Assembly: GCA_013336165.1 (NCBI GenBank) | Contig: JAAXUF010000006.1 | Location: forward strand, 1 to 64,000 | DNA length: 64,000 nt | DNA from: Coriobacteriia bacterium | Lineage (GTDB): Bacteria; Actinomycetota; Coriobacteriia; Anaerosomatales; JAAXUF01 | Direction: 5' to 3' | Part shown: positions 1 through 64,000 of the stretch, in pieces | How the letters are laid out: every line of letters starts with the position of its first letter | Position numbering within the stretch: position 1 is the first letter of the stretch | The notes under the pieces: generated by a model | What the model saw: only the letters and a program-made list of their open reading frames with translations | The model's database searches: none | Told to the model about the DNA's origin: nothing | Position numbers and translations under genes: made by a program

Positions 1-57
1 GTAGCCTGCGTAGAAGAGCTCCGCTGCCTCCGTCTTTGTTGCATCATCCCATTTCAT
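1..57 (-). CDS. N-terminus of an unidentified protein, cut by the window edge
   Basis: Reading leftward from an ATG at 57-55 there is an open frame of 19 codons (MKWDDATKTEAAELFYAGY) that runs off the window. A purine-rich GGGGGTGAT stretch lies just upstream of the ATG, a plausible ribosome binding site. It follows the terminator of the multicopper oxidase gene on the same strand, so it is probably a separate transcription unit. Too little is visible to assign a function. Confidence 0.45.
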   Translation of the reverse strand, partial: MKWDDATKTEAAELFYAGY

Positions 58-70
58 GACATCACCCCCA

Positions 71-111
71 AAAAGAGAGTTGGACCCGGAACTTTCATTC
101 CGGGTCCAACT
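71..111 (-). terminator. Rho-independent terminator after the multicopper oxidase gene
   Basis: Perfect 14-bp inverted repeat (78-91 with 98-111, 6-nt loop) with AGTTGGACCCGGAA arms. Read on the minus strand it is followed by CTCTTTTT. It lies 57 nt beyond the stop codon of the leftward oxidase gene. Confidence 0.85.
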
Positions 112-167
112 TTAGGGGCGCGGTCCAGTTGCCCGGCTCCTCTTCTGTTGATGCGGCTGCTGCTATA

Positions 168-3100
168 TCAGTAGCCGATGTAGAACACGACTCCCTCATA
201 GGTGTAGATGTTCGGCCACGTCGCGATAACTGTGTCACGCTCAGCGACTGAAATGGTGTAGAAGTGCCCACCGTTCTGCACGTTGTAGAAACGGTAGACT
301 GCTGTCGTGTTCGCGGCAGCGGTTGCCGACACGTTGTAAGCAACTCCCTCGAACGTGAATATCGTCGGCCATGTTGCAATGACCATATCCTTTTCGGCAG
401 CTGAAGCCGTGAAGAAGTGCGTGTCTCGCACGTGGTTGTAGAAGCGATAGAGCGGTGTGTTGTTGGCCGGGTTGTCGAGGTTCACCGAATAGGCGATGCC
501 CTCGTACGTGAAGACGGTCGGCCAGTTCACTACTATCGCATCGCGTTCGGCCACGGAAGCTGTGTAGAAGTGGTCGCCGTTCTTCACATTGTAGAAGCGG
601 AACACCGGCATCATACGATCGCTCACGAAGGTGGCATCGATCGTGTGATTTGCGGTGACATTGGTGAATGTGTAGGTGGTCGGAGTCGGAACGACCAGCA
701 CCCCGTCAACCGCCACCGCCGAGAGGTGGAAGCCCGCGCTCGCCGTCATCGTGAACGCCGGGCTGCTCGCGCCATGGGCTAGGGTCTGCGGCGTGGACGG
801 AGTGATCGTTCCTCCCGCGCTGGCAGTCGGCGTGATCGTGTATGTCATTACCTCGAACGTCACGGAAATCGTGTGGGTGGCCACCACGTTGCTGAAGGTG
901 TAGTACGTCGGCTGTCCCACCGACACACCATCGACGAGGACATTGGCCACTCTGTACCCGGTCGCTGGCAAGAAGGCGAATGTCTTCATGGCACCATACT
1001 GCACAAGTTGCGGTGTGTCCCACCAGATGGTGCCGTTCGCCCCGGCAGTTGGGGTGATGGCGAACTGATTGACAGCGAAGGTCACATCAATAGTGTGATT
1101 AGCTGCGACCGCCGTAAACGTGTACGTCGCCGTCGGAGATGCAACGGGAGTCCCATCTACGACGACGGCCGCAATGTGGTGACCCGTGCTTGGAGTGAAG
1201 GTGAAGGTCACGTTGCTCGGCGAACCCACCGGAACGCCTTGTGGCGTATTAGGCGCAATCGTGCCATTTGGCCCGGCCGTCGGTGTGACGATGTAGCTGG
1301 CAAAGTCAACGGCGCTGACTGCGTCGCTCGTGTTCGAAGCAGCGGAGTCTCCCGCCGCGTTGAACGCGACTATGCGGTACCGGTAATCAGCACCGGCAAT
1401 AGTGGTCAGGTCGGTATAAGCGGCCGAATTGGCCGGTGCGGTCGCAATTGCAGTGTAGGCGCCCGGAGTCCCGCCTGTCAGCGGTGCGCGCTCAATGCGG
1501 AATCCAACCTCTAGCTGTGGATCCGGTGTACTGGTGAGCGTCAGCGGCAAGACTGGCGCTGGCTTGGTATCCGTCCAAGTCAGAGCGATGCCTCCGCCCG
1601 ATCCGGGTGTACCGGCAGCTGCAAGCGACGTCGGCGTGCGCGGGATAGCGCTTGCAACCATGACTTGCAGCGGCCGCATCATGTCCATCTCTTCATGGCT
1701 CAGAATGTGGCAGTGGAAGACATACTCCCAACCGAAGTTGTACTCCACGTTCGTTACCGGGGTGACGAAGGGCTGCCCCGTGTGAGGGTCAATGAGCGAG
1801 AAGTTGCCCGCTACTCCGGCAGGCATAGTCGGATCCAGAAGCCTGATGCTATCCGGCACACCAAACGGCAGCTTCGGCGCTACAGGCCTCATAGCTACGA
1901 TAGTATCCTCGAGCGGGCTGACGCGCACGGTCTCTTTCCATCCAAGTTCGTTGTCCTCGGGTGCCCTGACAGCTCCGTCCCATCCTACCCGGTTGATGAG
2001 CTGGACATCGTTGAGGTGGAAGTGCACGGGGTGCGTATCCACGCCGTTGTGCGTGATCTTCCAAACCTGCGTCGCTGCCCCGGACACTAGCGCGGCCGGC
2101 GTGACATTGTCTGTGAGGATCTCTGTAGGCGGATCGATGTATCCGCAGAGCACGAAGTTTTGGTTGGTCGAGTTTGTCGACGTCCTTTCGAGGCCGAACT
2201 TGCCACTCATCCGCCCATAGTCCGGGTCGTAAGTCTCGCCCATCTCGTCCTGAATGGCCTTTGGCTCCAACGGCTTTGCGGGGATCACCGCGCTTCCATC
2301 AAGGGGAGTGATGCTCATGGTCGTCTGGGAAATCCGAACGTACGGATCCGCTACAAAATTACCGTTGTATGCCGAGTTATAGCGCGCATCCGGAACGATG
2401 ATGGGATGCTGTCCGGCCTTAAAGACGCCATCCTGTGTGCCAGTCGTCGCGAAAGCAGCCATCAGTGGGGCGCGATTGTAGGCAGGAGCCGGAGCTACGG
2501 CCGCGACATTGATCTGCATGACCGTACGCGTGTTTGGACCGAATCCGGCCTGCGGTGTTGTCGTGCCTCCTGTCGATGTCATGTCAGGCGCACCGGTGTA
2601 GTAGTCGGTGCGAGGGTCGAGGGCAGGGAATGCCGTCGGGGCATCGTTGTAGAGGATGAGTGTCCTGCCCGCGTATGCGGAGAAGTCCACGATGACATCG
2701 GCACGCTCTGCCGGAGCGAGCATCAGGCTATGGTTCTGTATGTTTCCGAAATTGAACGTCGTCTGGTCGAGGTTCCAACTGATTGGCTGCTGGGGAACGA
2801 TCGCCGGGGTCGGCAAGAAACCGCTCTCGGTTCCGATTTGGATCCACTCCGGGCCGGCTGTTGCCGGATCCGGCACGCCACCTTCGCGCCCGTCTGTAGG
2901 CCACAACTCCGGAAAGCCCGCTGTTGCCAGGGCCGGAACCATCTTCACTTCAGTGTTGGCTCGGCCATCTATGCTGGTGACCGCAGGATCCGCCACGTAC
3001 ATCTGAAGGTTGAAGAACCTGTCGGATGCCCCATTCAGGATGCGGAACCGGTACGCCTTGGGATTCACATTCAGCACCGGATACGGCACGCCGTTGATGA

Positions 3101-4535
3101 GTGGTGTGTCGTGGAAGGCTTCCATGCCCATAGAGGGATTGGGAGTCGCAGGCATGGTCGGGTTCTCCCATGGGGTGGTGCCGAGCGGGTCCCAGTACGG
3201 ATTCGGGATCGGTGGGAAATTGACATTCGTCGCTGGCGGCCAGAACCATGGCCCGTAGTGCCAACGGCCGGTGGCGTTCATACCTCCCGGATCGGCGGGG
3301 TTCTGGGCCGGAACGTAAACGTGCGGCATCCACAGATCGCCCGTGTGTGGAACAGGTGCGGTAGTACCCCAGTTCCAAGTCGGGTCGGTCAATGGGATGG
3401 TAGTCGCATCCACAAATGTCTTGTCCTGGATCACAAGTGGGATCTGATCCGAAGGAATCGTGCCGGCCGTGATAAGCGCCTGCTCAATGGCGTCTGTGAG
3501 CAGATACGCCATGACCTCGCCGGCGTAGACGTTCAGGCGGGTGATACCGTAGGAATGGTCGTGGATCCACATCAAACGCGCGTTCTGCTGGTTGGTGTAA
3601 TAGAGCGTCACCGATCCATCCCCGGGATCCGACATGTCGGGGACATTTCTTGCACTCGCCCCTCGAGGGAGCGACGTGTCTTCGCCCGCCGGTGTGATCC
3701 ATTGATGCGGCGTTCCGTCACTGATCCAAGGTGTGACGCCACCGTGTAGGTGAAGCTCGGCGCGGTTCTGGGTGTAGCCCTCCATGCCGTCGGGTCCCAT
3801 ACCTGCACCCATCACACTTACATCAACCGGAATGAAGAGATCACCTTCGCTGCGTACCGCTGCATCGGGATTCGTGCGGACCGGCAACTTGTTTGTGAAC
3901 TTGATGCGAACCGGCCGGTCCTTGGTTGCTTGGATGAACGGACCAAGGTAACCAATGGGGTCCGGTGTGACGGTGTTGGCTCCACCAGCATCGGTACCAT
4001 TGTTCACCTGCACATAGCCGCGCAGACGCGTTGGCGGCAGATCCGAGTGCAGCTTCTGCTGATACTCTCGGAGTTCGATCTCGTAGTAATCACAACCCTG
4101 ATACGTCACCGTATCCGGATGCGCCACCCCGATGTAGTTGCCAAGAAGATTCGCGTTTGCCGCGCCCACTCCCGGCAGTCTGTCGACAAACTTGCGAACG
4201 AGCGGACTATAAGCCCAGTTTGGCGTCGTGCCGAAGTAGTCCGGAATGCCGCCGGGTCCCTGAGGAGTTGTTATTTCGGCCGCCAAGACTCCCGGATTCG
4301 AATTCTTTGGCTGCAGCAGTTCCACGGACTTTCTCATGGCCTTCGCACGCTCGGCAGCCGCTTCCCGCTGAGCCTGAGTGATGCGGTAGGGCAGCTTCGA
4401 CGTGTCGAGACTCTGCACGAACGCCAACCCAGGGGATACGTCAAACGCCCATGGCACGACCATGCCAGCACCGACTGCAAGTCCAGTACCGGCCGTCACA
4501 CCGATAAACTTCCTGCGACTGACTTCCTTTGCCAT
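168..4535 (-). CDS. Giant Tat-exported multicopper oxidase with C-terminal repeat domains
   Basis: A 1455-aa exported multicopper oxidase; such enzymes oxidise Cu(I), Mn(II), Fe(II) or phenolics with reduction of O2. The N-terminus has a Tat motif (SRRKFIG). Copper ligands are visible as HLHGG (about residue 262), WIHDHSYG (about 323), HPVHFH (835) and HCHILSHEEMDMM (941, the type-1 site with an axial Met). After about residue 965 comes a fibronectin-III-like domain, then three copies of an about 75-aa 'TPTAGxNGTI...HTIDVTF' bacterial repeat. Three DUF5648-type repeats (RFYN...HFYT...F.YEG) close the protein; they usually sit in cell-surface proteins. Typical oxidases are 450-700 aa, so this one is unusually long. 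The start is the ATG preceded by GAGGAGG. The substrate cannot be told from sequence. An O2-using enzyme is notable beside otherwise anaerobic genes. Confidence 0.93.
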   Translation of the reverse strand: MAKEVSRRKFIGVTAGTGLAVGAGMVVPWAFDVSPGLAFVQSLDTSKLPYRITQAQREAAAERAKAMRKSVELLQPKNSNPGVLAAEITTPQGPGGIPDYFGTTPNWAYSPLVRKFVDRLPGVGAANANLLGNYIGVAHPDTVTYQGCDYYEIELREYQQKLHSDLPPTRLRGYVQVNNGTDAGGANTVTPDPIGYLGPFIQATKDRPVRIKFTNKLPVRTNPDAAVRSEGDLFIPVDVSVMGAGMGPDGMEGYTQNRAELHLHGGVTPWISDGTPHQWITPAGEDTSLPRGASARNVPDMSDPGDGSVTLYYTNQQNARLMWIHDHSYGITRLNVYAGEVMAYLLTDAIEQALITAGTIPSDQIPLVIQDKTFVDATTIPLTDPTWNWGTTAPVPHTGDLWMPHVYVPAQNPADPGGMNATGRWHYGPWFWPPATNVNFPPIPNPYWDPLGTTPWENPTMPATPNPSMGMEAFHDTPLINGVPYPVLNVNPKAYRFRILNGASDRFFNLQMYVADPAVTSIDGRANTEVKMVPALATAGFPELWPTDGREGGVPDPATAGPEWIQIGTESGFLPTPAIVPQQPISWNLDQTTFNFGNIQNHSLMLAPAERADVIVDFSAYAGRTLILYNDAPTAFPALDPRTDYYTGAPDMTSTGGTTTPQAGFGPNTRTVMQINVAAVAPAPAYNRAPLMAAFATTGTQDGVFKAGQHPIIVPDARYNSAYNGNFVADPYVRISQTTMSITPLDGSAVIPAKPLEPKAIQDEMGETYDPDYGRMSGKFGLERTSTNSTNQNFVLCGYIDPPTEILTDNVTPAALVSGAATQVWKITHNGVDTHPVHFHLNDVQLINRVGWDGAVRAPEDNELGWKETVRVSPLEDTIVAMRPVAPKLPFGVPDSIRLLDPTMPAGVAGNFSLIDPHTGQPFVTPVTNVEYNFGWEYVFHCHILSHEEMDMMRPLQVMVASAIPRTPTSLAAAGTPGSGGGIALTWTDTKPAPVLPLTLTSTPDPQLEVGFRIERAPLTGGTPGAYTAIATAPANSAAYTDLTTIAGADYRYRIVAFNAAGDSAASNTSDAVSAVDFASYIVTPTAGPNGTIAPNTPQGVPVGSPSNVTFTFTPSTGHHIAAVVVDGTPVASPTATYTFTAVAANHTIDVTFAVNQFAITPTAGANGTIWWDTPQLVQYGAMKTFAFLPATGYRVANVLVDGVSVGQPTYYTFSNVVATHTISVTFEVMTYTITPTASAGGTITPSTPQTLAHGASSPAFTMTASAGFHLSAVAVDGVLVVPTPTTYTFTNVTANHTIDATFVSDRMMPVFRFYNVKNGDHFYTASVAERDAIVVNWPTVFTYEGIAYSVNLDNPANNTPLYRFYNHVRDTHFFTASAAEKDMVIATWPTIFTFEGVAYNVSATAAANTTAVYRFYNVQNGGHFYTISVAERDTVIATWPNIYTYEGVVFYIGY

Positions 4536-4610
4536 CTCGAGTTCCTCCTCGTGTAGTCGCTCCTAGCAAACCTGCCGCACATAACGACGACTGCGCGCAT
4601 TGGGGATGGA

Positions 4611-4638
4611 TACCCATATTGGGGTCTCTCCAATATGG
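4611..4638 (-). promoter_or_regulatory. Candidate CsoR-type copper operator and overlapping inverted repeat
   Basis: About 75-100 nt upstream of the oxidase start is TACCC-ATATT-GGGGT (4611-4625), the half-site layout described for CsoR/RcnR operators (TACCC-N4/5-GGGGTA). It overlaps a second perfect 9-bp inverted repeat, CCATATTGG (4614-4622) with CCAATATGG (4630-4638). Position and pattern fit metal-responsive control of the copper enzyme. No csoR gene is in the window, so this is inference. Confidence 0.45.
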
Positions 4639-5088
4639 CTCGATTTCTGATTGCAGAGGAATCCGCTACACGGCGGAAGAGTCACCGATCATCGTCCGTA
4701 GGATGCCGTTAGTCGCCCGCCCGGTTGCGCCGCTCGGCTTGTCTTTCATCTCGTTGATGAAAGCGCCAACGCGATGACAGCGGTATCGCCCTGGCGGACG
4801 ACCTGCAACTGCAGGGATAAGGCGTCCGAACGCCTTGCCCGAGACTTCACCCGACGACTGCGGGGTCATTTCGCCCGGTATGGTACTCTCTCTTGTGTCG
4901 ACGCCTCTCGCCAGGAGTCGGCCACGGTCCCGGGGGTTCACCGCTCCGCGGGACCACACTACGCCCGTGGGCAATCGAGGAGCGGGTGCCGCACTTCCTA
5001 TTCGGCGATACGAACCCCGGCCAAGAAGGGCTTTGGCCCGCCGTTCTCCTCGTCGGGCTCCACGTGACGAGCGCCCACTCGGCGTTGT
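4639..5088. other. Intergenic stretch, nothing recognised
   Basis: About 450 nt between the oxidase promoter region and the 3' end of the TerC-family gene. Open frames are present on both strands but none has a convincing ribosome binding site or recognisable product. I see no RNA gene. Confidence 0.4.
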
Positions 5089-5883
5089 CTACTCTTTATC
5101 CACTCGAGTACCGGACACGCCAGTCGTACATGCGCGGGCACGCGTCAGGTTGGCGTCATAGCGCATCTGAATCGCCTGCACGCCGAGCGAGAAGAACATC
5201 GCGAAGTAGACGAATCCTTTCGGTATCGAGAAATGCAGGCCTTCCGCAGTGAGCAGCATCCCGACCATCAGAAGAAATGCGAGCGCAAGTATCTTGATCG
5301 CGGCATGGTCGCAGATGAAGTTCGCCACTGGATCGGCGAATGCGATCATGACGATCATCGCGATGATAATACCCGCGACCATGATAGGAATGTCGTTCAC
5401 CATGCCCACAGCCGTGATGACCGAATCCAGCGAGAAGATCACGTCCATTAGAGCGATGTTCAGAACCACCAGCCCCAACGACCTCGTCATCGGGGACTTG
5501 CGCACACCTTCGTCTTTGAGCTCGACCTTGTGGTAGATCTCACTGACAGCCTTGTACATCAGAAACAGCCCGCCGCCGAGCAGAACAAGTGTCCTGCCCG
5601 TCACCTCCAACGGCTCGGCCAAACCCGGAATCCACGCGATCTCGAACAGCGGCTTCGTCAGCCGCGCAATCCATGAGAGCGAGAACAGAAGCGCAAGCCG
5701 GGTAACGAGAGCCGCGGCAAGACCAAGCTGTCGGGCGGCCTTGCGCTTGGCCCCTTCAAGCCGTTCAGAAAGAATCGCGATGAAAACCAGATTGTCGATA
5801 CCCAGCACAATCTCCAACAGCGAAAGGGTAAGAACCGCGACCCAAGCCGTCGGGCTTGAAAAGGATGCGAGAATGTCCGACAA
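5089..5883 (-). CDS. TerC-family integral membrane protein
   Basis: A 264-aa polytopic protein with the TerC hallmark near its N-terminus (LEIVLGIDNLVFI) and a second acidic motif in a membrane helix (MDVIFSLDSVITA). The acidic residues in membrane segments are characteristic of the family, which is linked to metal export (e.g. manganese) and tellurite resistance. I count about seven to nine hydrophobic segments. The start appears to be TTG at 5883, seven nucleotides after AAGGAA; no in-frame ATG fits the conserved N-terminus. The C-terminal 15 residues look non-conserved. It stands alone between intergenic regions. Family assignment is firm; the metal is not known. Confidence 0.9.
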   Translation of the reverse strand: MSDILASFSSPTAWVAVLTLSLLEIVLGIDNLVFIAILSERLEGAKRKAARQLGLAAALVTRLALLFSLSWIARLTKPLFEIAWIPGLAEPLEVTGRTLVLLGGGLFLMYKAVSEIYHKVELKDEGVRKSPMTRSLGLVVLNIALMDVIFSLDSVITAVGMVNDIPIMVAGIIIAMIVMIAFADPVANFICDHAAIKILALAFLLMVGMLLTAEGLHFSIPKGFVYFAMFFSLGVQAIQMRYDANLTRARACTTGVSGTRVDKE

Positions 5884-5953
5884 CTAATGTTCCTTCCATA
5901 GATTGACTGCGAAACACCTCTGCACAGAGTACATGCGCTGCACGTCCGCGCAC

Positions 5954-6217
5954 CTAGCCAAAGAGGTCGAGAAGGTCAAATCCGCTCTTCTTCTGCTGCT
6001 TCTTCCCGTCGTCATGGGAGTAACCGCGATCATCCGAATGCCCATGACCGGACTCGGCAGACCTGTACCGATCCTGTTGAACCTCGCTCGTCGAAGCGCG
6101 CAACTTGTCGAGCTCTCCACGGTCAAGCCATGTACCGCCGCAACGACCGCACACGTCAATCACGACGTCGAGCTTGCGGACTTCGTCCATCTCGATGCCG
6201 CACTTGGGGCACTGCAT
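5954..6217 (-). CDS. Zinc-ribbon protein, TFIIB-like zinc finger family
   Basis: An 87-aa protein starting at the ATG of MQCPKCG, which has a strong GGAGGCG ribosome binding site; a longer upstream frame lacks one. It contains two Cys pairs, CPKC near the start and CGRC about 20 residues later, followed by GTWLDRGEL. This is the signature of the small 'transcription factor zinc-finger' (zf-TFIIB) family. The remainder is hydrophilic, rich in His, Asp and Lys, ending in a short amphipathic FDLLDLFG tail. The role of this family in bacteria is not established. It probably forms its own transcript, upstream of nothing on the same strand but the TerC gene. Confidence 0.8.
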   Translation of the reverse strand: MQCPKCGIEMDEVRKLDVVIDVCGRCGGTWLDRGELDKLRASTSEVQQDRYRSAESGHGHSDDRGYSHDDGKKQQKKSGFDLLDLFG

Positions 6218-6475
6218 GAGAACGCCTCCTTCATCGGTTGCCTGGTGTGGAGGCGACAGGGGTCCTTCCTCCGGCAACAGAATGCATGCCGAAGGTCTCG
6301 CCGTTGATGGACGCGTCCGGGGTCTATCGACCCGTACTGACGAAACGCGTCGCCCGCAGAGATCGCGGACCGGCTACTCCCCTTCGAGTTCGCTGATCAT
6401 ATACGACGGTGTCACGGATGACAACGCTCGTTTCGAGGGCAGCTAGCTATGTTTGAGCCCCTCGCCGAGAACGAC

Positions 6476-6509
6476 CCAGCCCCGGTGCCTGCTCGGCCAC
6501 CGGGGCTGG
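6476..6509 (-). terminator. Hairpin terminator after the GlsB-like/small membrane peptide pair
   Basis: Perfect 12-bp stem, CCAGCCCCGGTG (6476-6487) with its complement at 6498-6509 and a 10-nt loop. It lies 17 nt past the stop of the leftward small peptide. The T-tract is weak on both strands, so the hairpin is certain and its terminator role is inferred from position. Confidence 0.6.
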
Positions 6510-6525
6510 ATATCTTCTGCTCAGG

Positions 6526-6615
6526 CTATTCGGAGCGGCGATTCATCAGAAGGCTGTAGATGAAGACTACGAGCACCACCACACGCAACAGGCGAAGGAG
6601 CGAACCGCCCAGCAT
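6526..6615 (-). CDS. 29-aa single-span membrane peptide
   Basis: ATG at 6615, AGGAT seven nucleotides upstream, stop at 6526. The peptide MLGGSLLRLLRVVVLVVFIY plus a short SLLMNRRSE tail is one hydrophobic helix flanked by Arg residues. It begins 14 nt after the stop codon of the GlsB/YeaQ-like gene and is followed by a hairpin, so the two are probably one transcript. Small enough to be missed by gene callers. Function unknown; a partner or regulator of the upstream membrane protein is a guess. Confidence 0.5.
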   Translation of the reverse strand: MLGGSLLRLLRVVVLVVFIYSLLMNRRSE

Positions 6616-6629
6616 GATGGCCATCCTAT

Positions 6630-6878
6630 CTAGCGACGCCTTGCGACCAACCCGTAGACGAACAGCACGATGACGGCTCCAAGCGCCGCGACCAAAATGG
6701 ATACGAGGTCAAAACCAGTGACCCCCGGGCCTCCAAAGAGACCGGAAACCCATCCGCCGACAAACGCGCCGACAATCCCTAGGATGATGGTCATGATCCA
6801 TCCAAGGCTGTCTCCCATTACCAGCTTCGCTATGACACCCGCGATGAGGCCAACGACGATCCAAGTGAAGATGCCCAT
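6630..6878 (-). CDS. GlsB/YeaQ/YmgE-family stress membrane protein
   Basis: An 82-aa, very hydrophobic protein with the family pattern: GIFTWIVVGLIAGVIAKLV at the N-terminus, a glycine-rich centre (GIVGAFVGGWVSGLFGG), and a third helix ending in a basic tail (ARRR). Three membrane segments are visible. Members are called 'transglycosylase-associated' and are induced by general stress in several bacteria; a molecular activity is not known. It is probably co-transcribed with the 29-aa membrane peptide downstream. Confidence 0.9.
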   Translation of the reverse strand: MGIFTWIVVGLIAGVIAKLVMGDSLGWIMTIILGIVGAFVGGWVSGLFGGPGVTGFDLVSILVAALGAVIVLFVYGLVARRR

Positions 6879-7019
6879 GCTGTCACTCCCTTGTCAGACT
6901 GATTCCTATAGAACCGAAGAACCCCGAGGCCGACCCCCCTGCTTCGCTGAGTGGCGACCGACGGGGCTCTCTATTTCGAGGAAGATTCCCAAGCGTGAAC
7001 CGTTCCAGACTCCGCTGCA

Positions 7020-7913
7020 CTACTCGAATGCCGCAGACGCTTCCTTCGGAACGACGACCCGTATGGCGCCGGGGGTTACTGAAACCTCGACGGGGGTTGA
7101 TCCTGCGTCTTCCCCATCGGCAAGAACCGATTGCTTGGGACGCGACTTGACGCGAATCCGCTCGCCGCGCCACCGGGTCATGCCTCTCAACTGCTGACCG
7201 GACACAGCGTCCAACGCGTTGCCCGCCGTCGACAACATATCGGCGCTCTCCACCACAATGACATCCAAGAGCCCGTCCGAGACATCAACGTCATCGGCGA
7301 TCCTCATACCTAAGACACCCGTGGTCGCAGAGTTGGCAATGATGCACGCGAGCCCCTCGGCTTTGATTGTCTCGCCATCAACGTCAATCACGTAGCTGGC
7401 TCTCGGCGGATTCGAGAGCATCTGCAAGCCCGCGAACACGTATGCCAGCCACCCGTAGCGATCCTTGAGTTCCCGTGTGGCGGCCTCGACGATCGAGGCC
7501 TCGAAACCCATCGTCACTCGCAGGATGAACCTGCTGTCGCCGACACGGCCCATATCCACGGCACGGAGGTCATATGCGCCGCCCGCAACAAGCGTTGCGG
7601 CTTCAGCCAGAGTCTTCGGAATGCCTAGGTCCTCGGCCAGCGCGTTGCCTGTCCCCCCGGGAAAGATAGCCATCGGCGGCCCGCCAAGCGCCAGCGCGAA
7701 TGCCACTTCAGAAATCGTGCCGTCGCCACCGTAGGCGCCGATGAGATCGTAACCCTCCTCGGCGGCCTTACGGACGGCTGCATATCCATCGCCCGGACCG
7801 TGAGTGATAGCGACGTCCCAGTCGATTCCTGCGGCACCGAGTGTGTCGTTGAGCACGCTCAAGATAGGTTGCGGCTGACCAGCCCCGGGATTTGCTATGA
7901 CCTTGATGCGCAC
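7020..7913 (-). CDS. Diacylglycerol kinase family lipid kinase
   Basis: A 297-aa protein of the DagK/YegS/sphingosine-kinase-like family, which phosphorylates lipid alcohols such as diacylglycerol with ATP at the inner membrane face. It has the N-terminal nucleotide motif (NPGAG), the signature GGDGTISEV and PGGTGNALAEDLG. The C-terminal beta-rich half holds DGLLDVIVV and a late DGE motif (LADGEDAG). I place the start at GTG (7913), directly behind AAGGAGG; the longer frame reaching 7982 has no site of that quality. It could use another lipid (phosphatidylglycerol or a glycolipid). The next gene upstream, 53 nt away on the same strand, is a phosphatase. Confidence 0.88.
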   Translation of the reverse strand: MRIKVIANPGAGQPQPILSVLNDTLGAAGIDWDVAITHGPGDGYAAVRKAAEEGYDLIGAYGGDGTISEVAFALALGGPPMAIFPGGTGNALAEDLGIPKTLAEAATLVAGGAYDLRAVDMGRVGDSRFILRVTMGFEASIVEAATRELKDRYGWLAYVFAGLQMLSNPPRASYVIDVDGETIKAEGLACIIANSATTGVLGMRIADDVDVSDGLLDVIVVESADMLSTAGNALDAVSGQQLRGMTRWRGERIRVKSRPKQSVLADGEDAGSTPVEVSVTPGAIRVVVPKEASAAFE

Positions 7914-7966
7914 ACGTGCCTCCTTCGTACGGACGCCGGGTTGCTCTCGGTACCCGGCGCGTCTCT

Positions 7967-8485
7967 TTAACCGCTGTGCCAATCCCGCTCGAACGCGCGG
8001 ATGCGCGGCTCGATGTGCCGGGCATGCGGATCGGCGATCGGCCGCCGGGCGACTACGAGAGCCATCGCGTCATCGGCGGACATTCCCGTCGCAATTAGGA
8101 TGCAGCAGGCCATAGCGACGCTTCGATGGCGTCCGGCCCGACAATGGACGAGGACTCGTCCTCCCGCATCAAGCACGGGCAGGGCGGCTTCCACTCCCTC
8201 TCTCAGCAACGCGATGGGGATCGGAAACAAAGGAAAGTCGATCATCGGCAAGCGAATGAACTTGGAAGGCGGCAGCATGAGATCTCTGGGCGGGCTGAAC
8301 CACGTCGTGCTCAGAACCAGGTTGACCCCCAGACTCCGCAGGTTGCCGGCGTGCCGGGCGTGCGGTCGGGCGGCAATGATCAACTGATCCGTGATCATGG
8401 ACGAATCGTACGGGGAAAGCACTACCTGAGTTGCGATGTCTGTATCCATGTCTTGGTAGATACCCATCGGCACCCACCACCACAT
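7967..8485 (-). CDS. Dual-specificity / tyrosine phosphatase-like protein
   Basis: A 172-aa soluble protein with the P-loop of cysteine phosphatases, HCRAGRHRS (C-x5-R), near residue 120, preceded by the usual hydrophobic strand (GGRVLV). Such enzymes dephosphorylate protein Tyr/Ser/Thr, phosphoinositides or RNA caps through a Cys-phosphate intermediate. The final third is Arg/His-rich (RRPIADPHARHIEPRIRAFERDW). The start is uncertain: the ATG at 8485 has a poor site, while the one at 8467 has a GGTGGTGGG stretch before it. It lies upstream of the lipid kinase on the same strand. The substrate is unknown; lipid phosphates are as likely as protein given the neighbour. Confidence 0.82.
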   Translation of the reverse strand: MWWWVPMGIYQDMDTDIATQVVLSPYDSSMITDQLIIAARPHARHAGNLRSLGVNLVLSTTWFSPPRDLMLPPSKFIRLPMIDFPLFPIPIALLREGVEAALPVLDAGGRVLVHCRAGRHRSVAMACCILIATGMSADDAMALVVARRPIADPHARHIEPRIRAFERDWHSG

Positions 8486-8536
8486 CCTGCGAAGGGCACT
8501 CTCGGCAACCCCGCGTCTGGATCAGCCGAGCGCGAC

Positions 8537-9811
8537 CTACGCCGCGCTCTCTTTGGCAGCGCTTGCCCGGGTAAGCTCAGCCGGTTGAACGGCAGAGCCG
8601 CGACGCACCGCATGCCAACCAATGGCGGCCGCCACCAGCCCGCCGATCGCTCCGGCGCCCAGCGACCATCGGGGGCCGGCCGCCTGGGCGAGCCAGCCCA
8701 GCAGCGGTCCGCCGAGAAAGGCCGAACCCACAAACGCGGTGCTCCAAAGGGCCATGACCCGGTTGCGCATCGAGGCGGCGCTCAACATCTGGAGAATTCC
8801 GTTCGACAGGCCCGTGAATCGCGCGGCAAAGATGCCTACGAAGAACATGAGCACCGTTGCAGTCACGAGGTTTGGCGCCAGTCCCACCAACGCGGTGCTG
8901 ACTCCAAAGAGCAAGGACGCAACGGAGAGTCGTCCCAAGCCGTCGCCTCGACGCCCCGCGGTGATGAGCCCGCCAACAGCGGCGCCCACTCCCATGGCGG
9001 CCATCAGGTACGCAAGCCCGAGCGCGCTTGCGTCAAGCGAGAACTTCACGAAAGAAGGCAGCGTCACGCTGAACTCATACGTGAACACGCCCACGATCGC
9101 CGTGATCACCAACGCCGCACGCACGACGGGCACTCGAGCCGCGTACGCGAAACCGCGCCTGACGCCCTTTTCGGTCTCGGCGTGTGTTGCCTCAGCTCTG
9201 TGAAACTCCGATGACCGCATGAGCGCAAGGCAGACGAGCACGGCCACGAACGACATCGCATTAAGGAAGAAGCAGACTGCGAGTCCCGCGCTCGCAATCA
9301 GGACGCCGGCGATCGCCGGGCCGGCGACACGCGCCAGATTGGCGGCGGTTCCGGTGAGCCCTACAGCGCTTACCAGCTCCCTTGGACCGGCAAGTTCGTA
9401 CAGAAACGCCTGCCTCGTGGGGTAGTCCAGCGCGTTCACCATGCCGTGACAGCCCGCCATGGCGAACACCATCCAGACCTGCACGGTGTCGGTCGCCACA
9501 GCCGTGCCGAGCGCGACGGCAAGGACGGCGGCGGCCGTTTGGGTGATGTAGAGCAGGCGGCGTTTGGGGAAGCGATCGGCGAGCACGCCCGCGTACGGAC
9601 CGAGAAGGAGCGTCGGTGCGAACTGGAGTGCAGAGAGTAGTCCAAGCGCCATCGCCGAACCGGTGAGATGCAGCACGAGCCAGGACTGTGCGATGACCTG
9701 CATCCAACCGCCGGTCTGAGAGATTCCCTGTCCGATGAAATAGAGGCGGAAATTCCGCCTCTTGAGTGATGAGAGGGCTTTTCGCCCGAAAGACGCGACC
9801 TGTGCAACCAT
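8537..9811 (-). CDS. MFS transporter, EntS-like exporter family
   Basis: A 424-aa polytopic protein with about 12 membrane segments and the MFS loop signature after helix 2 (GVLADRFPKRRLLY). The N-terminus LKRRNFRLYFIGQGISQTG is typical of the MFS_3 group that includes the enterobactin exporter EntS and many drug exporters. A linker rich in Glu and His separates the two six-helix halves. No siderophore genes are nearby, so the cargo is unknown. The start codon lacks a clear ribosome binding site. Confidence 0.88.
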   Translation of the reverse strand: MVAQVASFGRKALSSLKRRNFRLYFIGQGISQTGGWMQVIAQSWLVLHLTGSAMALGLLSALQFAPTLLLGPYAGVLADRFPKRRLLYITQTAAAVLAVALGTAVATDTVQVWMVFAMAGCHGMVNALDYPTRQAFLYELAGPRELVSAVGLTGTAANLARVAGPAIAGVLIASAGLAVCFFLNAMSFVAVLVCLALMRSSEFHRAEATHAETEKGVRRGFAYAARVPVVRAALVITAIVGVFTYEFSVTLPSFVKFSLDASALGLAYLMAAMGVGAAVGGLITAGRRGDGLGRLSVASLLFGVSTALVGLAPNLVTATVLMFFVGIFAARFTGLSNGILQMLSAASMRNRVMALWSTAFVGSAFLGGPLLGWLAQAAGPRWSLGAGAIGGLVAAAIGWHAVRRGSAVQPAELTRASAAKESAA

Positions 9812-10022
9812 GCGTTTGGTAAGTTCAGTCCCTTCAACGAGAGTAGACGACTCCCTGAAGGTAGCACCGATTACGCCCCTGAAGTGCAGAAACGAGGTTC
9901 CGTCAACGGGAGGTAACCGCAGCGAAAGGTTGTCGATGACCTTTGACGCAACAACTCAGACACTGGCCGCGCCCACTGGGTATCTTCTTGTCCATGAGTT
10001 CTTGGACAGAAGAGAGGGCCTC

Positions 10023-10418
10023 ATGACCGAGAAGACCGTCGCCGAGAAAGGCGGCATCAGACCCGATACCACCATCGCCGTCCTGAACCGGGTTCCGGGC
10101 GTCGTAGAGTCTCTGGGCCTCCCTCTTGGGGCCACATTCGCCGAGCCAACCTCGGCTCAGCTCGTCTTCCTCTTCGTGAGCACACGCGCCGAACTGGAGG
10201 CCGAGATGCCGCCCGCGGTCACCGGGCTCGCGCCCGGTGCCGCGCTCTGGGTCTTCTACCGCAAGGGCTCGAAGGGCGCCGGTCTCGACATGAATCGCGA
10301 TTCGATCTGGGAGATCGCCGAGAAACTGGACATGCGCCCACTGGGACTTGTCGGCATCGATGAGACCTGGTCGGCGTTCCGACTGCGGCCGTCGCAGCCG
10401 AGACCACCGCGCCGATAG
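10023..10418 (+). CDS. DUF3052-family protein
   Basis: A 131-aa cytoplasmic protein. The start MTEKTVAEKGGI is chosen because it matches the way this family begins and has GAGAGGG upstream; a frame running back to 9762 overlaps the divergent transporter. Visible features are a glycine-rich nucleotide-fold-like N-terminal half (RPDTTIAVLNR...LGLPLG), a strand followed by RAELEAEMP, then WVFYRKGSKGAGLDMNRDSIWE and the C-terminal ETWSAFRLRP. The family is common in Actinobacteria and has no known activity. The gene converges with the membrane protein gene ending at 10429. Confidence 0.75.
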   Translation: MTEKTVAEKGGIRPDTTIAVLNRVPGVVESLGLPLGATFAEPTSAQLVFLFVSTRAELEAEMPPAVTGLAPGAALWVFYRKGSKGAGLDMNRDSIWEIAEKLDMRPLGLVGIDETWSAFRLRPSQPRPPRR

Positions 10419-10428
10419 TCGCGCCGGA

Positions 10429-11166
10429 TCAGGGGGCCGACGCGCCGTCGGCAGGCGCGTTTCCGGCGCCCCGTTCCAGCGTTCCGGCAAGCAGGAATCC
10501 CGCGAGCAGGATCGCCGAGGCAAGCATCTCGCCGGGATACAGCCCCGCCGTCGCTCCCGCTCGTGCCGCCCCACCGGCGCCTGCCATCACGATGGTTCCG
10601 ATGGCGATGAGTACGTTTGCCCACATGCGGTTGGCGAACCGCCGCGTTCGGGCGAATCGCCACACGGACACGACCGCGCCACCAAGAAGGAAGAGCGATC
10701 CGAAGATGTTGAACGGCAGTGACATCACGCGCGGAAACGACATGGATGCGCCGAGGGCCTGACCGCCCACCGTGATGCCCGGAACGAGCTTCGAGTAGTC
10801 GAGCTCCGCCGTCTGGGCACCGATCAGGAATATGGCGAAACATGCCAGGAGCAGACCGAGGTAGATGCGCGGGCCGGTGGGCTTCTTGGCCATCAGCTGA
10901 TACGTGCCCAGCCCAAGGAATCCGACGAGCGATGCCGCCAGTACGATGTAGATGCGGTAGACGCTCGGATCCCAGTGCCCGCTCAGTTCCGAGCTCGCTT
11001 CCATGATCGCAGCGACCGCGTACATCAGCAAACCGATCGACCAAGAAAGCTGATGTGCCCTGCGTCGGCGCAGCCACTGCGAGAACACAAGTGCCGAGAA
11101 CACAAAGCCGAGCAGCGCAGTGGCTGCCGGCCACCACCATGCAGACCAGAACTCTTGAACATCCAT
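10429..11166 (-). CDS. Seven-helix membrane protein, unknown
   Basis: A 245-aa protein with about seven hydrophobic segments and a short Ala/Pro-rich cytoplasmic tail. The ATG at 11166 follows AAGGGAAGGG, so the start is well supported. After helix 2 is a basic loop (RRRRAHQLSWSIGL). I recognise no catalytic or cofactor motif. Found alone between convergent and divergent neighbours. No function proposed. Confidence 0.7.
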   Translation of the reverse strand: MDVQEFWSAWWWPAATALLGFVFSALVFSQWLRRRRAHQLSWSIGLLMYAVAAIMEASSELSGHWDPSVYRIYIVLAASLVGFLGLGTYQLMAKKPTGPRIYLGLLLACFAIFLIGAQTAELDYSKLVPGITVGGQALGASMSFPRVMSLPFNIFGSLFLLGGAVVSVWRFARTRRFANRMWANVLIAIGTIVMAGAGGAARAGATAGLYPGEMLASAILLAGFLLAGTLERGAGNAPADGASAP

Positions 11167-11395
11167 ATCTTACCCTTCCCTTGGCGCACGTCTCATTCGC
11201 TATAGCGGCCCATAGACATTCGCGGTGCCACAACCAGCGCAGGCGAGAGGGTATTGTACCTGAACTCTTCGCCTGTTTCTGTCGTCTTACCTTCTAAGTC
11301 GCCGTAAATGTGGAATGCACTGAGTAATGCGAGAAGCAGTCAATTTGTTCCTCGGCGCCAGCGACAACTCGAATACACCAACGAAGGGATCGGCT

Positions 11396-12112
11396 ATGAA
11401 GATATCGCGTGTTGTGACAGGCGGGTTCGCAATGGTTGCCGCGGCTGCGCTACTGATGGGCTGCACCACCAAGGTGATCACCTCGGGGGGCACAGTGCCG
11501 CTCAACACGGTTACTGCGGCCGGCGCCGGCAAAACAGTAGCCGCGCCGGACATGGCCGAGATGTATTTCGGCGTCAGCGTGCGTGCGGACGATGCCGCCA
11601 CGGCACTCAGCCAGGCCTCGGCCAACGCCGAGAAGATCGCCTCAGCCGTGAAAGGTGCAGGCGTCTCCGCTCAAGACATCCAAACCGTGAACGTGAGCGT
11701 CTATCCGCTGCAGACGAGCCTCGGTGGAAACATCACGATCACCGGGTATCAGGCGAGCGTGCAGGTGCGCGCCAAGATCCGCGACATCAAGACCGTAGGC
11801 ACCGTGATCACTGCGGCGAACAAGGCTGGCGCCAATGAGATCGGCGGTCCGAGTTTCACGCTCGCCGATGACTCGAACGTTCGCAACGAGGCGCTCACTC
11901 TGGCCATTGCCGATGCCCGCAAACGCGCCGATGCGATGGCAAAAGCCGTTGGTAAGAGCCTGGGCGAGACCATCAGCGTGAGCGAGTCCGGCGTTTCAGT
12001 GCCCATCTACACCAAGAGCGCCAGCGCAGACTTGGCTGGGGCCACTGTGCCGATAGAGCCTGGTCAGCTCAATGTGACCGCAAGTGTGACGGTCGTCTTC
12101 GAACTCAAGTAG
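11396..12112 (+). CDS. SIMPL-domain (DUF541) lipoprotein
   Basis: A 238-aa secreted lipoprotein: signal peptide with lipobox (ALLMGC, Cys about residue 23), then the SIMPL/DUF541 domain. Recognisable parts are an early strand-loop (MAEMYFGVSVRADDAATALSQ), the central VQTVNVSVYPLQ-like segment (here IQTVNVSVYPLQ) and the second half with ARKRADAMAKAVGKSLGETISVSE. These proteins (e.g. BP26, YggE) form periplasmic or surface oligomers and have been tied to oxidative stress tolerance. The start ATG lies seven nucleotides after AAGGGA. A 229-nt leader without features separates it from the divergent gene. Confidence 0.88.
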   Translation: MKISRVVTGGFAMVAAAALLMGCTTKVITSGGTVPLNTVTAAGAGKTVAAPDMAEMYFGVSVRADDAATALSQASANAEKIASAVKGAGVSAQDIQTVNVSVYPLQTSLGGNITITGYQASVQVRAKIRDIKTVGTVITAANKAGANEIGGPSFTLADDSNVRNEALTLAIADARKRADAMAKAVGKSLGETISVSESGVSVPIYTKSASADLAGATVPIEPGQLNVTASVTVVFELK

Positions 12113-12133
12113 TGCCGGACGCACCACTGGAGG

Positions 12134-12364
12134 TCAATCCCGCGTCCAGAACCTCGAGTTCAGGTACAACTCCTCGACCTTCTTGCGAGCCCAAGGGGTC
12201 TTGCGCAGGAAGTTCAACACGGAGCCGATAGTCGGGTCGCTCTTCAGGCAGTTGATCCGGATGCGTTTTGCCAAGCCGTCCCAGCCATATTTGTTGACCA
12301 GCTTCGTAAGCATGATCTCAAGAGTGATGCCATGGAGCGGATCGTTCTGGTGTGAATCGGCCAT
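12134..12364 (-). CDS. VF530-family (DUF2132) DNA-binding-like protein
   Basis: A 76-aa protein matching the compact DUF2132/VF530 family throughout: NDPLHGITLEIMLTKLV, GWDGLAKRI, INCFxxxPSI-like (here INCLKSDPTIGSVLNFLRKTPWAR) and KVEELYL. Family members fold as a small helical protein proposed to bind DNA; the role is unknown. The start is the ATG two nucleotides beyond the stop of the upstream DUF488 gene, suggesting translational coupling. Confidence 0.85.
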   Translation of the reverse strand: MADSHQNDPLHGITLEIMLTKLVNKYGWDGLAKRIRINCLKSDPTIGSVLNFLRKTPWARKKVEELYLNSRFWTRD

Positions 12365-12366
12365 GA

Positions 12367-12720
12367 TTAGTCGCAAGCTGCACGAAGGTATTGTGCAAGG
12401 GTCTCATGGATGTCCCAGAGCCCCTCGACCGGGACCCTTAGAATCGTCACGTCGCCATACTCTCTGTGGAGTTTGCGGACCTTCGCCACCGCCGATTCGT
12501 TGTGCGCAAGCTCAAGAAGGTACCTTTCCCGAAAGCCTTCCGGCTTCCGAGGATTGCGCTGCATCCAGCCTTGGAGATTGCGGCTCGGATAGAGCGATTT
12601 CATCCAGTCGGCCCCTCCCGCCTTGCCTTTCGGCAGGCCGCGAGGCCACTCGGGTTCAATCAGGATCCGATAGCCGTCATCCGGTCGCTTTGGGTCAAGT
12701 GCGGACTTGGTGCGTATCAC
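12367..12720 (-). CDS. DUF488 / YeaO-family protein
   Basis: A 117-aa protein of the DUF488 family: RTKSALDPKRPDDGYRILI, then EPEWPRGL (family WPRG motif), WMKSLYPSRNL, and a C-terminal half with RERYLLEL and the strand VTILRVP. The start is taken as GTG at 12720 because it gives the family's normal length; the longer frame would run into the neighbouring phosphoesterase. A GAGAAGAGG stretch lies 9 nt upstream. The function of the family is not established. It forms a tight pair with the VF530-like gene. Confidence 0.8.
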   Translation of the reverse strand: MIRTKSALDPKRPDDGYRILIEPEWPRGLPKGKAGGADWMKSLYPSRNLQGWMQRNPRKPEGFRERYLLELAHNESAVAKVRKLHREYGDVTILRVPVEGLWDIHETLAQYLRAACD

Positions 12721-12785
12721 TGCAGGAAGCCTCTTCTCCGAGAAATGGGTATTGCTTGCACTGACACGCCTTAAGCCTGCGGCTT

Positions 12786-14156
12786 CTACCGTGCACCCAA
12801 GCTCAAGGTCACAGTGTTGTCTGCCGGAGACAGATCGTGCCACAGCCCTTCAATGACGTAGCGCTCCTGAGAGTAGATGATCTTACCCCACAAACTGAGC
12901 TTGCCCGAGTCGAACGCCGGCATGGCTTCGGTCTTCTCGTCGCCGTTGTAGTGAGCCATGAACGCGGACGCAACGTAGTCGGCGATGTAGCTCGAGTCCG
13001 CCTCCGAAACACGATACCCCCGAAGCACGCTCACTGCCTCCGTCATGATGGTCTTGCGAACAAAGGCCGCGGCCTCGGCGGTGAAGTCGGTCCCGGGCTT
13101 GAGGCGAGCAACCATGTCCGTCGATACGATCTCAACCGTGCCTTTGCTGATGGCGCAGTACCTGACAGGGCAAGGCGCCGTCGCCAACGAGCCCGTTTCG
13201 ACATCATAGATGAAACCGCTGTCGCCATAGTCGGCTCGCGCGATGTCTTGGGCGTGGTAGTGCCCGGTGAACACAAGTCGCACACCATACGACGCGAGCA
13301 GCTTGCCGACATAGGGGTAATCCTCCACCAGATAATCCGGATGGAGCTTGCCCTGGCCCTTCCAGTGCTCAACGACCCCGTGATGCATCATGCACACGAC
13401 TGTCTTGCCGCTCGCCTGCGCCTTGCCGAGGACATCCTCTATCCACTTCTCCTGCGCCTGCGTGAGCTTCCCGCCGACAACCGGCTCTTCGCCCGGCTTG
13501 TTCTCATTCGACCGCGTTGCGTCAATCGCCAGCAGCCACAATCCTTCAACCGGCTCCGCAACGTAGCTAAGCGAACTCGGGTCCTTGTACAGCGCATCTC
13601 CATAGCCATAGTCCTTGTAGATCTCTGCGAATTCCCCGCGCGATACACTCGCCACCGAGATGCTCTTATCGCCTTCGAATTTGAAGGCATCCGGATTGTT
13701 GATGTCGTGATTGCCCGGTACCACGTAGACGGCTATGCCCTTCTCGGTGAGCCGAGAAAGCTGCCAAGAAACCGCCGTGTGGTTAACGAGCTCGCCATCC
13801 TTGGTCAGGTCACCCGTTATGAGCACGAACTCGACGTCTTTCGTGAGGATGTCGTCGATTGCGAGACTCAGAAGAGAGGCCGTCTCCCTAAGAAGCTTCC
13901 TGTCCGAGCCGAGAACCTCCTCGAAGGCTGATCCCGTTGTGCCAAGGGAGTCGTCGTAGTAGTGGAGGTCGCTGATCACTGCGAACTTCGAATCCGGGTA
14001 GGAGACCAGATCTTTGACCGGAGCTGTATTGAACGTGTACTGAAGTTTTGGCCTGCTATCAAGATAGCTGGATATGGCCGTGTATCCCACTCCGGCCACG
14101 ATCAGCACCGCCACGATGATGAGTGCGATACTCCGAAAACGGAGCTTCTTCTTCAT
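12786..14156 (-). CDS. Membrane-anchored metallophosphoesterase
   Basis: A 456-aa protein with an N-terminal membrane anchor (residues about 8-30) and a calcineurin-like phosphoesterase domain facing outward. Metal-site motifs are ordered as expected: SDLHYYD (D-x-H), GDLTKDGE (GD), PGNHDINN (GNHD), MMHHG and a final GHYHAQD (GHxH). These enzymes hydrolyse phosphomono- or diesters using two metal ions. A C-terminal helical extension of about 130 aa is not part of the core domain. The start is the ATG behind GGAGG; an upstream extension is not credible. It is the last gene of the leftward Mo/flavoprotein neighbourhood but spacing (154 nt) argues for its own promoter. Confidence 0.88.
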   Translation of the reverse strand: MKKKLRFRSIALIIVAVLIVAGVGYTAISSYLDSRPKLQYTFNTAPVKDLVSYPDSKFAVISDLHYYDDSLGTTGSAFEEVLGSDRKLLRETASLLSLAIDDILTKDVEFVLITGDLTKDGELVNHTAVSWQLSRLTEKGIAVYVVPGNHDINNPDAFKFEGDKSISVASVSRGEFAEIYKDYGYGDALYKDPSSLSYVAEPVEGLWLLAIDATRSNENKPGEEPVVGGKLTQAQEKWIEDVLGKAQASGKTVVCMMHHGVVEHWKGQGKLHPDYLVEDYPYVGKLLASYGVRLVFTGHYHAQDIARADYGDSGFIYDVETGSLATAPCPVRYCAISKGTVEIVSTDMVARLKPGTDFTAEAAAFVRKTIMTEAVSVLRGYRVSEADSSYIADYVASAFMAHYNGDEKTEAMPAFDSGKLSLWGKIIYSQERYVIEGLWHDLSPADNTVTLSLGAR

Positions 14157-14310
14157 GCCGCCTCCACGGATCCTGGACCGACTGCTGATCATGTGATGCA
14201 GTATGCCATTTCCTGCGGCCGGACAGGTGGAGGTGACGAACGCAGACATGTTAACTGAGGGTTCCAGACCTCCCCACAGGCGCTGGTCGGCCAAGTGTCC
14301 TTCAAGTCAG

Positions 14311-15993
14311 TTACTTGCCGTAGGAGGCCTTCACGTCACTCCACTTTGCGGGCTTTGCGGGGGTGAAATTCCCCTTCATCGCATGGATCGTGGCATATCG
14401 GCCCGATGTCTGGCATGAGCCAATAGACATCCCGCCCTGATAGAGGGGCCAGTCAATCCCTCCGGTGAGATCTCCGGCACCCCAGCCGACAGAGTACAGA
14501 CCGGGGATGGCCTTCTTGGTGGCAATATCGACCACTTGGTAGTTCTTGTCGACAACAGTGCCGCCGCACGTCGCGGTGATCCTCACCCACTGACGGATGC
14601 CCCAGAACGGAGGCGTCTTGATGGGGACCAAGTACTTCTTCTGCTTGCCGAAGTCCTCGTCGAATCCGGTCTCACAGAGTTCGTTGTAGCGCTGCACGCT
14701 GGCCTTGAGAGCTTCCGCGGGGATCTTGAGTTTCGTTGCCAGTTCGTCGAGGGTGTTGGCCACATGCGTGTCGATGAGTTTGGGTTTCACGCCGACGGGG
14801 CTGGCAACAGCACCCGGGATGTAGTTCTGCATGGCCGCGATGCTCGTTGGCGGAGGGCCCCACCCGACGGCGGTCTTGGTGTAGTCATTGTCAAAGATGC
14901 GGCAGAACCTTCCCTTGTCCTCGCCCGGCCCATAGCGAAGCGGGAGGTTCCAGTTGATCATCGGGATCTCTTCATTCATGAAGCGCACGCCGTCTTGGTT
15001 CACCGCCATGAAGGGAAGAGACGTCATCGTCATCGGGGCCGCATCCATGTCGTGCATCTGCTTGGTGTGGGGGACGGGGACAATTCCCCCACCGACCCCG
15101 GCCGCCAACAGGATGCCGTCTCCCGTCTTGTTGAACTGCTTGGGTGCGAACAATGCGAGATCGGGTGAGTAGCGCTCGACCAGGCTCTTGTTGTTCTGGT
15201 AGTCACCGGTGGCCAGAATCACGGCCTTCTTCGCGTTGAACTTGATGTAGGCGCCGCTCGCGTTCTTGCCGATGACGGCGCTGACTCTGTCGCCTGTCTT
15301 GACCAGTTGCACTGCCGGAGTGCTGTAGAACATCTCAGCGCCCAGTTTCTTGGCGTATTCCGCCATCGCAAGAACAAGGTGCCAGACGCTCTCCGGCTTG
15401 GTTCCCCAGGTGTGCATGGCCGTTGTCACATAGCTGCCGTCCGCGGTTTCTTTCTTTGCGAGAACCGTGCTCCCCTTGACCGGAGGATACCCCGCAGCCG
15501 CGCTCTGCAAGTCCATCCAAGCCAAGGTCTCACCCGAGTGCCGTGCCCAGAACTCCGCCAAGCCAAGGTTGCACCGATATGAACACGCCTCCCGGTATCC
15601 TTGGATCCACCTCAGGATTCCCAGCTCCGTGCTCTCTTCCAGAATGAGCCCCGCGCCAGCGTTGCCTTGCGCACCCGCCACGGACTCCCTCTGAAGGCAG
15701 GCAACCTTCGCGCCTTCCTCCAGCGCGGTCAGGACCGCCGGCATGCCGGAGGTCCCGGCTCCCACCACAACGATGTCATACGTCTTCTCTTCGGCGAACG
15801 TCGTGATTGGCTTGAGTATCACGGGGGAGTTCGCGTAGTCCTCGGCAGTGAAACCCTTCGGATACGTGACGGTCTCCGCGGCGGGAGTGGCGGATTGCGC
15901 ACAGCCGGCCGAATCGATCGTCAATCCAGTTGCAGCAGCCTCGGCAGTTCGAAGGGCGTCTTTCACAAGGTCACTGCCAATGTCCTGGCTCAT
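14311..15993 (-). CDS. FAD-dependent fumarate-reductase-like oxidoreductase without an export signal
   Basis: A 560-aa flavoprotein of the FAD_binding_2 / fumarate reductase flavoprotein superfamily, which reduces activated C=C bonds or similar substrates. The dinucleotide motif is VVVGAGTSGMPA at about residue 75; AVILATGDYQNN and the C-terminal GLYSVGWGAGDLTGG FAD-binding segment are clear. Unlike the relative at 52811-54490, the N-terminus has no twin-arginine or lipobox; it is an Ala-rich, mildly acidic segment, so the enzyme is expected in the cytoplasm. It follows an OFA-type MFS gene with 49 nt spacing, which suggests the carrier supplies its substrate or removes its product. Substrate unknown. 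Confidence 0.88.
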   Translation of the reverse strand: MSQDIGSDLVKDALRTAEAAATGLTIDSAGCAQSATPAAETVTYPKGFTAEDYANSPVILKPITTFAEEKTYDIVVVGAGTSGMPAVLTALEEGAKVACLQRESVAGAQGNAGAGLILEESTELGILRWIQGYREACSYRCNLGLAEFWARHSGETLAWMDLQSAAAGYPPVKGSTVLAKKETADGSYVTTAMHTWGTKPESVWHLVLAMAEYAKKLGAEMFYSTPAVQLVKTGDRVSAVIGKNASGAYIKFNAKKAVILATGDYQNNKSLVERYSPDLALFAPKQFNKTGDGILLAAGVGGGIVPVPHTKQMHDMDAAPMTMTSLPFMAVNQDGVRFMNEEIPMINWNLPLRYGPGEDKGRFCRIFDNDYTKTAVGWGPPPTSIAAMQNYIPGAVASPVGVKPKLIDTHVANTLDELATKLKIPAEALKASVQRYNELCETGFDEDFGKQKKYLVPIKTPPFWGIRQWVRITATCGGTVVDKNYQVVDIATKKAIPGLYSVGWGAGDLTGGIDWPLYQGGMSIGSCQTSGRYATIHAMKGNFTPAKPAKWSDVKASYGK

Positions 15994-16042
15994 CCATCTC
16001 GTCCCTTCACCGCAGTCCAGAAGTGATGCATCTCCGTATTGT

Positions 16043-17356
16043 TCAGTCCATGGGGAATATGGCTTCGTCTGTTGGCGGACACTCCCTCGGCATGTTCGTT
16101 TTCCTCAAGTTTGGAAGTGCGAACGCGGCAACCGCGGCGAGGGCAATAGCCACTCCTTCAAACACATAGACTGAAGAGAACACGCCGGTGGCATCAACTA
16201 GCAGGCCTGCGATCACTGGGCCCAAGAAGCGTCCAAACAACCCCACGCTTGATATGAACCCGTTGGCTGTCCCCCTGATGTCTTGAGGGTAGTAGTCTGA
16301 GAACAGACTCAGCACAACCGGCATGGTGCCTTGGCCAAGGTTCATGACGAACACAATGGCAAGGATTGCCGGCAATGAATGCGTTGCCCAGACAAAAGGA
16401 TACACGAGCGCAAATACCGCCCACCACAGACATGCCAGGGCCATAGCGTTCTTTCTTTCCATCCTGTCACACAATGGCCCCCAGAAGAACATGCCGATGG
16501 TGGTTGCGATGGAGCCTACGGTGACCGCAATACCACCTTCGAGAGCAGTGAATCCGCCCCTGACTACCGTCAGGGCAGTGAACGTGGTATCTATCATGAA
16601 TGCAAGTTGATACAGGTCGAAAGCGATGATCAGTTTCCAAGTAATCATTTGCTTCATTACTACGACATACTTGTTTCTTTTATCGCTCTTTCCTTTAGCA
16701 ACTTTCGCTTCTTCTATTACACGGTCTTCATCAGTAGCCCCCACCCGAAGAAGGCCTTTGTCTGATGGTTTGTTTCTGACTATCGCATAGAGACATAGTG
16801 AGAACGCTAGGGCAACACAACCGAGAATCAAGAAGCAAGTACGCCATCCGTACCTTCCGGTCATTAGCGGAATCACAATACCGATTGACATACCGGCAAT
16901 AGAGCCGCCAACGGTAACAACGGTCATGGCTTTGCCACGCTTGCTCGCGACGAACCAGGCACCAATGAGCTTAGGCATGGTAGCCGTGTAGATACCGGCT
17001 ACACCGAAACCGGCAACTGCATAGCACAACATCGCAGTAGTCAGGCTATTTGCCACGGCGCCGAACAAGATCAGTCCCAGTGAGGCGACTGCGCTAGCGA
17101 TAGTCACTGTCAGACGCGGACCGACCTTGTCGGCCAGAGAACCCCACACGAAGGATGTACCGGCGTAGAAGAGTCCATAGACCGACACGATCATTCCGGC
17201 TTGACCGGTAGTGATCTGCAAAGCCGGAATTACCACACTGAGATTGATAGGAAGAGCTTGCAGTGCGATGACTAAGATGATCTGAGTAAGAAACCCTCCG
17301 CCGGCTATCCACCAACCGTAGTGCATCCTTTGACGTCGCATCGCAGCATTAATCAC
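16043..17356 (-). CDS. MFS transporter, oxalate/formate antiporter (OFA)-like
   Basis: A 437-aa carrier with 12 predicted membrane helices, a central hydrophilic loop rich in Lys/Glu, and motifs of the OFA/monocarboxylate group (HYGWWIAGGGFLTQ at the start, GSLADKVGPR after helix 2, PKLIGAWFVASKRGKAM before helix 5). The family moves small carboxylates. The start is GTG at 17356 with AGGT nine nucleotides upstream. The downstream flavoprotein gene is 49 nt away on the same strand. Likely cargo is the organic acid or aromatic acid handled by the neighbouring reductases; this is inferred from context. Confidence 0.88.
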   Translation of the reverse strand: MINAAMRRQRMHYGWWIAGGGFLTQIILVIALQALPINLSVVIPALQITTGQAGMIVSVYGLFYAGTSFVWGSLADKVGPRLTVTIASAVASLGLILFGAVANSLTTAMLCYAVAGFGVAGIYTATMPKLIGAWFVASKRGKAMTVVTVGGSIAGMSIGIVIPLMTGRYGWRTCFLILGCVALAFSLCLYAIVRNKPSDKGLLRVGATDEDRVIEEAKVAKGKSDKRNKYVVVMKQMITWKLIIAFDLYQLAFMIDTTFTALTVVRGGFTALEGGIAVTVGSIATTIGMFFWGPLCDRMERKNAMALACLWWAVFALVYPFVWATHSLPAILAIVFVMNLGQGTMPVVLSLFSDYYPQDIRGTANGFISSVGLFGRFLGPVIAGLLVDATGVFSSVYVFEGVAIALAAVAAFALPNLRKTNMPRECPPTDEAIFPMD

Positions 17357-17686
17357 ATTAATCTACCTGCACTCTCGGCACTCTCGTTGTGTTGTGAAGT
17401 GAGTGGTATTGCGCGCCCGTCGAAGCCAGGGCAGTTGCAGAGAACATCAGGTGATAGGTCGGCTCTCAAGCGCTGCAGCAGCCCTCATCCTCAGATCGGG
17501 AGTTGGCCCCCGTGCGACAACACGACCGGCTATTCTTTCCATCCCAATGCCATTCTTGAAGATGCATCCTCGTCTTCGGCTTTCGCCACTGACTTTGATG
17601 ATTCGGCAGCTGAAACTTCGGTGCCCCCTCACACCTCTCCACCGCCCGACGCGGAGAGGTGCGAAGAGGCTGCCGTGTTAGAACCG
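17357..17686 (-). promoter_or_regulatory. Intergenic region between the two MFS genes
   Basis: 330 nt with no credible gene. It contains a 9-bp inverted repeat, CACCTCTCC (17632-17640) with GGAGAGGTG (17653-17661), 26 nt past the stop of the upstream MFS gene; this may be a terminator or processing hairpin, but there is no T-tract. The rest should hold the promoter of the downstream MFS-flavoprotein pair. Confidence 0.4.
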
Positions 17687-18991
17687 TTACGCCCGAGCTG
17701 CGGGAACAGCGGCATCTTCCTCTGGCACGCTATCCCACTCCAGCTTGCCCATGTGGCGCATAGCGAGAGTTGCCAAGAAGGCGAGAATCAGAACGAGAAC
17801 GATGCCTCCGTACATGGCCTGGGTGTAGCTTCCAAGCTTCGCCGCAAGAGCGGTGATGATTGTCGTCGAGAACCCGCCAACAATCGCACTCGCAATCGAC
17901 AGGCGTGAGTAGATCTTCTCGTAAGCCATCCCGCCGAAGAGTTCGCGAGTGATCTCTGGGTTGCCGACTCCGGTAATCCCGTTGTGGGTGCCGAGCAGGA
18001 ATCCACCAACGTACATGGGGATGACGCTGCCCGGAAGCCAAAGCCAAGTCACGAACGACATGATGAACAAGAAGAAGAAGAAATACATGGTCTTCCTGAG
18101 ACCCAACAGCGAACCAAGGAAGCCGAAGAATACCTTCCCAACCATGTTGCCGATGGCTGCCATGGAGATCATCCACGCGCCGATTGCTGCAGCGCTAGTG
18201 GCCATAGCCGTGCCCTTGAACATCTCTTTCGACATGGCTGGCAAAATGCTCATGAACCCCATGCCGATTGCGGTGAGACCGATGACCAAGAACATCAGGA
18301 TGAATGCCGGCGTCTTCATCGCGCTTACCGCATTCATGCCATATTCACTGCGCGTTTTGGGGCTGTAGTTTGGATCGTAGCCAAACGGCTTCAAACCAAT
18401 CTCGGAGGGGCTGAACTTCATGACGAAGCACCACGGAAGAACGAGCACCGCGAAGATGAGTGCGTTGATGTAGTACGTGGTGTTGTAGCCGTAGGTCTTC
18501 AAGAAGCTCGTGAACAGGGGTGCCCATACGAAGGTACCGACTCCCGAGAATGCCATGGCAATTCCGAGGAACCTGCCGCGTTGTTTTGGAGCAAACCAGT
18601 TCGTGATGAGCGCCGGTATTGACAAGAGGAACGTCATGGGTATCGCGATACCGAGAAGGATACCGATGACGATAACTCCTGCGACGCTGTGCACGACCGT
18701 GAACAGCAGAATAGCAGCGATCTCGAGGATTGCCGCCACGGTGAGTGATAGTCTCAAGTGCTTCTTCATGAGCTGTCCCCACACGGGGAAGCTGACTATC
18801 TGCGTGAGACCGAGGGCCACTACCCAGAGCGACCATTGAGTGGCAGTGATCCCCATGTGTTGCGACCCTGGAAGCATGTAGATGCCCTTAATGCTACTGA
18901 CGAGCGCCATGCCAGAGGCGCCGAGGCAGCAGCAGCCAGCAAAGATCCACATAGCAAAGTGAATCCCTTTTTGCTGTACCTGTTCTGTCAC
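17687..18991 (-). CDS. MFS transporter of the Mo-oxidoreductase operon
   Basis: A 434-aa 12-helix MFS carrier. The start is GTG at 18991 (MTEQVQQKG...) nine nucleotides after AAGGAGA; the longer open frame overlaps the ferredoxin gene. It has a loop after helix 2 (VWGQLMKKHLRLS), a NWFAPKQRGRFLGIAMA segment typical of carboxylate carriers of the OFA-like group, and a C-terminal acidic tail. It lies 85 nt downstream of the Fe-S subunit on the same strand, so it is probably co-transcribed with the molybdenum enzyme and imports its substrate. The amino acid sequence is only distantly related to the second MFS gene downstream, so the two may carry different compounds. Confidence 0.88.
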   Translation of the reverse strand: MTEQVQQKGIHFAMWIFAGCCCLGASGMALVSSIKGIYMLPGSQHMGITATQWSLWVVALGLTQIVSFPVWGQLMKKHLRLSLTVAAILEIAAILLFTVVHSVAGVIVIGILLGIAIPMTFLLSIPALITNWFAPKQRGRFLGIAMAFSGVGTFVWAPLFTSFLKTYGYNTTYYINALIFAVLVLPWCFVMKFSPSEIGLKPFGYDPNYSPKTRSEYGMNAVSAMKTPAFILMFLVIGLTAIGMGFMSILPAMSKEMFKGTAMATSAAAIGAWMISMAAIGNMVGKVFFGFLGSLLGLRKTMYFFFFLFIMSFVTWLWLPGSVIPMYVGGFLLGTHNGITGVGNPEITRELFGGMAYEKIYSRLSIASAIVGGFSTTIITALAAKLGSYTQAMYGGIVLVLILAFLATLAMRHMGKLEWDSVPEEDAAVPAARA

Positions 18992-19076
18992 TTGCTCACA
19001 TCTCCTTAGTTGAGAAGTTCTTGTTGGGTCTACGGCAGCTTCTCGCTTCGGGCAAAACGAGAAGCTGCCGAGCCTT

Positions 19077-19409
19077 TCAGAGAGCGAAGAGAACCTGTGA
19101 CGGCTTCTTCTCGAGCTTCTTGGAGAGTTCCTCCACGGTGCCGTATTCCATGACACCGGTGTAGCAGTTGTGCACGCAGGAGGGCAGTTTGCCCTTGGAG
19201 GTCCGATCCTCGCAAAGATCACAAAGGTCGGTGGGAATCGGCACGTACTTGAGCTGCCATTTCTCGTCGTCTATCTTCCAAGGACCGACCTCGAAGACCT
19301 TGATCCCCCACTTGCCCTCGGGGATGCTGTGCTCCTCCTTGCAAGACACCTCGCAGGTGTGGCAGTTGGAGCACCATTCATAATCGATCAGGATTCCGTT
19401 GCGTGACAT
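19077..19409 (-). CDS. Small 4Fe-4S electron-transfer subunit
   Basis: A 110-aa ferredoxin-like partner of the molybdoenzyme. Two cysteine groups are visible: CSNCHTCEVSC at residues 13-23, and CDLCEDR at about 63 with PSCVHNC at about 76-82. That gives eight cysteines for two [4Fe-4S] clusters; the usual DmsB-like subunit (about 200 aa, four clusters) is roughly twice as long. Its ATG starts immediately after the stop codon of the molybdoenzyme gene, so the two are translated together. No export signal. It should pass electrons to or from the catalytic subunit in the cytoplasm. Confidence 0.9.
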   Translation of the reverse strand: MSRNGILIDYEWCSNCHTCEVSCKEEHSIPEGKWGIKVFEVGPWKIDDEKWQLKYVPIPTDLCDLCEDRTSKGKLPSCVHNCYTGVMEYGTVEELSKKLEKKPSQVLFAL

Positions 19410-21653
19410 CTAAAACTCCCCCTCTTCGCACTTGTAGATCTTGCAGAGCAGAGCTTTGACGTCGGCGCCAAAACCGGTCGGCCCTTGCTGACCGAGCTCA
19501 CTGAGCAGGTTCGGGTTCACGTCCCAGACGCCGTACATCGGATCCTCGTGCGGATCCATCTCGGGGAACCACCAACCGCTGTTGACGTTTGCCATGCCCG
19601 ACAGGACGATGGGGGTCAGCTTCGCACGATGCTTGATACGGCCGATCTTGTTCTCCACCCACACCCAGTCTCCGTCGCGGAAGCCCTGCTCCTTGCCCCA
19701 TTCGTCGTTCATCTCGACCAGCGGGTCGGGCTGCATCTCGCGTAGCTTCGCGACATCACGATGCTCAGAGTGGAAGTAGTAAATGTTGCGCGTGCCGGTC
19801 ATGGTTATGACCGGGTACTCCTTGTACAGCTCCGGAGTGGTGTAGGGGCTGTAGTAGGGCTCGTCGTAGTATGGCAGCGCGTTGTCTCCGATATCCTCGG
19901 CCAAGGACGAGTAGAGCTCGATACGCCCGGTTCGAGTGTTGAAGCCCGGCTGGCCATCTTCGCGCAACAGTCCTTTTTCGTAACGCTGGTAGGGCTGTCC
20001 GGCGTACGCCCAGTGCTGCTTGCGAATCTCAGCCCACGTCAGACCGGATTTCTGAACGAGGAAGTCGAATATCTCCTCGACGCTGTCGAAATCGAACATC
20101 TTCTCGTTGAAGCGCTTGCCCAGACGCCATACGATCTCGGCATCGCTCTTCGGCTCGCCTATTGGAGTCATACCGGCGATGGGAGATATGGCGAACGCGC
20201 CGGTGCGCTTGGCGATCATACCCAACTTTTCGACGCTCATGGCGCACGGAAGAGCAACGTCTGCGAGCATCTGGATGGTGGGGGTGAGCCTGTAGTCCGC
20301 CACCGCAATGAACTTCAGCTTCTGAAGCACAGGGTACACACGGTTCAAGTCCGCGTTACTCATGCAGGCCAGAGGGTTGGTGCCCATCATGATGGCGCCC
20401 GTGAAGCCATAAGGCTCCTCGGTCTCGGCTTGAACGACCGCAAGGTCAGGCTGGTCGAGCACCATGCCCATTCTGATGAACGGGTACTCATCGTATCCAA
20501 CGACCATCTTCTGAACATCCTCGGGCAGCTCTTTGTAGCCCCAGCTGAAGTAGTGGAAGTCAAAGGGAGCCCCTGCGAAGACCTGTCCGCCCGGCTGGTC
20601 GATGTCGCCGCAGATTGTGAGCATGGAGATGATGGAGCGCACGGCGCCTATGCCGTTTCGCTGCATGTCCAAGGAGAGACCCAGCTGAACTGACGAGTAG
20701 CGGCCGGCTGCGAAGACTCTGGCGGCCTCGCGGACCTTATCTGCCGGCACCCAAGCCTTCTCGCAGAGGTCGTCGAAGTCGTATTCCGCGCAGCGCTCGA
20801 CGAGCGCTTCGAAACCATACGTCCACAAATCGACGAACTCATGGTCGTACAGGTCCTCCTCGATGATGACCTTGAGCATCGCCATGGCGATGGCCGAATC
20901 GACTGCCGGACGAGGCTGAATCCAGATGTCCGCGCGAGCGGCCATCCATGTCAGGCGCGGGTCGATGACGATGAGCTTGGTGCCCCTGCGCAAGACCTCG
21001 ACAATCCAGTCGCCGAAGAATCCGTCTGAGTTCGAGGCCACGGGGTTGCAGCCCCAAACGACCATGACCTCGGGGATCTTGAACTCGGGGTTATCGTAGC
21101 GGTCTTCATGCATCTCCGAGCAGTCGGGCATCATATAGGCGCCGGTGCTGACGTTGTAGGAGACCAGACGCGGCATCCAGCAAGCCAGGCCGGACGAATA
21201 GCTTTCGACGTGCGGCGTGCCCATGGCATAGGCCAGACGCTGAACCTGCCACAGGATATCGCGACCGGTTCCGCAGAAGGTCTGGAGGGTGTGGGCGCCA
21301 TATTCGTTTGAAAGCCTGGTCATCTCGTCGTAGATGAGATCCAGTGCCTCGTCCCAAGTGACCCGCTCCCACGCATCGGGGTTACCGCGCTGGGAAGGGT
21401 CGCGCTTCATCGGGTAGAGCAGGCGATCGGGGCTGTTCACGATATCGGGGAGGACTACACACCTTGGGCAGAGGCGCCCCTGGTTGAACGGATTCTCCTT
21501 GTCGCCCTCGACCTTCTCCAGTACGCCATTCTCGTTGTTGACATAGCACAGGATGCCGCAACCTGCGTGGCACCCAGGTGCCGACCAGTGGGTCGTCCTA
21601 GTTACCGTATAGCCGTCTTCTTGCCACGAAACCGGTAGATTAAGATTGCCCAT
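19410..21653 (-). CDS. Cytoplasmic molybdopterin oxidoreductase, DMSO reductase superfamily
   Basis: A 747-aa Mo/W-bis-MGD enzyme starting MGNLNLPVSW behind AAAGGAG. Residues 28-62 carry the N-terminal [4Fe-4S] set (C28, C32, C36, then GRLC at 62). WERVTWDEALDL (96-107), GTGRD, a GTP...CW segment with C158 in the position of the metal ligand, and the C-terminal cap ending LLCKIYKC complete the family layout. There is no Tat signal, so it is expected in the cytoplasm. Length and the C-terminus recall acetylene hydratase and related non-redox or hydroxyl-transfer enzymes. However, the Asp that follows the second cluster cysteine in acetylene hydratase is Gly33 here, so that reaction is unlikely. 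Related enzymes in gut Coriobacteriia dehydroxylate catechols. Substrate unresolved. Operon with the Fe-S subunit and an MFS carrier. Confidence 0.9.
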   Translation of the reverse strand: MGNLNLPVSWQEDGYTVTRTTHWSAPGCHAGCGILCYVNNENGVLEKVEGDKENPFNQGRLCPRCVVLPDIVNSPDRLLYPMKRDPSQRGNPDAWERVTWDEALDLIYDEMTRLSNEYGAHTLQTFCGTGRDILWQVQRLAYAMGTPHVESYSSGLACWMPRLVSYNVSTGAYMMPDCSEMHEDRYDNPEFKIPEVMVVWGCNPVASNSDGFFGDWIVEVLRRGTKLIVIDPRLTWMAARADIWIQPRPAVDSAIAMAMLKVIIEEDLYDHEFVDLWTYGFEALVERCAEYDFDDLCEKAWVPADKVREAARVFAAGRYSSVQLGLSLDMQRNGIGAVRSIISMLTICGDIDQPGGQVFAGAPFDFHYFSWGYKELPEDVQKMVVGYDEYPFIRMGMVLDQPDLAVVQAETEEPYGFTGAIMMGTNPLACMSNADLNRVYPVLQKLKFIAVADYRLTPTIQMLADVALPCAMSVEKLGMIAKRTGAFAISPIAGMTPIGEPKSDAEIVWRLGKRFNEKMFDFDSVEEIFDFLVQKSGLTWAEIRKQHWAYAGQPYQRYEKGLLREDGQPGFNTRTGRIELYSSLAEDIGDNALPYYDEPYYSPYTTPELYKEYPVITMTGTRNIYYFHSEHRDVAKLREMQPDPLVEMNDEWGKEQGFRDGDWVWVENKIGRIKHRAKLTPIVLSGMANVNSGWWFPEMDPHEDPMYGVWDVNPNLLSELGQQGPTGFGADVKALLCKIYKCEEGEF

Positions 21654-22203
21654 TCTCAACTCCTTTCGCTTACACGATTCTCTTCTTTGCTGGCTCACTC
21701 ATCCAACGCGACTCGGCCATCCCACATCCGTCGTACACATCCCTTTCCCGCCTTCGTCCTGCGTTTCTCTAGAACGAACTCGCGTACCTTCGCGGATGCT
21801 CAAACTGGTCGAAGTGGTTGCAGTGGGAACGGTACGGCGCGCGATGAGGCATGCGCATCAGGCGCAGCAGCCAAACGTTCACGAGAATGGGGCGAAGAAA
21901 CGGACAAAACAGCCATTAGCCCAATCGGCCTAGCCCCATTTCGGGTACTCCTTACGTTCTATAAGCCTAACGTAAGCACCAACTGACTAGGTTGGCTAGA
22001 GTGCGCGAGGTCATCGGGGCTACCATAGTCGACGTTCCCCCGCGGGTTCCGTTGTCAGCGACAGTCGATGGCCGCCCACACTGGATTGGAGAGTGCCCTA
22101 CGTTGAGCTGGCACCTCCCCACGGTGCTGACCAGACTCAGGCTGCCGGACGAAAACGTCCATTCGCTCCCTTACGGCGAACTGTCACCTATGTCGCAGCT
22201 AGG
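21654..22203 (-). promoter_or_regulatory. Long leader/promoter region of the molybdoenzyme operon
   Basis: 550 nt between the regulator gene ending at 22204 and the molybdoenzyme start, without a credible gene. It contains a spaced inverted repeat, CTTACGT (21951-21957) with ACGTAAG (21970-21976), and just beyond it CCAAC/GTTGG arms (about 21980-21995). These could be operators for the adjacent membrane LuxR regulators or the end of their transcript. No promoter is assigned with confidence. Confidence 0.35.
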
Positions 22204-23745
22204 CTACCAAGCTTCTACGTCGTACTCTTGTTCATCATCGAGTTGGAACTTCTCTATCGCATCTATGAGTTCCTGCCTCGAGTGCACGTCGGTCTTGCGA
22301 TAGATGCCGTAAATGTGAGCCTTGACCGTGTGACCTGAGATGAACATCGTCTTTTCGATAGACGCCCTTGAGTGTCCTTTCGCCAACCAGATCAAGACCT
22401 CTTGTTGGCGCTGGCTCAACTGGTAGTAGTTCGCGAAGCCGACGCACTTCATCTTCCAATAGCCAGCATGCTGCGAATCATTCTTTGGGCTCGGGAAATC
22501 GTGATCCATAACGGGATGCTCGGTGAACGGTGTGTAGCTGTTTCTGAAGAAGAACGCCTGCATGAATATCAGTATTATCACGGCAATATCTAGCAGAATC
22601 GGTAACCTGATAGCGCCTTCAAAGGACGTGCCGAGAACGGTGTATGCGCAGAAGTATCCAAATGCAAGTCCTACTATGTCACCAATTCGTCCAAATGCCA
22701 TATTTGCAAACGGAGCCAATTGATAGACATGCATGTACTGGGCGACGGCCGACCAGCATATTATTTCGTTCACAGTAGCAACCAGAATCATGATAGCGAG
22801 AAGAATCACCCGGTACTGTTGATCAACAATCGGAAGCAGCAGAAGCCCTATCGCAGCGGTCGGCGCTATTTCCTTGATCAATTCGCTGACTTCAAACCAT
22901 TCCTGGTGTGAAGCGTCATAGATCTTGAACAACGCCGCCGCGAGCATGGCTCCTAGCACGATTACGCTGACTGAAGGTAGAGCTGTAACAGAGATGGCGA
23001 ATATGACGAATCCAAGAAGGAACCCGTTGGCGACCATTGCTGACGAAGAATGCAGCAACGACTTCCAAGCAGGAGGTCTTGTGAAGTAGTAATAGGAGAC
23101 AATGTATTCCAAGTTCGAACGATAGATCCATCTTGCGAACAGAGCGCTCGAAAGCAAAGGAAGCACAATCATCGTCACTTTGAGGGTCTCAATTTTGAAG
23201 AAGTACAGCACGACTAGCAGGAGGAAGACCTCGGCAAACATGGCTACTGCCGGATAGGTGACAGCCCGCCTGTGGTTCAGCTGCGAGAGGAAGATCCCCC
23301 AAAGACAAAGGAGACATACGGCTCCGAACCCCGCAAGAAACCATATACCTCTCAAGAGGGTCTCGTCGGCGCTCCATAGAAACATACTGACGCCGCACAT
23401 CGGCGTGAGAACTGCCGCAACGACGACTACGATCCTGATCCCCGACACCGACATCAGACGCTTGGACAGCGCCCACGCAAAGCCGCTCGCCACGACTTCT
23501 CCCGCGAAGAAGAAGGCGATCACACCGACCGCCGAGTCTCTGGGAATGCCGGAGTTCATCAGCAGTGTATTGACGAGAATGAGGAACAGCCATGTCAGAT
23601 ACAGGGAGAATCCGGCGACCCCCACGAGGTCTTCGACTGTGGCGATGGTTCCGGTGTTCTGGCTGGGTTCTTGACTCCCAGGGAGAATGACGTTGCGCGT
23701 TTCATCGTCTGATGACAACGGTTTCATTCGGTCATTGTGATTCAT
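22204..23745 (-). CDS. Membrane-bound LuxR-type regulator, copy 1
   Basis: A 513-aa protein: a hydrophobic N-terminal two-thirds with about 12 membrane segments, then a C-terminal LuxR/GerE helix-turn-helix (about residues 435-500; LSQRQQEVLIWLAKGHSRASIEKTMFISGHTVKAHIYGIYRKT). There is no receiver domain. Proteins of this build are abundant in Eggerthella-type bacteria, where they sit next to respiratory or dehydroxylase operons and control them in response to a substrate. The start is uncertain: ATG at 23745 or the ATG six codons later (23727) that corresponds to the start of copy 2; neither has a good ribosome binding site. It lies directly upstream of the molybdoenzyme operon on the same strand. 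The C-terminus is extended by eight residues (EYDVEAW) relative to copy 2. Confidence 0.9.
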   Translation of the reverse strand: MNHNDRMKPLSSDDETRNVILPGSQEPSQNTGTIATVEDLVGVAGFSLYLTWLFLILVNTLLMNSGIPRDSAVGVIAFFFAGEVVASGFAWALSKRLMSVSGIRIVVVVAAVLTPMCGVSMFLWSADETLLRGIWFLAGFGAVCLLCLWGIFLSQLNHRRAVTYPAVAMFAEVFLLLVVLYFFKIETLKVTMIVLPLLSSALFARWIYRSNLEYIVSYYYFTRPPAWKSLLHSSSAMVANGFLLGFVIFAISVTALPSVSVIVLGAMLAAALFKIYDASHQEWFEVSELIKEIAPTAAIGLLLLPIVDQQYRVILLAIMILVATVNEIICWSAVAQYMHVYQLAPFANMAFGRIGDIVGLAFGYFCAYTVLGTSFEGAIRLPILLDIAVIILIFMQAFFFRNSYTPFTEHPVMDHDFPSPKNDSQHAGYWKMKCVGFANYYQLSQRQQEVLIWLAKGHSRASIEKTMFISGHTVKAHIYGIYRKTDVHSRQELIDAIEKFQLDDEQEYDVEAW

Positions 23746-25328
23746 CCCCCAGACTTTGTGAATACGTCCGAGGTCCCCTATTCCTCTTCATCATCGAGCT
23801 GGAACTTCTCTATCGCATCTATGAGTTCCTGCCTCGTGTGCACGTCGGTCTTGCGATAGATGCTGTAGATGTGAGCCTTGACCGTGTGACCTGAGATGAA
23901 CATCGTCTTTTCGATAGACGCCCTTGAGTGCCCTTTCGCCAGCCAGACCAAGACTTCTTGTTGACGTCGGCTCAACTGATAGTAGTTCGCGAAGCCGACG
24001 CACTTCATCTTCCAATATCCAGCATGCTGCGAATCATTCTTTGGACTTGGGAAATCGTGATCCATAACGGGGTGCTCGGTAAATGGTGTGTAGCTGTTTC
24101 TGAAGAAGAACGCCTGCATGAAGATCAGCGCTATCACAGCAATATCTAGCAGAATCGGCAACCTGATAGCGCCTTCAAAGGACGTGCCGAGAACGGTGTA
24201 TGCGCAGAAGTACCCCAATGCAAGTCCAACTATGTCACCAATTCGTCCAAATGCCATATTTGCAAACGGGACCAATTGATAGACATGCATGTACTGGGCA
24301 ACGGCCGACCAGCATACGATTTCGTTCAGAGTGGCGACCAGAATCATGATAGCGAGAAGAATCACCCGATACTGTTGATCAACAATCGGAAGCAGCAGAA
24401 GCCCTATCGCAGCGGTCGGCGCTATTTCCTTGATCAATTCGCTGACTTCAAACCATTCCTGGTGTGACGCGTCATATATCTTGAACAGCGCCGCTGCGAG
24501 CATGGCAACCAGTACGATCACGCTGACTGAGGGCAGAGCTGTAACGGAGATGGCGAATATGACGAATCCGAGTAGAAACCCGTTGGCGACCATTGCCGAC
24601 GAAGAATGCAGCAACGACTTCCATGCAGGGGGTCTTGTGATGCAGTAGCAGGAGACTATGTATTCCAGGTTCGAACGATAGATCCATCTCGCGAACAGAG
24701 CGCTCGAAAGCAACGGAAGCACAATCATCGTCACTTTGAGGGTCTCTACCTTGAAGAAATGCAGCACGACTAGCAGGAGGAAGACCTCGGCAAACATGGC
24801 TACTGCCGGATAGGTGACAGCCCGCCTGTGGTTCAGCTGCGAGAGGAAGATCCCCCAAAGACAAAGGAGACATACGGCTCCGAACCCCGCAAGAAACCAT
24901 ATACCTCTCAAGAGGGTCTCGTCGGCGCTCCATAGAAACATACTGACGCCGCACATCGGCGTGAGAACTGCCGCAACGACGACTACGATCCTGATCCCCG
25001 ACACCGACATCAGACGCTTGGACAGCGCCCACGCAAAGCCGCTCGCCACGACTTCTCCCGCGAAGAAGAAGGCGATCACACCGACCGCCGAGTCTCTGGG
25101 AATGCCGGAGTTCATCAGCAGTGTATTGACGAGAATGAGGAACAGCCATGTCAGATACAGGGAGAATCCGGCGACCCCCACGAGGTCTTGGACAGTGGTA
25201 ACCGTTCTAGTAGTCTGACTGGGTTCCTGACTTCCAGAATGAATGGTGTTGCGCGTTTCATCGTCTGATGACAGCGGTTTCATTTGGTCATTGTGATTGA
25301 TCCCTCAGACTTTGTGAATACGTCCGGG
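22222..25328. repeat. Tandem direct duplication covering a whole regulator gene
   Basis: Two units of about 1.55 kb, offset 1556 nt: 22222-23772 and 23778-25328. Each includes the regulator and its upstream leader (both units end in the same AATACGTCCG box at 23761 and 25317). Identity is very high but uneven. The stretch 23225-23631 appears identical to 24781-25187 by eye (about 400 nt), whereas the remaining parts carry scattered substitutions. Confidence 0.9.
23778..25283 (-). CDS. Membrane-bound LuxR-type regulator, copy 2 (tandem paralogue)
   Basis: A 501-aa protein almost identical to the preceding gene, with the same polytopic membrane sensor and C-terminal LuxR helix-turn-helix (LSRRQQEVLVWLAKGHSRASI...). 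Differences concentrate in the first about 40 residues (NTIHSGSQEPSQTTRTVTTVQDL here), in a few central positions, and at the C-terminus, which stops at DDEEE. Most central changes are silent or conservative, so both copies appear to be under selection as intact proteins. The upstream ATG present in copy 1 is ATC here, so translation should begin at MKPLSS. It presumably senses the same or a related ligand; divergent N-termini might alter localisation or turnover. Confidence 0.9.
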   Translation of the reverse strand: MKPLSSDDETRNTIHSGSQEPSQTTRTVTTVQDLVGVAGFSLYLTWLFLILVNTLLMNSGIPRDSAVGVIAFFFAGEVVASGFAWALSKRLMSVSGIRIVVVVAAVLTPMCGVSMFLWSADETLLRGIWFLAGFGAVCLLCLWGIFLSQLNHRRAVTYPAVAMFAEVFLLLVVLHFFKVETLKVTMIVLPLLSSALFARWIYRSNLEYIVSCYCITRPPAWKSLLHSSSAMVANGFLLGFVIFAISVTALPSVSVIVLVAMLAAALFKIYDASHQEWFEVSELIKEIAPTAAIGLLLLPIVDQQYRVILLAIMILVATLNEIVCWSAVAQYMHVYQLVPFANMAFGRIGDIVGLALGYFCAYTVLGTSFEGAIRLPILLDIAVIALIFMQAFFFRNSYTPFTEHPVMDHDFPSPKNDSQHAGYWKMKCVGFANYYQLSRRQQEVLVWLAKGHSRASIEKTMFISGHTVKAHIYSIYRKTDVHTRQELIDAIEKFQLDDEEE

Positions 25329-25412
25329 GCCCTGGTTGATGCTGCTGAACCTCTTGTCGATCCTGACGCACACCCTTCCCTCGAAGCGGCCTGAGGGGTG
25401 TCGGCGGCGAGG

Positions 25413-27209
25413 CTACGGCGTCTTCGCTGTGACGGACAGCGTCTTGGTGCCCGGAGTGTATGCGTCGCTCTGATACAGGCCCGCGAGGCTCGCTCCGCTG
25501 GCGTTGCCACCGAGGTACACGTTGTACGCCGTGCCCGACACGAGATCCGGTGAAGAGAAGACTAAGACTGCAACGTTCTTGGTGGGGAGAAACGTCAGCA
25601 CATCTTTCCCGTCAGCCGTCTCGAGGTGTATCAGGGTCTCGGCTTTGATGCTCGTCTTCAGGTAGACCGCCGCTTGTGATGACGGCTGAGTGATACTCTC
25701 GGCCATCCCAGCGTCGGAGCACGCAGCGACCAGCGTGCCGCCCGTCATGTTGAATGTGCCGTTCGCATCGAGGGCGCCGTTGCCGCCCCGGGTTGGACCG
25801 TGCACGACTACGACGCCGCCGGTCATGGTGATAGAGCCGTTAGAGTCCAGCCCGTCACCCTCTGCGTCGATGGTGATCGTGCCGCCGTTGATGGTGAGGT
25901 AGTAGTTGCCGACCGCTTCGCCGCCGCCGGCACCACCGGTACCGGCGCCAGCACCAGCTGCACCGCGTTGGGCGAAGCGGTCGTTTCCGGGAGCGCCGCC
26001 GGTCATCGCCGTCCCGGAACCGTCGTTGCCTCCCGCGACGTTGATGCCGTCATCCGTCGCGACAATGTGGATCTCCCCGCCGTTAATGGTGATGTTCGCG
26101 CTCTCGAGGCCCTCGTAGGAGCGTGTGACGTTGACTACACCGTTGTCGATCTGCAGCGCGGAATCCGCGTGGACGGCGTCGTCCCCCGTAGCGATCGTAA
26201 CCGTACCGCCACCGATAACGACAGCGTTGTTGGAGTGAATGGCGTCATCGGCCGAGTCGATTCCGATCGTTCCGCCGCTGATCGCGACGCTGACGGTTCC
26301 CTTGATGCCCTTGGCCGAGACATCCTGGCCGAGCTTGGCGCCACTCCCGCCGCCGGAATTGAGCGTGAGCTTTCCGCCACTGACGATCGCGTCCGTCTCG
26401 GCGTCGATCGCGTCAGTTCCTGCCTTGACGGTGATACTGCCGGCGGCTACCGAGACATACCCCTTGGTCGCGTCCTCGGCATTGTCGGCTTTGAGGCCGT
26501 CACCGCCGGCAGTGACGCTGAGATTCCCGTCCTTGACGACGAGGTAGTCTTTGCCGCGGATACCGTCGTCAACCGCATCGACCGTGATCGTGCCGCTGGC
26601 GATGATGAGCCCGTCCTTGCTGGCTATGCCGTCATTGTAGTTGGCATCGACCGTCAGCGACCCGTCGCCGAAGATCGTCAGATTCGACGTGCTGTAGAGC
26701 GTCGCGTTGGGCTCATCCGAGTTGGCGGTGGTGGTCTTGTATGACGCGCTATCGGCAAGGCGGTTCATGGTTCCCTTGGCCAAGGCAACAACGACCTTCT
26801 CGGCCTTGGAGACCAGGATGGCGGGACCGTCCGCATTCGTGATTTCGACGCCGTTCAGGATCAGGCGAACGACCGCGTTGTCCTTCGTGTCAACGACGAT
26901 CTGTCCGTCGGAAAGTGAACCGGTGAACCGGTAGGTCCCGGCGGCGGTCAGTGTTACTGTGCTGCCATTGACGGCCGCGCCTGCGGCATTCGTTGAGATC
27001 GAGGTGCCCTTGAGGACGATATCGACAACGCTCGCTTCGTTCCACGTGTAGTCGGCCGGGTCGTCATGAGTCGCGGCATTCTCGGCGCTCACGGTCGCCG
27101 TTGCCTCGGCAGCCGAGGAGGCCGATTGACTAGCCTGCGAGCCGCACCCGGCAAGCGCAAGCACCATCAGGATGCCGATCAGAAGCGATAGAAGCCGTCG
27201 CAGTCTCAT
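25413..27209 (-). CDS. DUF4353 carbohydrate-binding-like lipoprotein
   Basis: A 598-aa exported lipoprotein (lipobox LALAGC, Cys about 22) followed by a Ser/Ala-rich linker and a long right-handed beta-helix-like body made of repeating GG-(S/T)-(I/L)-T-(I/V) rungs with DGI/DAI turns; a Gly/Ala-rich loop interrupts it near residue 430. This is the DUF4353 'carbohydrate-binding domain-containing' family. It is 16 nt downstream of a VTC-domain gene and near a DUF4956 gene, a trio that recurs in Gram-positive bacteria. The family has been linked to surface polymers, but its activity is not known. GGAGG stands nine nucleotides before the ATG. Confidence 0.88.
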   Translation of the reverse strand: MRLRRLLSLLIGILMVLALAGCGSQASQSASSAAEATATVSAENAATHDDPADYTWNEASVVDIVLKGTSISTNAAGAAVNGSTVTLTAAGTYRFTGSLSDGQIVVDTKDNAVVRLILNGVEITNADGPAILVSKAEKVVVALAKGTMNRLADSASYKTTTANSDEPNATLYSTSNLTIFGDGSLTVDANYNDGIASKDGLIIASGTITVDAVDDGIRGKDYLVVKDGNLSVTAGGDGLKADNAEDATKGYVSVAAGSITVKAGTDAIDAETDAIVSGGKLTLNSGGGSGAKLGQDVSAKGIKGTVSVAISGGTIGIDSADDAIHSNNAVVIGGGTVTIATGDDAVHADSALQIDNGVVNVTRSYEGLESANITINGGEIHIVATDDGINVAGGNDGSGTAMTGGAPGNDRFAQRGAAGAGAGTGGAGGGEAVGNYYLTINGGTITIDAEGDGLDSNGSITMTGGVVVVHGPTRGGNGALDANGTFNMTGGTLVAACSDAGMAESITQPSSQAAVYLKTSIKAETLIHLETADGKDVLTFLPTKNVAVLVFSSPDLVSGTAYNVYLGGNASGASLAGLYQSDAYTPGTKTLSVTAKTP

Positions 27210-27225
27210 TCTCGTATTCCTCCGT

Positions 27226-28038
27226 TCATGCAGTCAACGAGCGTGCCGACACCCGCTCACGGCAGGCCTCGTCATCTCCCAGCGAGTCAAAGTGTGAGCG
27301 CAACACCCGGCTCCACTTGTTCGCGGGGAGAGAGGGATCGATAGCCGCAAGTGTCGTGCAGTACTTGCTGACCTTCACTGGTCGGCAGTGCGCCGACCAC
27401 AGCCTGCGGTCAAACCTGCTCGGTGCACCGCAGGTCTTCGTCTCAACGATCACCAGACTCGGCAGCCTAAGATGCCTGCCGTCGTGCGTGATTGCTTCGA
27501 TCTCTGTATCGACGGTCACGCGACTTGCCGAGGCAGCTTCGAACAACGTAGTGCGGAGATACCGCACGGTGAGGGTGTGCCGGAGATCTCGGCTGATCAT
27601 GGCCACGGGATTGAACTGTTCAATGAAGAGGCGTCCCTCAGCCGTAAGACGGGAACGATCCTCCAACGGATACGGGCACCGATGTTTGACGGTCAAGTCC
27701 GTGCGCTCACGAGCTTTGACCTCAAGGAGACACTTCCCGCTGTCCATATACGTTCGGGTGCGCACCTTGAAACGGCTGGGACGGCCGTATGCCGCTGCGA
27801 GATACGAGTGGAGATCCGGCGTGTCGAAGTAGGCGGATTCGTAACGGAACATGCGCTTGCCATCAATCGTCAAAGCACTGATCTCGTGGCCCATCTCTCT
27901 GATCGCCTCCTCGAGCACGCTGGAGGGCACGATGTACTTTCGGTCCTTGCGAGTCTGGAGAGCGGCCGCACGGTCAAGTGCCGACAGGTCGACGGCGTCC
28001 AGTTCCCAGATGCTCTCCGTCAGCGAGTGCGAGGTCAT
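27226..28038 (-). CDS. VTC-domain (polyphosphate polymerase-like) protein
   Basis: A 270-aa soluble protein of the VTC family. Characteristic motifs of the triphosphate tunnel fold are visible: RKDRKYIVP near residue 31, RYESAYFDTPDLHSY (about 65-79), KVRTRTY, CLLEVKARE (ExK), and a late VIVETKTCG. The yeast VTC4 domain polymerises polyphosphate from ATP; bacterial members in this three-gene setting are annotated as polyphosphate polymerases but mostly untested. Translation starts at the ATG after AAGGCAGGT and overlaps the DUF4956 stop by 4 nt, so the pair is coupled. With no SPX domain, control by inositol phosphates is not expected. Confidence 0.87.
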   Translation of the reverse strand: MTSHSLTESIWELDAVDLSALDRAAALQTRKDRKYIVPSSVLEEAIREMGHEISALTIDGKRMFRYESAYFDTPDLHSYLAAAYGRPSRFKVRTRTYMDSGKCLLEVKARERTDLTVKHRCPYPLEDRSRLTAEGRLFIEQFNPVAMISRDLRHTLTVRYLRTTLFEAASASRVTVDTEIEAITHDGRHLRLPSLVIVETKTCGAPSRFDRRLWSAHCRPVKVSKYCTTLAAIDPSLPANKWSRVLRSHFDSLGDDEACRERVSARSLTA

Positions 28039-28637
28039 GACCTGCCTTCAGTCGCTCGGATACCGTGCTGCTCTGCGACATACTCGTCTACCTGCCTAGG
28101 CAACTCATAGTGCACTTCGGCCACCGTTGTCTCGTTCACCAGGTTCAGTTTCCGCACGATGGCGACGTGCACCGTGGCGCCGAGAAGTTCCTCCAGATGT
28201 CGGATCAGCGCCGCTTCGTTGGTGAAAGCGGCGTCAAGCGTGATGATCTGGTTCCGGTGACGGGCGAACAACCGCGGATGATCGCCGATGAAGAGCGCCA
28301 GGAGTATGGCTCCCGTCAACACGGGACTCAGCCAGAGCGGAGTGACCGAAACTCCGGCGAGCAGACCGAGTGCAAGTGACGCGAAATAGTAGGCTACCTC
28401 CGGCTGGTTCAACTCGTCCGATCGAAGCCGGATGATCGACAGAATACCGAACAGACCGAGTCCCAAGCCGACGGCGACCGTGGACGACGAAAGAATCGCG
28501 GCTACCGCCGCAACGCCTATGTTGGCGCCAAGGTAGGAGACCACCATGTCCTTGCGGCGATGCCTGGGGAAATACAGGGCGAACGTCATGATGACAATCG
28601 CCAGTAGATCCAAAACGAAAGGAAAAAAGCGTTCCAT
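28035..28637 (-). CDS. DUF4956 membrane protein
   Basis: A 200-aa protein with four N-terminal membrane segments (through about residue 120) and a soluble alpha/beta C-terminal domain of the DUF4956 family. The family signature GLGLFGILSIIRLRSDEL lies in the third segment and its loop. It is the first gene of the leftward DUF4956-VTC-DUF4353 operon and overlaps VTC by 4 nt. Presumed role: membrane partner of the VTC enzyme, perhaps for polymer export; this is inferred only from conserved linkage. Confidence 0.88.
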   Translation of the reverse strand: MERFFPFVLDLLAIVIMTFALYFPRHRRKDMVVSYLGANIGVAAVAAILSSSTVAVGLGLGLFGILSIIRLRSDELNQPEVAYYFASLALGLLAGVSVTPLWLSPVLTGAILLALFIGDHPRLFARHRNQIITLDAAFTNEAALIRHLEELLGATVHVAIVRKLNLVNETTVAEVHYELPRQVDEYVAEQHGIRATEGRS

Positions 28638-28800
28638 TGCAGGCCCCCGAGTCTGTGAACAGTATTTGCGCCGAGAGCAAAGAAGCCCACGCCAAATCCC
28701 GGTACGTTCATGCTAGCGTCGGCTCACGACTGCCGCGTCCCCTGAGGGGAGTGTTCTTGTATACCGCGAGGGATGTACGAGAGAACCGGAAGAACAGCCA

Positions 28801-28832
28801 CCGGACCGCCTATTCCGGATCCCGCGGTCCGG
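28801..28832 (-). terminator. Hairpin after the glycosyltransferase operon
   Basis: 9-bp stem CCGGACCGC (28801-28809) with GCGGTCCGG (28824-28832), 11 nt beyond the leftward glycosyltransferase stop. On the minus strand a short T-rich stretch (TGGCTGTTCTTCC) follows. The remaining bases to 28637 hold no gene. Confidence 0.55.
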
Positions 28833-28842
28833 GGGAGCCTTG

Positions 28843-30021
28843 CTAGATCAGTCTGACAGGCGGCTTGGAGATGCTCCTACCTCTCCAGGTTGTCTTGCCG
28901 CCGAGACCATCCACGAGAGAACGAAGGGCTACCAGTTCGTAGGCGACCATCGTGAGCGGGCAAAGGCAAGCCGGCCACACCGGCAAGTGCAGACGAATAT
29001 GGGTGAAGATCCAGTGGACCAGCGCCAGCACGACGGTAGTCACCAGCAGCATCGGCCGAACCGGCACGCGATCAGGATGAGCCATGTGCAAAGCCAGCAT
29101 CACCACGGGCTCGCAGAACACGAAGCCCAGCCACAGCCAGACAAAGGCGTAGGGAAGCACTGCATATCCAAAGGCCGCGAAGAGGTTCTTACTGAATCCA
29201 TCGCAGGCTTCCCTACCGCTCCGATACATGCGGCAACTGACGATGGCTGTGGCGTCCATCACGCGACAGACGAGTCCCGCCTTTCGCACGCGTTTCGCTA
29301 GGTCGATATCGTCAACGATGCTGTGCCGGATGGCGGCGTGCCCTCCTACCGCAAGATAGGCGTCTCGCCGAAAGACCATGATCTGGCCAACGACACGCGC
29401 CACAGCGGCCCTGCGCGACACGAGACCGGCAACCAGCGGCGTGAATGAGAAGAACGCCCAGTAGAACATCGGCACGAGCACTTTCTCGCCGAACGTTCGC
29501 ATCACCTGCCGAGGAAGACCGGACAACAGATCCGCCCTCTCCCCCTCAAACGTAGAGACGATCTTCTCAACGGCATCCGGGGCCACGAAGACCGTATCGG
29601 CGTCGGCGAAAAAGAGGATGTCGCCGCGAGCGGCGATCGAGAGCTGATGACAGGCCCAGTTCTTGCCCGTCCAGCTGGATGGCAGCGCTGCCCCGGAGAG
29701 AACCAGCAGCCGCGGATCTCGCGCCTGCTCCTCCTCCAGAATCGTGCGGGTGTCGTCGTTCGACTGGTCGTCGAGGACGATCAGCTCCATGTGCGAGTAG
29801 GTCTGCGCGAGCAGCGATCGCACGCAGGCCCGGATGTTGGCCTCCTCGTTTCGGCAGGGCACGAGCAGGGAGACGTGCGGCTTCTCGGCGACAGGACTGT
29901 GCCTCCCAACGCGCCGCAGTACGTAGCTGTTGCTCAACACAATCAGCAAGACGGCGGCCTGGAACACGATGAAGCCCTTGATGCAATCGCTGGTCAGATA
30001 GCGCAGGATCTCGTCGGTCAT
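28843..30021 (-). CDS. Family-2 glycosyltransferase, membrane-associated
   Basis: A 392-aa GT-A glycosyltransferase with an N-terminal membrane helix (about residues 13-33) and three or four helices at the C-terminus. Motifs: VSLLVPCRNEEANI, LDDQSNDDT, the metal-binding FFADADT (DxD) near residue 140, GGHAAIRHSIVDDIDLAKRVRKAG and a QxxRW-like basic region. The overall build resembles enzymes of carotenoid glycoside or hopanoid glycolipid synthesis (CrtQ-like). The start is fixed by the ATGA overlap with the PlsY-like stop. With the upstream acyltransferase and phytoene-desaturase-like gene it suggests assembly of an acylated, glycosylated isoprenoid or lipid; that pathway is inference. Confidence 0.85.
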   Translation of the reverse strand: MTDEILRYLTSDCIKGFIVFQAAVLLIVLSNSYVLRRVGRHSPVAEKPHVSLLVPCRNEEANIRACVRSLLAQTYSHMELIVLDDQSNDDTRTILEEEQARDPRLLVLSGAALPSSWTGKNWACHQLSIAARGDILFFADADTVFVAPDAVEKIVSTFEGERADLLSGLPRQVMRTFGEKVLVPMFYWAFFSFTPLVAGLVSRRAAVARVVGQIMVFRRDAYLAVGGHAAIRHSIVDDIDLAKRVRKAGLVCRVMDATAIVSCRMYRSGREACDGFSKNLFAAFGYAVLPYAFVWLWLGFVFCEPVVMLALHMAHPDRVPVRPMLLVTTVVLALVHWIFTHIRLHLPVWPACLCPLTMVAYELVALRSLVDGLGGKTTWRGRSISKPPVRLI

Positions 30022-30629
30022 CTCGGCTGCGTTCCGCTCTGTCGCAACTCCGGTCGCCGCACAAGTTCGGCACGATGCTTCCAGAGTATGATCGCGGCTT
30101 GGGACAGCAAGACCAGTCCGAGCGACCAATCGGGCAGCCAGAACACGATGCCCAGCGCCATGGCCGCGAGTGCCACCACCACTGCCCAAGCGTCGCGTCG
30201 GATCAACCATGTGGCCACCACTACCACGACCACTGCGATCAGCGGAATCCTCCAGTAGGTCAGTCCGATCCACGTGCCCAGCGTGACCGCAAGTGCCTTG
30301 CCGCCCCTGAACCTGAGGAACGGCGAAAACGCATGTCCCGCGACGGGGAGCACTGCGATCAGCGCCAGCATCCAGCCTCCGTAGCCGAGCGCCTGCCTGG
30401 CGAAGACGACGGGAAGGACGCCTTTCGTCACATCGAGAAGCAGTACCACGATGCCCACGGTCGGGTTGCCCATGCGCAAGACGTTCATCGCTCCCGGGTT
30501 GCCATCGCCGAACTGACGCACGTCTCTCCTCGCGATCAGCCTTCCGAGCCAGACGGAGAAGGGAAGCGAGCCGCTCAAGAATGCGACGAAGGCCATGAGA
30601 GCAAGTTCGACAGTCGAGCACGTAGGCAA
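30018..30629 (-). CDS. plsY: PlsY-like glycerol-3-phosphate acyltransferase
   Basis: A 203-aa, five-helix membrane protein with the three PlsY motifs: GSLPFSVWLGRL, the substrate-binding GDGNPGAMNVLR, and GHAFSPFLRFRGGKALAV. PlsY acylates glycerol-3-phosphate from acyl-phosphate in the cytoplasmic membrane. The start is uncertain (TTG at 30629, or the ATG at 30596); neither has a good ribosome binding site. It overlaps the glycosyltransferase by 4 nt, and the flavoprotein gene ends 36 nt upstream. In this operon it may serve a dedicated lipid rather than bulk phospholipid; a second plsY elsewhere would support that. Confidence 0.85.
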   Translation of the reverse strand: MPTCSTVELALMAFVAFLSGSLPFSVWLGRLIARRDVRQFGDGNPGAMNVLRMGNPTVGIVVLLLDVTKGVLPVVFARQALGYGGWMLALIAVLPVAGHAFSPFLRFRGGKALAVTLGTWIGLTYWRIPLIAVVVVVVATWLIRRDAWAVVVALAAMALGIVFWLPDWSLGLVLLSQAAIILWKHRAELVRRPELRQSGTQPR

Positions 30630-30665
30630 ATCGCAGCCAATCTGTCGTTGGTCGACCCCAGACGC

Positions 30666-32588
30666 CTAGTCTTCCGCTGCAAGTTCGAGCAGGATCTTGA
30701 GAATGGCCACGGGCTCTTCCGCAAAGCTCCTGCGCGTGCAAACCGCTTCACATGGCGGGCGACTGTCTTCGGCGCCCTGCCCCTCGCGCGCCACACAAGC
30801 GCGGCAGCACTCCCCGAGATCGGCTACCGGTCCGGCGGCATCGGCCGTGCGCGCGATCGCATCCCGCGCGCCACGCCAGTTACCGGCTTCCACGCGCCGC
30901 ATCACACCGGGGATGTCGAAACCTGCTGGACACGCCGATCGGCAGGGAGCGTGTTCACACCACTGGCAGGCACTCGCCGCAACCCCCAGCGCCGTTGAAG
31001 GCAGGTTACCCGGCTGCCCCCTCGGGATGATCCGCACTGCGCTCGGCTCGGCAATCCCAGACTGGTAGTCGGGAAGACCGAGATCGCGCAGGACCGCATT
31101 GGCCGCCGAGATGCCCGACACGGTGACTGCCGGAGTTCCCGTGCCCATCACGGTGCCTTCACCTGCGAGGTAGAGGCCGGCAAGCGGTGTGCGGGCGCGT
31201 GGACGGAGCAGGAGATGCTGGCCCATGCGTTGCTTCGGGCCCGCAACCGAACCTCTCGGCTTCTGGAGGTAGCGCTCGATCGTGGTCGGGCTGCCCTCGA
31301 TGCGGGTCCGCACCGCCGCCGTGAAGCCCGGAATCCGGTTCTCGATCAGCCCGAACATGCGGTCGGCTTCCAGGCGCTTTGCTTCGCGGTAGGCAGCCGA
31401 TTGATATCCCGGGTCCGAAGGTCTGGGCCATGTCTTCAGGCTCGGGCCGATCAGGAAGAACGTGCACAGATCGCTTGGGGCGAGGCTTGGATCCTCAAGC
31501 CCGGAGAGATAGAGCGTGACGTCGCTTTCGTCTATGGACTCGGTGTTGTCAATGAACATCTCGAGGGGCATCGCGCTTTCCGGCAATGCTGAGCGCTCAA
31601 CCGTCCCGTGGACGACGAAGCTCGGCCAAGAGTCCTCCATGCCGAGGATCTTCGACTTCCAGCGCTGCGGGAGGATACCCGCCGTGTCCAGATCGGCGGC
31701 GAGTTCCTTGACGGCACCGGCGAACACGACCACATCGGCCTCCAGAAGCTCCCCCGAGGCAAGCCTAACTCCGGGCGCTCCTCCCCCGGACGTGGTCGGC
31801 GGTTCCAGTCCGACGACGCGATCCCGATAGCGCATGACCCCGCCGTTCTTCTCGATCGCCTTCTCCATGCGTGCCACGAGAGCCATCGGTGAGGATGCCG
31901 GATAGTAGGACCCGCCGACGTGGTTGTCCACGAACATGGTGGCGACCAGAATCGCGGGCGTCTCTTTCATCGTGGTGTAGCAGTACGTCGAGGTGAGCTT
32001 GTTGAAGAACTGCCGAACCTCAGCGTTGCGCACATACGGGCGCATGAGCGATTCCGCGCTGCGGAACATCAGGCTGATGGCGCGCAACTGCGACATGGGA
32101 TCGGCCATGAACCGCCGTCTCGACTCCTCGGCGGGGAGCTCCGTCGGCGCCTCGAAGACCGGGACCTTTGCAATGACGTTGTCGTAGAGGCGGGTGATCT
32201 CGGCGTAGAAACGCCTGAGCTCGTCGCGCGAGTTGGGGAAAAGGGCGCACAACTCGTCGAGGAACCGATCCATGTCAGGCCAGAAGATGACGCCCTTGTC
32301 GCCATACCGAAGACGGTAGAGCGCCTCATGCCGATACATCTCGATAGGCTCGTCGATCTCCGTCATGAGCCAGCGGTGAGGGTTGAAGCCGCGCTCCCCA
32401 AAACCGAACAACATTGCAGCGCCGAGATCGTACGTCACACCATTGCGCCTGAACGCAGAGCAGGAACCACCCGGCCTGTCGCCGCCCTCGATCACCGTTA
32501 CGGCAAGACCACGACGTGCCAGAAGGGCGGCGGCAGTCAGACCCGAGAGTCCGGCCCCCACAACGATGACGCTGCGCGTTTCCTCCAT
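30666..32588 (-). CDS. Phytoene desaturase-like flavoprotein fused to an Fe-S domain
   Basis: A 640-aa protein. Residues 1-about 535 form an NAD(P)/FAD amine-oxidase-type domain of the phytoene desaturase / carotenoid isomerase group (VIVVGAGLSGLTAAALL, EGGDRPGGSCSAF, C-terminal LAGEGTVMGTGTPAVTVSG). The last 100 residues carry two cysteine groups: CxxCxxxxCxxxCPA followed by FDIPGVMRRVEAGNWRGA, and CCxxC...C...C. That is the Fer4_20 'glutamate synthase/dihydropyrimidine dehydrogenase' Fe-S domain, which normally precedes a different flavin domain. The fusion would let the desaturase exchange electrons through two 4Fe-4S clusters. Start: ATG at 32588 (weak site) or an in-frame GTG at 32651. 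It heads the operon with PlsY and a glycosyltransferase. Confidence 0.85.
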   Translation of the reverse strand: MEETRSVIVVGAGLSGLTAAALLARRGLAVTVIEGGDRPGGSCSAFRRNGVTYDLGAAMLFGFGERGFNPHRWLMTEIDEPIEMYRHEALYRLRYGDKGVIFWPDMDRFLDELCALFPNSRDELRRFYAEITRLYDNVIAKVPVFEAPTELPAEESRRRFMADPMSQLRAISLMFRSAESLMRPYVRNAEVRQFFNKLTSTYCYTTMKETPAILVATMFVDNHVGGSYYPASSPMALVARMEKAIEKNGGVMRYRDRVVGLEPPTTSGGGAPGVRLASGELLEADVVVFAGAVKELAADLDTAGILPQRWKSKILGMEDSWPSFVVHGTVERSALPESAMPLEMFIDNTESIDESDVTLYLSGLEDPSLAPSDLCTFFLIGPSLKTWPRPSDPGYQSAAYREAKRLEADRMFGLIENRIPGFTAAVRTRIEGSPTTIERYLQKPRGSVAGPKQRMGQHLLLRPRARTPLAGLYLAGEGTVMGTGTPAVTVSGISAANAVLRDLGLPDYQSGIAEPSAVRIIPRGQPGNLPSTALGVAASACQWCEHAPCRSACPAGFDIPGVMRRVEAGNWRGARDAIARTADAAGPVADLGECCRACVAREGQGAEDSRPPCEAVCTRRSFAEEPVAILKILLELAAED

Positions 32589-32756
32589 ATGGAAAGAGTA
32601 GTCCGCAGTGTGACTCGCCGCAAGGCTGATCGGTTCCGTCGCCACGATCACGCCGCTCGACAGGTGCCTTCCACCCTTTTTACCGCCGATCTCTTGTCAA
32701 TCGCCCTCTCGACGAGAAGCTCGTGGCCGATCTCGATATCCGAGTCATAACGGAAG

Positions 32757-32784
32757 AGGGTGAGGTGCTAAGGCACCTCACCCT
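32757..32784. terminator. Strong hairpin upstream of the flavoprotein operon
   Basis: Perfect 12-bp stem AGGGTGAGGTGC (32757-32768) with its complement (32773-32784) and a TAAG tetraloop. No T-tract on either side. Placed between the flavoprotein gene and the mobile DNA, it may end transcription that once came from the tRNA side. Function uncertain. Confidence 0.45.
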
Positions 32785-32874
32785 CGATCCGACTCGAAAC
32801 TATCAGCCCATCGGAAGATCAGAAGTGTCCACGTTGTCCTGACACATCTGTCCACGATGTCGTGAGACATGACA

Positions 32875-32928
32875 ATAGCGGAGAGGGGGGATTCGAACCC
32901 CCGTAACGCTCGCGCTACGGTCTTCGAG
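32875..32928 (-). repeat. Partial tRNA-Ser copy, outermost attachment-site remnant
   Basis: The segment reproduces the 3' half of tRNA-Ser on the minus strand (T-arm, variable arm and acceptor GGAGAGG region) and ends near the anticodon stem (TTCGAG). Compared with the intact tRNA at 47433-47522 it has three small indels/substitutions, so it is an older or different att copy. No 5' half follows. It marks the far edge of a stacked integration. Confidence 0.7.
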
Positions 32929-33342
32929 TGCGAGCAGTGACGTCGCCTCGTGTTACGCTCAGCCGCGTTTGCCACGTCAGACACTGTTTACGGCCCAAGC
33001 CCATTACGTCAGATCGTGCCCCCTCTCGCGCAGTCGCGCGTGGCTCGTTTGCGGTTTCGTTTGCAGTCGATGCCCTGATTGGAGATCCTTTCTGTTGGTA
33101 CAGACCCTCCGGTGGTTGCAGCAATCAGCAGATGCGCTGCCACCCGAGACTGCCTTCGTGTCAGACCGTTGCGTTAGTCTTGCGCTGCACGATGGAACGA
33201 CAGAGAGTGCGCCGATTTGAGCTACAGCTCGCGGGCGCGGTACAAGTGCAGCTAAAGCGCGGACCAGATGATTCGCCCCTTTCTGGGCCAACCCTCTGCA
33301 GTCTTGTGCCGCACCGCCCAATCGAAAGGCGGAGGATTATAC

Positions 33343-33711
33343 ATGAGCACAGCAGAAGACTTCGACGAAACGACCAGAGAGATCGTGCGCTACCACGACG
33401 TGATCGAGAACGCAGGACACGCATGGGTCCTTGCCCACGACGACAAAGACTGGTTCTACGAGTGCTTGAGGTGCGGCGACCACGTGCACGTGCTGACGAT
33501 TGAGGAGATGAACAAGGCAGTCGAGCACAACTACGCCTACATGGCGGTCAACCACCGAGCACCATGGAGGGGGTCGGAGACCGTCGAAAGGTTCAATCCC
33601 TCGGGCGAGAACGCGCTTGAGAAACGTCCCGCATACCCACCGTGTCCGAAAGCCGATGCAGTTCTTCCGGATATGGCGGACTTCAAGCGCGGACCATTGA
33701 CGTCCCTCTAG
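33343..33711 (+). CDS. Hypothetical 122-aa protein in the inner element remnant
   Basis: The start is the ATG eight nucleotides after GGAGG; the frame extends upstream without such a site. The protein is acidic at the N-terminus (DFDETTREIVRYHDVIENAGHAW), has one CxxC pair (ECLRCGDHVHV) that may bind a metal, and ends in a Pro/Cys-containing tail. It is not recognised. It is the only gene between the two partial tRNA copies, in about 1 kb that looks like the leftover of an integrated element. Confidence 0.6.
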   Translation: MSTAEDFDETTREIVRYHDVIENAGHAWVLAHDDKDWFYECLRCGDHVHVLTIEEMNKAVEHNYAYMAVNHRAPWRGSETVERFNPSGENALEKRPAYPPCPKADAVLPDMADFKRGPLTSL

Positions 33712-33847
33712 AAGCACAGTCGCTAGGGGCAGACTCGTTGCGTTGTCTTGTCCGCGAAGGTCCAAAACCTACAACAGCATCCTGACCATGCGAGTCTTGT
33801 TTGCACTTTGCCCCGATAGAACACGATCCCGGCGCCTCTCTCGAGAC

Positions 33848-33930
<83 letters not shown>

Positions 33931-34047
33931 TCCCGCCTCTAGCGTTTCTGTCCGTATCTGCCCGTAGGCAGCTGGACCTATTCGCGCTGGTAAAAGTACC
34001 AGTTCAAGACCCAGGTGTATCTAGTGGGGCTCGCGCATACCCGCCTG

Positions 34048-34072
34048 ATTCGGGGCGTAATTCGGGGCGAAA
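34048..34072 (+). repeat. Candidate integrase arm-type site, copy 1
   Basis: Two direct 11-12-bp units, ATTCGGGGCGT and AATTCGGGGCGAAA, in tandem. The same doublet recurs at 34905-34930, 39557-39579 (inverted) and 47344-47370. This copy is about 120 bp inside the left att repeat. Confidence 0.6.
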
Positions 34073-34137
34073 TAGCCGTTCGCGTTCCCTCTCTCACAAG
34101 AGAACAACATTCACGACCAAGGAAATGTAACGGCAGC

Positions 34138-34512
34138 TTACTTGCCAAGTTCCTTCAGGAGCCACTTCTGTGTCTTCTTCGCCCAATGCGCCGGAAGTTC
34201 GATCGTAGCAAGCGTAGTACCCGAACCGACGATCAGCAGGTTAGCCTTGCCCCCCTTCAGAGGGGTGACCGTCGCGGTCTGGATCGCCAAACGTGGCACG
34301 TTCGCCCACTTGCCATACGCATTCTTGTACGTGAATTCTGATTGATCCAATTTGAATGTCTGACCTGAGAGAATGCCGCCCGGACGAAATGTTGACACGT
34401 TGCCTCCCCTATTTCGAATTGGGGAAGCGATAGCCGTCCCCCAGCCTGCCTTCAGCGCAATGCGCTCCTTCTTGGTCCTCGGAACAAGATGGAGGGACGT
34501 CGCATTTTCCAA
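34138..34512 (-). CDS. Hypothetical protein, possibly PH-like fold
   Basis: About 124 aa. The conserved-looking part runs from a basic segment (PRTKKERIALK) through alternating short strands (GQTFKLDQSEFTY, RLAIQTATVTPLKGG, ANLLIVGSGTTLATIELP) to a C-terminal helix (HWAKKTQKWLLKELGK). Strands capped by one helix resemble bacterial PH-like domains, but I cannot confirm this. The start is unclear: an in-frame TTG at 34512 leaves room for a promoter shared with the divergent regulator, while the frame itself opens as far as 34608. It may be a truncated gene next to the element border. Confidence 0.45.
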   Translation of the reverse strand: MENATSLHLVPRTKKERIALKAGWGTAIASPIRNRGGNVSTFRPGGILSGQTFKLDQSEFTYKNAYGKWANVPRLAIQTATVTPLKGGKANLLIVGSGTTLATIELPAHWAKKTQKWLLKELGK

Positions 34513-34578
34513 ATGTGGAATATGTCGACTATGAATCAACCCATAGTTAATCCTACTAGAGAGATGGGCGTGACGTAT

Positions 34579-34590
34579 AGTCCGTGGACT
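34579..34590. promoter_or_regulatory. Short palindrome upstream of the XRE regulator
   Basis: AGTCC-GT-GGACT, inside a larger CGTAT...ATACG arrangement, in the gap between the divergent PH-like and XRE genes. Position and size fit an operator for the XRE repressor; no direct proof. Confidence 0.3.
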
Positions 34591-34619
34591 GATAGTCAAC
34601 ATACGCATTCACTTGAGGC

Positions 34620-34895
34620 ATGGAGAATCCAGCTTCAGATCCTTGCGTTGAATTCGGAATCCGCCTTCGCCGGGCTCGTTTGGCGCGTGAGCTATCACAA
34701 GAGCAATTGGCGAATCTCGCAGGATTGGACAGGACCTATATAAGCAGCTGTGAGGCTGGCCGTCGCAATGCAACCATCAGAACCATTGTTCGGCTGGCAG
34801 GTGCGCTGGGTATCGACCCTGCTAATCTCATTTCGGATCGATGTCCTGACTCATCGCCCCATCTACCGAGCGAGCCCGGAATTGCTCGAGACTAG
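34620..34895 (+). CDS. XRE-family helix-turn-helix regulator
   Basis: A 91-aa protein that is mostly one HTH_3 domain: FGIRLRRARLARELSQEQLANLAGLDRTYISSCEAGRRNATI, then a helix LARALGI-like (LAGALGIDPANLI). The C-terminal tail is short and Pro-rich. Such proteins often act as immunity-type repressors of integrated elements or as controllers of restriction-modification genes. It lies between the left att repeat and the restriction locus. The ATG has only a weak ribosome binding site. Confidence 0.8.
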   Translation: MENPASDPCVEFGIRLRRARLARELSQEQLANLAGLDRTYISSCEAGRRNATIRTIVRLAGALGIDPANLISDRCPDSSPHLPSEPGIARD

Positions 34896-34904
34896 TGACC
34901 ACAC

Positions 34905-34930
34905 GATGCGGGGCGTGATTCGTGGCGAAA
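34905..34930 (+). repeat. Candidate integrase arm-type site, copy 2
   Basis: GATGCGGGGCGTGATTCGTGGCGAAAC, a variant of the doublet at 34048-34072, beginning 9 nt past the XRE stop codon. Confidence 0.5.
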
Positions 34931-34985
34931 CAGTCTCCCTGTTCATCCACTCTCTCTTCTTGGCGGTGCCAGTGATACGGTCGAC

Positions 34986-35258
34986 TCAGAACTCAGGCAA
35001 TGCCAGGAGATTATCTGTCCAAATTCCATTCGCGTAGGTGCGAAGGTAGGGCGGCGTCGCATCCACAACTCCAACGTCAACATTCTGCCAATTGCCTTGG
35101 ACATACGCCTTCCCGCCCTTGTTCTTGATCCAGTCAACCATGTCCGCTCGACTGCTCGTTCCCGTGGAGCTATCTACCATGCTCCTCCACTGCACGCTCG
35201 CGATGTGCTCGTGTCTGCTCCCGCCTTCCATATGACGGTGCGTGATGTATACGGCCAT
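34986..35258 (-). CDS. DUF3892 protein
   Basis: A 90-aa protein matching DUF3892: MAVYITHRHMEGG, HEHIASVQWRS, SSRADMVDWIKNKGGKAYV and a C-terminal VVDATPPYLRTYAN. The family is short, widespread in mobile and accessory DNA, and without known function. It is transcribed toward the left, opposite to the restriction locus that follows. Confidence 0.8.
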   Translation of the reverse strand: MAVYITHRHMEGGSRHEHIASVQWRSMVDSSTGTSSRADMVDWIKNKGGKAYVQGNWQNVDVGVVDATPPYLRTYANGIWTDNLLALPEF

Positions 35259-35433
35259 GTCCGAACTCCTCTCAACCCCTCCGGATTAACCCTGTCGATA
35301 CAGCTTAATCCTCGACACTGACATTTGGTTCCGCTCTGTCTCGAATACCCAGCGTATTGGTCATGGCAGTTCTGCTTTTACCTTGGCTCTGTCAAAGTAG
35401 TGGCTGAGCAAACTCAGCCACGGGGAGGCCCGA

Positions 35434-36597
35434 ATGCAGGTAACGTTTCTTTCCCAACCGTTCGTCGCTGGAGAGCAGGCGGGGTCGGTTCTGTGTGACC
35501 TGCTACTGTCGGGGCGGTATTCGAGTTTCACGGCAGTGGTTGCGTGGGCTAAGGCCTCTGGACTCCGACGTATTTCGGAGCCGCTAAGCGAGTATCGCCG
35601 TGCAGGTGGTTACGCAAGTTGTTTCTTGGGCGTCGACGAAGGCGGTGCGTCCGTCGAAGGTCTACAACTGGCCGTTAGCTTGTTTGACGAAGTCCACGTC
35701 TTCCACGACCCGGGCTCACGCACGTTTCATCCGAAGATCTATCTGTTCGAGGAAGAGGCCTGTCAAGCCGTCATCGTCGGGTCTAGTAATTTGACGCGGG
35801 GTGGACTCTATTCCAACTATGAAGCTTCGGTATTGGTCGAATGTGACGGCGCTTCGGAAGACGATGGTCTATTCGTGACCTCCGTCCAAGGGTTCATCCA
35901 TCACTTGGCGAACATCGGTGATAGTTGCAGGGTGCTGGACGATGCCCTCCTCGCGGCGCTCATTGCAGGAAACTATGGTGTGAAGTCCGAGAGGTCACGC
36001 CGCGACGGCAATGCAGGGCAGGGTTCGGGCCGTGATCTTTTCGGTTCTTCAGTGAAGAATCTGCTGGGAGCACCAACGCTGCCCAGTGGCGCGCCAGATG
36101 ACAGCGCTGACTCCGACCGTTCTATGACTGACCCGGTAGTGGGCGAGCTGGAGGCTCACGAAGATGGCCTCCCCGTTTCCGGAGTCGTTGGATTCTGGAA
36201 GGAGCTTTCACAGAACGACGTTAGTCTAACGAGTTCCCCGGGCCAGATGATCGTGCCCATCCGGTTTCGTTCATTCTTCGAGCCGCTGACTCTGCAGAGC
36301 GGCACTCTTGCCGGAACTCAATACGAGCGACACATGCCACTGACGTTCGTGGATGGGGAGGATGTCATCACTGTTAGCGATGCCCGAGCAATTCTCTACG
36401 TCCCTGCACCGGGTCATCCGCGGCCTAACGAAGAGTTGAGATTCACGTTCAGAGACCGCGCGGTACTCGAACGACTCAGCCGAGGGGACTACTTGCTCTT
36501 CGAGCGTGCCAACCAGGGGGTTGTCGTTACCCGTTTCACAGCTGAGCAGGGGTCCGCCCACGGTCTTCAAGGCCGATTCGGGCCCACTGCCCTGTAG
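35434..36597 (+). CDS. PLD-family restriction endonuclease (BfiI / NgoFVII-like)
   Basis: A 387-aa protein. The N-terminal half carries a single phospholipase-D nuclease motif, H99-x-K101 followed by GSSNLT at 117-122, as in metal-independent PLD nucleases such as BfiI, which dimerise to build one active site. A low-complexity linker (about 190-245) leads to a C-terminal domain of about 140 aa that I take to be the DNA-recognition part. BfiI is 358 aa and works beside two N4-cytosine methyltransferases; here two methyltransferase genes follow within 51 nt. That arrangement supports a Type IIS-like restriction role over a lipase. The start has GGGGAGG upstream. The recognition sequence cannot be read from the protein. 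Confidence 0.82.
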   Translation: MQVTFLSQPFVAGEQAGSVLCDLLLSGRYSSFTAVVAWAKASGLRRISEPLSEYRRAGGYASCFLGVDEGGASVEGLQLAVSLFDEVHVFHDPGSRTFHPKIYLFEEEACQAVIVGSSNLTRGGLYSNYEASVLVECDGASEDDGLFVTSVQGFIHHLANIGDSCRVLDDALLAALIAGNYGVKSERSRRDGNAGQGSGRDLFGSSVKNLLGAPTLPSGAPDDSADSDRSMTDPVVGELEAHEDGLPVSGVVGFWKELSQNDVSLTSSPGQMIVPIRFRSFFEPLTLQSGTLAGTQYERHMPLTFVDGEDVITVSDARAILYVPAPGHPRPNEELRFTFRDRAVLERLSRGDYLLFERANQGVVVTRFTAEQGSAHGLQGRFGPTAL

Positions 36598-36648
36598 AGG
36601 CTTGATTCAGGTCTGGTAAATGTCGCACGCAGGGTCTAAGATGACGGC

Positions 36649-37605
36649 ATGGAAAAACGACTGGTTGAGCGAAGCAAAGTAATTGCCTATGAATGCGCGG
36701 TCTGCGCGCGAGCCACAGACGCTCCCGAGGGAACAGTACGCCTTGAGAGACGACTCTGTCGGGAGTGTTTCCCGAAGCGAGAGGATCGTCGCCCGAAGGA
36801 TCTAAATGACCTCACTGGGAAAGAGTGGGCACAGGCAAGCAAGAGCGTTGAGCAGTACCCCGATACCCGTTCACCGAAACAGAAACATCATGGTGCCTGC
36901 TTCCCTGAGGCTCTGGCCCTGCACCAAATCGGCATCTATACCAAGACAGGCGGACGAGTCTTGGACCCCTTCGTTGGCATCGGAACCACCCTGGATGCGT
37001 GTGCCGCTCTTGGTCGGCTCGGCGTGGGACTCGACATCAACCCGGATTTCATAACTGCGGCCAAGAACGATCTCTCAAATCGAAACGGCGGTGATAAGCA
37101 ATCCGTCATTGAGGCCGACGCGAGGAACCTTCTGACCTACGTGGAACCCGACACTATCGATTTCGTACTAACCAGTCCGCCTTACGGTCCACTGCTTCAA
37201 CAGTCCAAGCAGGCCTTCGCCTACAAATGGCGAGAGCACTCGCGCATCAAGGAAATGCCCAACCCGCTTCCATATTCGAACGATGATCGTGATCTAGGCA
37301 ATCTGGACTATGAGGATTTCCTAGGTGCCTTGGAGGAAGTCCTTGCAGGCACTCTCGGCGCTCTGAAGTCTCGCGGGTATGCAGCTTGGGTGGTCAAGGA
37401 CTTCAGGGCGCTGAAACGAGGAGTCCCCTATGTTAACTTCCACGGGGACCTCATAGAACGTGCCCAGAGAGTAGGCTTCGACTTGTGGGACCTGCGAATC
37501 TATGATCAAACCAAGTTCCGACCGCTCGTCTGCATGGGCTATCCCTCTAGCAACTTCTACCTCAACATAGGGCATTCGTACATCGTGGTACTTCGCAAAC
37601 CGTGA
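36649..37605 (+). CDS. DNA methyltransferase 1 of the restriction locus
   Basis: A 318-aa beta-class amino-methyltransferase. AdoMet motif I appears as DPFVGIGTT (about residue 106) and the catalytic motif IV as TSPPYG (about 175), the form common in N4-cytosine methylases. A zinc-ribbon-like start (CAVCAR...CRECF) precedes the catalytic core. It lies 51 nt behind the nuclease gene, and its stop overlaps the next methyltransferase start (GTGA). Its role is protection of one strand of the host site. Confidence 0.88.
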   Translation: MEKRLVERSKVIAYECAVCARATDAPEGTVRLERRLCRECFPKREDRRPKDLNDLTGKEWAQASKSVEQYPDTRSPKQKHHGACFPEALALHQIGIYTKTGGRVLDPFVGIGTTLDACAALGRLGVGLDINPDFITAAKNDLSNRNGGDKQSVIEADARNLLTYVEPDTIDFVLTSPPYGPLLQQSKQAFAYKWREHSRIKEMPNPLPYSNDDRDLGNLDYEDFLGALEEVLAGTLGALKSRGYAAWVVKDFRALKRGVPYVNFHGDLIERAQRVGFDLWDLRIYDQTKFRPLVCMGYPSSNFYLNIGHSYIVVLRKP

Positions 37606-38780
37606 CGACACGTCAGCCAACGGCGTCTGCTATCGTTCGCATCCAGGAGTTCTTGGCGGACCTCAACCGATGCCAAGACAAGAACTCATTGACCCATGGG
37701 ATGCATCCGTATCCAGCGAAGTTCATTCCACATATTCCACGAATCCTGATCGAGTCGTTTGCCCCTGCGTCTTCGGTTGTTCTTGATCCAATGTGCGGAT
37801 CAGGCACATCACTCGTTGAGGCCACGCTGCTGGGACACCCTGCGATCGGCATTGATATCAATCCGATCGCGACTTTGATCAGTCGGGCAAAGACATCGGT
37901 TATCCATCCTAGCGGGTTGCGGCGAATTGGAAGAATAGCCGACGACGCGGCTCAGATGGCGCTGTGTGTTTCGACAATGCCTACGCTTCTGGAAAGGGAA
38001 ATCGCAAGGGAAGAACTGCCTGTCTTTCTGAATCGCGACAAATGGTTCACTCAACAGTGTCTCTACGAGTTGCAGTACTGCAAAAGGCTAATAAGCGCCT
38101 TGGATGACGATCTGCTTGTTACCGTGGCTCAGACGGCGTTCTCTGCGATTGTCGTCGCAGTATCAAACCAAGAAAGCGAGACGCGTTGGTGCGCGAAGAC
38201 TAACGAACTGAACCCAGGTCAAGTACTCAACAAGTTCGCTATGAAACTGAGAGATTGCGTTTCGAGGCTCACCCTCTATGCAGACGCAAGTCCCTGCGAG
38301 GCCTGTGTGTATGAGGCGGACGCGCGGAAGATACCCCTCGACGACGAGTGCATCGGCTTCGCGATCACAAGTCCACCATACGCCAGCGCGCATGACTACT
38401 ATCTCTACAACAAGTTGCGCATGTTCTGGCTGGGCTCGGACATCCGTTCGGTGCAACAGGCTGAGATCGGTTCAAGGTATCGACACAACGACAAGAAGGA
38501 GCCCGTGTCGGTCTACATGGACGAGATGCAAGAAATACTAGGCGAATGTCAACGGGTGCTGATCCCGGGTGGGTTCTTTGCTGTGGTAGTGGGAGATGCG
38601 GTGGTACACGGAGAGCTTCACGACATGGGACGCGAGTACACCGTGGCAGCCAACAATAGCGGATTGAGCCTTGAGACAAGTTGGACATTTGACCACGCGA
38701 GCTTCAACTCGGCTTTCCAAAGAGGTTTTGGTTCGGGGCATCGCAAGAAGACCCATGTCCTGCTGCTTCGGAAGAGGTGA
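37602..38780 (+). CDS. DNA methyltransferase 2 of the restriction locus
   Basis: A 392-aa amino-methyltransferase starting at GTG (37602) within the stop codon of the first one. Motif I is DPMCGSGTS (about 61) and motif IV TSPPYASAHDYY (about 256), again the beta-class order. It carries an N-terminal HPYPAKFIP segment typical of this methylase group. Two enzymes are needed when a Type IIS site is asymmetric, so each could modify one strand. It is longer than its partner by a helical insertion between motifs I and IV. Confidence 0.88.
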   Translation: MTTRQPTASAIVRIQEFLADLNRCQDKNSLTHGMHPYPAKFIPHIPRILIESFAPASSVVLDPMCGSGTSLVEATLLGHPAIGIDINPIATLISRAKTSVIHPSGLRRIGRIADDAAQMALCVSTMPTLLEREIAREELPVFLNRDKWFTQQCLYELQYCKRLISALDDDLLVTVAQTAFSAIVVAVSNQESETRWCAKTNELNPGQVLNKFAMKLRDCVSRLTLYADASPCEACVYEADARKIPLDDECIGFAITSPPYASAHDYYLYNKLRMFWLGSDIRSVQQAEIGSRYRHNDKKEPVSVYMDEMQEILGECQRVLIPGGFFAVVVGDAVVHGELHDMGREYTVAANNSGLSLETSWTFDHASFNSAFQRGFGSGHRKKTHVLLLRKR

Positions 38781-38813
38781 CCCTCCCAGGCTCCGTGGAT
38801 CTTGGGAGCCTTG

Positions 38814-39245
38814 TCATTCACCGGGTTGGCTCAATAGGAATTGCATTCGCTCGTAGGTATTGACGTCAAGGGTGAAGATCGTGCCCTGAAAATTCCTACG
38901 GACAGCCCTCATCTCAGCTAGTAGGGGGTCGTTCTTCATCCTTTGCGCCGTCAATGCCGAGTCGAAGCGACGAATGACTCTGATTTCCATGTAGGCGAGA
39001 CCCTCGTTGAGATCTGAGACGTAGCCGGAGCAGGGAGAACCGCCCGGCTTCTGAGATCGAGTATCCACATCTACTTCGGCTTCGGCGAACACCCCTTGAA
39101 ACTTGGGACTGACAGATCTTGGACAGTACAGGAGGACCCTGTCTCCTACATTCGCGCGTTGTGGCAGGCACCACCAAGAATCTCGCGTTTCCGTGTCCAG
39201 AAGATCCTTTCTTCGCGTTATCGCGAGCCAGTATTGCGGAAGCAC
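38814..39245 (-). CDS. EVE-domain protein
   Basis: A 143-aa protein of the EVE/PUA-like fold: YWLAITRRKDLLD at the start, the family's NVGDRVLLY-type segment (ANVGDRVLLYC), EAEVDVDT and a C-terminal VNTYERMQFLL helix. EVE domains bind modified bases in DNA or RNA and often accompany restriction systems. It faces the methyltransferase genes tail to tail with 33 nt between them. The start is GTG at 39245 with AAGGGA upstream. It may read the methylation made by the neighbouring enzymes or recognise modified phage DNA; both are inference. Confidence 0.75.
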   Translation of the reverse strand: MLPQYWLAITRRKDLLDTETRDSWWCLPQRANVGDRVLLYCPRSVSPKFQGVFAEAEVDVDTRSQKPGGSPCSGYVSDLNEGLAYMEIRVIRRFDSALTAQRMKNDPLLAEMRAVRRNFQGTIFTLDVNTYERMQFLLSQPGE

Positions 39246-39556
39246 AGCGGATTCCCTTCGACGACGGTAGGCGTTACTGGATACATCGTCGCCCTGCCGC
39301 CCGAATCAGTCAAAGATGGCTAGGAAAACTCTGCTCCTGCTTTTCAGGGGACTAGGTCAGCCGGACCTATGTCGGGTTCTGGGACGCAGACGCGCTCAGG
39401 CTCTCCGCGCCCATACTTCCTATGTCCGAACGGACCCGGAAACCGTCCGGACAGGACAATTCGTTGACTCTGGACCGCGATGATGAAACCCACTACCTTG
39501 GGAAACGCTTATCCCTCCTCGAGAACTGCGGTTGCGAACTCCCCCGGGGTATGAGA

Positions 39557-39579
39557 TCGCCCCGAATTCGCCCCGAATG
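39557..39579 (-). repeat. Candidate integrase arm-type site, copy 3 (inverted)
   Basis: On the minus strand ATTCGGGGCGAATTCGGGGCG, the same doublet as at 34048 and 47344 but inverted, 26 nt from the 3' end of the integrase gene. The rest of 39246-39604 holds no gene I can support. Confidence 0.55.
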
Positions 39580-39604
39580 GGCTACGAATCTGGCTTGAAA
39601 CAGC

Positions 39605-40771
39605 CTAGCTTCCGGTCCGCGCTTGCGCTTCTCCAAGCATTCTGTCGAAGCGGTCCGCCGCCGCCGCATCCATCCCCGGCAGCACGTGCGTGTAGGTATC
39701 GAGGGTAAGCGTCGCCGTGGAATGTCCTAGACGATCCGAGACAACTTTCACCGACTCACCAGCCTTGAGCAGAAGTGTTGCGTGCGTGTGGCGAAGATCG
39801 TGGAAGCGCACACAGAAACCGTTGGTGCCGCAGAACTTTGCGAAACGACTGGTGAGCCTGTCCGGCGGATAGGGTGAACCATCAGGTTCAGCGAAGATGA
39901 GGTCCTGCTTGTGATATCCGGGCCCAATGAGCAGTCGCTCCTCGGCTTGGCGGCGTTTGTACGACGTCAGCTCGGAGATCGTCTGTCCCGGCAAAGCAAT
40001 CGTGCGCCGACTCTTTGCCGTCTTTGGATCCTTGAAGGACAAGCCTGTCCGTTGTGTGGTCTGCAGCGATCGTCTCACCGTGGCAGTGCGCGCTTCGAAA
40101 TCAAGATCGGACCATCGGAGAGCGAGTATCTCGCCTCGACGCATGCCCGTGGTCAGCGCCACGTGGGAAGCCATATAGAGCGTGCGGTCGCCTTCTCGCA
40201 GAAGTCCTAGCATCCGCGCGACCTCCTGCTCGTCTAGGGCGTGCATCTCCTTGCGCCGTGGCCTAGGTGATTCGACGGCATCGCAGGGATTTGAGTGGAG
40301 CAGCCCCAAGCGCACCGCGCGTTTCAGCGCAGCATGCAAGACGCGATGAATGCCCTGGACCGTCCGCTCGCTGACTGGGCCTCGTCCCGAGCCGTTCTGC
40401 AGTGCATCGGAATACAACCGCTCAAGATGAGCTGGCGTGAGTTTCTGTAGCTGGACTGCACCGATTCGAGGAATCACGTACCTGTTGCACACCCCTTGGT
40501 ACCCTTCGGTGGTTGTGGCGGCGAGGTGCTTCTGCTCGCAATGCCTCACGTAGTCGTCAAGATAGGCAGCGACCGTCTGTTTCGTGGGATCAATGTGTGT
40601 GCCCTCGTCAATGTCATGGCGAAGCTCCCGGCTCTTGCGCTCAGCGTCAGCCCGAGTCCCATGCACCCGGACCTGCATACGCCGGTAGCGCTGGGTCTTC
40701 TCATCCCATCCGCGACTGACTCTGACCTCCCACGCATTGTCGCGTTTACGGATTCCGTCCCGTTTACCCAT
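39605..40771 (-). CDS. int: Tyrosine recombinase integrase of the tRNA-Ser island
   Basis: A 388-aa phage-type integrase. An N-terminal arm-binding region (GIRKRDNAWEVRVSRGWD...) is followed by a SAM-like core-binding domain and the catalytic domain. Catalytic residues are seen in TGMRRGE (Arg, about 210), HDLRHTHA (His-x-x-Arg, about 324), LGHS (about 345) and DTYTHVLPG (nucleophile Tyr, about 357). It should catalyse insertion and excision at the tRNA-Ser repeats. Unlike most such integrases it is in the middle of the element, 6 kb from one border and 7 kb from the other. Its start overlaps the stop of the upstream unknown gene by 8 nt. Confidence 0.93.
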   Translation of the reverse strand: MGKRDGIRKRDNAWEVRVSRGWDEKTQRYRRMQVRVHGTRADAERKSRELRHDIDEGTHIDPTKQTVAAYLDDYVRHCEQKHLAATTTEGYQGVCNRYVIPRIGAVQLQKLTPAHLERLYSDALQNGSGRGPVSERTVQGIHRVLHAALKRAVRLGLLHSNPCDAVESPRPRRKEMHALDEQEVARMLGLLREGDRTLYMASHVALTTGMRRGEILALRWSDLDFEARTATVRRSLQTTQRTGLSFKDPKTAKSRRTIALPGQTISELTSYKRRQAEERLLIGPGYHKQDLIFAEPDGSPYPPDRLTSRFAKFCGTNGFCVRFHDLRHTHATLLLKAGESVKVVSDRLGHSTATLTLDTYTHVLPGMDAAAADRFDRMLGEAQARTGS

Positions 40772-41618
40772 CTTCGCTCGTCCCCATCCTCTTGCTCGCC
40801 GCCTTGGAAATGGTCGTCCCTATGTTGCGCAACATGTCATCAACAGCTTTGCGCTCCCCGGCTGAGAGCTCATCTGCCGCCAAAGCGTCCAACAATTCCC
40901 CAAGCGTCCTCCCATAGACCGATTGGCGCGCCTCGTCATAGAACCAGCCCAGCCCGTCCGACTGTCCGGTGAGTGATTGCTCGGCCTTGTGGAAGTCGCT
41001 GGCAATGGCTTGTGGTGATAGGTACGCCCAGTCCGGATACCGCATGTTCCACGTCTCAAGACGCTTTCTCCATGTGTCAGAGCGGGGCGACTCCAGGCAA
41101 ACGAACCGCACGAGCGCGAGCTTCCTCGCGCCCCATGGACGCGTCCTTCTGAGCCATCCCCGTTTGTTCAACTCAGGCCAAACCGAACGCAGTTGCCGGA
41201 TGAGAGCATCAAGCGACAGGCGATTGTCGAAACTCACTTCGATCCGTTCCGAGCAACTCGGCACGATGCCGAGATCCAAGGTCCTAGACGCAAAGGTCAA
41301 TGGAGCCACGACCACTCCTTCGCTTGTCTCGGCAATAATGCGATTCCCCAATTCCGCCAACAGAGGCCAGCGACCGTCGGGTTCGCCTTGCCCGTCCGTA
41401 GGTGCATGTTCCTCGATTGAGTTTGCACCGTTTCCCGGGAGCAGCTGACACGCAGACAGACACTCGATGATCCGTCGGGCACGTCGAATCACTTCGGATC
41501 GGGTCTTGTCGTCTTCGCTGTTCAGGTATCTGCTCACGAAGCCCGTGATCTCGAGGAAATGGCGCACGCTCGGTGGCACATCGTCAATAGCCTCCCAAAA
41601 CTGCTCTACCTTAGTCAT
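40764..41618 (-). CDS. Unknown 284-aa protein coupled to the integrase
   Basis: A soluble, mostly helical protein with charged segments (TRSEVIRRARRIIECLS, RKRLETWNMRYPDWAYLSPQAI) and a C-terminal helix pair (LDALAADELSAGERKAVDDMLRN). No domain is recognised. It overlaps the integrase start by 8 nt, so the two are co-translated, and is divergent from the excisionase-replication operon across 182 nt. The placement suggests control of integration/excision or of replication. The ATG has GGGGTAAG upstream. Confidence 0.7.
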   Translation of the reverse strand: MTKVEQFWEAIDDVPPSVRHFLEITGFVSRYLNSEDDKTRSEVIRRARRIIECLSACQLLPGNGANSIEEHAPTDGQGEPDGRWPLLAELGNRIIAETSEGVVVAPLTFASRTLDLGIVPSCSERIEVSFDNRLSLDALIRQLRSVWPELNKRGWLRRTRPWGARKLALVRFVCLESPRSDTWRKRLETWNMRYPDWAYLSPQAIASDFHKAEQSLTGQSDGLGWFYDEARQSVYGRTLGELLDALAADELSAGERKAVDDMLRNIGTTISKAASKRMGTSEDG

Positions 41619-41800
41619 TTATCTTACCCCTTAATTGCAATGAGAGTCTCTATAGTCGATAGTTTATTCGCATAAGTCTTGGAGGTCAACATGAACGTGC
41701 TCGCATCAGGTACCAACCGCCTCTGGCCAAGTGGTCCCTGCCAGTTGCCCGGTCAGAGTTCACCGCGACGTAGCGAAATGGGATAAGGAGACGATTGACC

Positions 41801-42001
41801 ATGAGCCCGAAATGCCCGCCACTGCAACTACGCGAACTGCCCGACCTGCTGACTGTGAACGAAGTAGCGGCCCTACTACGTATCGGACGTGGTAAGGCTT
41901 ACACCCTCGTCAGAACAGGCGCTCTGCCATCGGTGACACTCGGCAGGTCGCTCCGAGTGCCTAAGGCAGCTCTCGAGCGATTCCTGCAGGGAGGCTCATG
42001 A
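41801..42001 (+). CDS. Excisionase/AlpA-like helix-turn-helix protein
   Basis: A 66-aa protein built around a MerR-like HTH_17 domain: LLTVNEVAALLRIGRGKAYTLVRTGALPSVTLGRSLRVPKAALERFL. This is the DNA-binding fold of excisionases and related directionality factors. The ATG at 41801 lies ten nucleotides past AAGGAG; a TTG two codons earlier sits closer to it and cannot be excluded. Its stop overlaps the start of the zinc-finger gene by 4 nt, so it heads the replication operon. Confidence 0.85.
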   Translation: MSPKCPPLQLRELPDLLTVNEVAALLRIGRGKAYTLVRTGALPSVTLGRSLRVPKAALERFLQGGS

Positions 42002-42258
42002 TGAGCGGCCCAATCGATATCGTTTTGGAGCGTCTCGATGAGGCACGGCCTTGCGGCACCGGGTGGCGAGCATGCTGTCCGGCGCACGGGGATACAAACC
42101 CAAGCTTGAGCATCAGTGAAGGCGCTGACGGACGCGTACTTATGCACTGCTTCGCGGGTTGCTCGATCGAAGATGTGGTCTACGCCCTTGGGCTCGAAAT
42201 GCGCGACCTGTTTCCCCGTTCGAACGATCAGGATTGGCGGCGGCATCATGGCATCTAG
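41998..42258 (+). CDS. CHC2-type zinc finger of a DnaG-like primase (separate peptide)
   Basis: An 86-aa peptide holding a primase zinc-binding module: CCPAHGDTNPSLSIS, then HCFAGCSIEDVV, and ALGLEMRDLF. In most primases this finger is the N-terminus of the TOPRIM protein. Here it ends in its own frame, and the next gene starts 11 nt before its stop, in the +1 frame. It may work in trans with the TOPRIM-helicase, or the two could be joined by ribosomal frameshifting. Confidence 0.85.
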   Translation: MMSGPIDIVLERLDEARPCGTGWRACCPAHGDTNPSLSISEGADGRVLMHCFAGCSIEDVVYALGLEMRDLFPRSNDQDWRRHHGI

Positions 42259-44344
42259 GCAATCACTAGGCCCGCAAAGCTCCGCGATCGGATGTTGCTT
42301 GGCAGAATACGCGTCCTCCAAGAAACTCCCGGTCGAATTCCTCCATGGATTGCAGCTGCAGGATACGACCCACAGTGGAAGACCAGCCATTCTCATTCCA
42401 TATCGCGACGAGGATGGTCAGGACATAGCAATACGCTACCGGCTGAGCATGGAGGGACAGCGCTTCGTTTGGCGCAAAGGTGCCCGCGTGGCCCCGTACG
42501 GACTGGACCGTCTGTCTGATGCGCGCAAGGCGGGCTACATTATTCTTGTCGAGGGGGAATCGGACGCCCAAACCTTGTGGCATCACGGGGAACCGGCGCT
42601 GGGGCTTCCGGGAGCCAGCACATGGAAAGAGGAGTGGGCGTCTTCGCTAGACGATATTCAGGTGATCTACGTCTTTGAAGAATGCGACAAGGGTGGCGAA
42701 ACGCTCATCAATGCTCTCTCGAAGTCTGCGCTCGCGCCCCGCATCCGAGTCATTCGCACAGCGTATGCCAAGGACCCCAGCGAACTGCACGTCCAAGATT
42801 CGAGTGCATTCGCAACACGATGGCGCTCGCTGCTGATTGGTGCTGACCCACTGCCCCCACTGTCTCTCGAACAGAATAAGGGGAAGGACTCAACAAAGAC
42901 AGAGATCCTTCTCAAGCTTGCAGATGGCGTCGAACTCTTTCATTCGCCCGATGGGTCACCCTTTGCCTCTGTTGTCGTCAATGATCGCCGCGAGACATGG
43001 CCAGTTCGTTCCAAGGCATTTCGCCGCTGGCTCTCGGGACACTTCTATGAGCACAACGGCAAGGCTGCAGGAGGGCAGGCACTTCAAGATGCGCTTGATG
43101 TCCTTGAAGCGAAAGCACAGTTCGATGGGTGCTGCCGTGACGTGTTCGTTCGACTCGCCACCTATGAGGACTCAATCTACCTTGATCTCGCCAACGAGGA
43201 ACGCGAGATCGTAGAGATCACCGCTCATCGCTGGAAGACCGTGTGTGATGGCCCTGTGCGCTTCCTCCGTCCGAGCGGGCTCCTTGCGTTACCGCGTCCC
43301 ATGATGCCGGGGAGCGTTGAGCTTCTCCGACCGTTCGTAAACGCAGGCAGTGACGACGACTTCCGGATACTTGTCGCCTTCCTCCTTGCCGCCCTGCGGC
43401 CAGACGGCCCGTACCCAGTCCTAGTCCTCATGGGGGAGCAAGGATCAGCGAAGTCGACAACGGCGCGCGTCCTGCGGGCCCTTGTCGACCCTGCTACGCC
43501 TCCGCTGCGAACCACACCTCAGAGCGAACGCGACACAATGATCGCGGCCAAGAACACATGGATGCTCGTATTCGACAACGTCTCAGGACTGTCTCCGTGG
43601 CTCAGCGATACCTTCTGCCGTCTCTCGACTGGAGGCGGTTTCGCCACCCGAGAACTCTACACGGACTGCGACGAGATTCTGTTCGACGCCAAGAGACCGA
43701 TCGTTCTCAACGGCATCGGAGACTTGGTCGGCCGTCAGGACCTTACTGATAGGTGTCTTCTCGTCACACTCCCGCCAATCACTGACGAAAGTCGACGGGA
43801 TGAGGCAGGGTTCTGGGCAGAATTCGAAGCTGTGCGAGCGGGAATCCTCGGCGGGCTGCTCAATGCAGTTTCATGCGCACTTGCGAACATCGACAGCGTC
43901 ATCCTTCCCTCAGCACCACGAATGATAGATTTTGCTCGGTGGACCACGGCTGCAGAGCCCTCATTTGGCTGGGCACCCAAGTCCTTCGTTGCTGTGTACT
44001 CAAGAAACCGGCGTAATGCGATTGATGTCGCACTCGAGACCGATCCTGTCGCAACAGCCGTGCGTGAACTCCTCGAGGTAGCTGAGAGCGAAACTTGGAA
44101 TGGCACCATGAGCGAGCTGCTGGAAAGCTTGGAGAATCCGCCGGGGCAGATGCGGCATCCGCGCGATTTGCCACGCACCGCGAAGGACCTCTCAATCAGG
44201 CTCGACCGTGCATCCCCTACTCTTCGGGCAGTAGGCGTGGAGATTCGCAAGCATCGCGGGTCAGGCAGACGATCACGATTGGTCGAGATAAGGAAGGTTG
44301 CATCCCGCACCGACGTTTGCGACGCGTTCGACGCCCCCGCATAG
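42248..44344 (+). CDS. TOPRIM primase-helicase replication protein
   Basis: A 698-aa protein. The N-terminal third carries a TOPRIM-like fold (YIILVEGESDAQTL at about residue 99 and VIYVFEECDKGG at about 140). The C-terminal half is a DUF5906-like helicase with Walker A GEQGSAKSTTARVL (about 395-405), Walker-B-like WMLVFDNVSGL and a sensor-like VLNGI. It should prime and unwind element DNA. The start ATG overlaps the finger gene by 11 nt. The helicase half is closely related to that of the protein at 58533-60890, while the N-terminal halves are unrelated. The last codons overlap an inverted 9-bp repeat cluster. Confidence 0.87.
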   Translation: MASRQSLGPQSSAIGCCLAEYASSKKLPVEFLHGLQLQDTTHSGRPAILIPYRDEDGQDIAIRYRLSMEGQRFVWRKGARVAPYGLDRLSDARKAGYIILVEGESDAQTLWHHGEPALGLPGASTWKEEWASSLDDIQVIYVFEECDKGGETLINALSKSALAPRIRVIRTAYAKDPSELHVQDSSAFATRWRSLLIGADPLPPLSLEQNKGKDSTKTEILLKLADGVELFHSPDGSPFASVVVNDRRETWPVRSKAFRRWLSGHFYEHNGKAAGGQALQDALDVLEAKAQFDGCCRDVFVRLATYEDSIYLDLANEEREIVEITAHRWKTVCDGPVRFLRPSGLLALPRPMMPGSVELLRPFVNAGSDDDFRILVAFLLAALRPDGPYPVLVLMGEQGSAKSTTARVLRALVDPATPPLRTTPQSERDTMIAAKNTWMLVFDNVSGLSPWLSDTFCRLSTGGGFATRELYTDCDEILFDAKRPIVLNGIGDLVGRQDLTDRCLLVTLPPITDESRRDEAGFWAEFEAVRAGILGGLLNAVSCALANIDSVILPSAPRMIDFARWTTAAEPSFGWAPKSFVAVYSRNRRNAIDVALETDPVATAVRELLEVAESETWNGTMSELLESLENPPGQMRHPRDLPRTAKDLSIRLDRASPTLRAVGVEIRKHRGSGRRSRLVEIRKVASRTDVCDAFDAPA

Positions 44345-44371
44345 CGCACTCGTCGCAAGCGTCGCAAACGC
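44312..44371. repeat. Inverted 9-bp iteron-like cluster at the replicase 3' end
   Basis: Units in one direction, GACGTTTGC, GACGCGTTC, GACGCCCCC (44312-44338), then after about 15 nt units in the other direction, GCAAGCGTC and GCAAACGCC (44354-44371). The core CGTTTGCGACGC / GCGTCGCAAACG is a perfect 12-bp inverted repeat. A similar layout with a different unit lies just behind the replicase of the second element. A replication origin or replicase binding site is likely but inferred. Confidence 0.5.
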
Positions 44372-44432
44372 CGCAGAAATGCTCTACATGCGCGGAACAT
44401 GGCCACAGACGCCCTGTGGCAGAAACTCGATT

Positions 44433-44519
44433 CACCAACGTCCAGCGAATGAGCAGACGCGCGCGCAACCTCACAGGTCAGTCTACCTCTTGGCGTTCTG
44501 CTCGATGCCTTTGTTAGGC
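44433..44519 (-). repeat. Candidate integron attC site 2, degenerate at one side
   Basis: On the minus strand it begins GCCTAACAAAGGCATCGAGC, identical to the opening of the better site at 46641-46722, and closes with GAGCAGA/TCTGCTC arms and a degenerate core GTTGGTG. The ATPase stop codon is inside it, as is common for cassette genes. The outer core pairs over only about five bases, so it may be decayed. Confidence 0.55.
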
Positions 44520-46624
44520 GTCTCCGCCTTGCTTGCGTCAAACGGAATCTCAAAGACAATTGGCTTCTCAGAACGCACCCACTTGCCAAATGCAACGGCA
44601 TGCAGCGGCGGAAGATTGGGGATCAACGCGACATGCTCCGGGCCGAAGATGTTACGAAGGAAGCCAAGGCTGGTGTCGTCGTAGCAGGTGAAACTGATGA
44701 TCGTGTTGCATTGCGTCAACACGGTCTTGCTAACGGTGGCGGTTCTCTGGGCGAGGACGAGCAGTCCAACCCCATATTTCCTGCCCTGAAGAGCAATCTG
44801 TCCAATCTTTCCAACGAGACCCTTGGAATCGAAATCGCCGAGTCCCATTGTGTTCGGCTCAGGCATTACGGTGTGAGCTTCCTCAACTACGATGAGGGTG
44901 CGCGGACAGGTTCCATGATTCTCGCGGGCATATTTGAGCAGACACGTCATATAGAGCTCAGTAATCCAGAGCGTGGCCTTGGTGTTGGAGATTTCCTCGA
45001 GCCGAATGAGCCCCAGGTGAGATGTCGCATCGTCGCTCAGGAATCCGGCGACCGAGGTAGTCACATCAGATCGTAGGGCCTCCGCAAACTCGTTCAGCGC
45101 CTTCTTTTCCCCTGGAGCGCCGTAAGTTCCAGTCTCGACATCGAATAGCTTGTCCCCAAGCTCCTTGGCGGTCTTCTCGTCTATCGAGAGGTCGACCGGA
45201 TTCAAGTCCGAGAGCCGCTCTTGATACTGGGCCGTAAGATCAATGCAGACGACGCGAATGTCGTTGTCTAATGCATGTCGAATTAGGTCGAAGGCAAGCT
45301 CGGTCTTTCCCGAGCCCGTAACCCCGAGAAGTGCAGTGTGATAGTTGTAGTCAGCCGAGAAATCGCCGCCAATCTGGATGCACGAGTTGGGAATCGTTCC
45401 AAGGATGAAGTCCCCATCGCGCGTAGCGGCAGTTTCAATTGCACAGCCCTTCGACGCCGAGAACACCGGAGTGTTCATTGTAGGAAGCCATTCGAACTTG
45501 CGAAATCCCGTGTGCTCGAGAAGCATGCCGAGCTGAGCGGCTGCAGCGACTTGGAACCCGTGCTTGTCCGTCGCGAACGACTCCTCCCGCGTCTCGCCGG
45601 CAACAACTTGATAGAAGACGCGTTCGCCTGCAACTTGCGACCACACAAGCATTCCGTCGTGACATGATTCTGGTGAGAGGGTCTCGAACCGTATGCCCCC
45701 GATGGTGGAGCCCTCGACCACGAACCCGACGAGCGACGCATTGACCCCGCCACCAAGCGACTGCGTGATTGCATCCAAACTCGGGGGAATAACGCCTTCA
45801 CCGGGCCGCAGAACACAGTTCTTTGCTCCTTCAGTCGAGGGAGCGTCTAGGCTCGTGACAAGACCGGTTGCCAGAAGGTGGTCGTCTTGAAACTGCGAGT
45901 AGAGCGGCTGCACCCACTGCGATTGCCCGCTTGGAAGGACGCATACGCATGGCTCGTCTGGCTTCCAGCTCGCTCCGCCATCAAGTGCAACCCGCAGGAT
46001 ATTGGGACTGTCAATACGGACAATCTGTCCCAACGCCTTCGCTGACGGCGTACTCCGGTCGAACCAAGCTGTGATGAGCTCCGGAAGTTGCAGTGGCCAT
46101 ATCGCGACGAAGATTCCCCAGAAGAGAACGAGCGCAAGCGTGATGGGTTCTTGAACTGAGAAGAAGAACCACAATCCGAAGATGAAGACAACGGAAAACA
46201 AGACGCGTGCGCTTCCAAGCACGATTGACGGACGATATGTGTGACTCGCGACCCAATCCCTCCAGCCTGTGAGGCCAGGTTTTGAGCTAGCCGCAACGCA
46301 GGCAGTACCCAAGACAAATACAGCCACGCAATACGAGGATACTGCGATCCACGGCCAGATCGGAGCAATCGCGTAGACGCTGAGGAGCGTGATGAAGCCC
46401 ATGAGCGAATTGACTATTGAGTCTGCGGGCTTCGTGTACTGATGCTCGAGGAGCGCAGATCCCAGCACGATCAAGAGAAGGGCGTTTTGGAAGACCAGCG
46501 CCTCACGAGGGTTGTGCGGAAGTAGACTCCCGGTGAAATACAGCGACATTCCAGCAATTGCTGCGGTTGCCACCAACATGATCGCAACGCGCACCCACGG
46601 GTCAACCCGCATGTCGTTCGTCAT
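44483..46624 (-). CDS. Membrane-anchored HerA/DUF87-type ATPase in a cassette
   Basis: A 713-aa protein: about six N-terminal membrane helices (residues about 12-190), then a beta-rich HAS-barrel-like region and an FtsK-HerA ATPase with Walker A GVTGSGKT (about 428-435) and Walker B LIVVEEAH (about 578). HerA-type motors translocate DNA; membrane-tethered forms occur in defence islands and in DNA-transfer systems. Its ATG is 14 nt after one attC-like core (GTTAGGC), and its stop lies inside a second, which is the compact layout of an integron cassette. No nuclease partner such as NurA or SIR2 is next to it. Function unknown; anti-phage defence is a reasonable guess. Confidence 0.85.
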   Translation of the reverse strand: MTNDMRVDPWVRVAIMLVATAAIAGMSLYFTGSLLPHNPREALVFQNALLLIVLGSALLEHQYTKPADSIVNSLMGFITLLSVYAIAPIWPWIAVSSYCVAVFVLGTACVAASSKPGLTGWRDWVASHTYRPSIVLGSARVLFSVVFIFGLWFFFSVQEPITLALVLFWGIFVAIWPLQLPELITAWFDRSTPSAKALGQIVRIDSPNILRVALDGGASWKPDEPCVCVLPSGQSQWVQPLYSQFQDDHLLATGLVTSLDAPSTEGAKNCVLRPGEGVIPPSLDAITQSLGGGVNASLVGFVVEGSTIGGIRFETLSPESCHDGMLVWSQVAGERVFYQVVAGETREESFATDKHGFQVAAAAQLGMLLEHTGFRKFEWLPTMNTPVFSASKGCAIETAATRDGDFILGTIPNSCIQIGGDFSADYNYHTALLGVTGSGKTELAFDLIRHALDNDIRVVCIDLTAQYQERLSDLNPVDLSIDEKTAKELGDKLFDVETGTYGAPGEKKALNEFAEALRSDVTTSVAGFLSDDATSHLGLIRLEEISNTKATLWITELYMTCLLKYARENHGTCPRTLIVVEEAHTVMPEPNTMGLGDFDSKGLVGKIGQIALQGRKYGVGLLVLAQRTATVSKTVLTQCNTIISFTCYDDTSLGFLRNIFGPEHVALIPNLPPLHAVAFGKWVRSEKPIVFEIPFDASKAETPNKGIEQNAKR

Positions 46625-46640
46625 CCAGTCCCCCCTGTAC

Positions 46641-46722
46641 GCCTAACGTCTGAGGCATGAGCGGTGGTCATGCCCAACATTAGCGTACCGCATCGGCCAT
46701 CCGCTCGATGCCTTTGTTAGGC
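46641..46722 (-). repeat. Integron-type attC site 1
   Basis: 82 bp. Outer cores GCCTAAC (46641-46647) and GTTAGGC (46716-46722) are perfect complements and fit RYYYAAC/GTTRRRY. Inner arms AGGCAT+GAGCGG (46653-46664) pair with CCGCTC+ATGCCT (46701-46713), with one unpaired base at 46707 and a further bulge. Bulged bases between imperfect arms are a hallmark of attC recombination hairpins. Short unpaired spacers and a loop of about 30 nt complete the shape. It directly follows the stop codon of the 88-aa gene upstream on the same strand. Confidence 0.72.
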
Positions 46723-46734
46723 CCCAGACGTTGC

Positions 46735-47001
46735 TCATCTCATGGCGGTCATCGCGGCGCTAATCAGCGTATCGCCGACATGCACTGCAACGGTTCCCTC
46801 ATACGTAAAGCCTGCGTCCCCCACCTCGCGTGGCGTCGCTTGCCGATATGCGCTTCGACCCTCACGCACCAGAATCGAGAACCTTCCGTCCATGGCTAAG
46901 GCTTGGACGATCACAACGCAAGAATCGCCGCAGGATGACTCGTGAGACCCTTTGATTCTCGCAAGCGGCACAGCCTCACGGATTGCTCCAGCCACTGGCA
47001 T
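46735..47001 (-). CDS. 88-aa cassette protein, unknown
   Basis: The ATG at 47001 follows AGAGGTG by about six nucleotides; a longer upstream frame lacks a site and is not credible. The protein is small and strand-rich, with one CGDSC pair, VREGRSAYRQATPREVGDAG in the middle, and a hydrophobic end (VAVHVGDTLISAAMTAMR). Its stop is 13 nt from an attC-type site, as expected for a cassette gene. Two very short ORFs overlap or abut it upstream. No homology recognised. Confidence 0.6.
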   Translation of the reverse strand: MPVAGAIREAVPLARIKGSHESSCGDSCVVIVQALAMDGRFSILVREGRSAYRQATPREVGDAGFTYEGTVAVHVGDTLISAAMTAMR

Positions 47002-47014
47002 TACGCACCTCTTC

Positions 47015-47065
47015 TCAGTTGATCTCGACACAGCGCTTGCCGCCCCAATGTGCCTCGTCAGCCAT
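47015..47065 (-). CDS. 16-aa mini-ORF in the cassette ladder
   Basis: MADEAHWGGKRCVEIN. Its ATG overlaps the end of the 48-aa ORF, and its stop is 13 nt before the 88-aa gene. It could be a coupling leader or a peptide. Support is only the tight packing. Confidence 0.3.
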   Translation of the reverse strand: MADEAHWGGKRCVEIN

Positions 47066-47204
47066 TCTCGAAGCCCGAGTACGGACAGATGTCGCATTCG
47101 GGACACGTCGCCATGTCGCGAGTGGAGTCGGGGCAGTCCGACGGCGAATCGATTTCTGGCGCGGGGATTTGCGCCTGCGGGGTAGCGCCTTCTTGATCGT
47201 CCAA
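47058..47204 (-). CDS. 48-aa Cys/Pro-rich small protein, first gene of the cassette ladder
   Basis: It starts at TTG (47204) eight nucleotides after GGAGGG and stops at 47058. The peptide is acidic at the start (MDDQEGATPQAQIPAPEID) and ends with clustered cysteines (DCPDSTRD, CPECDICPYSGF), a possible zinc knuckle. It overlaps the 16-aa ORF by 8 nt. It is likely real given the strong ribosome binding site, but unrecognised. Confidence 0.45.
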   Translation of the reverse strand: MDDQEGATPQAQIPAPEIDSPSDCPDSTRDMATCPECDICPYSGFENG

Positions 47205-47343
47205 AGTGAACCCTCCTCACGGATCTCGGCTCGTACGCCTACTCTTGTTTGTACGGTCGGTATATCACACCCTCCACAGATCTGGCTCTGTAAGTCTGTA
47301 AATGAGAAGCAGCTCTAGCGCATAGACACGAGCGTAAGACAAG

Positions 47344-47370
47344 CATTCGGGGCGAATTCGGGGCGAAAGG
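47344..47370 (+). repeat. Candidate integrase arm-type site, copy 4
   Basis: GCATTCGGGGCGAATTCGGGGCGAAAGG, the same doublet as near the left border, about 38 bp inside the right att repeat. Its presence near both ends and beside the integrase gene suggests integrase arm binding. Confidence 0.6.
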
Positions 47371-47372
47371 GC

Positions 47373-47412
47373 AAAAAGAGACGCGAGCCCGGCGCTTCGG
47401 AAAGCGTCCGGG
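47373..47412 (-). terminator. Rho-independent terminator of tRNA-Ser
   Basis: Imperfect hairpin CCCGGCGCTT / AAGCGTCCGGG (47388-47397 with 47402-47412) read from the minus strand into TTTTT (47373-47377), 21 nt past the tRNA 3' end. Part of it is copied at 33827-33857, so it lies within or next to the att footprint. Confidence 0.75.
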
Positions 47413-47490
47413 ATCGCATATGCCCAGCTACATGGCGGAGAGGGGGGGATTCGAACCCCCGTAACGCTCGCGCGCTAAACGGTTTTCGAG
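47408..47490 (-). repeat. attR-type direct repeat of the tRNA-Ser island (83 bp)
   Basis: Partner of 33848-33930. This copy belongs to the intact tRNA gene, so insertion restored a functional tRNA. Confidence 0.9.
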
Positions 47491-47522
47491 ACCGCCGCAT
47501 TCAACCACTCTGCCACCTCTCC
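47433..47522 (-). tRNA. tRNA-Ser (anticodon CGA)
   Basis: 90-nt class II tRNA on the minus strand: acceptor GGAGAGG with CCTCTCC, discriminator G and encoded CCA (47433-47435), D-arm GGCAGAGTGGTTGAATGC, anticodon loop CTCGAAA (CGA, reads UCG), long variable arm GCGCGCGAGCGT-like, T-loop GTTCGAATC. It is the integration target of the neighbouring island. Confidence 0.95.
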
Positions 47523-47686
47523 GCGGTGACACACCCTCGCGTGTGCGAGAGCGGCGACTTCGCAGTATAGCGAGGAGGTGCGAGGGGGGCAATCGAAACA
47601 CTCCCGAGCTACCACCATCCTTGATTGCAGAAGTTACCGCACGTTCCTTTTGGCGCTTCGTCTGTCAATCAACCTGTGGATGCGGC

Positions 47687-47923
47687 CTACTTGCGCGGAC
47701 CGATGCCTGTGCCCTGGACAGCCGCGCTACTCTTGATGAGTAGTCGTATCCCGCTCAGGACGGCCTCGCGCACTTCAAACCTCGTACGCTCGAAACCAAG
47801 CACGCGCGCAGTTGCAACGGCAAGCTCATCGATTGCCAGTCTGATCCTGATCTCTTTGGACGATCTCAGCGGCAGCGGCTGTTTCCTCCGCCGCAATTTC
47901 CCCCTTGCCGCACTGGCCCACAT
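47687..47923 (-). CDS. Possible ribbon-helix-helix small protein
   Basis: A 78-aa frame with a strand-like KEIRIRLAIDEL followed by two helices (AVATARVLGFERTRFEVREAVLSGIRLLI), loosely like a CopG/Arc fold. The ATG has no clear ribosome binding site and the first 20 residues are basic and low-complexity. It could be spurious. The surrounding 47523-48141 holds nothing else I can support. Confidence 0.3.
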   Translation of the reverse strand: MWASAARGKLRRRKQPLPLRSSKEIRIRLAIDELAVATARVLGFERTRFEVREAVLSGIRLLIKSSAAVQGTGIGPRK

Positions 47924-48141
47924 AGAGCATTCCGACGAACGGGCATTGCCTCAGCGCTCGCGGCATAGATGAAGTCCCCGCACTGTTACTGTTTTGTCTA
48001 GGGTGGCTGATTCAAGTGCCGGTGAAACACGCCCTGTACTCTGCTGCCCGTTCGCCACGCTCACAGGCGCTCCCTGTCCTTCTCCGAAAACACCTGCTCA
48101 CTTCCTCGATCGGGCCTGCAGCAGGAAATGCCCGCTTCTCT

Positions 48142-48606
48142 CTATTCTGCTTTGCCGAGCATGATAGGTTGGATCAACTTGTTTCTGACCGTCGCAAAGA
48201 TCCACTTCTGGTGCATCGCCAGATGCGCAAGCACGAGCGCGAGCAATACCGTGGCCGCGCTGATATGGACCGGTTTCCAGACGAAATAGCCCGGCGCGAA
48301 ACTGCCAAACGATAAGAGCACATGCCGCGAGATTAGTAGCCCTGAAACCATCTCGACTATAAACGCCACGAAAAGCGCGATGTCGATGAGTAGATTCCAC
48401 CGAGAGGCCACAGAAATCTTGCCGAGAAACCTCTTGAGGGTGTCAATGGCCCAGTCCCAGTGAAGAACGGTGTGCAGAAGTACAACGAGTAGCAAGCCAA
48501 GGCACAACCACTCATGGACTAAGAGTCCCGAGATACGTGGGTATATCGCGACCACGTAGAGGACAAAGGCGATAACGTCGATGACAAGGTCTCGTTTGAT
48601 CTTCAT
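48142..48606 (-). CDS. DUF4405-type cytochrome b-like membrane protein
   Basis: A 154-aa protein with four membrane helices. His residues that could bind b-type haem are in helix 2 (HEWLCLGLLLVVLLHTVLHWDW) and helix 4 (HISAATVLLALVLAHLAMHQKWIF), as in the DUF4405 and cytochrome b561-like families. The start ATG lies after GGGATGCAGGT. It follows the CX4CH protein on the same strand, separated by only about 10 nt, so the two are one operon. A quinol- or electron-transfer role at the membrane is likely. Confidence 0.8.
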   Translation of the reverse strand: MKIKRDLVIDVIAFVLYVVAIYPRISGLLVHEWLCLGLLLVVLLHTVLHWDWAIDTLKRFLGKISVASRWNLLIDIALFVAFIVEMVSGLLISRHVLLSFGSFAPGYFVWKPVHISAATVLLALVLAHLAMHQKWIFATVRNKLIQPIMLGKAE

Positions 48607-48616
48607 ACCTGCATCC

Positions 48617-49015
48617 CTATTTTGAGGAGAGCGCAACATAGACGGTCATGATCGCCAGTGCGGACAATCCAATGAACCACCATCTCACGTTCGAACTGCC
48701 GGAAGACACATAATGGGAGTCGATCTCTTCCTGCGCATGGCAAGTGCGACTACTGCAGTCCTCCTTGGGACAGGCCATCGTCTGCCCGACCGCGAGAGCG
48801 GGCGGCGGGGCCGCACCATGGCAGCTCGATGAAGTGCATCCTTCCACAGGGCACAATGAGGAAGCAGTGACCTTGGTCGGCAGTGACACGTGCGCTCCCG
48901 GGAACAAAAATTCGGCATTCTTCCTCTGGCCCAACAGGTAGATGCCCCCTCCCACCACCAATGTGACGACAAGCAAGGCGACGGTCGCTCTGAGAATCTT
49001 CACAGCTCGGTTCAA
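48617..49015 (-). CDS. Membrane protein with two CX4CH motifs
   Basis: A 132-aa protein with a helix at each end (residues about 8-28 and 110-130) and an outer loop carrying CPVEGCTSSSCHG and CPKEDCSSRTCHA. Each holds a C-x4-C-H, the spacing found for some covalently bound haems (cytochrome c3 type), preceded by another Cys. Whether haem is attached, or the repeats bind another metal, cannot be settled. The start is TTG at 49015 with GGAAG upstream. It lies between the NuoH-like gene and the cytochrome-b-like gene, so it should link the proton-pump-like subunits to haem electron carriers. Confidence 0.75.
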   Translation of the reverse strand: MNRAVKILRATVALLVVTLVVGGGIYLLGQRKNAEFLFPGAHVSLPTKVTASSLCPVEGCTSSSCHGAAPPPALAVGQTMACPKEDCSSRTCHAQEEIDSHYVSSGSSNVRWWFIGLSALAIMTVYVALSSK

Positions 49016-49041
49016 CTCCTAGCGCTTCCGGGGTCAAGCAC

Positions 49042-49884
49042 TCATTTCAATATTGGAGGAAGGAGGTTTGTCCATCCCAGGGAAAGGAAGAGCAGGTTTG
49101 TGAAGCCGAGCGCAAGGGCAACGAGCCATGCACACTTCGAAACCCGTTCCTCGAAACGTGCGAGAGTCTTGTGGGTCACGAACACTGATGCGCCGACAAT
49201 CAGCACTATCGAGCCCGCGACAAGGAAGGACGCCCAACTTCCGTTGATGAAGAAGAGTCCAGTCCAAGCCAGCAACATGATGCCTTCGTACCAATGCGCT
49301 ACTTCGACCAGTGCCAGCGTTCGGCCGCTCAGTTCAGTCAGATTGAAAGGCGACCTTCGCAGTCGGACCGTAAGGAAGTAGACGAATCCCACAAAAGTGA
49401 AAGGCAAACTCGTGATCGCGGGGGATATGGCCGCCATGATGCCGGAGACTCTGAAGGTGTTCGACAACATGAAGAACTCAATGGCAATGAGCACTGTCAT
49501 TGACTCAAGGGCGACGACTTGGAGCATTCCGCCCGTAGCCCCTGCGTCGGGACGCGGAGTGGTCGTAGATGCTCCCGCCATGATGAGAAATAGGGAACTC
49601 ATAAAGGACACGAAGCAACACAGGAGCAAGTTCCCGCTCGTGAAGATTATGCCTCCGGCCACGGCCGCGAAGACAAGGTACATCCAGAAGTAGAGACCCG
49701 GAACGGAGCCCTCGTTCCGGTCGTCCGTTGCGATGAGATGGCACACCTCGCGATAAGGCCGCAGGATGGGCGTTCTGGCTCTTCCCTGAATGCCGCTCGT
49801 AGCCCACCCACCCAAACCTGAAAGCAGACAACCGGCTACTGGAGCAATAACAGCGAACATCAGGAATCCGGCGATCGTGGCCAC
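49042..49884 (-). CDS. NuoH/HyfC-like complex I-type membrane subunit
   Basis: A 280-aa polytopic protein of the respiratory chain complex I subunit 1 / HyfC family: GRARTPILRPYREV near residue 35 and the quinone-pocket-like loop LVEVAHWYEGIML. About eight membrane helices. The family normally bridges a hydrogenase or NADH module to the pump. It begins at GTG, two nucleotides past the stop of the NuoL-like gene. Confidence 0.85.
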   Translation of the reverse strand: MATIAGFLMFAVIAPVAGCLLSGLGGWATSGIQGRARTPILRPYREVCHLIATDDRNEGSVPGLYFWMYLVFAAVAGGIIFTSGNLLLCCFVSFMSSLFLIMAGASTTTPRPDAGATGGMLQVVALESMTVLIAIEFFMLSNTFRVSGIMAAISPAITSLPFTFVGFVYFLTVRLRRSPFNLTELSGRTLALVEVAHWYEGIMLLAWTGLFFINGSWASFLVAGSIVLIVGASVFVTHKTLARFEERVSKCAWLVALALGFTNLLFLSLGWTNLLPPILK

Positions 49885-49886
49885 CG

Positions 49887-51803
49887 CTATATCACTCCGA
49901 CAGCGAGGCGCACGGCAGCATCAAGCCCACAGACGAGCATGATGACAGAGACCGTCGTTCCGATTGCAGACAGCCTTGCTTGCGGGAGATAGGGCACCAG
50001 GCCCAAATCGGGCCGCTCGACTTGTTTCTCATCGTCCCCGCGGGATTCTGTGATCAGAGCAACGCTTTCTGCTCCGAACAGAAGGTCGCATTTGAGGGCT
50101 CCCCGGCTCTGAAGATTGCCCACAAATATGACGACGAGCGGCACTGTCATCGCAGCCGCGATCAGAAGGTTGTCCGTAGGGAGGGCCCGCCAAACAATCC
50201 CATACACTTGGGCGAGATACGGTACGACCACCTCAATTGACACAAACGGGAGAGACACCACCACGCCCAATGTCAGTGTGCTGAAGAACGCAATCGCAAA
50301 CAGCTCCACGCGACTGACAGAAACATCGAGGGTAGTAGGGTTCCGAGAGACTGCAGTGGTTCTTGCAAGCAGCTTGATCCAAAGAAGAGACGCCGCCGCG
50401 CCCCCGGCCAAAAGAATGAGCACAAGAAGGGCATCGTATGTGGCTGCCAAGCGGCTGAGTGCGACCCATTTGGTAAACAGCAGAAAAGGCGCCAAGAGCA
50501 TCGCCCCCATCCCAAGAGACATGAAGCGGTTCAGACTGGGTGTGGCGGCAAACAACACGTCCATTCCATCGATGCCGCACAAGACCATATGGCGTTCGAC
50601 CGCCCCCACACACAGGAACAGCAATGGCTTGGCGACTGCGTGGAAGATGACGAGGAAGATGGCGGACCAGAGGATCTCTGCTTTCCCGATCGCAGCGCAC
50701 ACTGTGATTAGGCCCATGGTCGCGATTGTAGAGCAAGTCAACATGCGGCTGATGTTGCTCTGCCCGATGGCCATGACGGAACACACGAGGAACGTCAACC
50801 CCCCGACGAGTTGCACAGTGAGCCCCGCGATATTCCATCCGATCGACGGCGATCCTCCCAAAACTGGCGAAATCCTGATGAGAAGGAAGGCGCCTGCCAT
50901 GACAATCGTTGAAGACTGGAGCAGCGCTGAAATCGGTGTTGGCGCTTCTGTTGAGTGGAGCAGCCACCCATGAAAGGGCATCTGTGCTGTTTGCGTCATA
51001 CCTGCGAAGGCTAGGAGCAGTGCAGGAAGGGCAACCGTTGTGCCAGGCAGGTAGGTCAAGAGGAACTTCGACAGCTCAAGCGTGTGGAGATTGATGCCTA
51101 TGTATACGACCGCGATCACGAGTGCGACACCTCCCAGAAGGCTCACGGTGAGCTGCCGAAATGCATTCGTGATCGCTCCCGGGGTTTGGGTGTAGCTGAT
51201 CAGAAGGAATGTGCACATCGTCGCGACTTGCCAACTGCAGCAGAGCCAGTTCAGGTCGTTGGAGAAGACGACGCCGAACATGGCAGCCAGAAAGACAAAC
51301 CCTGTCGCGAAGAAGATGCGACTCCTGTCCAGAACATCACTGCTCTGGGCCGCGAAAGTGCGCATATAGCCGATCGAATAGACGCAGACCGCTCCACCGA
51401 CAATGCCGATAATGAGCGCCATGATTACGGAAAAGCGGTCAACGTAGAGTGGGTTGGCGATCCGAATCGCGCGCGCAGGTCCAAGATTGAGCCAGCAGAT
51501 GATCGCCATCCAGACAAATGCAAGACAGCCAACCATGTACTTCTTGTTTCTGATGCCAGTCAAGATGATGGAAAGTGCGATCGTCGCATCAATCGACAGA
51601 ATGGCGAAGTCGACAGACCTGCCGCTGAAAGCATAGACGTTGACTCCGTCTAGATGCTGGACCGCCAAGACGATCGACCCCGCTGCGATCGTGACCGTGG
51701 AGACACCCACGATCACCCGTCGTGCACGGCTGTTCCTGACAACAAGGAGAACCCCTGCCACGGCGATCGGAAACAAGACCAAGAACACCGGAGTGGCCAA
51801 CAC
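49887..51803 (-). CDS. NuoL/HyfB-like antiporter-type membrane subunit
   Basis: A 638-aa protein with about 16 membrane helices. The proton-channel core is visible as MPFHGWLLHSTEAPTPISALLQSSTIVMAG (residues about 285-315), the conserved lysine/histidine-bearing segment of Mrp/NuoL-type antiporters. An N-terminal region with LYVDRFSVIMALIIGIVGG also matches. The C-terminal part holds a cytoplasmic loop with SRGDDEKQVERPDLG. It starts at GTG (51803) after AGAGGAG. Together with the NuoH-like gene it forms a pump module with no NADH, hydrogenase or formate subunits here. Confidence 0.88.
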   Translation of the reverse strand: MLATPVFLVLFPIAVAGVLLVVRNSRARRVIVGVSTVTIAAGSIVLAVQHLDGVNVYAFSGRSVDFAILSIDATIALSIILTGIRNKKYMVGCLAFVWMAIICWLNLGPARAIRIANPLYVDRFSVIMALIIGIVGGAVCVYSIGYMRTFAAQSSDVLDRSRIFFATGFVFLAAMFGVVFSNDLNWLCCSWQVATMCTFLLISYTQTPGAITNAFRQLTVSLLGGVALVIAVVYIGINLHTLELSKFLLTYLPGTTVALPALLLAFAGMTQTAQMPFHGWLLHSTEAPTPISALLQSSTIVMAGAFLLIRISPVLGGSPSIGWNIAGLTVQLVGGLTFLVCSVMAIGQSNISRMLTCSTIATMGLITVCAAIGKAEILWSAIFLVIFHAVAKPLLFLCVGAVERHMVLCGIDGMDVLFAATPSLNRFMSLGMGAMLLAPFLLFTKWVALSRLAATYDALLVLILLAGGAAASLLWIKLLARTTAVSRNPTTLDVSVSRVELFAIAFFSTLTLGVVVSLPFVSIEVVVPYLAQVYGIVWRALPTDNLLIAAAMTVPLVVIFVGNLQSRGALKCDLLFGAESVALITESRGDDEKQVERPDLGLVPYLPQARLSAIGTTVSVIMLVCGLDAAVRLAVGVI

Positions 51804-51886
51804 CTACTCTCTCCTCTTCTTCACTCGAGTATTTCGCCGATGGCGATGAGTCGCACCACAAGCTCCCGATTCAATTTTCGGCAACA

Positions 51887-51923
51887 GAATCCATGCCCCG
51901 CCCCTAGTGCGAGGCATGGATTC
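51887..51923 (-). terminator. Hairpin between cytochrome c and NuoL-like genes
   Basis: Perfect 11-bp stem GAATCCATGCC (51887-51897) with GGCATGGATTC (51913-51923), 15-nt loop. It stands 130 nt past the cytochrome c stop and 84 nt before the NuoL-like start. No T-tract; it may be an attenuator or processing site. Confidence 0.5.
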
Positions 51924-52053
51924 ACAATTTCACCGCGAATAGTCTGGGCACGCTTCATCGGAGCAGAGGGACCTCTGCCGTTCATCTGACGATTAGCTGA
52001 TCCACCTACTGCCCAGTCTTCCCTACCCTGCTCTACTGCTATGCCGGTTTGTG

Positions 52054-52701
52054 CTAGGGAATTGCGTGACAGGTACCACACTCAAAGACATTTTTGTGGT
52101 GGCAAGAGATGCAGTATTGGTTCGGGTCCTTCACTGCGTGCACGCTGTGGCAGTCCGTGCACGTCATTTTCGCGTCGATGTGTGCCTGGTTGAGTGTAGG
52201 AGCCAAATGCGGGTTGACAACTGTTCCGTTCGTATCTTTCAACACGGTGGAGGTGGTAGTCTTCACTGCCAACTCCGCAAGGGTAGTGTTGTGACAAGCA
52301 GAGGACAGACAGGTCTTCTGATCAACAGTCGTGTTCTTGAGGGCCATGGGCATCGGGCTCGTTCCCGTCGCACCTTCATGTGCGCTCTTGAGCGCGGCTT
52401 CGTCGGTGTGACAGCTCATGCATTTCACGCCCGCACTCGCGTGCGTTGCAGCCAACATCGTGGTGTCTTTGGCCGACTTCGATTCCACTGCGTGGCAGCC
52501 CGTACAGTCGGACGTGGCAGTCCAAGTGAGCCTTTGTGTTTCCGTAGTTTGTGTGCTCTCTTCGGTCGACTTCGAATTATCTGTCGACTTCGACGTTCCA
52601 CACCCAGCGAGAAGCGTTGCTGCGACTACAAAGACAGAAATCAACACAATCAGTAGTCTCTTTGAGAGTATCTTCTTCTCACCCTTCAGGTTGTCTATCA
52701 C
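52054..52701 (-). CDS. Hexahaem c-type cytochrome lipoprotein
   Basis: A 215-aa lipoprotein (lipobox ATLLAGC) with a Ser/Thr-rich linker and six haem sites: CTGCH, CMSCH, CLSSACH (C-x4-CH), CTDCH, CISCH and CGTCH, plus extra His for axial ligation. It fits the small multihaem carriers that feed periplasmic reductases. I start it at GTG (52701), behind GGAAAGGAT; the longer frame runs into the neighbouring gene. It is 109 nt downstream of the Tat flavoprotein on the same strand, so the two make an electron-donor/reductase pair outside the membrane. Confidence 0.9.
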   Translation of the reverse strand: MIDNLKGEKKILSKRLLIVLISVFVVAATLLAGCGTSKSTDNSKSTEESTQTTETQRLTWTATSDCTGCHAVESKSAKDTTMLAATHASAGVKCMSCHTDEAALKSAHEGATGTSPMPMALKNTTVDQKTCLSSACHNTTLAELAVKTTTSTVLKDTNGTVVNPHLAPTLNQAHIDAKMTCTDCHSVHAVKDPNQYCISCHHKNVFECGTCHAIP

Positions 52702-52810
52702 ACGAGATCCTTTCCGATAGGTGAGGCCCGCAGACGCGAGCCTCACCCTGGAGCTTTCCATGGTGCTGAATGTCACTAGGCCAGGCCGTGCACGGCGCAC
52801 TGCGATCCCT

Positions 52811-54490
52811 CTAGGCAGAGGCCGGCGCCAGAACCGTCTCGGCAGCGGCATTCCTTCCAGAGATGCGGCCGAAGTTCATGATCTCGGCCCAGTTCTGGCC
52901 AAAACAGCTGTAGACATGCGCGGCACTGTGGCCACACACGCCGGAGACATAGAAACGAGGAATCACATTCCCGGCGATGTCGAGCACTTGGGCTTTCTCG
53001 TTCTTACGGGGACCACCACAAGTACTGTAGAGGGAGGGCTGCATCTTGATGGCATAGTACGGGGGCGTGTCGAGGGCGACCAAGTTTGGCTTGCTCGACG
53101 CTACGGCCGGACGACCCCATTTCGTGTCGACTCCTGCTGCGCAGGTTGCGTTGTACTCAGCAACAGTTGCAGCAAGCGTATCGCCGGAAAGCTTCCAGTT
53201 TTCCGGAATCAGTGCCGCGAGTTCCTTTATGGTGTTCGCCTTGAGAATCCAGCCGTTTGCGATCTCGGTGCTGTTGTCGGCACTCCACTCCGCCTGGCCG
53301 CCCAGTTGGGTGGGAATTGTAGTACTCCCGATGGTGGTCTTGGCGAAGAGAGGACCCGCTGTTCTCGCCTTCTCATCGAAGATGATATAGAAGGGGATGT
53401 ACTCGTAGGCCGAGTCAATCCACGTGCTTGATTGGTCCCACATGTCGAATGCCATGAACGACCTGTGGCCAAAGAAGACGTTCGGATTCTCGGAGGCAAA
53501 GCGCTTGCCGGACCTCTCTATGAATATGTAGCTGGCACCTTTGACGCCTGCGCCCCAACGGCCGAGATTGCTCTTGGGTTCGACGAATGTGAATCCATGC
53601 GCGCATGGAAGATTCATGTGCCATAGATCTGCACCGATCTTCTCGGCCATCTTTTGGCCATCGCCCGTGTTGTAAGGCCAGCCCACGCACGCCAACGGGT
53701 AAGGCCGCATGTAATTCCCCAACATATCGTCGTTGAACTCAAACCCTCCGCTGGCGAGGATGACGGCCTTCTTGGCCTTGATGGCGATCTGCTTTCCCGC
53801 ACTCGTTGCATAAACTCCCACGACTTCTTTGGTGGTGGGATCTTGGATCAAGTCTGTCGCGCGGGTATCGTACAAGACATCGATCTTCTGATCAGCCACG
53901 TATTGCCTGGCCCACTTGCTGAATACGCCTCCACCAAGGTTTGACGCTCCACCCTCCTTGTCCGTAATACAAACACACCCCAGAGATGAAGCACCGGGCC
54001 AGTTCGCGAAGTCTGCACCCCGACCCGTCATAGGAACAAAGATGATCCCATGCTTTGTGAGCCAATCTTTGGTCTTTGTTCCCTCGGTCGCCCACGCCTT
54101 GTACACTGCCTCGGGCGTCAAGCCGCGGGCGGCAGTATTCATGTACTGGACTGCGCCATCAATGCTTTTCTCGTCATTGACGATGGTTATGAAACCTCCG
54201 GACGTACGCGAGGTTCCTCCTCCTTCGATCGGAGCCTTCTCGATTATGAGCACCTGAGCTCCAGCTTCATGTGCTTCCACCGCGCTTACGGTGCCAGATC
54301 CTCCAAACCCAACAACCAGCACCTCTGTCTCGCGGTCCCACGTCACCGTGTCCACGAAAGCAGCATCAGCCTTCTTTGAACAGCCAGGCAGAACGGCAGT
54401 TATCGCGGCGGCGGCGCTGACTGCGGCCGCCCCCTTCAGAAAACTCCTGCGGTTAATACCTTGCGCCTCGCCAACTCTCTCCTTGCTCAT
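52811..54490 (-). CDS. Tat-exported fumarate-reductase-like flavoprotein
   Basis: A 559-aa protein. The N-terminus bears INRRSFLKGAAAV, a Tat signal, with a possible lipobox (LPGC) 20 residues later. Then the FAD motif VLVVGFGGSGTVSA, GGGTSRTSGGFI and the C-terminal FYVSGVCGHSAAHVY segment of the FAD_binding_2 superfamily. Related enzymes in Coriobacteriia and Shewanella-type bacteria reduce fumarate, urocanate, cinnamates or other acrylate-like acids with electrons from a multihaem cytochrome, which is the next gene here. The start ATG has AAGGGG. It is divergent from a membrane LuxR regulator. Confidence 0.9.
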   Translation of the reverse strand: MSKERVGEAQGINRRSFLKGAAAVSAAAAITAVLPGCSKKADAAFVDTVTWDRETEVLVVGFGGSGTVSAVEAHEAGAQVLIIEKAPIEGGGTSRTSGGFITIVNDEKSIDGAVQYMNTAARGLTPEAVYKAWATEGTKTKDWLTKHGIIFVPMTGRGADFANWPGASSLGCVCITDKEGGASNLGGGVFSKWARQYVADQKIDVLYDTRATDLIQDPTTKEVVGVYATSAGKQIAIKAKKAVILASGGFEFNDDMLGNYMRPYPLACVGWPYNTGDGQKMAEKIGADLWHMNLPCAHGFTFVEPKSNLGRWGAGVKGASYIFIERSGKRFASENPNVFFGHRSFMAFDMWDQSSTWIDSAYEYIPFYIIFDEKARTAGPLFAKTTIGSTTIPTQLGGQAEWSADNSTEIANGWILKANTIKELAALIPENWKLSGDTLAATVAEYNATCAAGVDTKWGRPAVASSKPNLVALDTPPYYAIKMQPSLYSTCGGPRKNEKAQVLDIAGNVIPRFYVSGVCGHSAAHVYSCFGQNWAEIMNFGRISGRNAAAETVLAPASA

Positions 54491-54646
54491 CCGAACCCCT
54501 TCCTCCGACGGCACCCCCCAGCCGGGCTCCCCGACTAGGATCAAACCTGAACGGGCCACACCACACGCCCGTCGTAGTCACGCTAGCCCGTATGGAGATG
54601 GTCGTAATCGTGCTGAGAAGACGATTCACGAGTTGGAAACCGAGAA

Positions 54647-54663
54647 TCATCTCCTGGAGATGA
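54647..54663. promoter_or_regulatory. 17-bp palindrome in the divergent promoter region
   Basis: TCATCTCC-T-GGAGATGA, perfect arms around one base, in the 271-nt gap between the Tat flavoprotein and the LuxR regulator genes. A second short repeat GCATG-GAAAT-CATGC follows at 54672-54686. This is a natural operator candidate for the LuxR regulator. Confidence 0.45.
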
Positions 54664-54761
54664 GGGCACCCGCATGGAAATCATGCACCCTTCGTAATGC
54701 ACCTCCTGGGAGACGAGGTGTACTATTTGGCGAAGCAGGACCACGACACAAGGAGGTCCCG

Positions 54762-56273
54762 TTGGCGAGCATGGGTAAGACTAGCCGCAAACTCAGGCTG
54801 CAGGCATTCTTGACAAGCTTGGATTGGGTACGGCCCCGCCACCTAGGACTTGGCCTGTACTTGACTTGGCTGGTAATCGTCTTTCGTTCGGACAGCGAGG
54901 TCAACCCACTGCCTGCCTTGGATCCAGGGGGCAGGGGACATTATTTTGTATTCCTATTTGTCTCTGTTGTTTCATGCGCAGTGTTCGCGATTCTCCCGAG
55001 TCGAGTTTCTGCCGCCCTGACTACCGTGCGGTCATGCGCGGTGGCCACATTCGCCATGAGTACCGGCGGCTTGTTTTGCCACTACGGTATACATAATCCT
55101 GAGTTTGTTCTCATTGGGGCGACCATGGCTGGCATCGCCGCTCCAGTCCTCATAATCTCCTGGGGTAAGTACTACGCTTCAATAGGCCTGTTTCGCGCCG
55201 CCGTTTGCGTAGCTCTGTCCATGATCCTCAGACCGGCCATACGCCTGCTCCTCCTCCCGGCCAACGAGTCCACTGTCGGACTCGCCGTAGCCGTTCTACC
55301 CTTCCTTTCTCTTGCATTGCTCGTAGCCGCGCTCCATGAGCAACTCGCACACAGGACAAGTAATCGAAAGAAGGCTGTTGGACCGTTCGCGCCGATTCCC
55401 CTCCCAAGGCTCATCATTGGAGTCAGTGTCTATTCCTTCGTTTTCGGCGCCTTCTACGGCATCACCAGGTTCGCCCCCAACTACGGCCCCATAAATCCCG
55501 CGTTCATAGTGGTGGCAGACCTCTTTGCGGGTTTGCTACTTCTCGCCTGCGCTCTAGGCCTCGGAGACAAGCTGACGTTGCCGCGCCTTCACTACCCCGT
55601 TCCTATCTTGATGATCAGCGGCCTCGCCCTGCTGCCGTTGCTCGGCTCCAGCAAAACTTCTCCCCCGATGGTCCTGATATCAATTGCGTGGATGTACGTC
55701 CTGCTCGTGGTCTGGGTCTTTCTATCCGAGAGAACTTCAAGTGATATCAAGTCGAGCGTCCGCTTCTTTGCTTGGGGACAGGTCGCCGTAAACGCACCAA
55801 TGCTCATAGGGACTCTTGTGGGAACAGCATTTGAACAACGTTTTGGCCTGGCTCCCACGGTGCTGACACTGGCCGCCCTTTCGCTCGTCTACCTGCTGGC
55901 GACAAGCGTGTATCTACTCTTCTCCGGCGGCGGCTCTCTAAAAAACCCCGTTCGGGTAGGCATAACGGATTCGATCTTGCCAACCAATGCCACACAAACG
56001 CTGGCAAGCTCGACCACAGGTGTACCACCATTTTCCGGCGACGTCGGCGTGCTCACCGAGGCATACGCTCTGTCTAATCGGGAGGCTGATGTCCTCTTGC
56101 TCTTAGCCAGAGGGCTCAACGCCAGAGGTATTGCTGAACATCTCTCAATTTCCAGGAACACGGTAAGAACGCACATCCAGCACATCTATGAAAAACTCAA
56201 CATTAGCTCACAACAAGAACTTCTGAAGATTATCGATCGGCTTCACGTGAGTGGCCACCAAGCCGAAGTGTGA
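54762..56273 (+). CDS. Membrane-bound LuxR-type regulator, third copy type
   Basis: A 503-aa protein: about 12 membrane helices (residues about 20-400), a linker, then a C-terminal LuxR HTH (LSNREADVLLLLARGLNARGIAEHLSISRNTVRTHIQHIYEKL). The start is TTG at 54762, five nucleotides after AGGAGG; the ATG three codons later is too far from that site. Its membrane part is only distantly similar to the tandem pair at 22204-25283. It is divergent from the Tat flavoprotein-cytochrome operon and is its probable ligand-responsive controller. Confidence 0.88.
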   Translation: MASMGKTSRKLRLQAFLTSLDWVRPRHLGLGLYLTWLVIVFRSDSEVNPLPALDPGGRGHYFVFLFVSVVSCAVFAILPSRVSAALTTVRSCAVATFAMSTGGLFCHYGIHNPEFVLIGATMAGIAAPVLIISWGKYYASIGLFRAAVCVALSMILRPAIRLLLLPANESTVGLAVAVLPFLSLALLVAALHEQLAHRTSNRKKAVGPFAPIPLPRLIIGVSVYSFVFGAFYGITRFAPNYGPINPAFIVVADLFAGLLLLACALGLGDKLTLPRLHYPVPILMISGLALLPLLGSSKTSPPMVLISIAWMYVLLVVWVFLSERTSSDIKSSVRFFAWGQVAVNAPMLIGTLVGTAFEQRFGLAPTVLTLAALSLVYLLATSVYLLFSGGGSLKNPVRVGITDSILPTNATQTLASSTTGVPPFSGDVGVLTEAYALSNREADVLLLLARGLNARGIAEHLSISRNTVRTHIQHIYEKLNISSQQELLKIIDRLHVSGHQAEV

Positions 56274-56406
56274 TCCAGCAGAAGACATGGCGAGGTCAAT
56301 TCTCCAGTCACTCCGCTATGGCGAGCCCTCGCACTCATGCCCGCGCAGAGACCAAGAGACAAAGAAGCGGACGCCGAAGGAAAGAGATCCGTCCCAACGA
56401 GCCGAC

Positions 56407-56973
56407 CTAGCCTTTCCTTCTCAGCGCACCTTCCAGTTCTTCGTCGAAGACATGCGTATAGATCATCGTCGTACTCACGTCGGAATGCCCCAACGCCTTC
56501 TGCACAAGCCGGATGTTCTTGGTCTTCCGCAGCAAGTCGGTTGCGAAGGTATGCCGCAAGATGTGGGGCGTGACGCGCTCCGCCTCCGCGACTCCGGCCT
56601 TAACGGCGTAGTGCTTTACCATCGTTCGCAGGTAGCGAGTGTTGAGCTGCTCCCCGTCCCGAGTCGGAAACAGCCACGGTGATGCCGGCCTTCTTCCAAG
56701 CCAGAGCCCGATGAGGTCACGCAAGTCGTCTGAAATCCAGAGCACGCGATCCTTAGCGCCTTTGCCCTCTCGGACCATCAACCGGCAAGTCATCATATCG
56801 AGGTGTTCTGGCCGCAAGGCGACGAGCTCCCCTGCTCACAAGCCGGCTTCAAGAGCGACGCGCAGAATGCAGCGATTGCGCAGACCTGATGCATATCGGG
56901 GATTCGGCTGCGAGACCAGGCGGCGCTGTTCCTCGGGTGTCAGAACCTTGGGCAGTTTTTTCGGTCGTGCCAT
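56407..56973 (-). pseudogene. Tyrosine recombinase broken by one in-frame stop
   Basis: From MARPKKLPKVLTPEEQRRL to the end at 56407 the reading frame encodes a recombinase catalytic domain, with HILRHTFAT, LGHSDVSTTMIYTHV (nucleophile Tyr) and a C-terminal basic tail. One TGA interrupts it where the family has Arg (EAGL-stop-AGELVALRPEHL), consistent with a CGA-to-TGA change. There is also no N-terminal core-binding domain, so the gene is truncated as well as nonsense-mutated. A leftover integrase next to the second mobile region. Confidence 0.75.
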
Positions 56974-57201
56974 CGGTGGCCTCCCAAAATAGTAAAGGGT
57001 GCGTCGTACCGAGTCCCACCGGAGTCGGTACGCATACACATACTCGTTAGGACCACCTGGAAGACATAGGTAGAAACGGTATCAATCAACGCGGAGGCCG
57101 CTAACTGGTCAGCCGGCGGCACGCAGCTCATTTCGACCACAGGGCACTATCGATCAGCTATGGCATTCGTATCCGTTCCCTATGAAATCACTGGGACGAG
57201 T

Positions 57202-57305
57202 GATGTGCCCGACGTGTCCTGATGTGTCCTGACGTGTCCGGCCATGGACGGACTGGATGCGAACGCCTGGGCACATGCGGATACGTCGGGCACATCGGGC
57301 ATGTC
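57202..57305. repeat. Inverted iteron cluster A, upstream of the second replicase
   Basis: Forward units GATGTGCCC, GACGTGTCCT, GATGTGTCCT, GACGTGTCCG at 57202-57240, a 28-nt spacer, then inverted units at 57269-57305 (GGGCACATGC, GGATACGTC, GGGCACATC, GGGCATGTC). The motif is GA(C/T)GTG(T/C)CC in a 9-10-bp period. The region 56974-57201 has no gene. Confidence 0.6.
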
Positions 57306-57344
57306 ATCGCGAGCAACTTCCCCATGTATCCCAAATACTCAGAC

Positions 57345-58430
57345 CTAGCCCCCAGTGACCCACTTGAGCACGGTCACAGACTTGGTGGCGCGGTAGCCCT
57401 CTTCTTGCTCGAGGATCTTGACGATCTGTTCCGGGGTCCGCGAGGAATCCTCACCGTGCAACTGAACTGCGCGCGCTTTTCGCTTCTCGTATGCAAGCTG
57501 CTTGCACACCTGATCACAGTAACGTCGGTTGCCTCTCGCCACGTCTGGGTGATGGATGCGCCATTTTCCGCAGCTACGGCATTTCAGGAAAGTCGAAGAA
57601 GTCCCTTGAGCCTGCCCGATCTGATACCACATGAAGCGCCACAGGCTATCGGGGACGATCTGGAGTTGATGAGCACCCCGAGAGCCCCGAACGACACCAA
57701 AAGCCAAACCGGTCGAGAGAAACGCATTAGTGAGGTCTGCAAGGAGGGCCTCTCGATATTCTCGGTCGTACACCTCTTCTTGCCCTCGTCGCGGCACAGG
57801 AACGCGGCTGTCTTCTGCGCCCCCTGTGAGCATCGTGGAAATCGTGATGTGACCGAAAGCCCTTCGCGGGCCCATGTCGGACTTCCCTCTGAGCCACGAT
57901 GTTACCCAGGAGCGAGCACGAGCCTTGTCGCCCAAATCGGCGTCGTTGTCAGCCTGCCACAGGCGAGCAGCCAGATGCAGTAGTTCTGCTGCCGTCTTCC
58001 AAGTGGCAAGTGACTCCCCGGACCGATGGTAGAGTCCACGCTCGGAATCAAGAATGAGGGAAGGCAAGTCCTCTCGGACTCCCAGCAAACCAGAGTCGCG
58101 TGCGAACTCAAGGCAGCGAGCCTGAAACGCCTCACCTTGCACTTCTGCTATTTCAGCGAAGTCCAAGAAGAGTGCTGTGTGCTCTCCGTCAAACGGGTCA
58201 TAGCGTGCTGCACCTTGCATCTCGGCCAGTCGCTCTATCGCAGGGCGCCCGAGAGCTTCGTCGTATCGCTCGGCCCATGGCATCTCGCCGACCTCGTCGA
58301 CCACAGGCCAACCACAAAGCCAGGTCTTCTCCGTCAGGTGATCATTAGAGTCCACGCTAATCCATGTGGCGCATGCAGGAGCCTTTTCCCAGGTGAACGG
58401 GGCTATCGATGCAGGTTCCGCGTTGATCAT
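57345..58430 (-). CDS. Unknown protein with a C-terminal zinc finger, second element
   Basis: A 361-aa soluble protein. Near residue 290 is a zinc-finger motif CRSCGKWRIHH...YCDQVCKQ followed by a Lys/Arg-rich helix, in the style of CGNR-type fingers. The rest is helical and acidic with no clear domain. The start ATG (58430) is four nucleotides after GGAGG; an overlapping GTG at 58433 is less likely. Divergent from the prim-pol gene across 102 nt and beside iteron cluster A, so it may bind DNA there and act in element regulation. Confidence 0.65.
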   Translation of the reverse strand: MINAEPASIAPFTWEKAPACATWISVDSNDHLTEKTWLCGWPVVDEVGEMPWAERYDEALGRPAIERLAEMQGAARYDPFDGEHTALFLDFAEIAEVQGEAFQARCLEFARDSGLLGVREDLPSLILDSERGLYHRSGESLATWKTAAELLHLAARLWQADNDADLGDKARARSWVTSWLRGKSDMGPRRAFGHITISTMLTGGAEDSRVPVPRRGQEEVYDREYREALLADLTNAFLSTGLAFGVVRGSRGAHQLQIVPDSLWRFMWYQIGQAQGTSSTFLKCRSCGKWRIHHPDVARGNRRYCDQVCKQLAYEKRKARAVQLHGEDSSRTPEQIVKILEQEEGYRATKSVTVLKWVTGG

Positions 58431-58532
58431 CACGCCTCCACTTACGCTTTCTCGACAGTTAGCGTACCCCCGTTAGCGGTCTCATACAAGCAATGAGTTC
58501 CAATACCGGAGCTCGAGACTCTAGGAGGCCTT

Positions 58533-60890
58533 ATGGGTACCGTTGGAAAAAAGCTGGACTCCTCTATCCCAGGGGAACTGCGCGCGCTCGATCAATGGGT
58601 GTGCGCGAAAAGCAAGGTGCCGGTCCGTCCGGCAGATCCATCACGGAATGCGAGCGTGAGCGACCCGACCACCTGGGCGAGCTTCACGCTGGCGCAAGCA
58701 AAAGTAGACACAGGGGCGGCGGACCACGTCGGCTTTGTCTTTACTGCCGACGACCCCTTCGTCGGGCTCGACCTGGATCACTGCCTCGATAGTGATACTG
58801 GGGTGCTTGACCACCGAGCCGTTGAGATCATCGCCTTGGCGGCCACCTACACCGAGATCTCGACTTCGGGCACGGGGCTGCACTTGTTCTTCCGCGGGAG
58901 GGTCCCTCATCCCGTCAAGACCGGCGGGATTGAGATCTATGGCTCGGGGCGCTACTTCGTAACGACCGGCAACCACCTCGAGGGTACGCCTGCATCAATC
59001 CGTGAGGTCGGTGATGTGCTTGGGCTGCTCGCGGAGTTCCTTCCTGAGCGCGCCGAGCCCGCGGCAAAGCCCAAGTCCCTTGTCTGCGTGGCCGACACCG
59101 AACTCAAGAGTGCTGACAAAGATCTGCTCGGCATCCTGCAGCGCGGCAAGAAGGCCCGCGCGAAGTTCGAGGCGCTCTGGGCCGGAGACTGGCAGCGCGC
59201 TGATAGCTACTCTTCACAGTCCGAGGCCGATCTCGCGCTCGCCTGCCTCATTGCCGACAAGACTGAGAGCCCGGCACAGATCGACCGGCTGTTCCGACAC
59301 TCGGGGCTCATGCGCCCCAAGTGGGACGAGGTCCACTATGAGACGGGTGAGACCTATGGTAGCCGCACGATAGCCATCGCGCTCGAGTCGGCTGCCTCTC
59401 ACGAGCATGCCTCGACCACCCAAGTCGAAGAGCTACTGTCCCTGCCTCAGGATCTTGAGCTCTTCTGTGACCAAAGCGATGCGGCCTTCGCCTCGTCAAG
59501 TATCAACGGGCATACCGAAATCCATGGCATAGAGTCCTCCTCATTCGAGAGGCTGCTCACCATGCTGTTCTTTCGTAAGTGTGGCCGTGCCCCCGGGACT
59601 GAGGTCATGAAGTCGGCAATCGCGACACTGGTGGCACGTGCCCGCTATGAGGGTCGGACCGAGAACGTCTTTCTCCGCGTTGGGCATGCGGCAGGCAAGG
59701 TATACCTGGACCTTGCCGATGACGCCTGGAGGGTTGCCGAAATCGATGCTTCCGGCTGGCGCATCCTGAACGCAAGCCCTGTGCGGTTTAGGCGCCGCTC
59801 CGGCATGCTTTCCCTTCCTGCTCCTGAGGCTGGGGGGTCGCTTGCCGAGCTTCGTCCATGTCTAAACGTGGCTGATGATGAGACCTGGGCGCTTGTCCTC
59901 GGGCTGCTCGTAGGCTTCCTGCACCCGACTGGCCCCTATCCGGTAGGCATCCTGCATGGTGAACAGGGTTCGGCCAAGTCCACGACCGCCCGCATTCTGC
60001 GCGCCCTGATAGACCCCGCCAAGCCCGCGCTTCGCGGTACGCCTTCCACCATCGACGACCTGATGATCGCCTCATCCAACTCGTGGGTGCTAGCTTTTGA
60101 CAATCTCTCCAGTGTCAGCGCCAGCTTCTCGGACGCGTTTTGCCAGCTTGCCACCGGCGGCGGGTATGCCAAGCGCAAGCTCTACCGGGATGACGATGAG
60201 GTTCTATTCGACCTCAAGCGCCCTATCCTCATCAACGGCATCACTGACCTTGCCTCACGCGCTGACCTGGCCTCCCGCGCCCTGATCCTGCGCATGCCGC
60301 ATATCACGCCCGAGAAGCGCCGTCTTGAGACCGACATCGTGAGCGTCTTCGAGGCCATGCGCCCTCGGCTTCTAGGCGCGCTTCTGGATGCTGTTTCCTG
60401 CGCGCTTTCCAACGTGGGTTCGGTCAAGCTCATCGGACACCCGCGTATGGCTGATTTCGCGGCGTGGGTCGTGGCCTCCGAGCCGGCACTCCCGATCGCG
60501 CCTGGCTCGTTTCTAGCGGCCTATGAGGCAAGCCAGGCCGAGACCGTACTTGCGGGTCTCGAGAGTGACCCGGTGGCGGTTGGCATCCTTGATCTTGCAT
60601 ATCGTGAGCCAGGGTGGACCGGCACGATGGGTAAGCTTCTGTCCGAGCTCAATAGCGCGATAAACCCCAGCTACCAGAGCGGTCAGTGGTGGCCCAGAAC
60701 TGCGCGCGCGCTCGGCAACCGCCTCGACCGCCTGGCTAGCTCCTTGTCTACGGCGGGCGTCACGCCTGAGCGTCGGCGCGACAATGACCATAACCGCCGC
60801 CGCATCATCGTGCTCAACGTTGATCCATTCGTTCCCGAGATCGGGCTTGACGACGATATGCTTGCCCTGCGTGTGAAACGCGCGAGCTAG
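58533..60890 (+). CDS. Primase-polymerase/helicase replicase of the second element
   Basis: A 785-aa protein. The N-terminal region looks like an archaeo-eukaryotic prim-pol: VGFVFTADDPFVGLDLDHCL (metal-binding D-x-D near residue 79) and EISTSGTGLHLFFRG (about 108-120), as in NrS-1/ORF904-type enzymes. After a linker comes a helicase with Walker A GEQGSAKSTTARIL (about 476-486), WVLAFDNLSSV and LINGITDL. The helicase half is strikingly similar to residues 330-640 of the TOPRIM protein at 42248, but the primase half is unrelated. The ATG follows TAGGAGG. It would replicate the excised element alone. Confidence 0.87.
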   Translation: MGTVGKKLDSSIPGELRALDQWVCAKSKVPVRPADPSRNASVSDPTTWASFTLAQAKVDTGAADHVGFVFTADDPFVGLDLDHCLDSDTGVLDHRAVEIIALAATYTEISTSGTGLHLFFRGRVPHPVKTGGIEIYGSGRYFVTTGNHLEGTPASIREVGDVLGLLAEFLPERAEPAAKPKSLVCVADTELKSADKDLLGILQRGKKARAKFEALWAGDWQRADSYSSQSEADLALACLIADKTESPAQIDRLFRHSGLMRPKWDEVHYETGETYGSRTIAIALESAASHEHASTTQVEELLSLPQDLELFCDQSDAAFASSSINGHTEIHGIESSSFERLLTMLFFRKCGRAPGTEVMKSAIATLVARARYEGRTENVFLRVGHAAGKVYLDLADDAWRVAEIDASGWRILNASPVRFRRRSGMLSLPAPEAGGSLAELRPCLNVADDETWALVLGLLVGFLHPTGPYPVGILHGEQGSAKSTTARILRALIDPAKPALRGTPSTIDDLMIASSNSWVLAFDNLSSVSASFSDAFCQLATGGGYAKRKLYRDDDEVLFDLKRPILINGITDLASRADLASRALILRMPHITPEKRRLETDIVSVFEAMRPRLLGALLDAVSCALSNVGSVKLIGHPRMADFAAWVVASEPALPIAPGSFLAAYEASQAETVLAGLESDPVAVGILDLAYREPGWTGTMGKLLSELNSAINPSYQSGQWWPRTARALGNRLDRLASSLSTAGVTPERRRDNDHNRRRIIVLNVDPFVPEIGLDDDMLALRVKRAS

Positions 60891-60900
60891 CCCCGAACGT

Positions 60901-60992
60901 GACCTGACCGACGTGCCCGATGTGTCCGATGTGACCGCTCGCCTCTACTTGTGCGCGTTCACACGGGCACATCGGACACGTCAGGACACGTC
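60901..60992. repeat. Inverted iteron cluster B, downstream of the second replicase
   Basis: Forward units GACCTGACC, GACGTGCCC, GATGTGTCC, GATGTGACC at 60901-60936, then 28 nt, then inverted units GGGCACATC, GGACACGTC, GGACACGTC at 60965-60992. The unit and the 28-nt spacer match cluster A. It begins 10 nt after the prim-pol stop. Confidence 0.6.
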
Positions 60993-61120
60993 GATCGGAC
61001 CTAAAACAGCGCTCATCCGCAACGCCCATGGGTGCGCCGCTGTGAATCTCTCCCACGGACCGCTTTATTCCTCGCACCGCGAGCTCAATGATCACGTCAC
61101 AACCGATACAGGAGGTATCC

Positions 61121-62071
61121 ATGCACCCCGAACAAACGCTCGCCGAGTACCTGAAGTGCTGGCTTGAGGACTACGCAATGCCCAACGTAGCCGGCAAGAC
61201 CTATGAGCGCTACGAACGCATCGTCCGGCTCGACGTCGTGCCCCACCTCGGGCACGTGAAGCTCGCTGACCTAAAGCCCCTACAGATCCAGTCGTTCTAC
61301 TCAGAGTTGCTTCGCTCAGGCCGCAAGAAGGGCGGAGGGCTTGCACCCTTGACCGTCCGCCACATCCATCGGCTCCTGCACAAAGCCCTCTACCAGGCAG
61401 TCCGATGGGAGTTGATCGGGAGGAACCCCGTCGACGGTGTGGATGCTCCCCGGGTGCAGCGCAAGGAGATGAACGCGCTGGATCGTGAGGGCCTTACCCG
61501 GCTTCTGAACCTGCTACGCGGTACCAAGTTCTACATGCCTGTCATCATCGCTGCCACGACCGGTATGCGCAGGGGCGAGATCATGGCGCTGCGCTGGTCG
61601 GATGTTAACTTCGATGCCGGCACCCTGCGAGTGAGTCGCTCTCTTGAGCAGACGGGTAACGGGCTCGCGCTGAAGGAGCCGAAAAGCCGCTATAGCAAGC
61701 GGACGATCTCACTGGCCCAGGCAACGGTAGATGCACTGAGAACGCATCGCGCCAACCACGACACGGGGCCCGAAGGCTTGATCGTGTGCCGGCCTGACGG
61801 CACGTACTGGCCCCCTGACCAACTCTCAGCGGAATTCCACAGAATAGTACGCAGAAATGGCTTTACCATCCGCTTTCACGACCTGCGCCATACACACGCC
61901 TCAAACCTGCTGCGTGACGGTGTGCCAATCAACGTGGTTTCGCGACGGCTCGGTCACTCAGAACCCTCGATCACCCTGAATGTGTACTCGCACGTGCTTC
62001 CCGGCATGCAGGAGGAAGCGGCTGCTAAAGTGGACCTGATGATGGATGATGTGCTCAGGAATGCCAGCTGA
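61121..62071 (+). CDS. int: Tyrosine integrase of the second element, lacking an arm-binding domain
   Basis: A 316-aa integrase starting MHPEQTLAEYL after AGGAGGTATCC. The core-binding domain and catalytic domain are complete: TGMRRGE, FHDLRHTHAS, LGHSEPSITLNVYSHVLPG with the Tyr nucleophile. Compared with the 388-aa integrase at 39605 it lacks the N-terminal arm-binding part (the first about 60 residues), although the two are clearly related. Either it uses simple sites or it is a shortened copy. It lies at the right end of the prim-pol element. Confidence 0.88.
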   Translation: MHPEQTLAEYLKCWLEDYAMPNVAGKTYERYERIVRLDVVPHLGHVKLADLKPLQIQSFYSELLRSGRKKGGGLAPLTVRHIHRLLHKALYQAVRWELIGRNPVDGVDAPRVQRKEMNALDREGLTRLLNLLRGTKFYMPVIIAATTGMRRGEIMALRWSDVNFDAGTLRVSRSLEQTGNGLALKEPKSRYSKRTISLAQATVDALRTHRANHDTGPEGLIVCRPDGTYWPPDQLSAEFHRIVRRNGFTIRFHDLRHTHASNLLRDGVPINVVSRRLGHSEPSITLNVYSHVLPGMQEEAAAKVDLMMDDVLRNAS

Positions 62072-62082
62072 GGGGACACTAA

Positions 62083-62331
62083 ATGGACGAGCGAAGAATG
62101 ACCGAGCAGGAAGCAGCGCGCGACTTCCCTGATGAGTACGCCAGGCTATCGAGTCGCCCAGAGAATACCGATCGAGTGTGGGCGTACCAAGAGACTGAGC
62201 ATCGGCCCGGGCTCGTCCGTATCCCCCGGCTCGCTCTCTTCGCGACTGGCTCTGAGGGCCGAGTTCGCATCACAGTCGACGGCAATGGTTTCAGCGTGAA
62301 CAACAACACCGACGACGAACCCAGAGACTAG
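62083..62331 (+). CDS. Hypothetical 82-aa protein after the integrase
   Basis: It begins 12 nt past the integrase stop, with GAGGGG upstream of its ATG, so it is likely co-transcribed. N-terminal half acidic and helical (MDERRMTEQEAARDFPDEYARL), C-terminal half strand-rich (GRVRITVDGNGFSVNNN). Not recognised. Possibly a small element-encoded regulator. Confidence 0.55.
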   Translation: MDERRMTEQEAARDFPDEYARLSSRPENTDRVWAYQETEHRPGLVRIPRLALFATGSEGRVRITVDGNGFSVNNNTDDEPRD

Positions 62332-62385
62332 CGAGAGCCGACGTTGTCAATCAAACCCAATCACGATGATTTGCTGGCCGTTGCC

Positions 62386-62395
62386 GGGGGGGGGG
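62386..62395 (+). repeat. Run of ten G residues
   Basis: A homopolymeric G10 stretch 42 nt upstream of the likely start of the coiled-coil gene and inside a longer open frame that begins at TTG 62344. Length changes here would switch the upstream frame on or off, as in phase-variable tracts. It may also be a sequencing-error site. Confidence 0.5.
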
Positions 62396-62436
62396 TTATC
62401 ATTATCCCAACTTCACGCTACTACTTTGGAGAGCCA

Positions 62437-62817
62437 ATGGTCGCACCCGTTGATAAGCAGGACGACCTGTCGCAAGCCGAGTTAGACGAAATCCTTCGCC
62501 TGAACGCCGAAGCCGACAAAGAAGCGGCGGTATTGTTGTCGTCGCAGCGAGAAGCGGCGGAAACCCTGCTAGCGTCGCAGCGAAGAGCGGCGGAGACTCT
62601 GCTCGCAAATCGGCGGCGGGCACTCGACGCGCGGCCCGAGGCACACAGCGCGAACCTGATAGCAGCGCACGAGGCTGCGACTGAAGTCCTGCTGGAATCA
62701 CAGAGGCAAGCGAGCGATGTGTTGTTGGCGGCTCAACGGGAAGCGGCGGCGATTCTTCTGCATGCAAGACTGAAGGTACTCGACGATAGGCAGGCAGTCG
62801 AGAAGCCCCGGGGCTGA
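62437..62817 (+). CDS. Hendecad coiled-coil protein, unknown
   Basis: A 126-aa protein starting at ATG 62437 behind GGAGAG. It is almost entirely an alpha-helix with an 11-residue period: about six units of the type LLxSQRxAAET (VLLSSQREAAE, TLLASQRRAAE, TLLANRRRALD, VLLESQRQASD, VLLAAQREAAA). Hendecads form right-handed coiled coils and occur in some stress and surface proteins. An in-frame TTG at 62344 with a hydrophobic GGGVIIIP segment (containing the G10 run) could lengthen it. Role unknown. Confidence 0.6.
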   Translation: MVAPVDKQDDLSQAELDEILRLNAEADKEAAVLLSSQREAAETLLASQRRAAETLLANRRRALDARPEAHSANLIAAHEAATEVLLESQRQASDVLLAAQREAAAILLHARLKVLDDRQAVEKPRG

Positions 62818-63157
62818 GGTCGCGTGTCGATAGTTGCGGTTGCGGATCTGGCGGGCATGCGGGGGAACCGAAACGGGGTTGCCCCCACAGGGACAGGAAC
62901 CCCCTCCACCCCCTCTTTCGCCTATTCCTGCCCCTGTGCTACCACTCGGATTCGCACTACGCGGGTGTGGCGGACGAGCTATTGGCCCGGCCCTGAGTGA
63001 GTCTCGAAGTATTGCCGGGTCTTCAGCTTCTGTTTCAGCCAATAGCCTTCGTATCGTCAGATTCGCGAGGCTCTGGATCAGCCCAAGCAGCGATGACCTC
63101 AAAACCGAGACCGAGCTGCCCCCACGATCACGTACCTCGCTTCCAAGTTCGTGCCGG
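62818..63157. other. Intergenic stretch, nothing recognised
   Basis: 340 nt between the coiled-coil gene and the 3' end of the leftward membrane protein gene. I see no tRNA fragment, inverted repeat or convincing small gene that would mark the element border. Confidence 0.4.
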
Positions 63158-63931
63158 CTACTTCTTTAGCTTCGCCTGGTCCTCAGTGCTCAGACCGCCG
63201 ACTACGCCAGGGTGAACGTAGAAGTCCGGTGCTCCTGTGAACGCATCCCAGTAGTAACCGTTTGCGACGTTTGTCTCGTATGCCTTCCAGTCTGTTGCGT
63301 CGGCCTTCTTGCGATCCCAGTAGATTCGAGCGCCAGCCGTCTTGGATTCAGCCCCGCCAGACGACACCATCGTGACGATCGCCGTTACATCGACTGCGGT
63401 CACATTTGTGTTGGCAAAGAGAGCCTTGAACATACTGCTACTCGTCTTCGCAAGATCCATGAGCATAGGTCTTGGTGCAAGACCGGCTCCCCCGCTTGGC
63501 GCATAGCTCACATGGACAATCTTGTCGTTGGCCGCGTCGGTCCCCAAGTTGTCTTTGACCTCAACGGTCACAAGAGTCGCTCCGCTGCCGAGTGAAGAAC
63601 CAACTGCGTCTTTGACGGTGGCCTCGGTCACTTCGGCACGGTCGAATGTGACCTTCGCTGCTACGTTCGCCGCTTGTGTGGTCTCGCTCGCCTGAACCGT
63701 CTGCGTATTGGGATCGTAGTTCGCTGAACCTCCGAGCAGTTCGGCCCCAAACACACCCAGAAAGAGCGCTGCGACGATGCCTGCCGCGCTCAGTACCAGT
63801 CTCACCGGCACGTTGAACTTGCCTTGACGCCACATTTTGTAGAGAGCCCAGATGATGGTAATCGGCAGAAGCGCAATGCCAAGCCCCCACTTGAGCCAGG
63901 TCGGCATGCCTGTTTTGGTCGAGTCGGTCAC
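63158..63931 (-). CDS. Membrane-anchored protein, unknown
   Basis: A 257-aa protein with two close hydrophobic segments (about residues 12-30 and 43-65) joined by a basic loop (YKMWRQGKFNVPVR), then an outer domain of mixed strands with long Ala/Val/Thr stretches. Near the C-terminus is a Trp/Tyr-rich segment (IYWDRKKADATDWKAYETN). The start is GTG at 63931 after GGGGAAT. No domain recognised. It may be host or element-borne. Confidence 0.65.
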   Translation of the reverse strand: MTDSTKTGMPTWLKWGLGIALLPITIIWALYKMWRQGKFNVPVRLVLSAAGIVAALFLGVFGAELLGGSANYDPNTQTVQASETTQAANVAAKVTFDRAEVTEATVKDAVGSSLGSGATLVTVEVKDNLGTDAANDKIVHVSYAPSGGAGLAPRPMLMDLAKTSSSMFKALFANTNVTAVDVTAIVTMVSSGGAESKTAGARIYWDRKKADATDWKAYETNVANGYYWDAFTGAPDFYVHPGVVGGLSTEDQAKLKK

Positions 63932-64000
63932 GTCGGATTCCCCTTCCCCGCAAGTAACTGGAAGCGACTTCCTTTTGAGTCGCGGTGCTGACTATACGTC

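Follow-up and report, generated by a model that had tools for sequence, protein, structure and literature searches.

How do two gene cassettes of the integron type come to lie inside a tRNA island, in a stretch of bacterial DNA that holds no integron integrase (IntI) match over the cut-off? The stretch, hereafter the window, is 64,000 nucleotides of a Coriobacteriia bacterium (C6:1-64000 of assembly G000; contig C6 has 131,779 bases), and the pair sits in a genomic island of 13.6 kb whose anchor is tRNA-Ser(CGA) (Table 1). The reading we favour, with a probability of roughly 0.8, is that both are bona fide cassettes away from their platform, that the IntI of the resident chromosomal integron moved them into the island, and that the ATPase carried by the larger one is a cassette-borne, defence-associated HerA protein.

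Table 1. Features of the cassette pair and of the island around it (positions in the window; carets mark junctions or crossover points)
Feature	Position	Strand	Details
Far direct repeat (tRNA-Ser 3' part)	33848..33933		84/86 identical to 47408-47493
Probable restriction-modification module	35434..38780	plus	PLD-domain protein and two DNA methyltransferases
PLD-domain protein	35434-36597	plus	PLDc_2 1.4e-6
Two DNA methyltransferases	36649-37605, 37602-38780	plus	PADLOC MTase_II 9.7e-31 and 7.3e-50
Island tyrosine integrase	39605..40771	minus	Phage_integrase and Phage_int_SAM_3, Pfam 4e-23
Island primase/replication-like protein	42248..44344	plus	PADLOC RTasDnaG-like 1.4e-8
attC2	44433..44519	minus	Closes cassette 2; outer arms degraded; R' box GTTGGTG continues into island sequence after G^TT
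Cassette 2	44439..46646	minus	2208 bp; membrane HerA ATPase gene and attC2
Membrane-anchored HerA/DUF87 ATPase	44483..46624	minus	713 aa; stop inside attC2
attC1	46641..46722	minus	Complete site, closes cassette 1; R'' GCCTAAC 46722-46716, R' GTTAGGC 46647-46641
Cassette 1	46647..47241	minus	595 bp; small ORFs only and attC1; boundaries read from sequence
Cassette 1 ORFs	47204-47058, 47001-46735	minus	48 aa (TTG start) and 88 aa (ATG start)
Left junction	47239..47245	minus	AGAG^TAGGC, one T short of canonical G^TTAGGC (GTTRRRY)
Near direct repeat	47408..47493		86 bp, covering 3' part of tRNA-Ser(CGA)
tRNA-Ser(CGA)	47433-47522	minus	

The surrounding element is recognisable as a tRNA-integrated island by its tRNA-derived direct repeats and its tyrosine integrase. 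A short repeat, ATTCGGGGCGAATTCGGGGCGAAA, recurs with variants just inside both island ends and near the integrase, placed as arm-type sites would be. A search of the order found no close relative of the island, the best full match to its primase-like protein reaching 43% identity and the best partial match 50%. Elsewhere in the window, positions 57300-62100 hold a second, related island with a tyrosine integrase at about 61122-62072 and a primase-like gene (59.4-60.8 kb) 43% identical to the 42248-44344 protein, and a third, partial copy of the tRNA-Ser repeat at 32875-32928 is perhaps the end of an older island.

The cassettes were initially annotated as being without an integrase, which is true of the window and not of the genome, since an intact intI and 73 further attC are found in the same assembly. 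In a profile search of the whole assembly, the full-length intI on contig C22 scored 482.8 bits against a cut-off of 265; it is followed on that contig by cassettes with attC, and intI and cassettes share one direction. The genome yields 76 attC matches (C18 44, C9 15, C22 and C23 seven each, the window two, C15 one), and those on C22, C18, C23 and C9 would together form one chromosomal array broken by assembly. A C22 cassette at about 240-830 resembles a toxin-antitoxin pair by eye. The site attC1 is closest to one from its own genome (88% identity, on C18, against 76% elsewhere), and attC2 is 93% identical to C18 sites, compared elsewhere with no more than 92% in a short segment and 90% when most of the site is covered. 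Judging by this similarity and by the presence of intI, the pair may well derive from the resident integron.

The steps would then be as follows. IntI from the C22 integron would act in trans on folded attC strands and excise the cassettes, either as a single two-cassette circle or singly in succession, and insert them in the tRNA-Ser island, at an attG-type target (G^TT, not attI) between the primase-like gene and the island attachment site. Thereafter the island could let the ATPase travel with restriction-modification cargo. Action in trans and the direction of movement, from integron to island, are both what we infer; against the trans model, intI and the window sit on different contigs of a draft assembly. 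Because the attribution is based on attC similarity and intI presence, the cassettes could also have arrived with the island, which would have picked them up in some other member of the order before integrating, cassettes included, at tRNA-Ser. The island is built for mobility, with its 86-bp repeats and its own integrase, and sites resembling attC2 are present in many of the order's genomes; yet both attC are nearest this genome's own array, and a second stray insertion on contig C15 points to the resident system itself as the source of such insertions. Arrival with the island is thus possible, if on the unlikely side.

The C15 insertion (5360-8328) has an apbE-like gene on one side and 2-oxoacid oxidoreductase genes on the other, and contains the stray attC at 7401-7486 and a weak second one at 5360-5445 (18.1 bits). 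Its left junction is canonical (CCAGATG^TTGGGC) and its right junction, G^TTCTTT, falls at the end of the apbE-like gene; in the porB/apbE neighbourhood of five relatives, no apbE was found beside porB. Cassettes at non-classical attG sites have precedent, for which Loot et al. 2024 is cited in PMC11023631, PMC12901181 and PMC12444791. With attG cassettes and CALIN (PMC9024848) the window pair shares attC cassettes off the integron platform and, at its right junction, the G^TT crossover of a target other than attI, but it differs in being a natural pair in a tRNA island, with a left junction one base short and a candidate target. Sedentary chromosomal integrons are described in PMC12409362, with reference to Darracq 2025 and Kieffer 2025, as stores of anti-phage genes. 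As far as that description goes, the resemblance lies in a large attC array with intI and in cassette genes related to defence, and the difference in the gene, which encodes a membrane protein of a length unusual for a cassette (713 aa) and has its place outside the array. Cassettes in a mobile-type island away from the resident array would open a route by which genes in storage spread with no need of a mobile integron.

What the second cassette carries was described from the outset as a membrane HerA-like ATPase, and this is borne out from several sides. The protein matches DUF87 in Pfam (25.9 bits, cut-off 23.2) and the PADLOC HerA model (5.7e-20), keeps the Walker A and B motifs as invariant columns of its alignment, as befits a HerA/DUF87 protein, and begins with about seven hydrophobic, membrane helices. 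Its AF2 model (pLDDT 80.7) retrieves HerA with Foldseek at 6e-20, the best match being HerA of S. solfataricus, and the solved structures nearest to its fold are HerA proteins, most of them from anti-phage complexes. In SIR2-HerA (Nezha) and DUF4297-HerA complexes the same motor core is matched by sequence and fold; unlike these, cassette 2 encodes the ATPase only, with membrane helices at its N-terminus, and neither it nor cassette 1, whose small ORFs belong to no known family, supplies a SIR2 or DUF4297 partner. The 161-aa ORF of the cassette 1 region found no family in Pfam or PADLOC, and cassette 1 DNA had no match in phages. The HerA-NurA translocase likewise has the HerA fold in common with the ATPase, which differs in being membrane anchored and in having no adjacent NurA gene.

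Relatives of the ATPase point in the same direction. The nearest homologues (62-68% identity) belong to other phyla and come from Deltaproteobacteria, Desulfobacteraceae, Phycisphaerae and Gammaproteobacteria MAGs, and copies of the gene beside attC in other genomes, which the initial annotation proposed to look for, do occur: homologues lie between or beside attC at L042 (62% identity), L040, L047, L048, L050 and L115. On a Phycisphaerae contig the gene fits exactly between array attC at 2028-2090 and 4227-4289; Marinobacterium and Microbulbifer copies have attC on both sides, Marinobacter and Desulfobacteraceae copies immediately downstream, and a copy from Alcanivorax (33% identity) upstream. 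Across 81 loci a gamma-type covariance model, R2, gave 14 matches, all within five attC-flanked loci; four of these five supplied training sites, so that the independent part is the match at L040, the extra sites at L047 and L115, and the lack of matches in the other loci. In the tree the window ATPase falls in a supported six-member clade (97/96) spanning several phyla, and six of the seven attC-flanked copies form part of a single supported clade of 13 (99/98). The attC types vary by host, and the ATPase gene is common to all.

Other relatives adjoin type I restriction, MmeI, HNH, abortive-infection and AbiE genes, and the cassette neighbours of homologues include Mrr and TIR proteins. Because relatives keep company with restriction, abortive-infection, Mrr and TIR genes, defence appears the likeliest role for the ATPase, and the gene is presumably expressed; it would belong to a defence-associated, membrane-anchored HerA family and probably form a hexameric motor at the membrane, acting on incoming DNA. 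It is probably a cassette-borne anti-phage gene that circulates across phyla. A doubtful alternative gives it a part in DNA transfer or conjugation coupling, as an ATPase aiding the island's movement, an idea to which the membrane anchor, a weak TrwB_AAD_bind match in Pfam (19.7 bits, under the cut-off of 20.5) and a homologue near a TrwC relaxase (L051) lend themselves; however, sequence and fold are nearest HerA, the most informative neighbours of its homologues are restriction or abortive-infection genes, and the island proteins that were scanned included no recognisable relaxase.

We would extend the picture only tentatively, to chromosomal integrons that repeatedly export cassettes to mobile islands throughout the order, and to a membrane HerA defence cassette that circulates across phyla with a different attC type in each. 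If this were true, one gene with a different attC per phylum would mean that attC are exchanged or that cassettes form repeatedly around the gene. Finding one ATPase gene with several attC types across phyla makes it possible to test directly how cassettes come by their attC.

The junctions show how the pair meets the island. At the right-hand one the last attC runs into island sequence after G^TT, the crossover expected at a non-attI target. For the base absent from the left junction, single-base loss would be the simplest reading. The initial annotation's third boundary, AGTAGGCGTAC, is read correctly, with the cassette start at 47241, and the ATPase start and its stop inside attC2 were likewise placed correctly. 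The ATPase gene lies in sense orientation between consecutive minus-strand attC; with the sites in minus orientation, it thus points toward its own attC, as genes in cassettes normally do. Taking the cassettes away predicts an island sequence of AAACAAGAG^TTGGTGAATCG, and comparison with relatives found no empty target site in any of them. An 18-mer of this predicted target had a single match in viral contigs, with no flanking homology, and was taken as chance.

A complete integron would have intI and attI beside the cassettes; the locus has two attC and no intI next to them, which makes it a CALIN. Many CALIN are considered degraded integrons (PMC9024848) and attC2 is eroded, so one might see here the remnant of a former complete island integron that lost intI and attI. 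We reject this as very improbable: the stretch from the cassettes to the tRNA holds no trace of intI or attI, island sequence flanks the cassettes on both sides, with an arm-type-like repeat 100 bp beyond the left junction, and the IntI-like match at 56437-56970 is a broken tyrosine recombinase, with an in-frame TGA, outside the island.

The two sites are genuine integron attC. Pattern-based attC finders missed or over-called sites, and covariance models were used instead. The training set of the model R1 included both window sites; to guard against circularity, R3 was built without them, from 18 attC on contigs C18, C22, C23 and C9. In a search of the 64-kb window with R3, attC1 scored 69.7 bits (E 1.4e-18) and attC2 43.9 bits (E 9.5e-11), at the positions where the initial annotation had put them, and there was no third site, the next-best match reaching 9.4 bits (E 3). 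With R1, attC1 scores 76.2 bits on the minus strand against 13.6 on the plus, far enough apart to identify minus as the canonical orientation. Over 20 sites the 19-pair structure covaries, with 95.8% of cells paired and 44 cells changed on both sides, compared with a shuffle mean of 16. Of the expected elements (R'' RYYYAAC, R' GTTRRRY, and paired L''/L' arms with an unpaired extra base), attC1 has all, and attC2 has them with a degraded R' box and outer arms.

Folding as single-stranded DNA, a check proposed at the start, upheld one site of the two: attC1 folds much better than its shuffles (z -5.3 and -4.0), and attC2 does not rise above its own (z about -0.5). The cause lies in the mismatched outer L''/L' arms of attC2 and in its R' box, GTTGGTG, which departs from the consensus. 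With attC2 folding at shuffle level, the array may be frozen. In appearance attC2 is a mosaic, its R''/L'' half like the GGCAT subtype and its L'/R' half like the GCGAAT subtype of resident attC. The shuffle-level fold of attC2 by itself could be turned into an argument that the hairpins are chance, terminators or a repeat family unrelated to integrons, a reading of negligible probability that we reject in view of leave-out E-values of 1e-18 and 1e-10, the strand asymmetry, the covariation and the same repeats coming after intI in the same genome.

The initial annotation was right about the tRNA island, but its description of the cassette pair as unexpected in an actinobacterium needs qualifying: with IntI in 47 of the order's roughly 69 genomes, integrons are no surprise in this lineage. 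Counted at E 1e-60 or better, IntI was present in 47 of the 159 genomes sampled from the class (69 of them from the window's own order), all 47 being members of that order, a single-contig genome (G014) among them; none was found in about 90 class genomes outside it or in 14 control genomes. A literature search found no report joining an integron integrase with Coriobacteriia and none of integrons in this order, and a 2022 survey of complete genomes recorded no complete integron in Actinobacteria (PMC9024848), with which, if the phylum is Actinomycetota, the frequency of IntI here contrasts. The order would be one outside the classical integron groups, and IntI is common in it. A sample of the phylum gave IntI in 14 of 296 genomes.

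Follow-up and report, generated by a model that had tools for sequence, protein, structure and literature searches.

Twin opposed iteron arrays around a prim-pol gene module are predicted to serve as origin DNA in an integrative mobile element

Results

The window, a 64,000-nt stretch of a Coriobacteriia contig, carries a divergent pair of genes, for a putative zinc-finger protein and for a primase-polymerase (prim-pol)/helicase, enclosed by two repeat arrays, A and B (Table 1). Each array sits 3′ of one gene of the pair, and array B begins 10 nt past the prim-pol stop codon. The initial annotation had described inverted clusters of equal geometry flanking the prim-pol gene. The clusters are real, with four forward units followed by four (A) or three (B) inverted ones, and they do flank the prim-pol gene, though together with its divergent neighbour and not by itself. 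The geometry is close rather than exact because the forward-arm pitch is 9/10/10 in array A and 9/9/9 in array B; likewise, the spacer of 28 nt given for both was found in array B, array A having 29 nt. By inspection both spacers are GC-rich, not AT-rich, and 12 of the 15 units contain GTG.

Table 1. Positions and content of the features discussed, numbered along the window
Feature	Position	Strand	Content
Second replication gene, same helicase family	42116..44344	+	DNA-primase-like (PHROG) N-terminus
Inverted array of the second replication gene	44315..44378	+	GTTTGCGAC GCGTTCGAC ... GTCGCAAGC GTCGCAAAC GCCGCAGAA
tRNA-Ser(CGA), integration site	47433..47522	-	5′ half copied at contig position 69061
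Array A, whole	57202-57305		four GAYGTGNCC units in each orientation, 29-nt spacer between
Array A, forward arm	57202..57239	+	GATGTGCCC GACGTGTCC(T) GATGTGTCC(T) GACGTGTCC; unit starts 57202, 57211, 57221, 57231
Array A, spacer	57240..57268	no strand	29 nt, GC-rich
Array A, inverted arm	57269..57305	-	GGGCACATG(C) GGATACGTC GGGCACATC GGGCATGTC; unit starts 57269, 57279, 57288, 57297
Putative zinc-finger protein gene	57345..58433	-	362 aa, putative Cys4 zinc finger
Prim-pol/HBD/SF3-like helicase gene	58533..60890	+	785 aa, NrS-1-like primase-polymerase-helicase
Array B, whole	60901-60992		four forward and three inverted units, 28-nt spacer between
Array B, forward arm	60901..60936	+	GACCTGACC GACGTGCCC GATGTGTCC GATGTGACC; unit starts 60901 (one mismatch), 60910, 60919, 60928
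Array B, spacer	60937..60964	no strand	28 nt
Array B, inverted arm	60965..60992	-	GGGCACATC GGACACGTC (A) GGACACGTC; unit starts 60965, 60974, 60984
Tyrosine integrase gene	61088..62071	+	PF00589, PF14659; N-terminus shorter than in the homologue of the relative G029

That the same unit should occur twice in this way was held to be unlikely by chance, and the counts bear this out. When the whole window was shuffled 100 times with dinucleotides preserved, no array of the A/B kind appeared. Exact GAYGTGYCC matches in the window itself number 13 against 3.3 expected. When strict tandem unit pairs were searched in the whole 1.99-Mb genome, 7 matches were obtained, all of them in arrays A and B, and the reversed-pattern control gave 0.

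The N-terminal part of the prim-pol protein matches the NrS-1 primase (PDB 6a9w; 8e-28, residues 19-284) and, also by sequence, SaPI5 PriRep1 (7ola). It is followed by an HBD (PF22763, 1.9e-16) and by a helicase with the Walker A sequence GEQGSAKST. A winged helix closes the AF2 model of the C-terminal region (CTR; pLDDT 91), its elements falling within residues 409-473 of the model. SaPI5 PriRep1 is the closest solved fold (7ola, Z 19.1, 373 residues aligned), yet identity over the helicase is 8-9%; a Foldseek comparison with 6k9c gave 2e-8, but a TM of about 0.4. The protein is thereby predicted to combine primase, SF3 helicase and a C-terminal winged helix in a fold like that of SaPI PriRep1. 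The putative zinc finger of the 362-aa protein is CGNR-like by eye; the protein matched nothing in NCBIfam, PHROG or PADLOC and nothing significantly in Pfam, and its AF2 model (pLDDT 43) was unusable. No close relative of the full prim-pol or of the zinc-finger protein was confirmed in viral contigs.

Signs of integration in the window are the tyrosine integrase gene and a 61-bp repeat (47481/69061) at tRNA-Ser(CGA). The repeat is an exact copy of the tRNA 5′ half plus upstream DNA, lying at contig position 69061, past the window end, and it sets outer bounds only (47481-69061) for the element or elements that carry the twin arrays, no att pair having been found near the module in the window. 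Its integrase has possibly lost part of the N-terminus, and the element could therefore be in decay. The second replication gene belongs to another element, a neighbour of this one at tRNA-Ser(CGA), and the unit of its own array differs from that of arrays A and B. A HerA-like ATPase is also encoded in the neighbouring element.

The initial annotation had suggested that the unit be sought in related elements, and the twin layout does recur. In G029, a genome from another family of the same order, twin arrays surround the same divergent pair, with a prim-pol 60% identical and a zinc-finger protein 48% identical to those of the window; this is the one relative in which the zinc-finger gene was seen beside the prim-pol. 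These G029 arrays sit within an element of 14.25 kb that has 68-bp att repeats in tRNA-Ser(CGA). A conserved 28-nt spacer could not be upheld, since it measures 25 nt in the G029 right array and 13-111 nt across 32 arrays of the family.

More widely, about half of 96 relatives have an inverted array of ~9-nt units that starts where the NrS-1/PriRep-type helicase reaches its 3′ end. Because the first callers were too strict, arrays were scored by a further caller that drew on shuffles; an array score of at least 5 was reached in 54/96 3′ regions, in 2/96 mid-gene regions and in 0/71 regions at +1500 nt. The stricter caller, which misses obvious arrays such as those of G029 and locus L013, still called a cluster of tandem and inverted units close to where the helicase domain ends at 42 of 101 loci; the remaining sequence of these loci gives an expectation of 1.5. 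By the criteria used, about half of the relatives have no array, including most of the divergent clade L210-L230. The arrays occur in phage contigs, MAGs and plasmids of Methanothrix, Streptomyces, Stanieria and Chlorohelix, behind helicases whose N-terminal parts are fused, short or absent. Plasmid pH6Ac has its array 3′ of the helicase gene and no annotated integrase; its GC skew has no clear switch at the array.

Across 48 arrays the units have an nCGTCnnn core in common (score 3.84; with columns permuted, 3.07 ± 0.07). Units are the more alike the more identical the C-terminal domains, over and above identity of the helicases (partial r 0.25, 0/500 permutations). The reference unit lies inside the reading frame in 29 of the 48 called arrays, so part of the in-frame signal could be 3-residue protein repeats; the inversion argues otherwise. 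A GTG priming motif as a general basis was rejected, GTG not being conserved among the family units.

Discussion

Since like arrays stand directly behind a related enzyme in dozens of unrelated elements, the arrays are very probably the start site of element DNA copying. We predict, with a probability of roughly three in four, that the initiator of an integrative mobile element binds A and B as iteron arrays and that the two serve as replication-origin DNA of that element. Array B is the probable origin, since origins in the family usually lie directly 3′ of the gene; array A may be a second origin, a partner site like crr of P4 or an autoregulatory site. The initial annotation had proposed an origin and a partner site, or twin operators, bound by a protein of the element. 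Of this, the origin and the binding by an element protein are well supported by the recurrence in G029, the family-wide 3′ arrays and published precedents among relatives by fold or function (PMC7581432, PMC3583192).

As the arrays are family-wide and a zinc-finger homologue was found in two elements only, the candidate binder narrows to the winged helix at the C-terminus of the prim-pol/helicase, which would probably contact the 9-bp units. The opposed arms would allow two hexamers to assemble face to face; these would melt the DNA, and the N-terminal prim-pol/HBD would then prime both strands. That protein would read array A as its second site.

If the arrays were instead twin operators, at which the 362-aa protein or the initiator controls transcription or convergent read-through while the origin lies elsewhere, their position 3′ of each divergent gene and the retention of the zinc-finger gene with the module would be accounted for. 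A 3′ location is unusual for operators, however, a simple scan of 56900-61300 gave no sigma-70-like promoter, and the restriction of the zinc-finger homologue does not suit arrays found 3′ of helicases in dozens of loci; we regard this reading as distinctly improbable. It is also improbable that the hairpin or cruciform matters, as in pRN1, and the unit sequence does not. Such a stem-loop is required in pRN1 (PMC4234260), and array A (z -5.7), array B (z -5.8) and the G029 right array can fold as DNA hairpins at z -4.9 to -5.8. Against it, the G029 left array folds no better than shuffles (z -0.4), and unit identity and the CGTC core are common across arrays. Across the family, pairing between mirrored units was not clearly better than between non-mirrored ones (1.72 against 1.80 mismatches; 11 lower and 7 higher of 32 arrays), and with this test not significant a hairpin-first model was rejected as a general rule.

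Array B adjoins the integrase gene in the window, and array A of G029 lies ~73 bp inward of the attachment repeat, as might suit arm-type sites bound by the integrase or by an accessory factor of it. In G029, however, ~4 kb separates array B from the integrase gene, plasmids have like arrays behind the helicase too, among them pH6Ac with no annotated integrase, and array position goes with the helicase gene, which leaves this explanation very improbable. Strong inverted repeats just past stop codons might also be transcription terminators or 3′ RNA hairpins, but neither would be expected to carry tandem 9-nt units, array A has no T-tract terminator, Rfam gave no match, and the sole nearby call (61008-61026, - strand) falls outside array B, the number of calls being at chance level. 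We give this explanation almost no credence.

The reading of A and B as iteron-type origin DNA belongs to a kind of system that is already known, from experiments on SaPI Rep, SCCmec Cch2 and the Streptomyces plasmid pWTY27. Multiple short repeats adjoin the initiator gene, as in iteron plasmid origins, here and across the family. SaPI Rep and SCCmec Cch2 each use the C-terminal domain to bind iterons that follow directly after the gene (PMC7581432), and array B likewise lies directly 3′ of the helicase gene, as with SaPI PriRep1-like initiators; the SaPI host is unrelated, however, and the window element has two arrays around a two-gene module. Among the genes examined near the module, none was recognised as a packaging, capsid-interference or stl-like repressor gene of a PICI/SaPI phage satellite. 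In pWTY27, RepA binds and footprints a ~105-bp inverted repeat within the basic replication locus that overlaps direct and inverted 7-8-bp iterons by repAB; RepB is a prim-pol, and replication is bidirectional (PMC3583192). By its published description, pWTY27 is like the window module in its prim-pol and in its direct and inverted iterons. The Streptomyces plasmid pFP11 encodes a CTR homologue (37% identity) adjoining a prim-pol. Unlike the window element, pWTY27 and pFP11 are autonomous plasmids with separate primase and helicase proteins and one iteron region.

The NrS-1 phage polymerase resembles the window protein in its prim-pol and HBD (PF22763); its CTR is a hexameric SF3-like helicase ring, to which the modelled CTR of the window protein may correspond. 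The NrS-1 primase recognises GTG-containing templates (PMC8718748), and two 8-nt recognition sites lie on opposite strands mid-genome (PMC7102993); these are single sites, iteron arrays not being reported, whereas the window element has arrays. The pRN1 (Sulfolobus) origin, a 100-bp stem-loop 3′ of the prim-pol gene orf904, resembles the module in placing an element of ~100 bp directly behind a prim-pol-helicase gene, but it has no iterons, and specific ORF904 binding was not seen (PMC4234260). Actinomycete ICEs (AICEs) with RepPP share with the window element integration, a tyrosine integrase, a tRNA site and a prim-pol. They are reported from Actinomycetales only (PMC3218068). No FtsK/Tra gene was seen adjoining the module, nor was an FtsK/SpoIIIE-type Tra protein found among the scanned proteins near it or in the G029 element.

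In satellite phage P4, one initiator, the alpha protein, reads the same iteron at two separated sites, ori and crr. Alpha is a single polypeptide that carries a primase, an SF3 helicase and a winged helix; it differs from the window protein in that its primase is of the TOPRIM type. A bolder reading, which we consider unlikely, is that A and B form an obligatory two-site replicator, in which the initiator binds both and loops the 3.6-kb module or fires paired origins, and, more broadly, that an opposed ~9-bp CGTC-core array behind the helicase generally marks the origin of NrS-1/PriRep-type replicons, whether bacterial, archaeal or phage. Origins would then be readable straight from sequence.

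Neither the family-wide array-helicase link nor the twin arrangement was found described in the literature searched. If the predicted reading is true, the replication start of this element becomes directly testable, and the twin layout would be a simple model of two-site origin control outside phage P4. For a large and mostly unstudied set of elements with NrS-1/PriRep-type helicases, comprising phage contigs, archaeal and bacterial plasmids and integrative elements, the origin and the initiator recognition unit would be predictable from the gene 3′ end, the ~9-nt pitch, the opposed arms and the CGTC core.

Twin arrays around a divergent gene pair

Two arrays of the unit GAYGTGNCC bracket two divergent genes in the window: array A lies 3′ of the gene for a 362-aa putative zinc-finger protein (stop at 57345) and array B lies 3′ of the gene for the 785-aa primase-polymerase-helicase, or prim-pol (stop at 60890). 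The initial annotation had regarded such twin clusters as unlikely by chance, and it was correct: dinucleotide shuffling of the window, repeated 100 times, never produced a comparable array, and in a scan of the whole 1.99-Mb genome the unit formed strict tandem pairs only within arrays A and B.

Positions of the arrays and associated features in the window
Feature	Position	Description
Neighbouring 13.6-kb element	33873-47432	includes a helicase-family replication gene
Weakly DrmC/PLD-like protein, neighbouring element	35434-36597
Two methyltransferases, neighbouring element	36649-38780
Integrase, neighbouring element	39605-40771
Second replication gene, same helicase family	42116-44344	DNA-primase-like N-terminus
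HerA-like ATPase, neighbouring element	44483-46624
tRNA-Ser(CGA)	47433-47522
Array A	57202-57305	4 forward units, 29-nt spacer, 4 inverted units; unit GAYGTGNCC; reading and scan
362-aa protein	57345-58433	zinc-finger-like C-terminal region CX2CG...YCX3C
Array B	60901-60992	4 forward units (first with one mismatch), 28-nt spacer, 3 inverted units; unit GAYGTGNCC; reading and scan

Among the 60 relatives first searched, the twin layout was carried solely by G029, a genome of the same order and another family, whose prim-pol is 60% identical to that of the window and whose divergent zinc-finger gene shows 48% identity to its counterpart. GAYGTGNCC arrays were again observed at the 3′ ends of both divergent genes; the one on the right is an inverted repeat whose 18-nt arms match perfectly, and the one on the left has three clean inverted units plus degenerate forward units. 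Conservation of unit order and spacing in a homologous element, on which the earlier proposal had depended, was thus found for the order and a near-equal pitch but not for the exact spacer length (25 nt in the G029 right array). The G029 element (~14.25 kb) is bounded by a 68-bp direct repeat including the 5′ half of tRNA-Ser(CGA), and its cargo comprises an integrase, an Mrr-type endonuclease and two D12 methylases. The full layout with the zinc-finger gene was found only in these two elements, and no further strong match to the zinc-finger protein came from 396 genomes of the class or 69 of the order. This protein gave no significant match in Pfam, NCBIfam, PHROG or PADLOC; its weak matches elsewhere in the class were to proteins of ~306 aa.

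Elements seem to have accumulated in tandem at tRNA-Ser(CGA), and both replication genes of the window lie among them: a 58-bp copy of the 3′ half of the tRNA is present at 33873, and copies of its 5′ half are present at contig positions 69061, 71215 and 73739; the twin-array element is therefore bounded loosely, within 47481-69061. The apparent hotspot of tandem integrative elements covers 32878-47522 of the window together with these three contig positions. The neighbouring element is possibly defence-carrying, and the second replication gene has its own inverted array across the stop codon, with a different unit (GTTTGCGAC/GTCGCAAAC). A tyrosine recombinase remnant (56407-56992, minus strand) contains in-frame stops and is open only over 56407-56817. 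The window integrase (61088-62071) is without the N-terminal part that its G029 homologue has, and array B sits where this part would be expected to start, so the twin-array element may be decaying.

Arrays across the helicase family

The N-terminal 284 residues of prim-pol matched in sequence the structures of NrS-1 primase and SaPI5 PriRep1, and the NrS-1 HBD (PF22763) was found in the protein. The C-terminal 495 residues were modelled with AlphaFold from 53 homologues (pLDDT 91.2), and the last part of the model resembles a winged helix, with helices at 409-419 and 434-450 and strands at 453-459 and 467-473. The closest structural neighbour of the model was SaPI5 PriRep1 (Z 19.1 over 373 residues), with further matches to poxvirus D5/E5, SCCmec Cch and, by Foldseek, the NrS-1 CTR.

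MAGs, viral contigs, plasmids and same-phylum genomes supplied distant homologues of the helicase half. Of 101 nonredundant loci, 42 had a tandem-plus-inverted cluster in the interval from −400 to +700 nt around the end of the helicase domain, when 1.5 were expected from cluster density elsewhere in the same loci. With a scored array caller applied to the 300 nt following the domain end, a score of at least 5 was reached in 54/96 loci, versus 2/96 mid-gene and 0/71 windows 1500 nt downstream; 48 of the 54 arrays also had p ≤ 0.05 against local shuffles. Since arrays are present with N-terminal parts fused, short or absent, they follow the helicase and not the primase or the zinc-finger protein.

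The units vary between elements (e.g., ATCGTTCCC, CATGCGACC, ACCGTCAGC, GTGACGCAG), and after rotation and alignment a common nCGTCnnn core was apparent (3.84 versus 3.07 ± 0.07). Unit similarity tracked C-terminal-domain identity after correction for helicase identity (partial r 0.25, 0/500 permutations), and the converse test was weaker (16/500); a tie between unit and C-terminal domain is suggested but not proven, relatedness being only partly controlled. A second array of the same unit occurs elsewhere in the locus in the window, G029 and six further loci (L162, L236, L203, L220, L194 and L172). In L162, L236, L203 and L220 this second array is within the reading frame or close to it, at a point between the N-terminal part and the helicase domain, which hints that such arrays mark module junctions or are extra sites.

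A candidate origin

SCCmec Cch2, like SaPI Rep, uses its C-terminal domain to bind repeats downstream of its own gene (PMC7581432). The RepA of Streptomyces pWTY27, a bidirectional replicon, is encoded with a prim-pol and footprints a ~105-bp inverted repeat, which overlaps opposed 7-8-bp iterons inside the basic replication locus (PMC3583192). In pRN1 an essential origin stem-loop is located 3′ of the prim-pol gene (PMC4234260), and NrS-1 polymerase primes on GTG-containing templates (PMC8718748); GTG is present in 12 of the 15 units of arrays A and B, but is not general among the units of the helicase family. On these precedents, the opposed arms of arrays A and B would load two helicase hexamers via the winged helix, and the N-terminal part of prim-pol would prime the melted strands.

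Good folds as single-stranded DNA were obtained for arrays A and B and for the right array of G029 (z about −5 to −6). However, the G029 left array gave no comparable fold, and mirrored units were not clearly more complementary than other units in 32 arrays; secondary structure may be of help but does not look like the conserved feature.

In the literature searched, we found no description of twin arrays around a divergent module, or of a family-wide link of arrays with a shared core to NrS-1/PriRep-type helicases. An initiator with a 3′ iteron origin is an already known kind of system, and the two sites can be compared with ori and crr of satellite phage P4. The proposal that the clusters include an origin is partly supported and sharpened: from its standard position, array B is the likelier origin candidate, and array A would be a second site.
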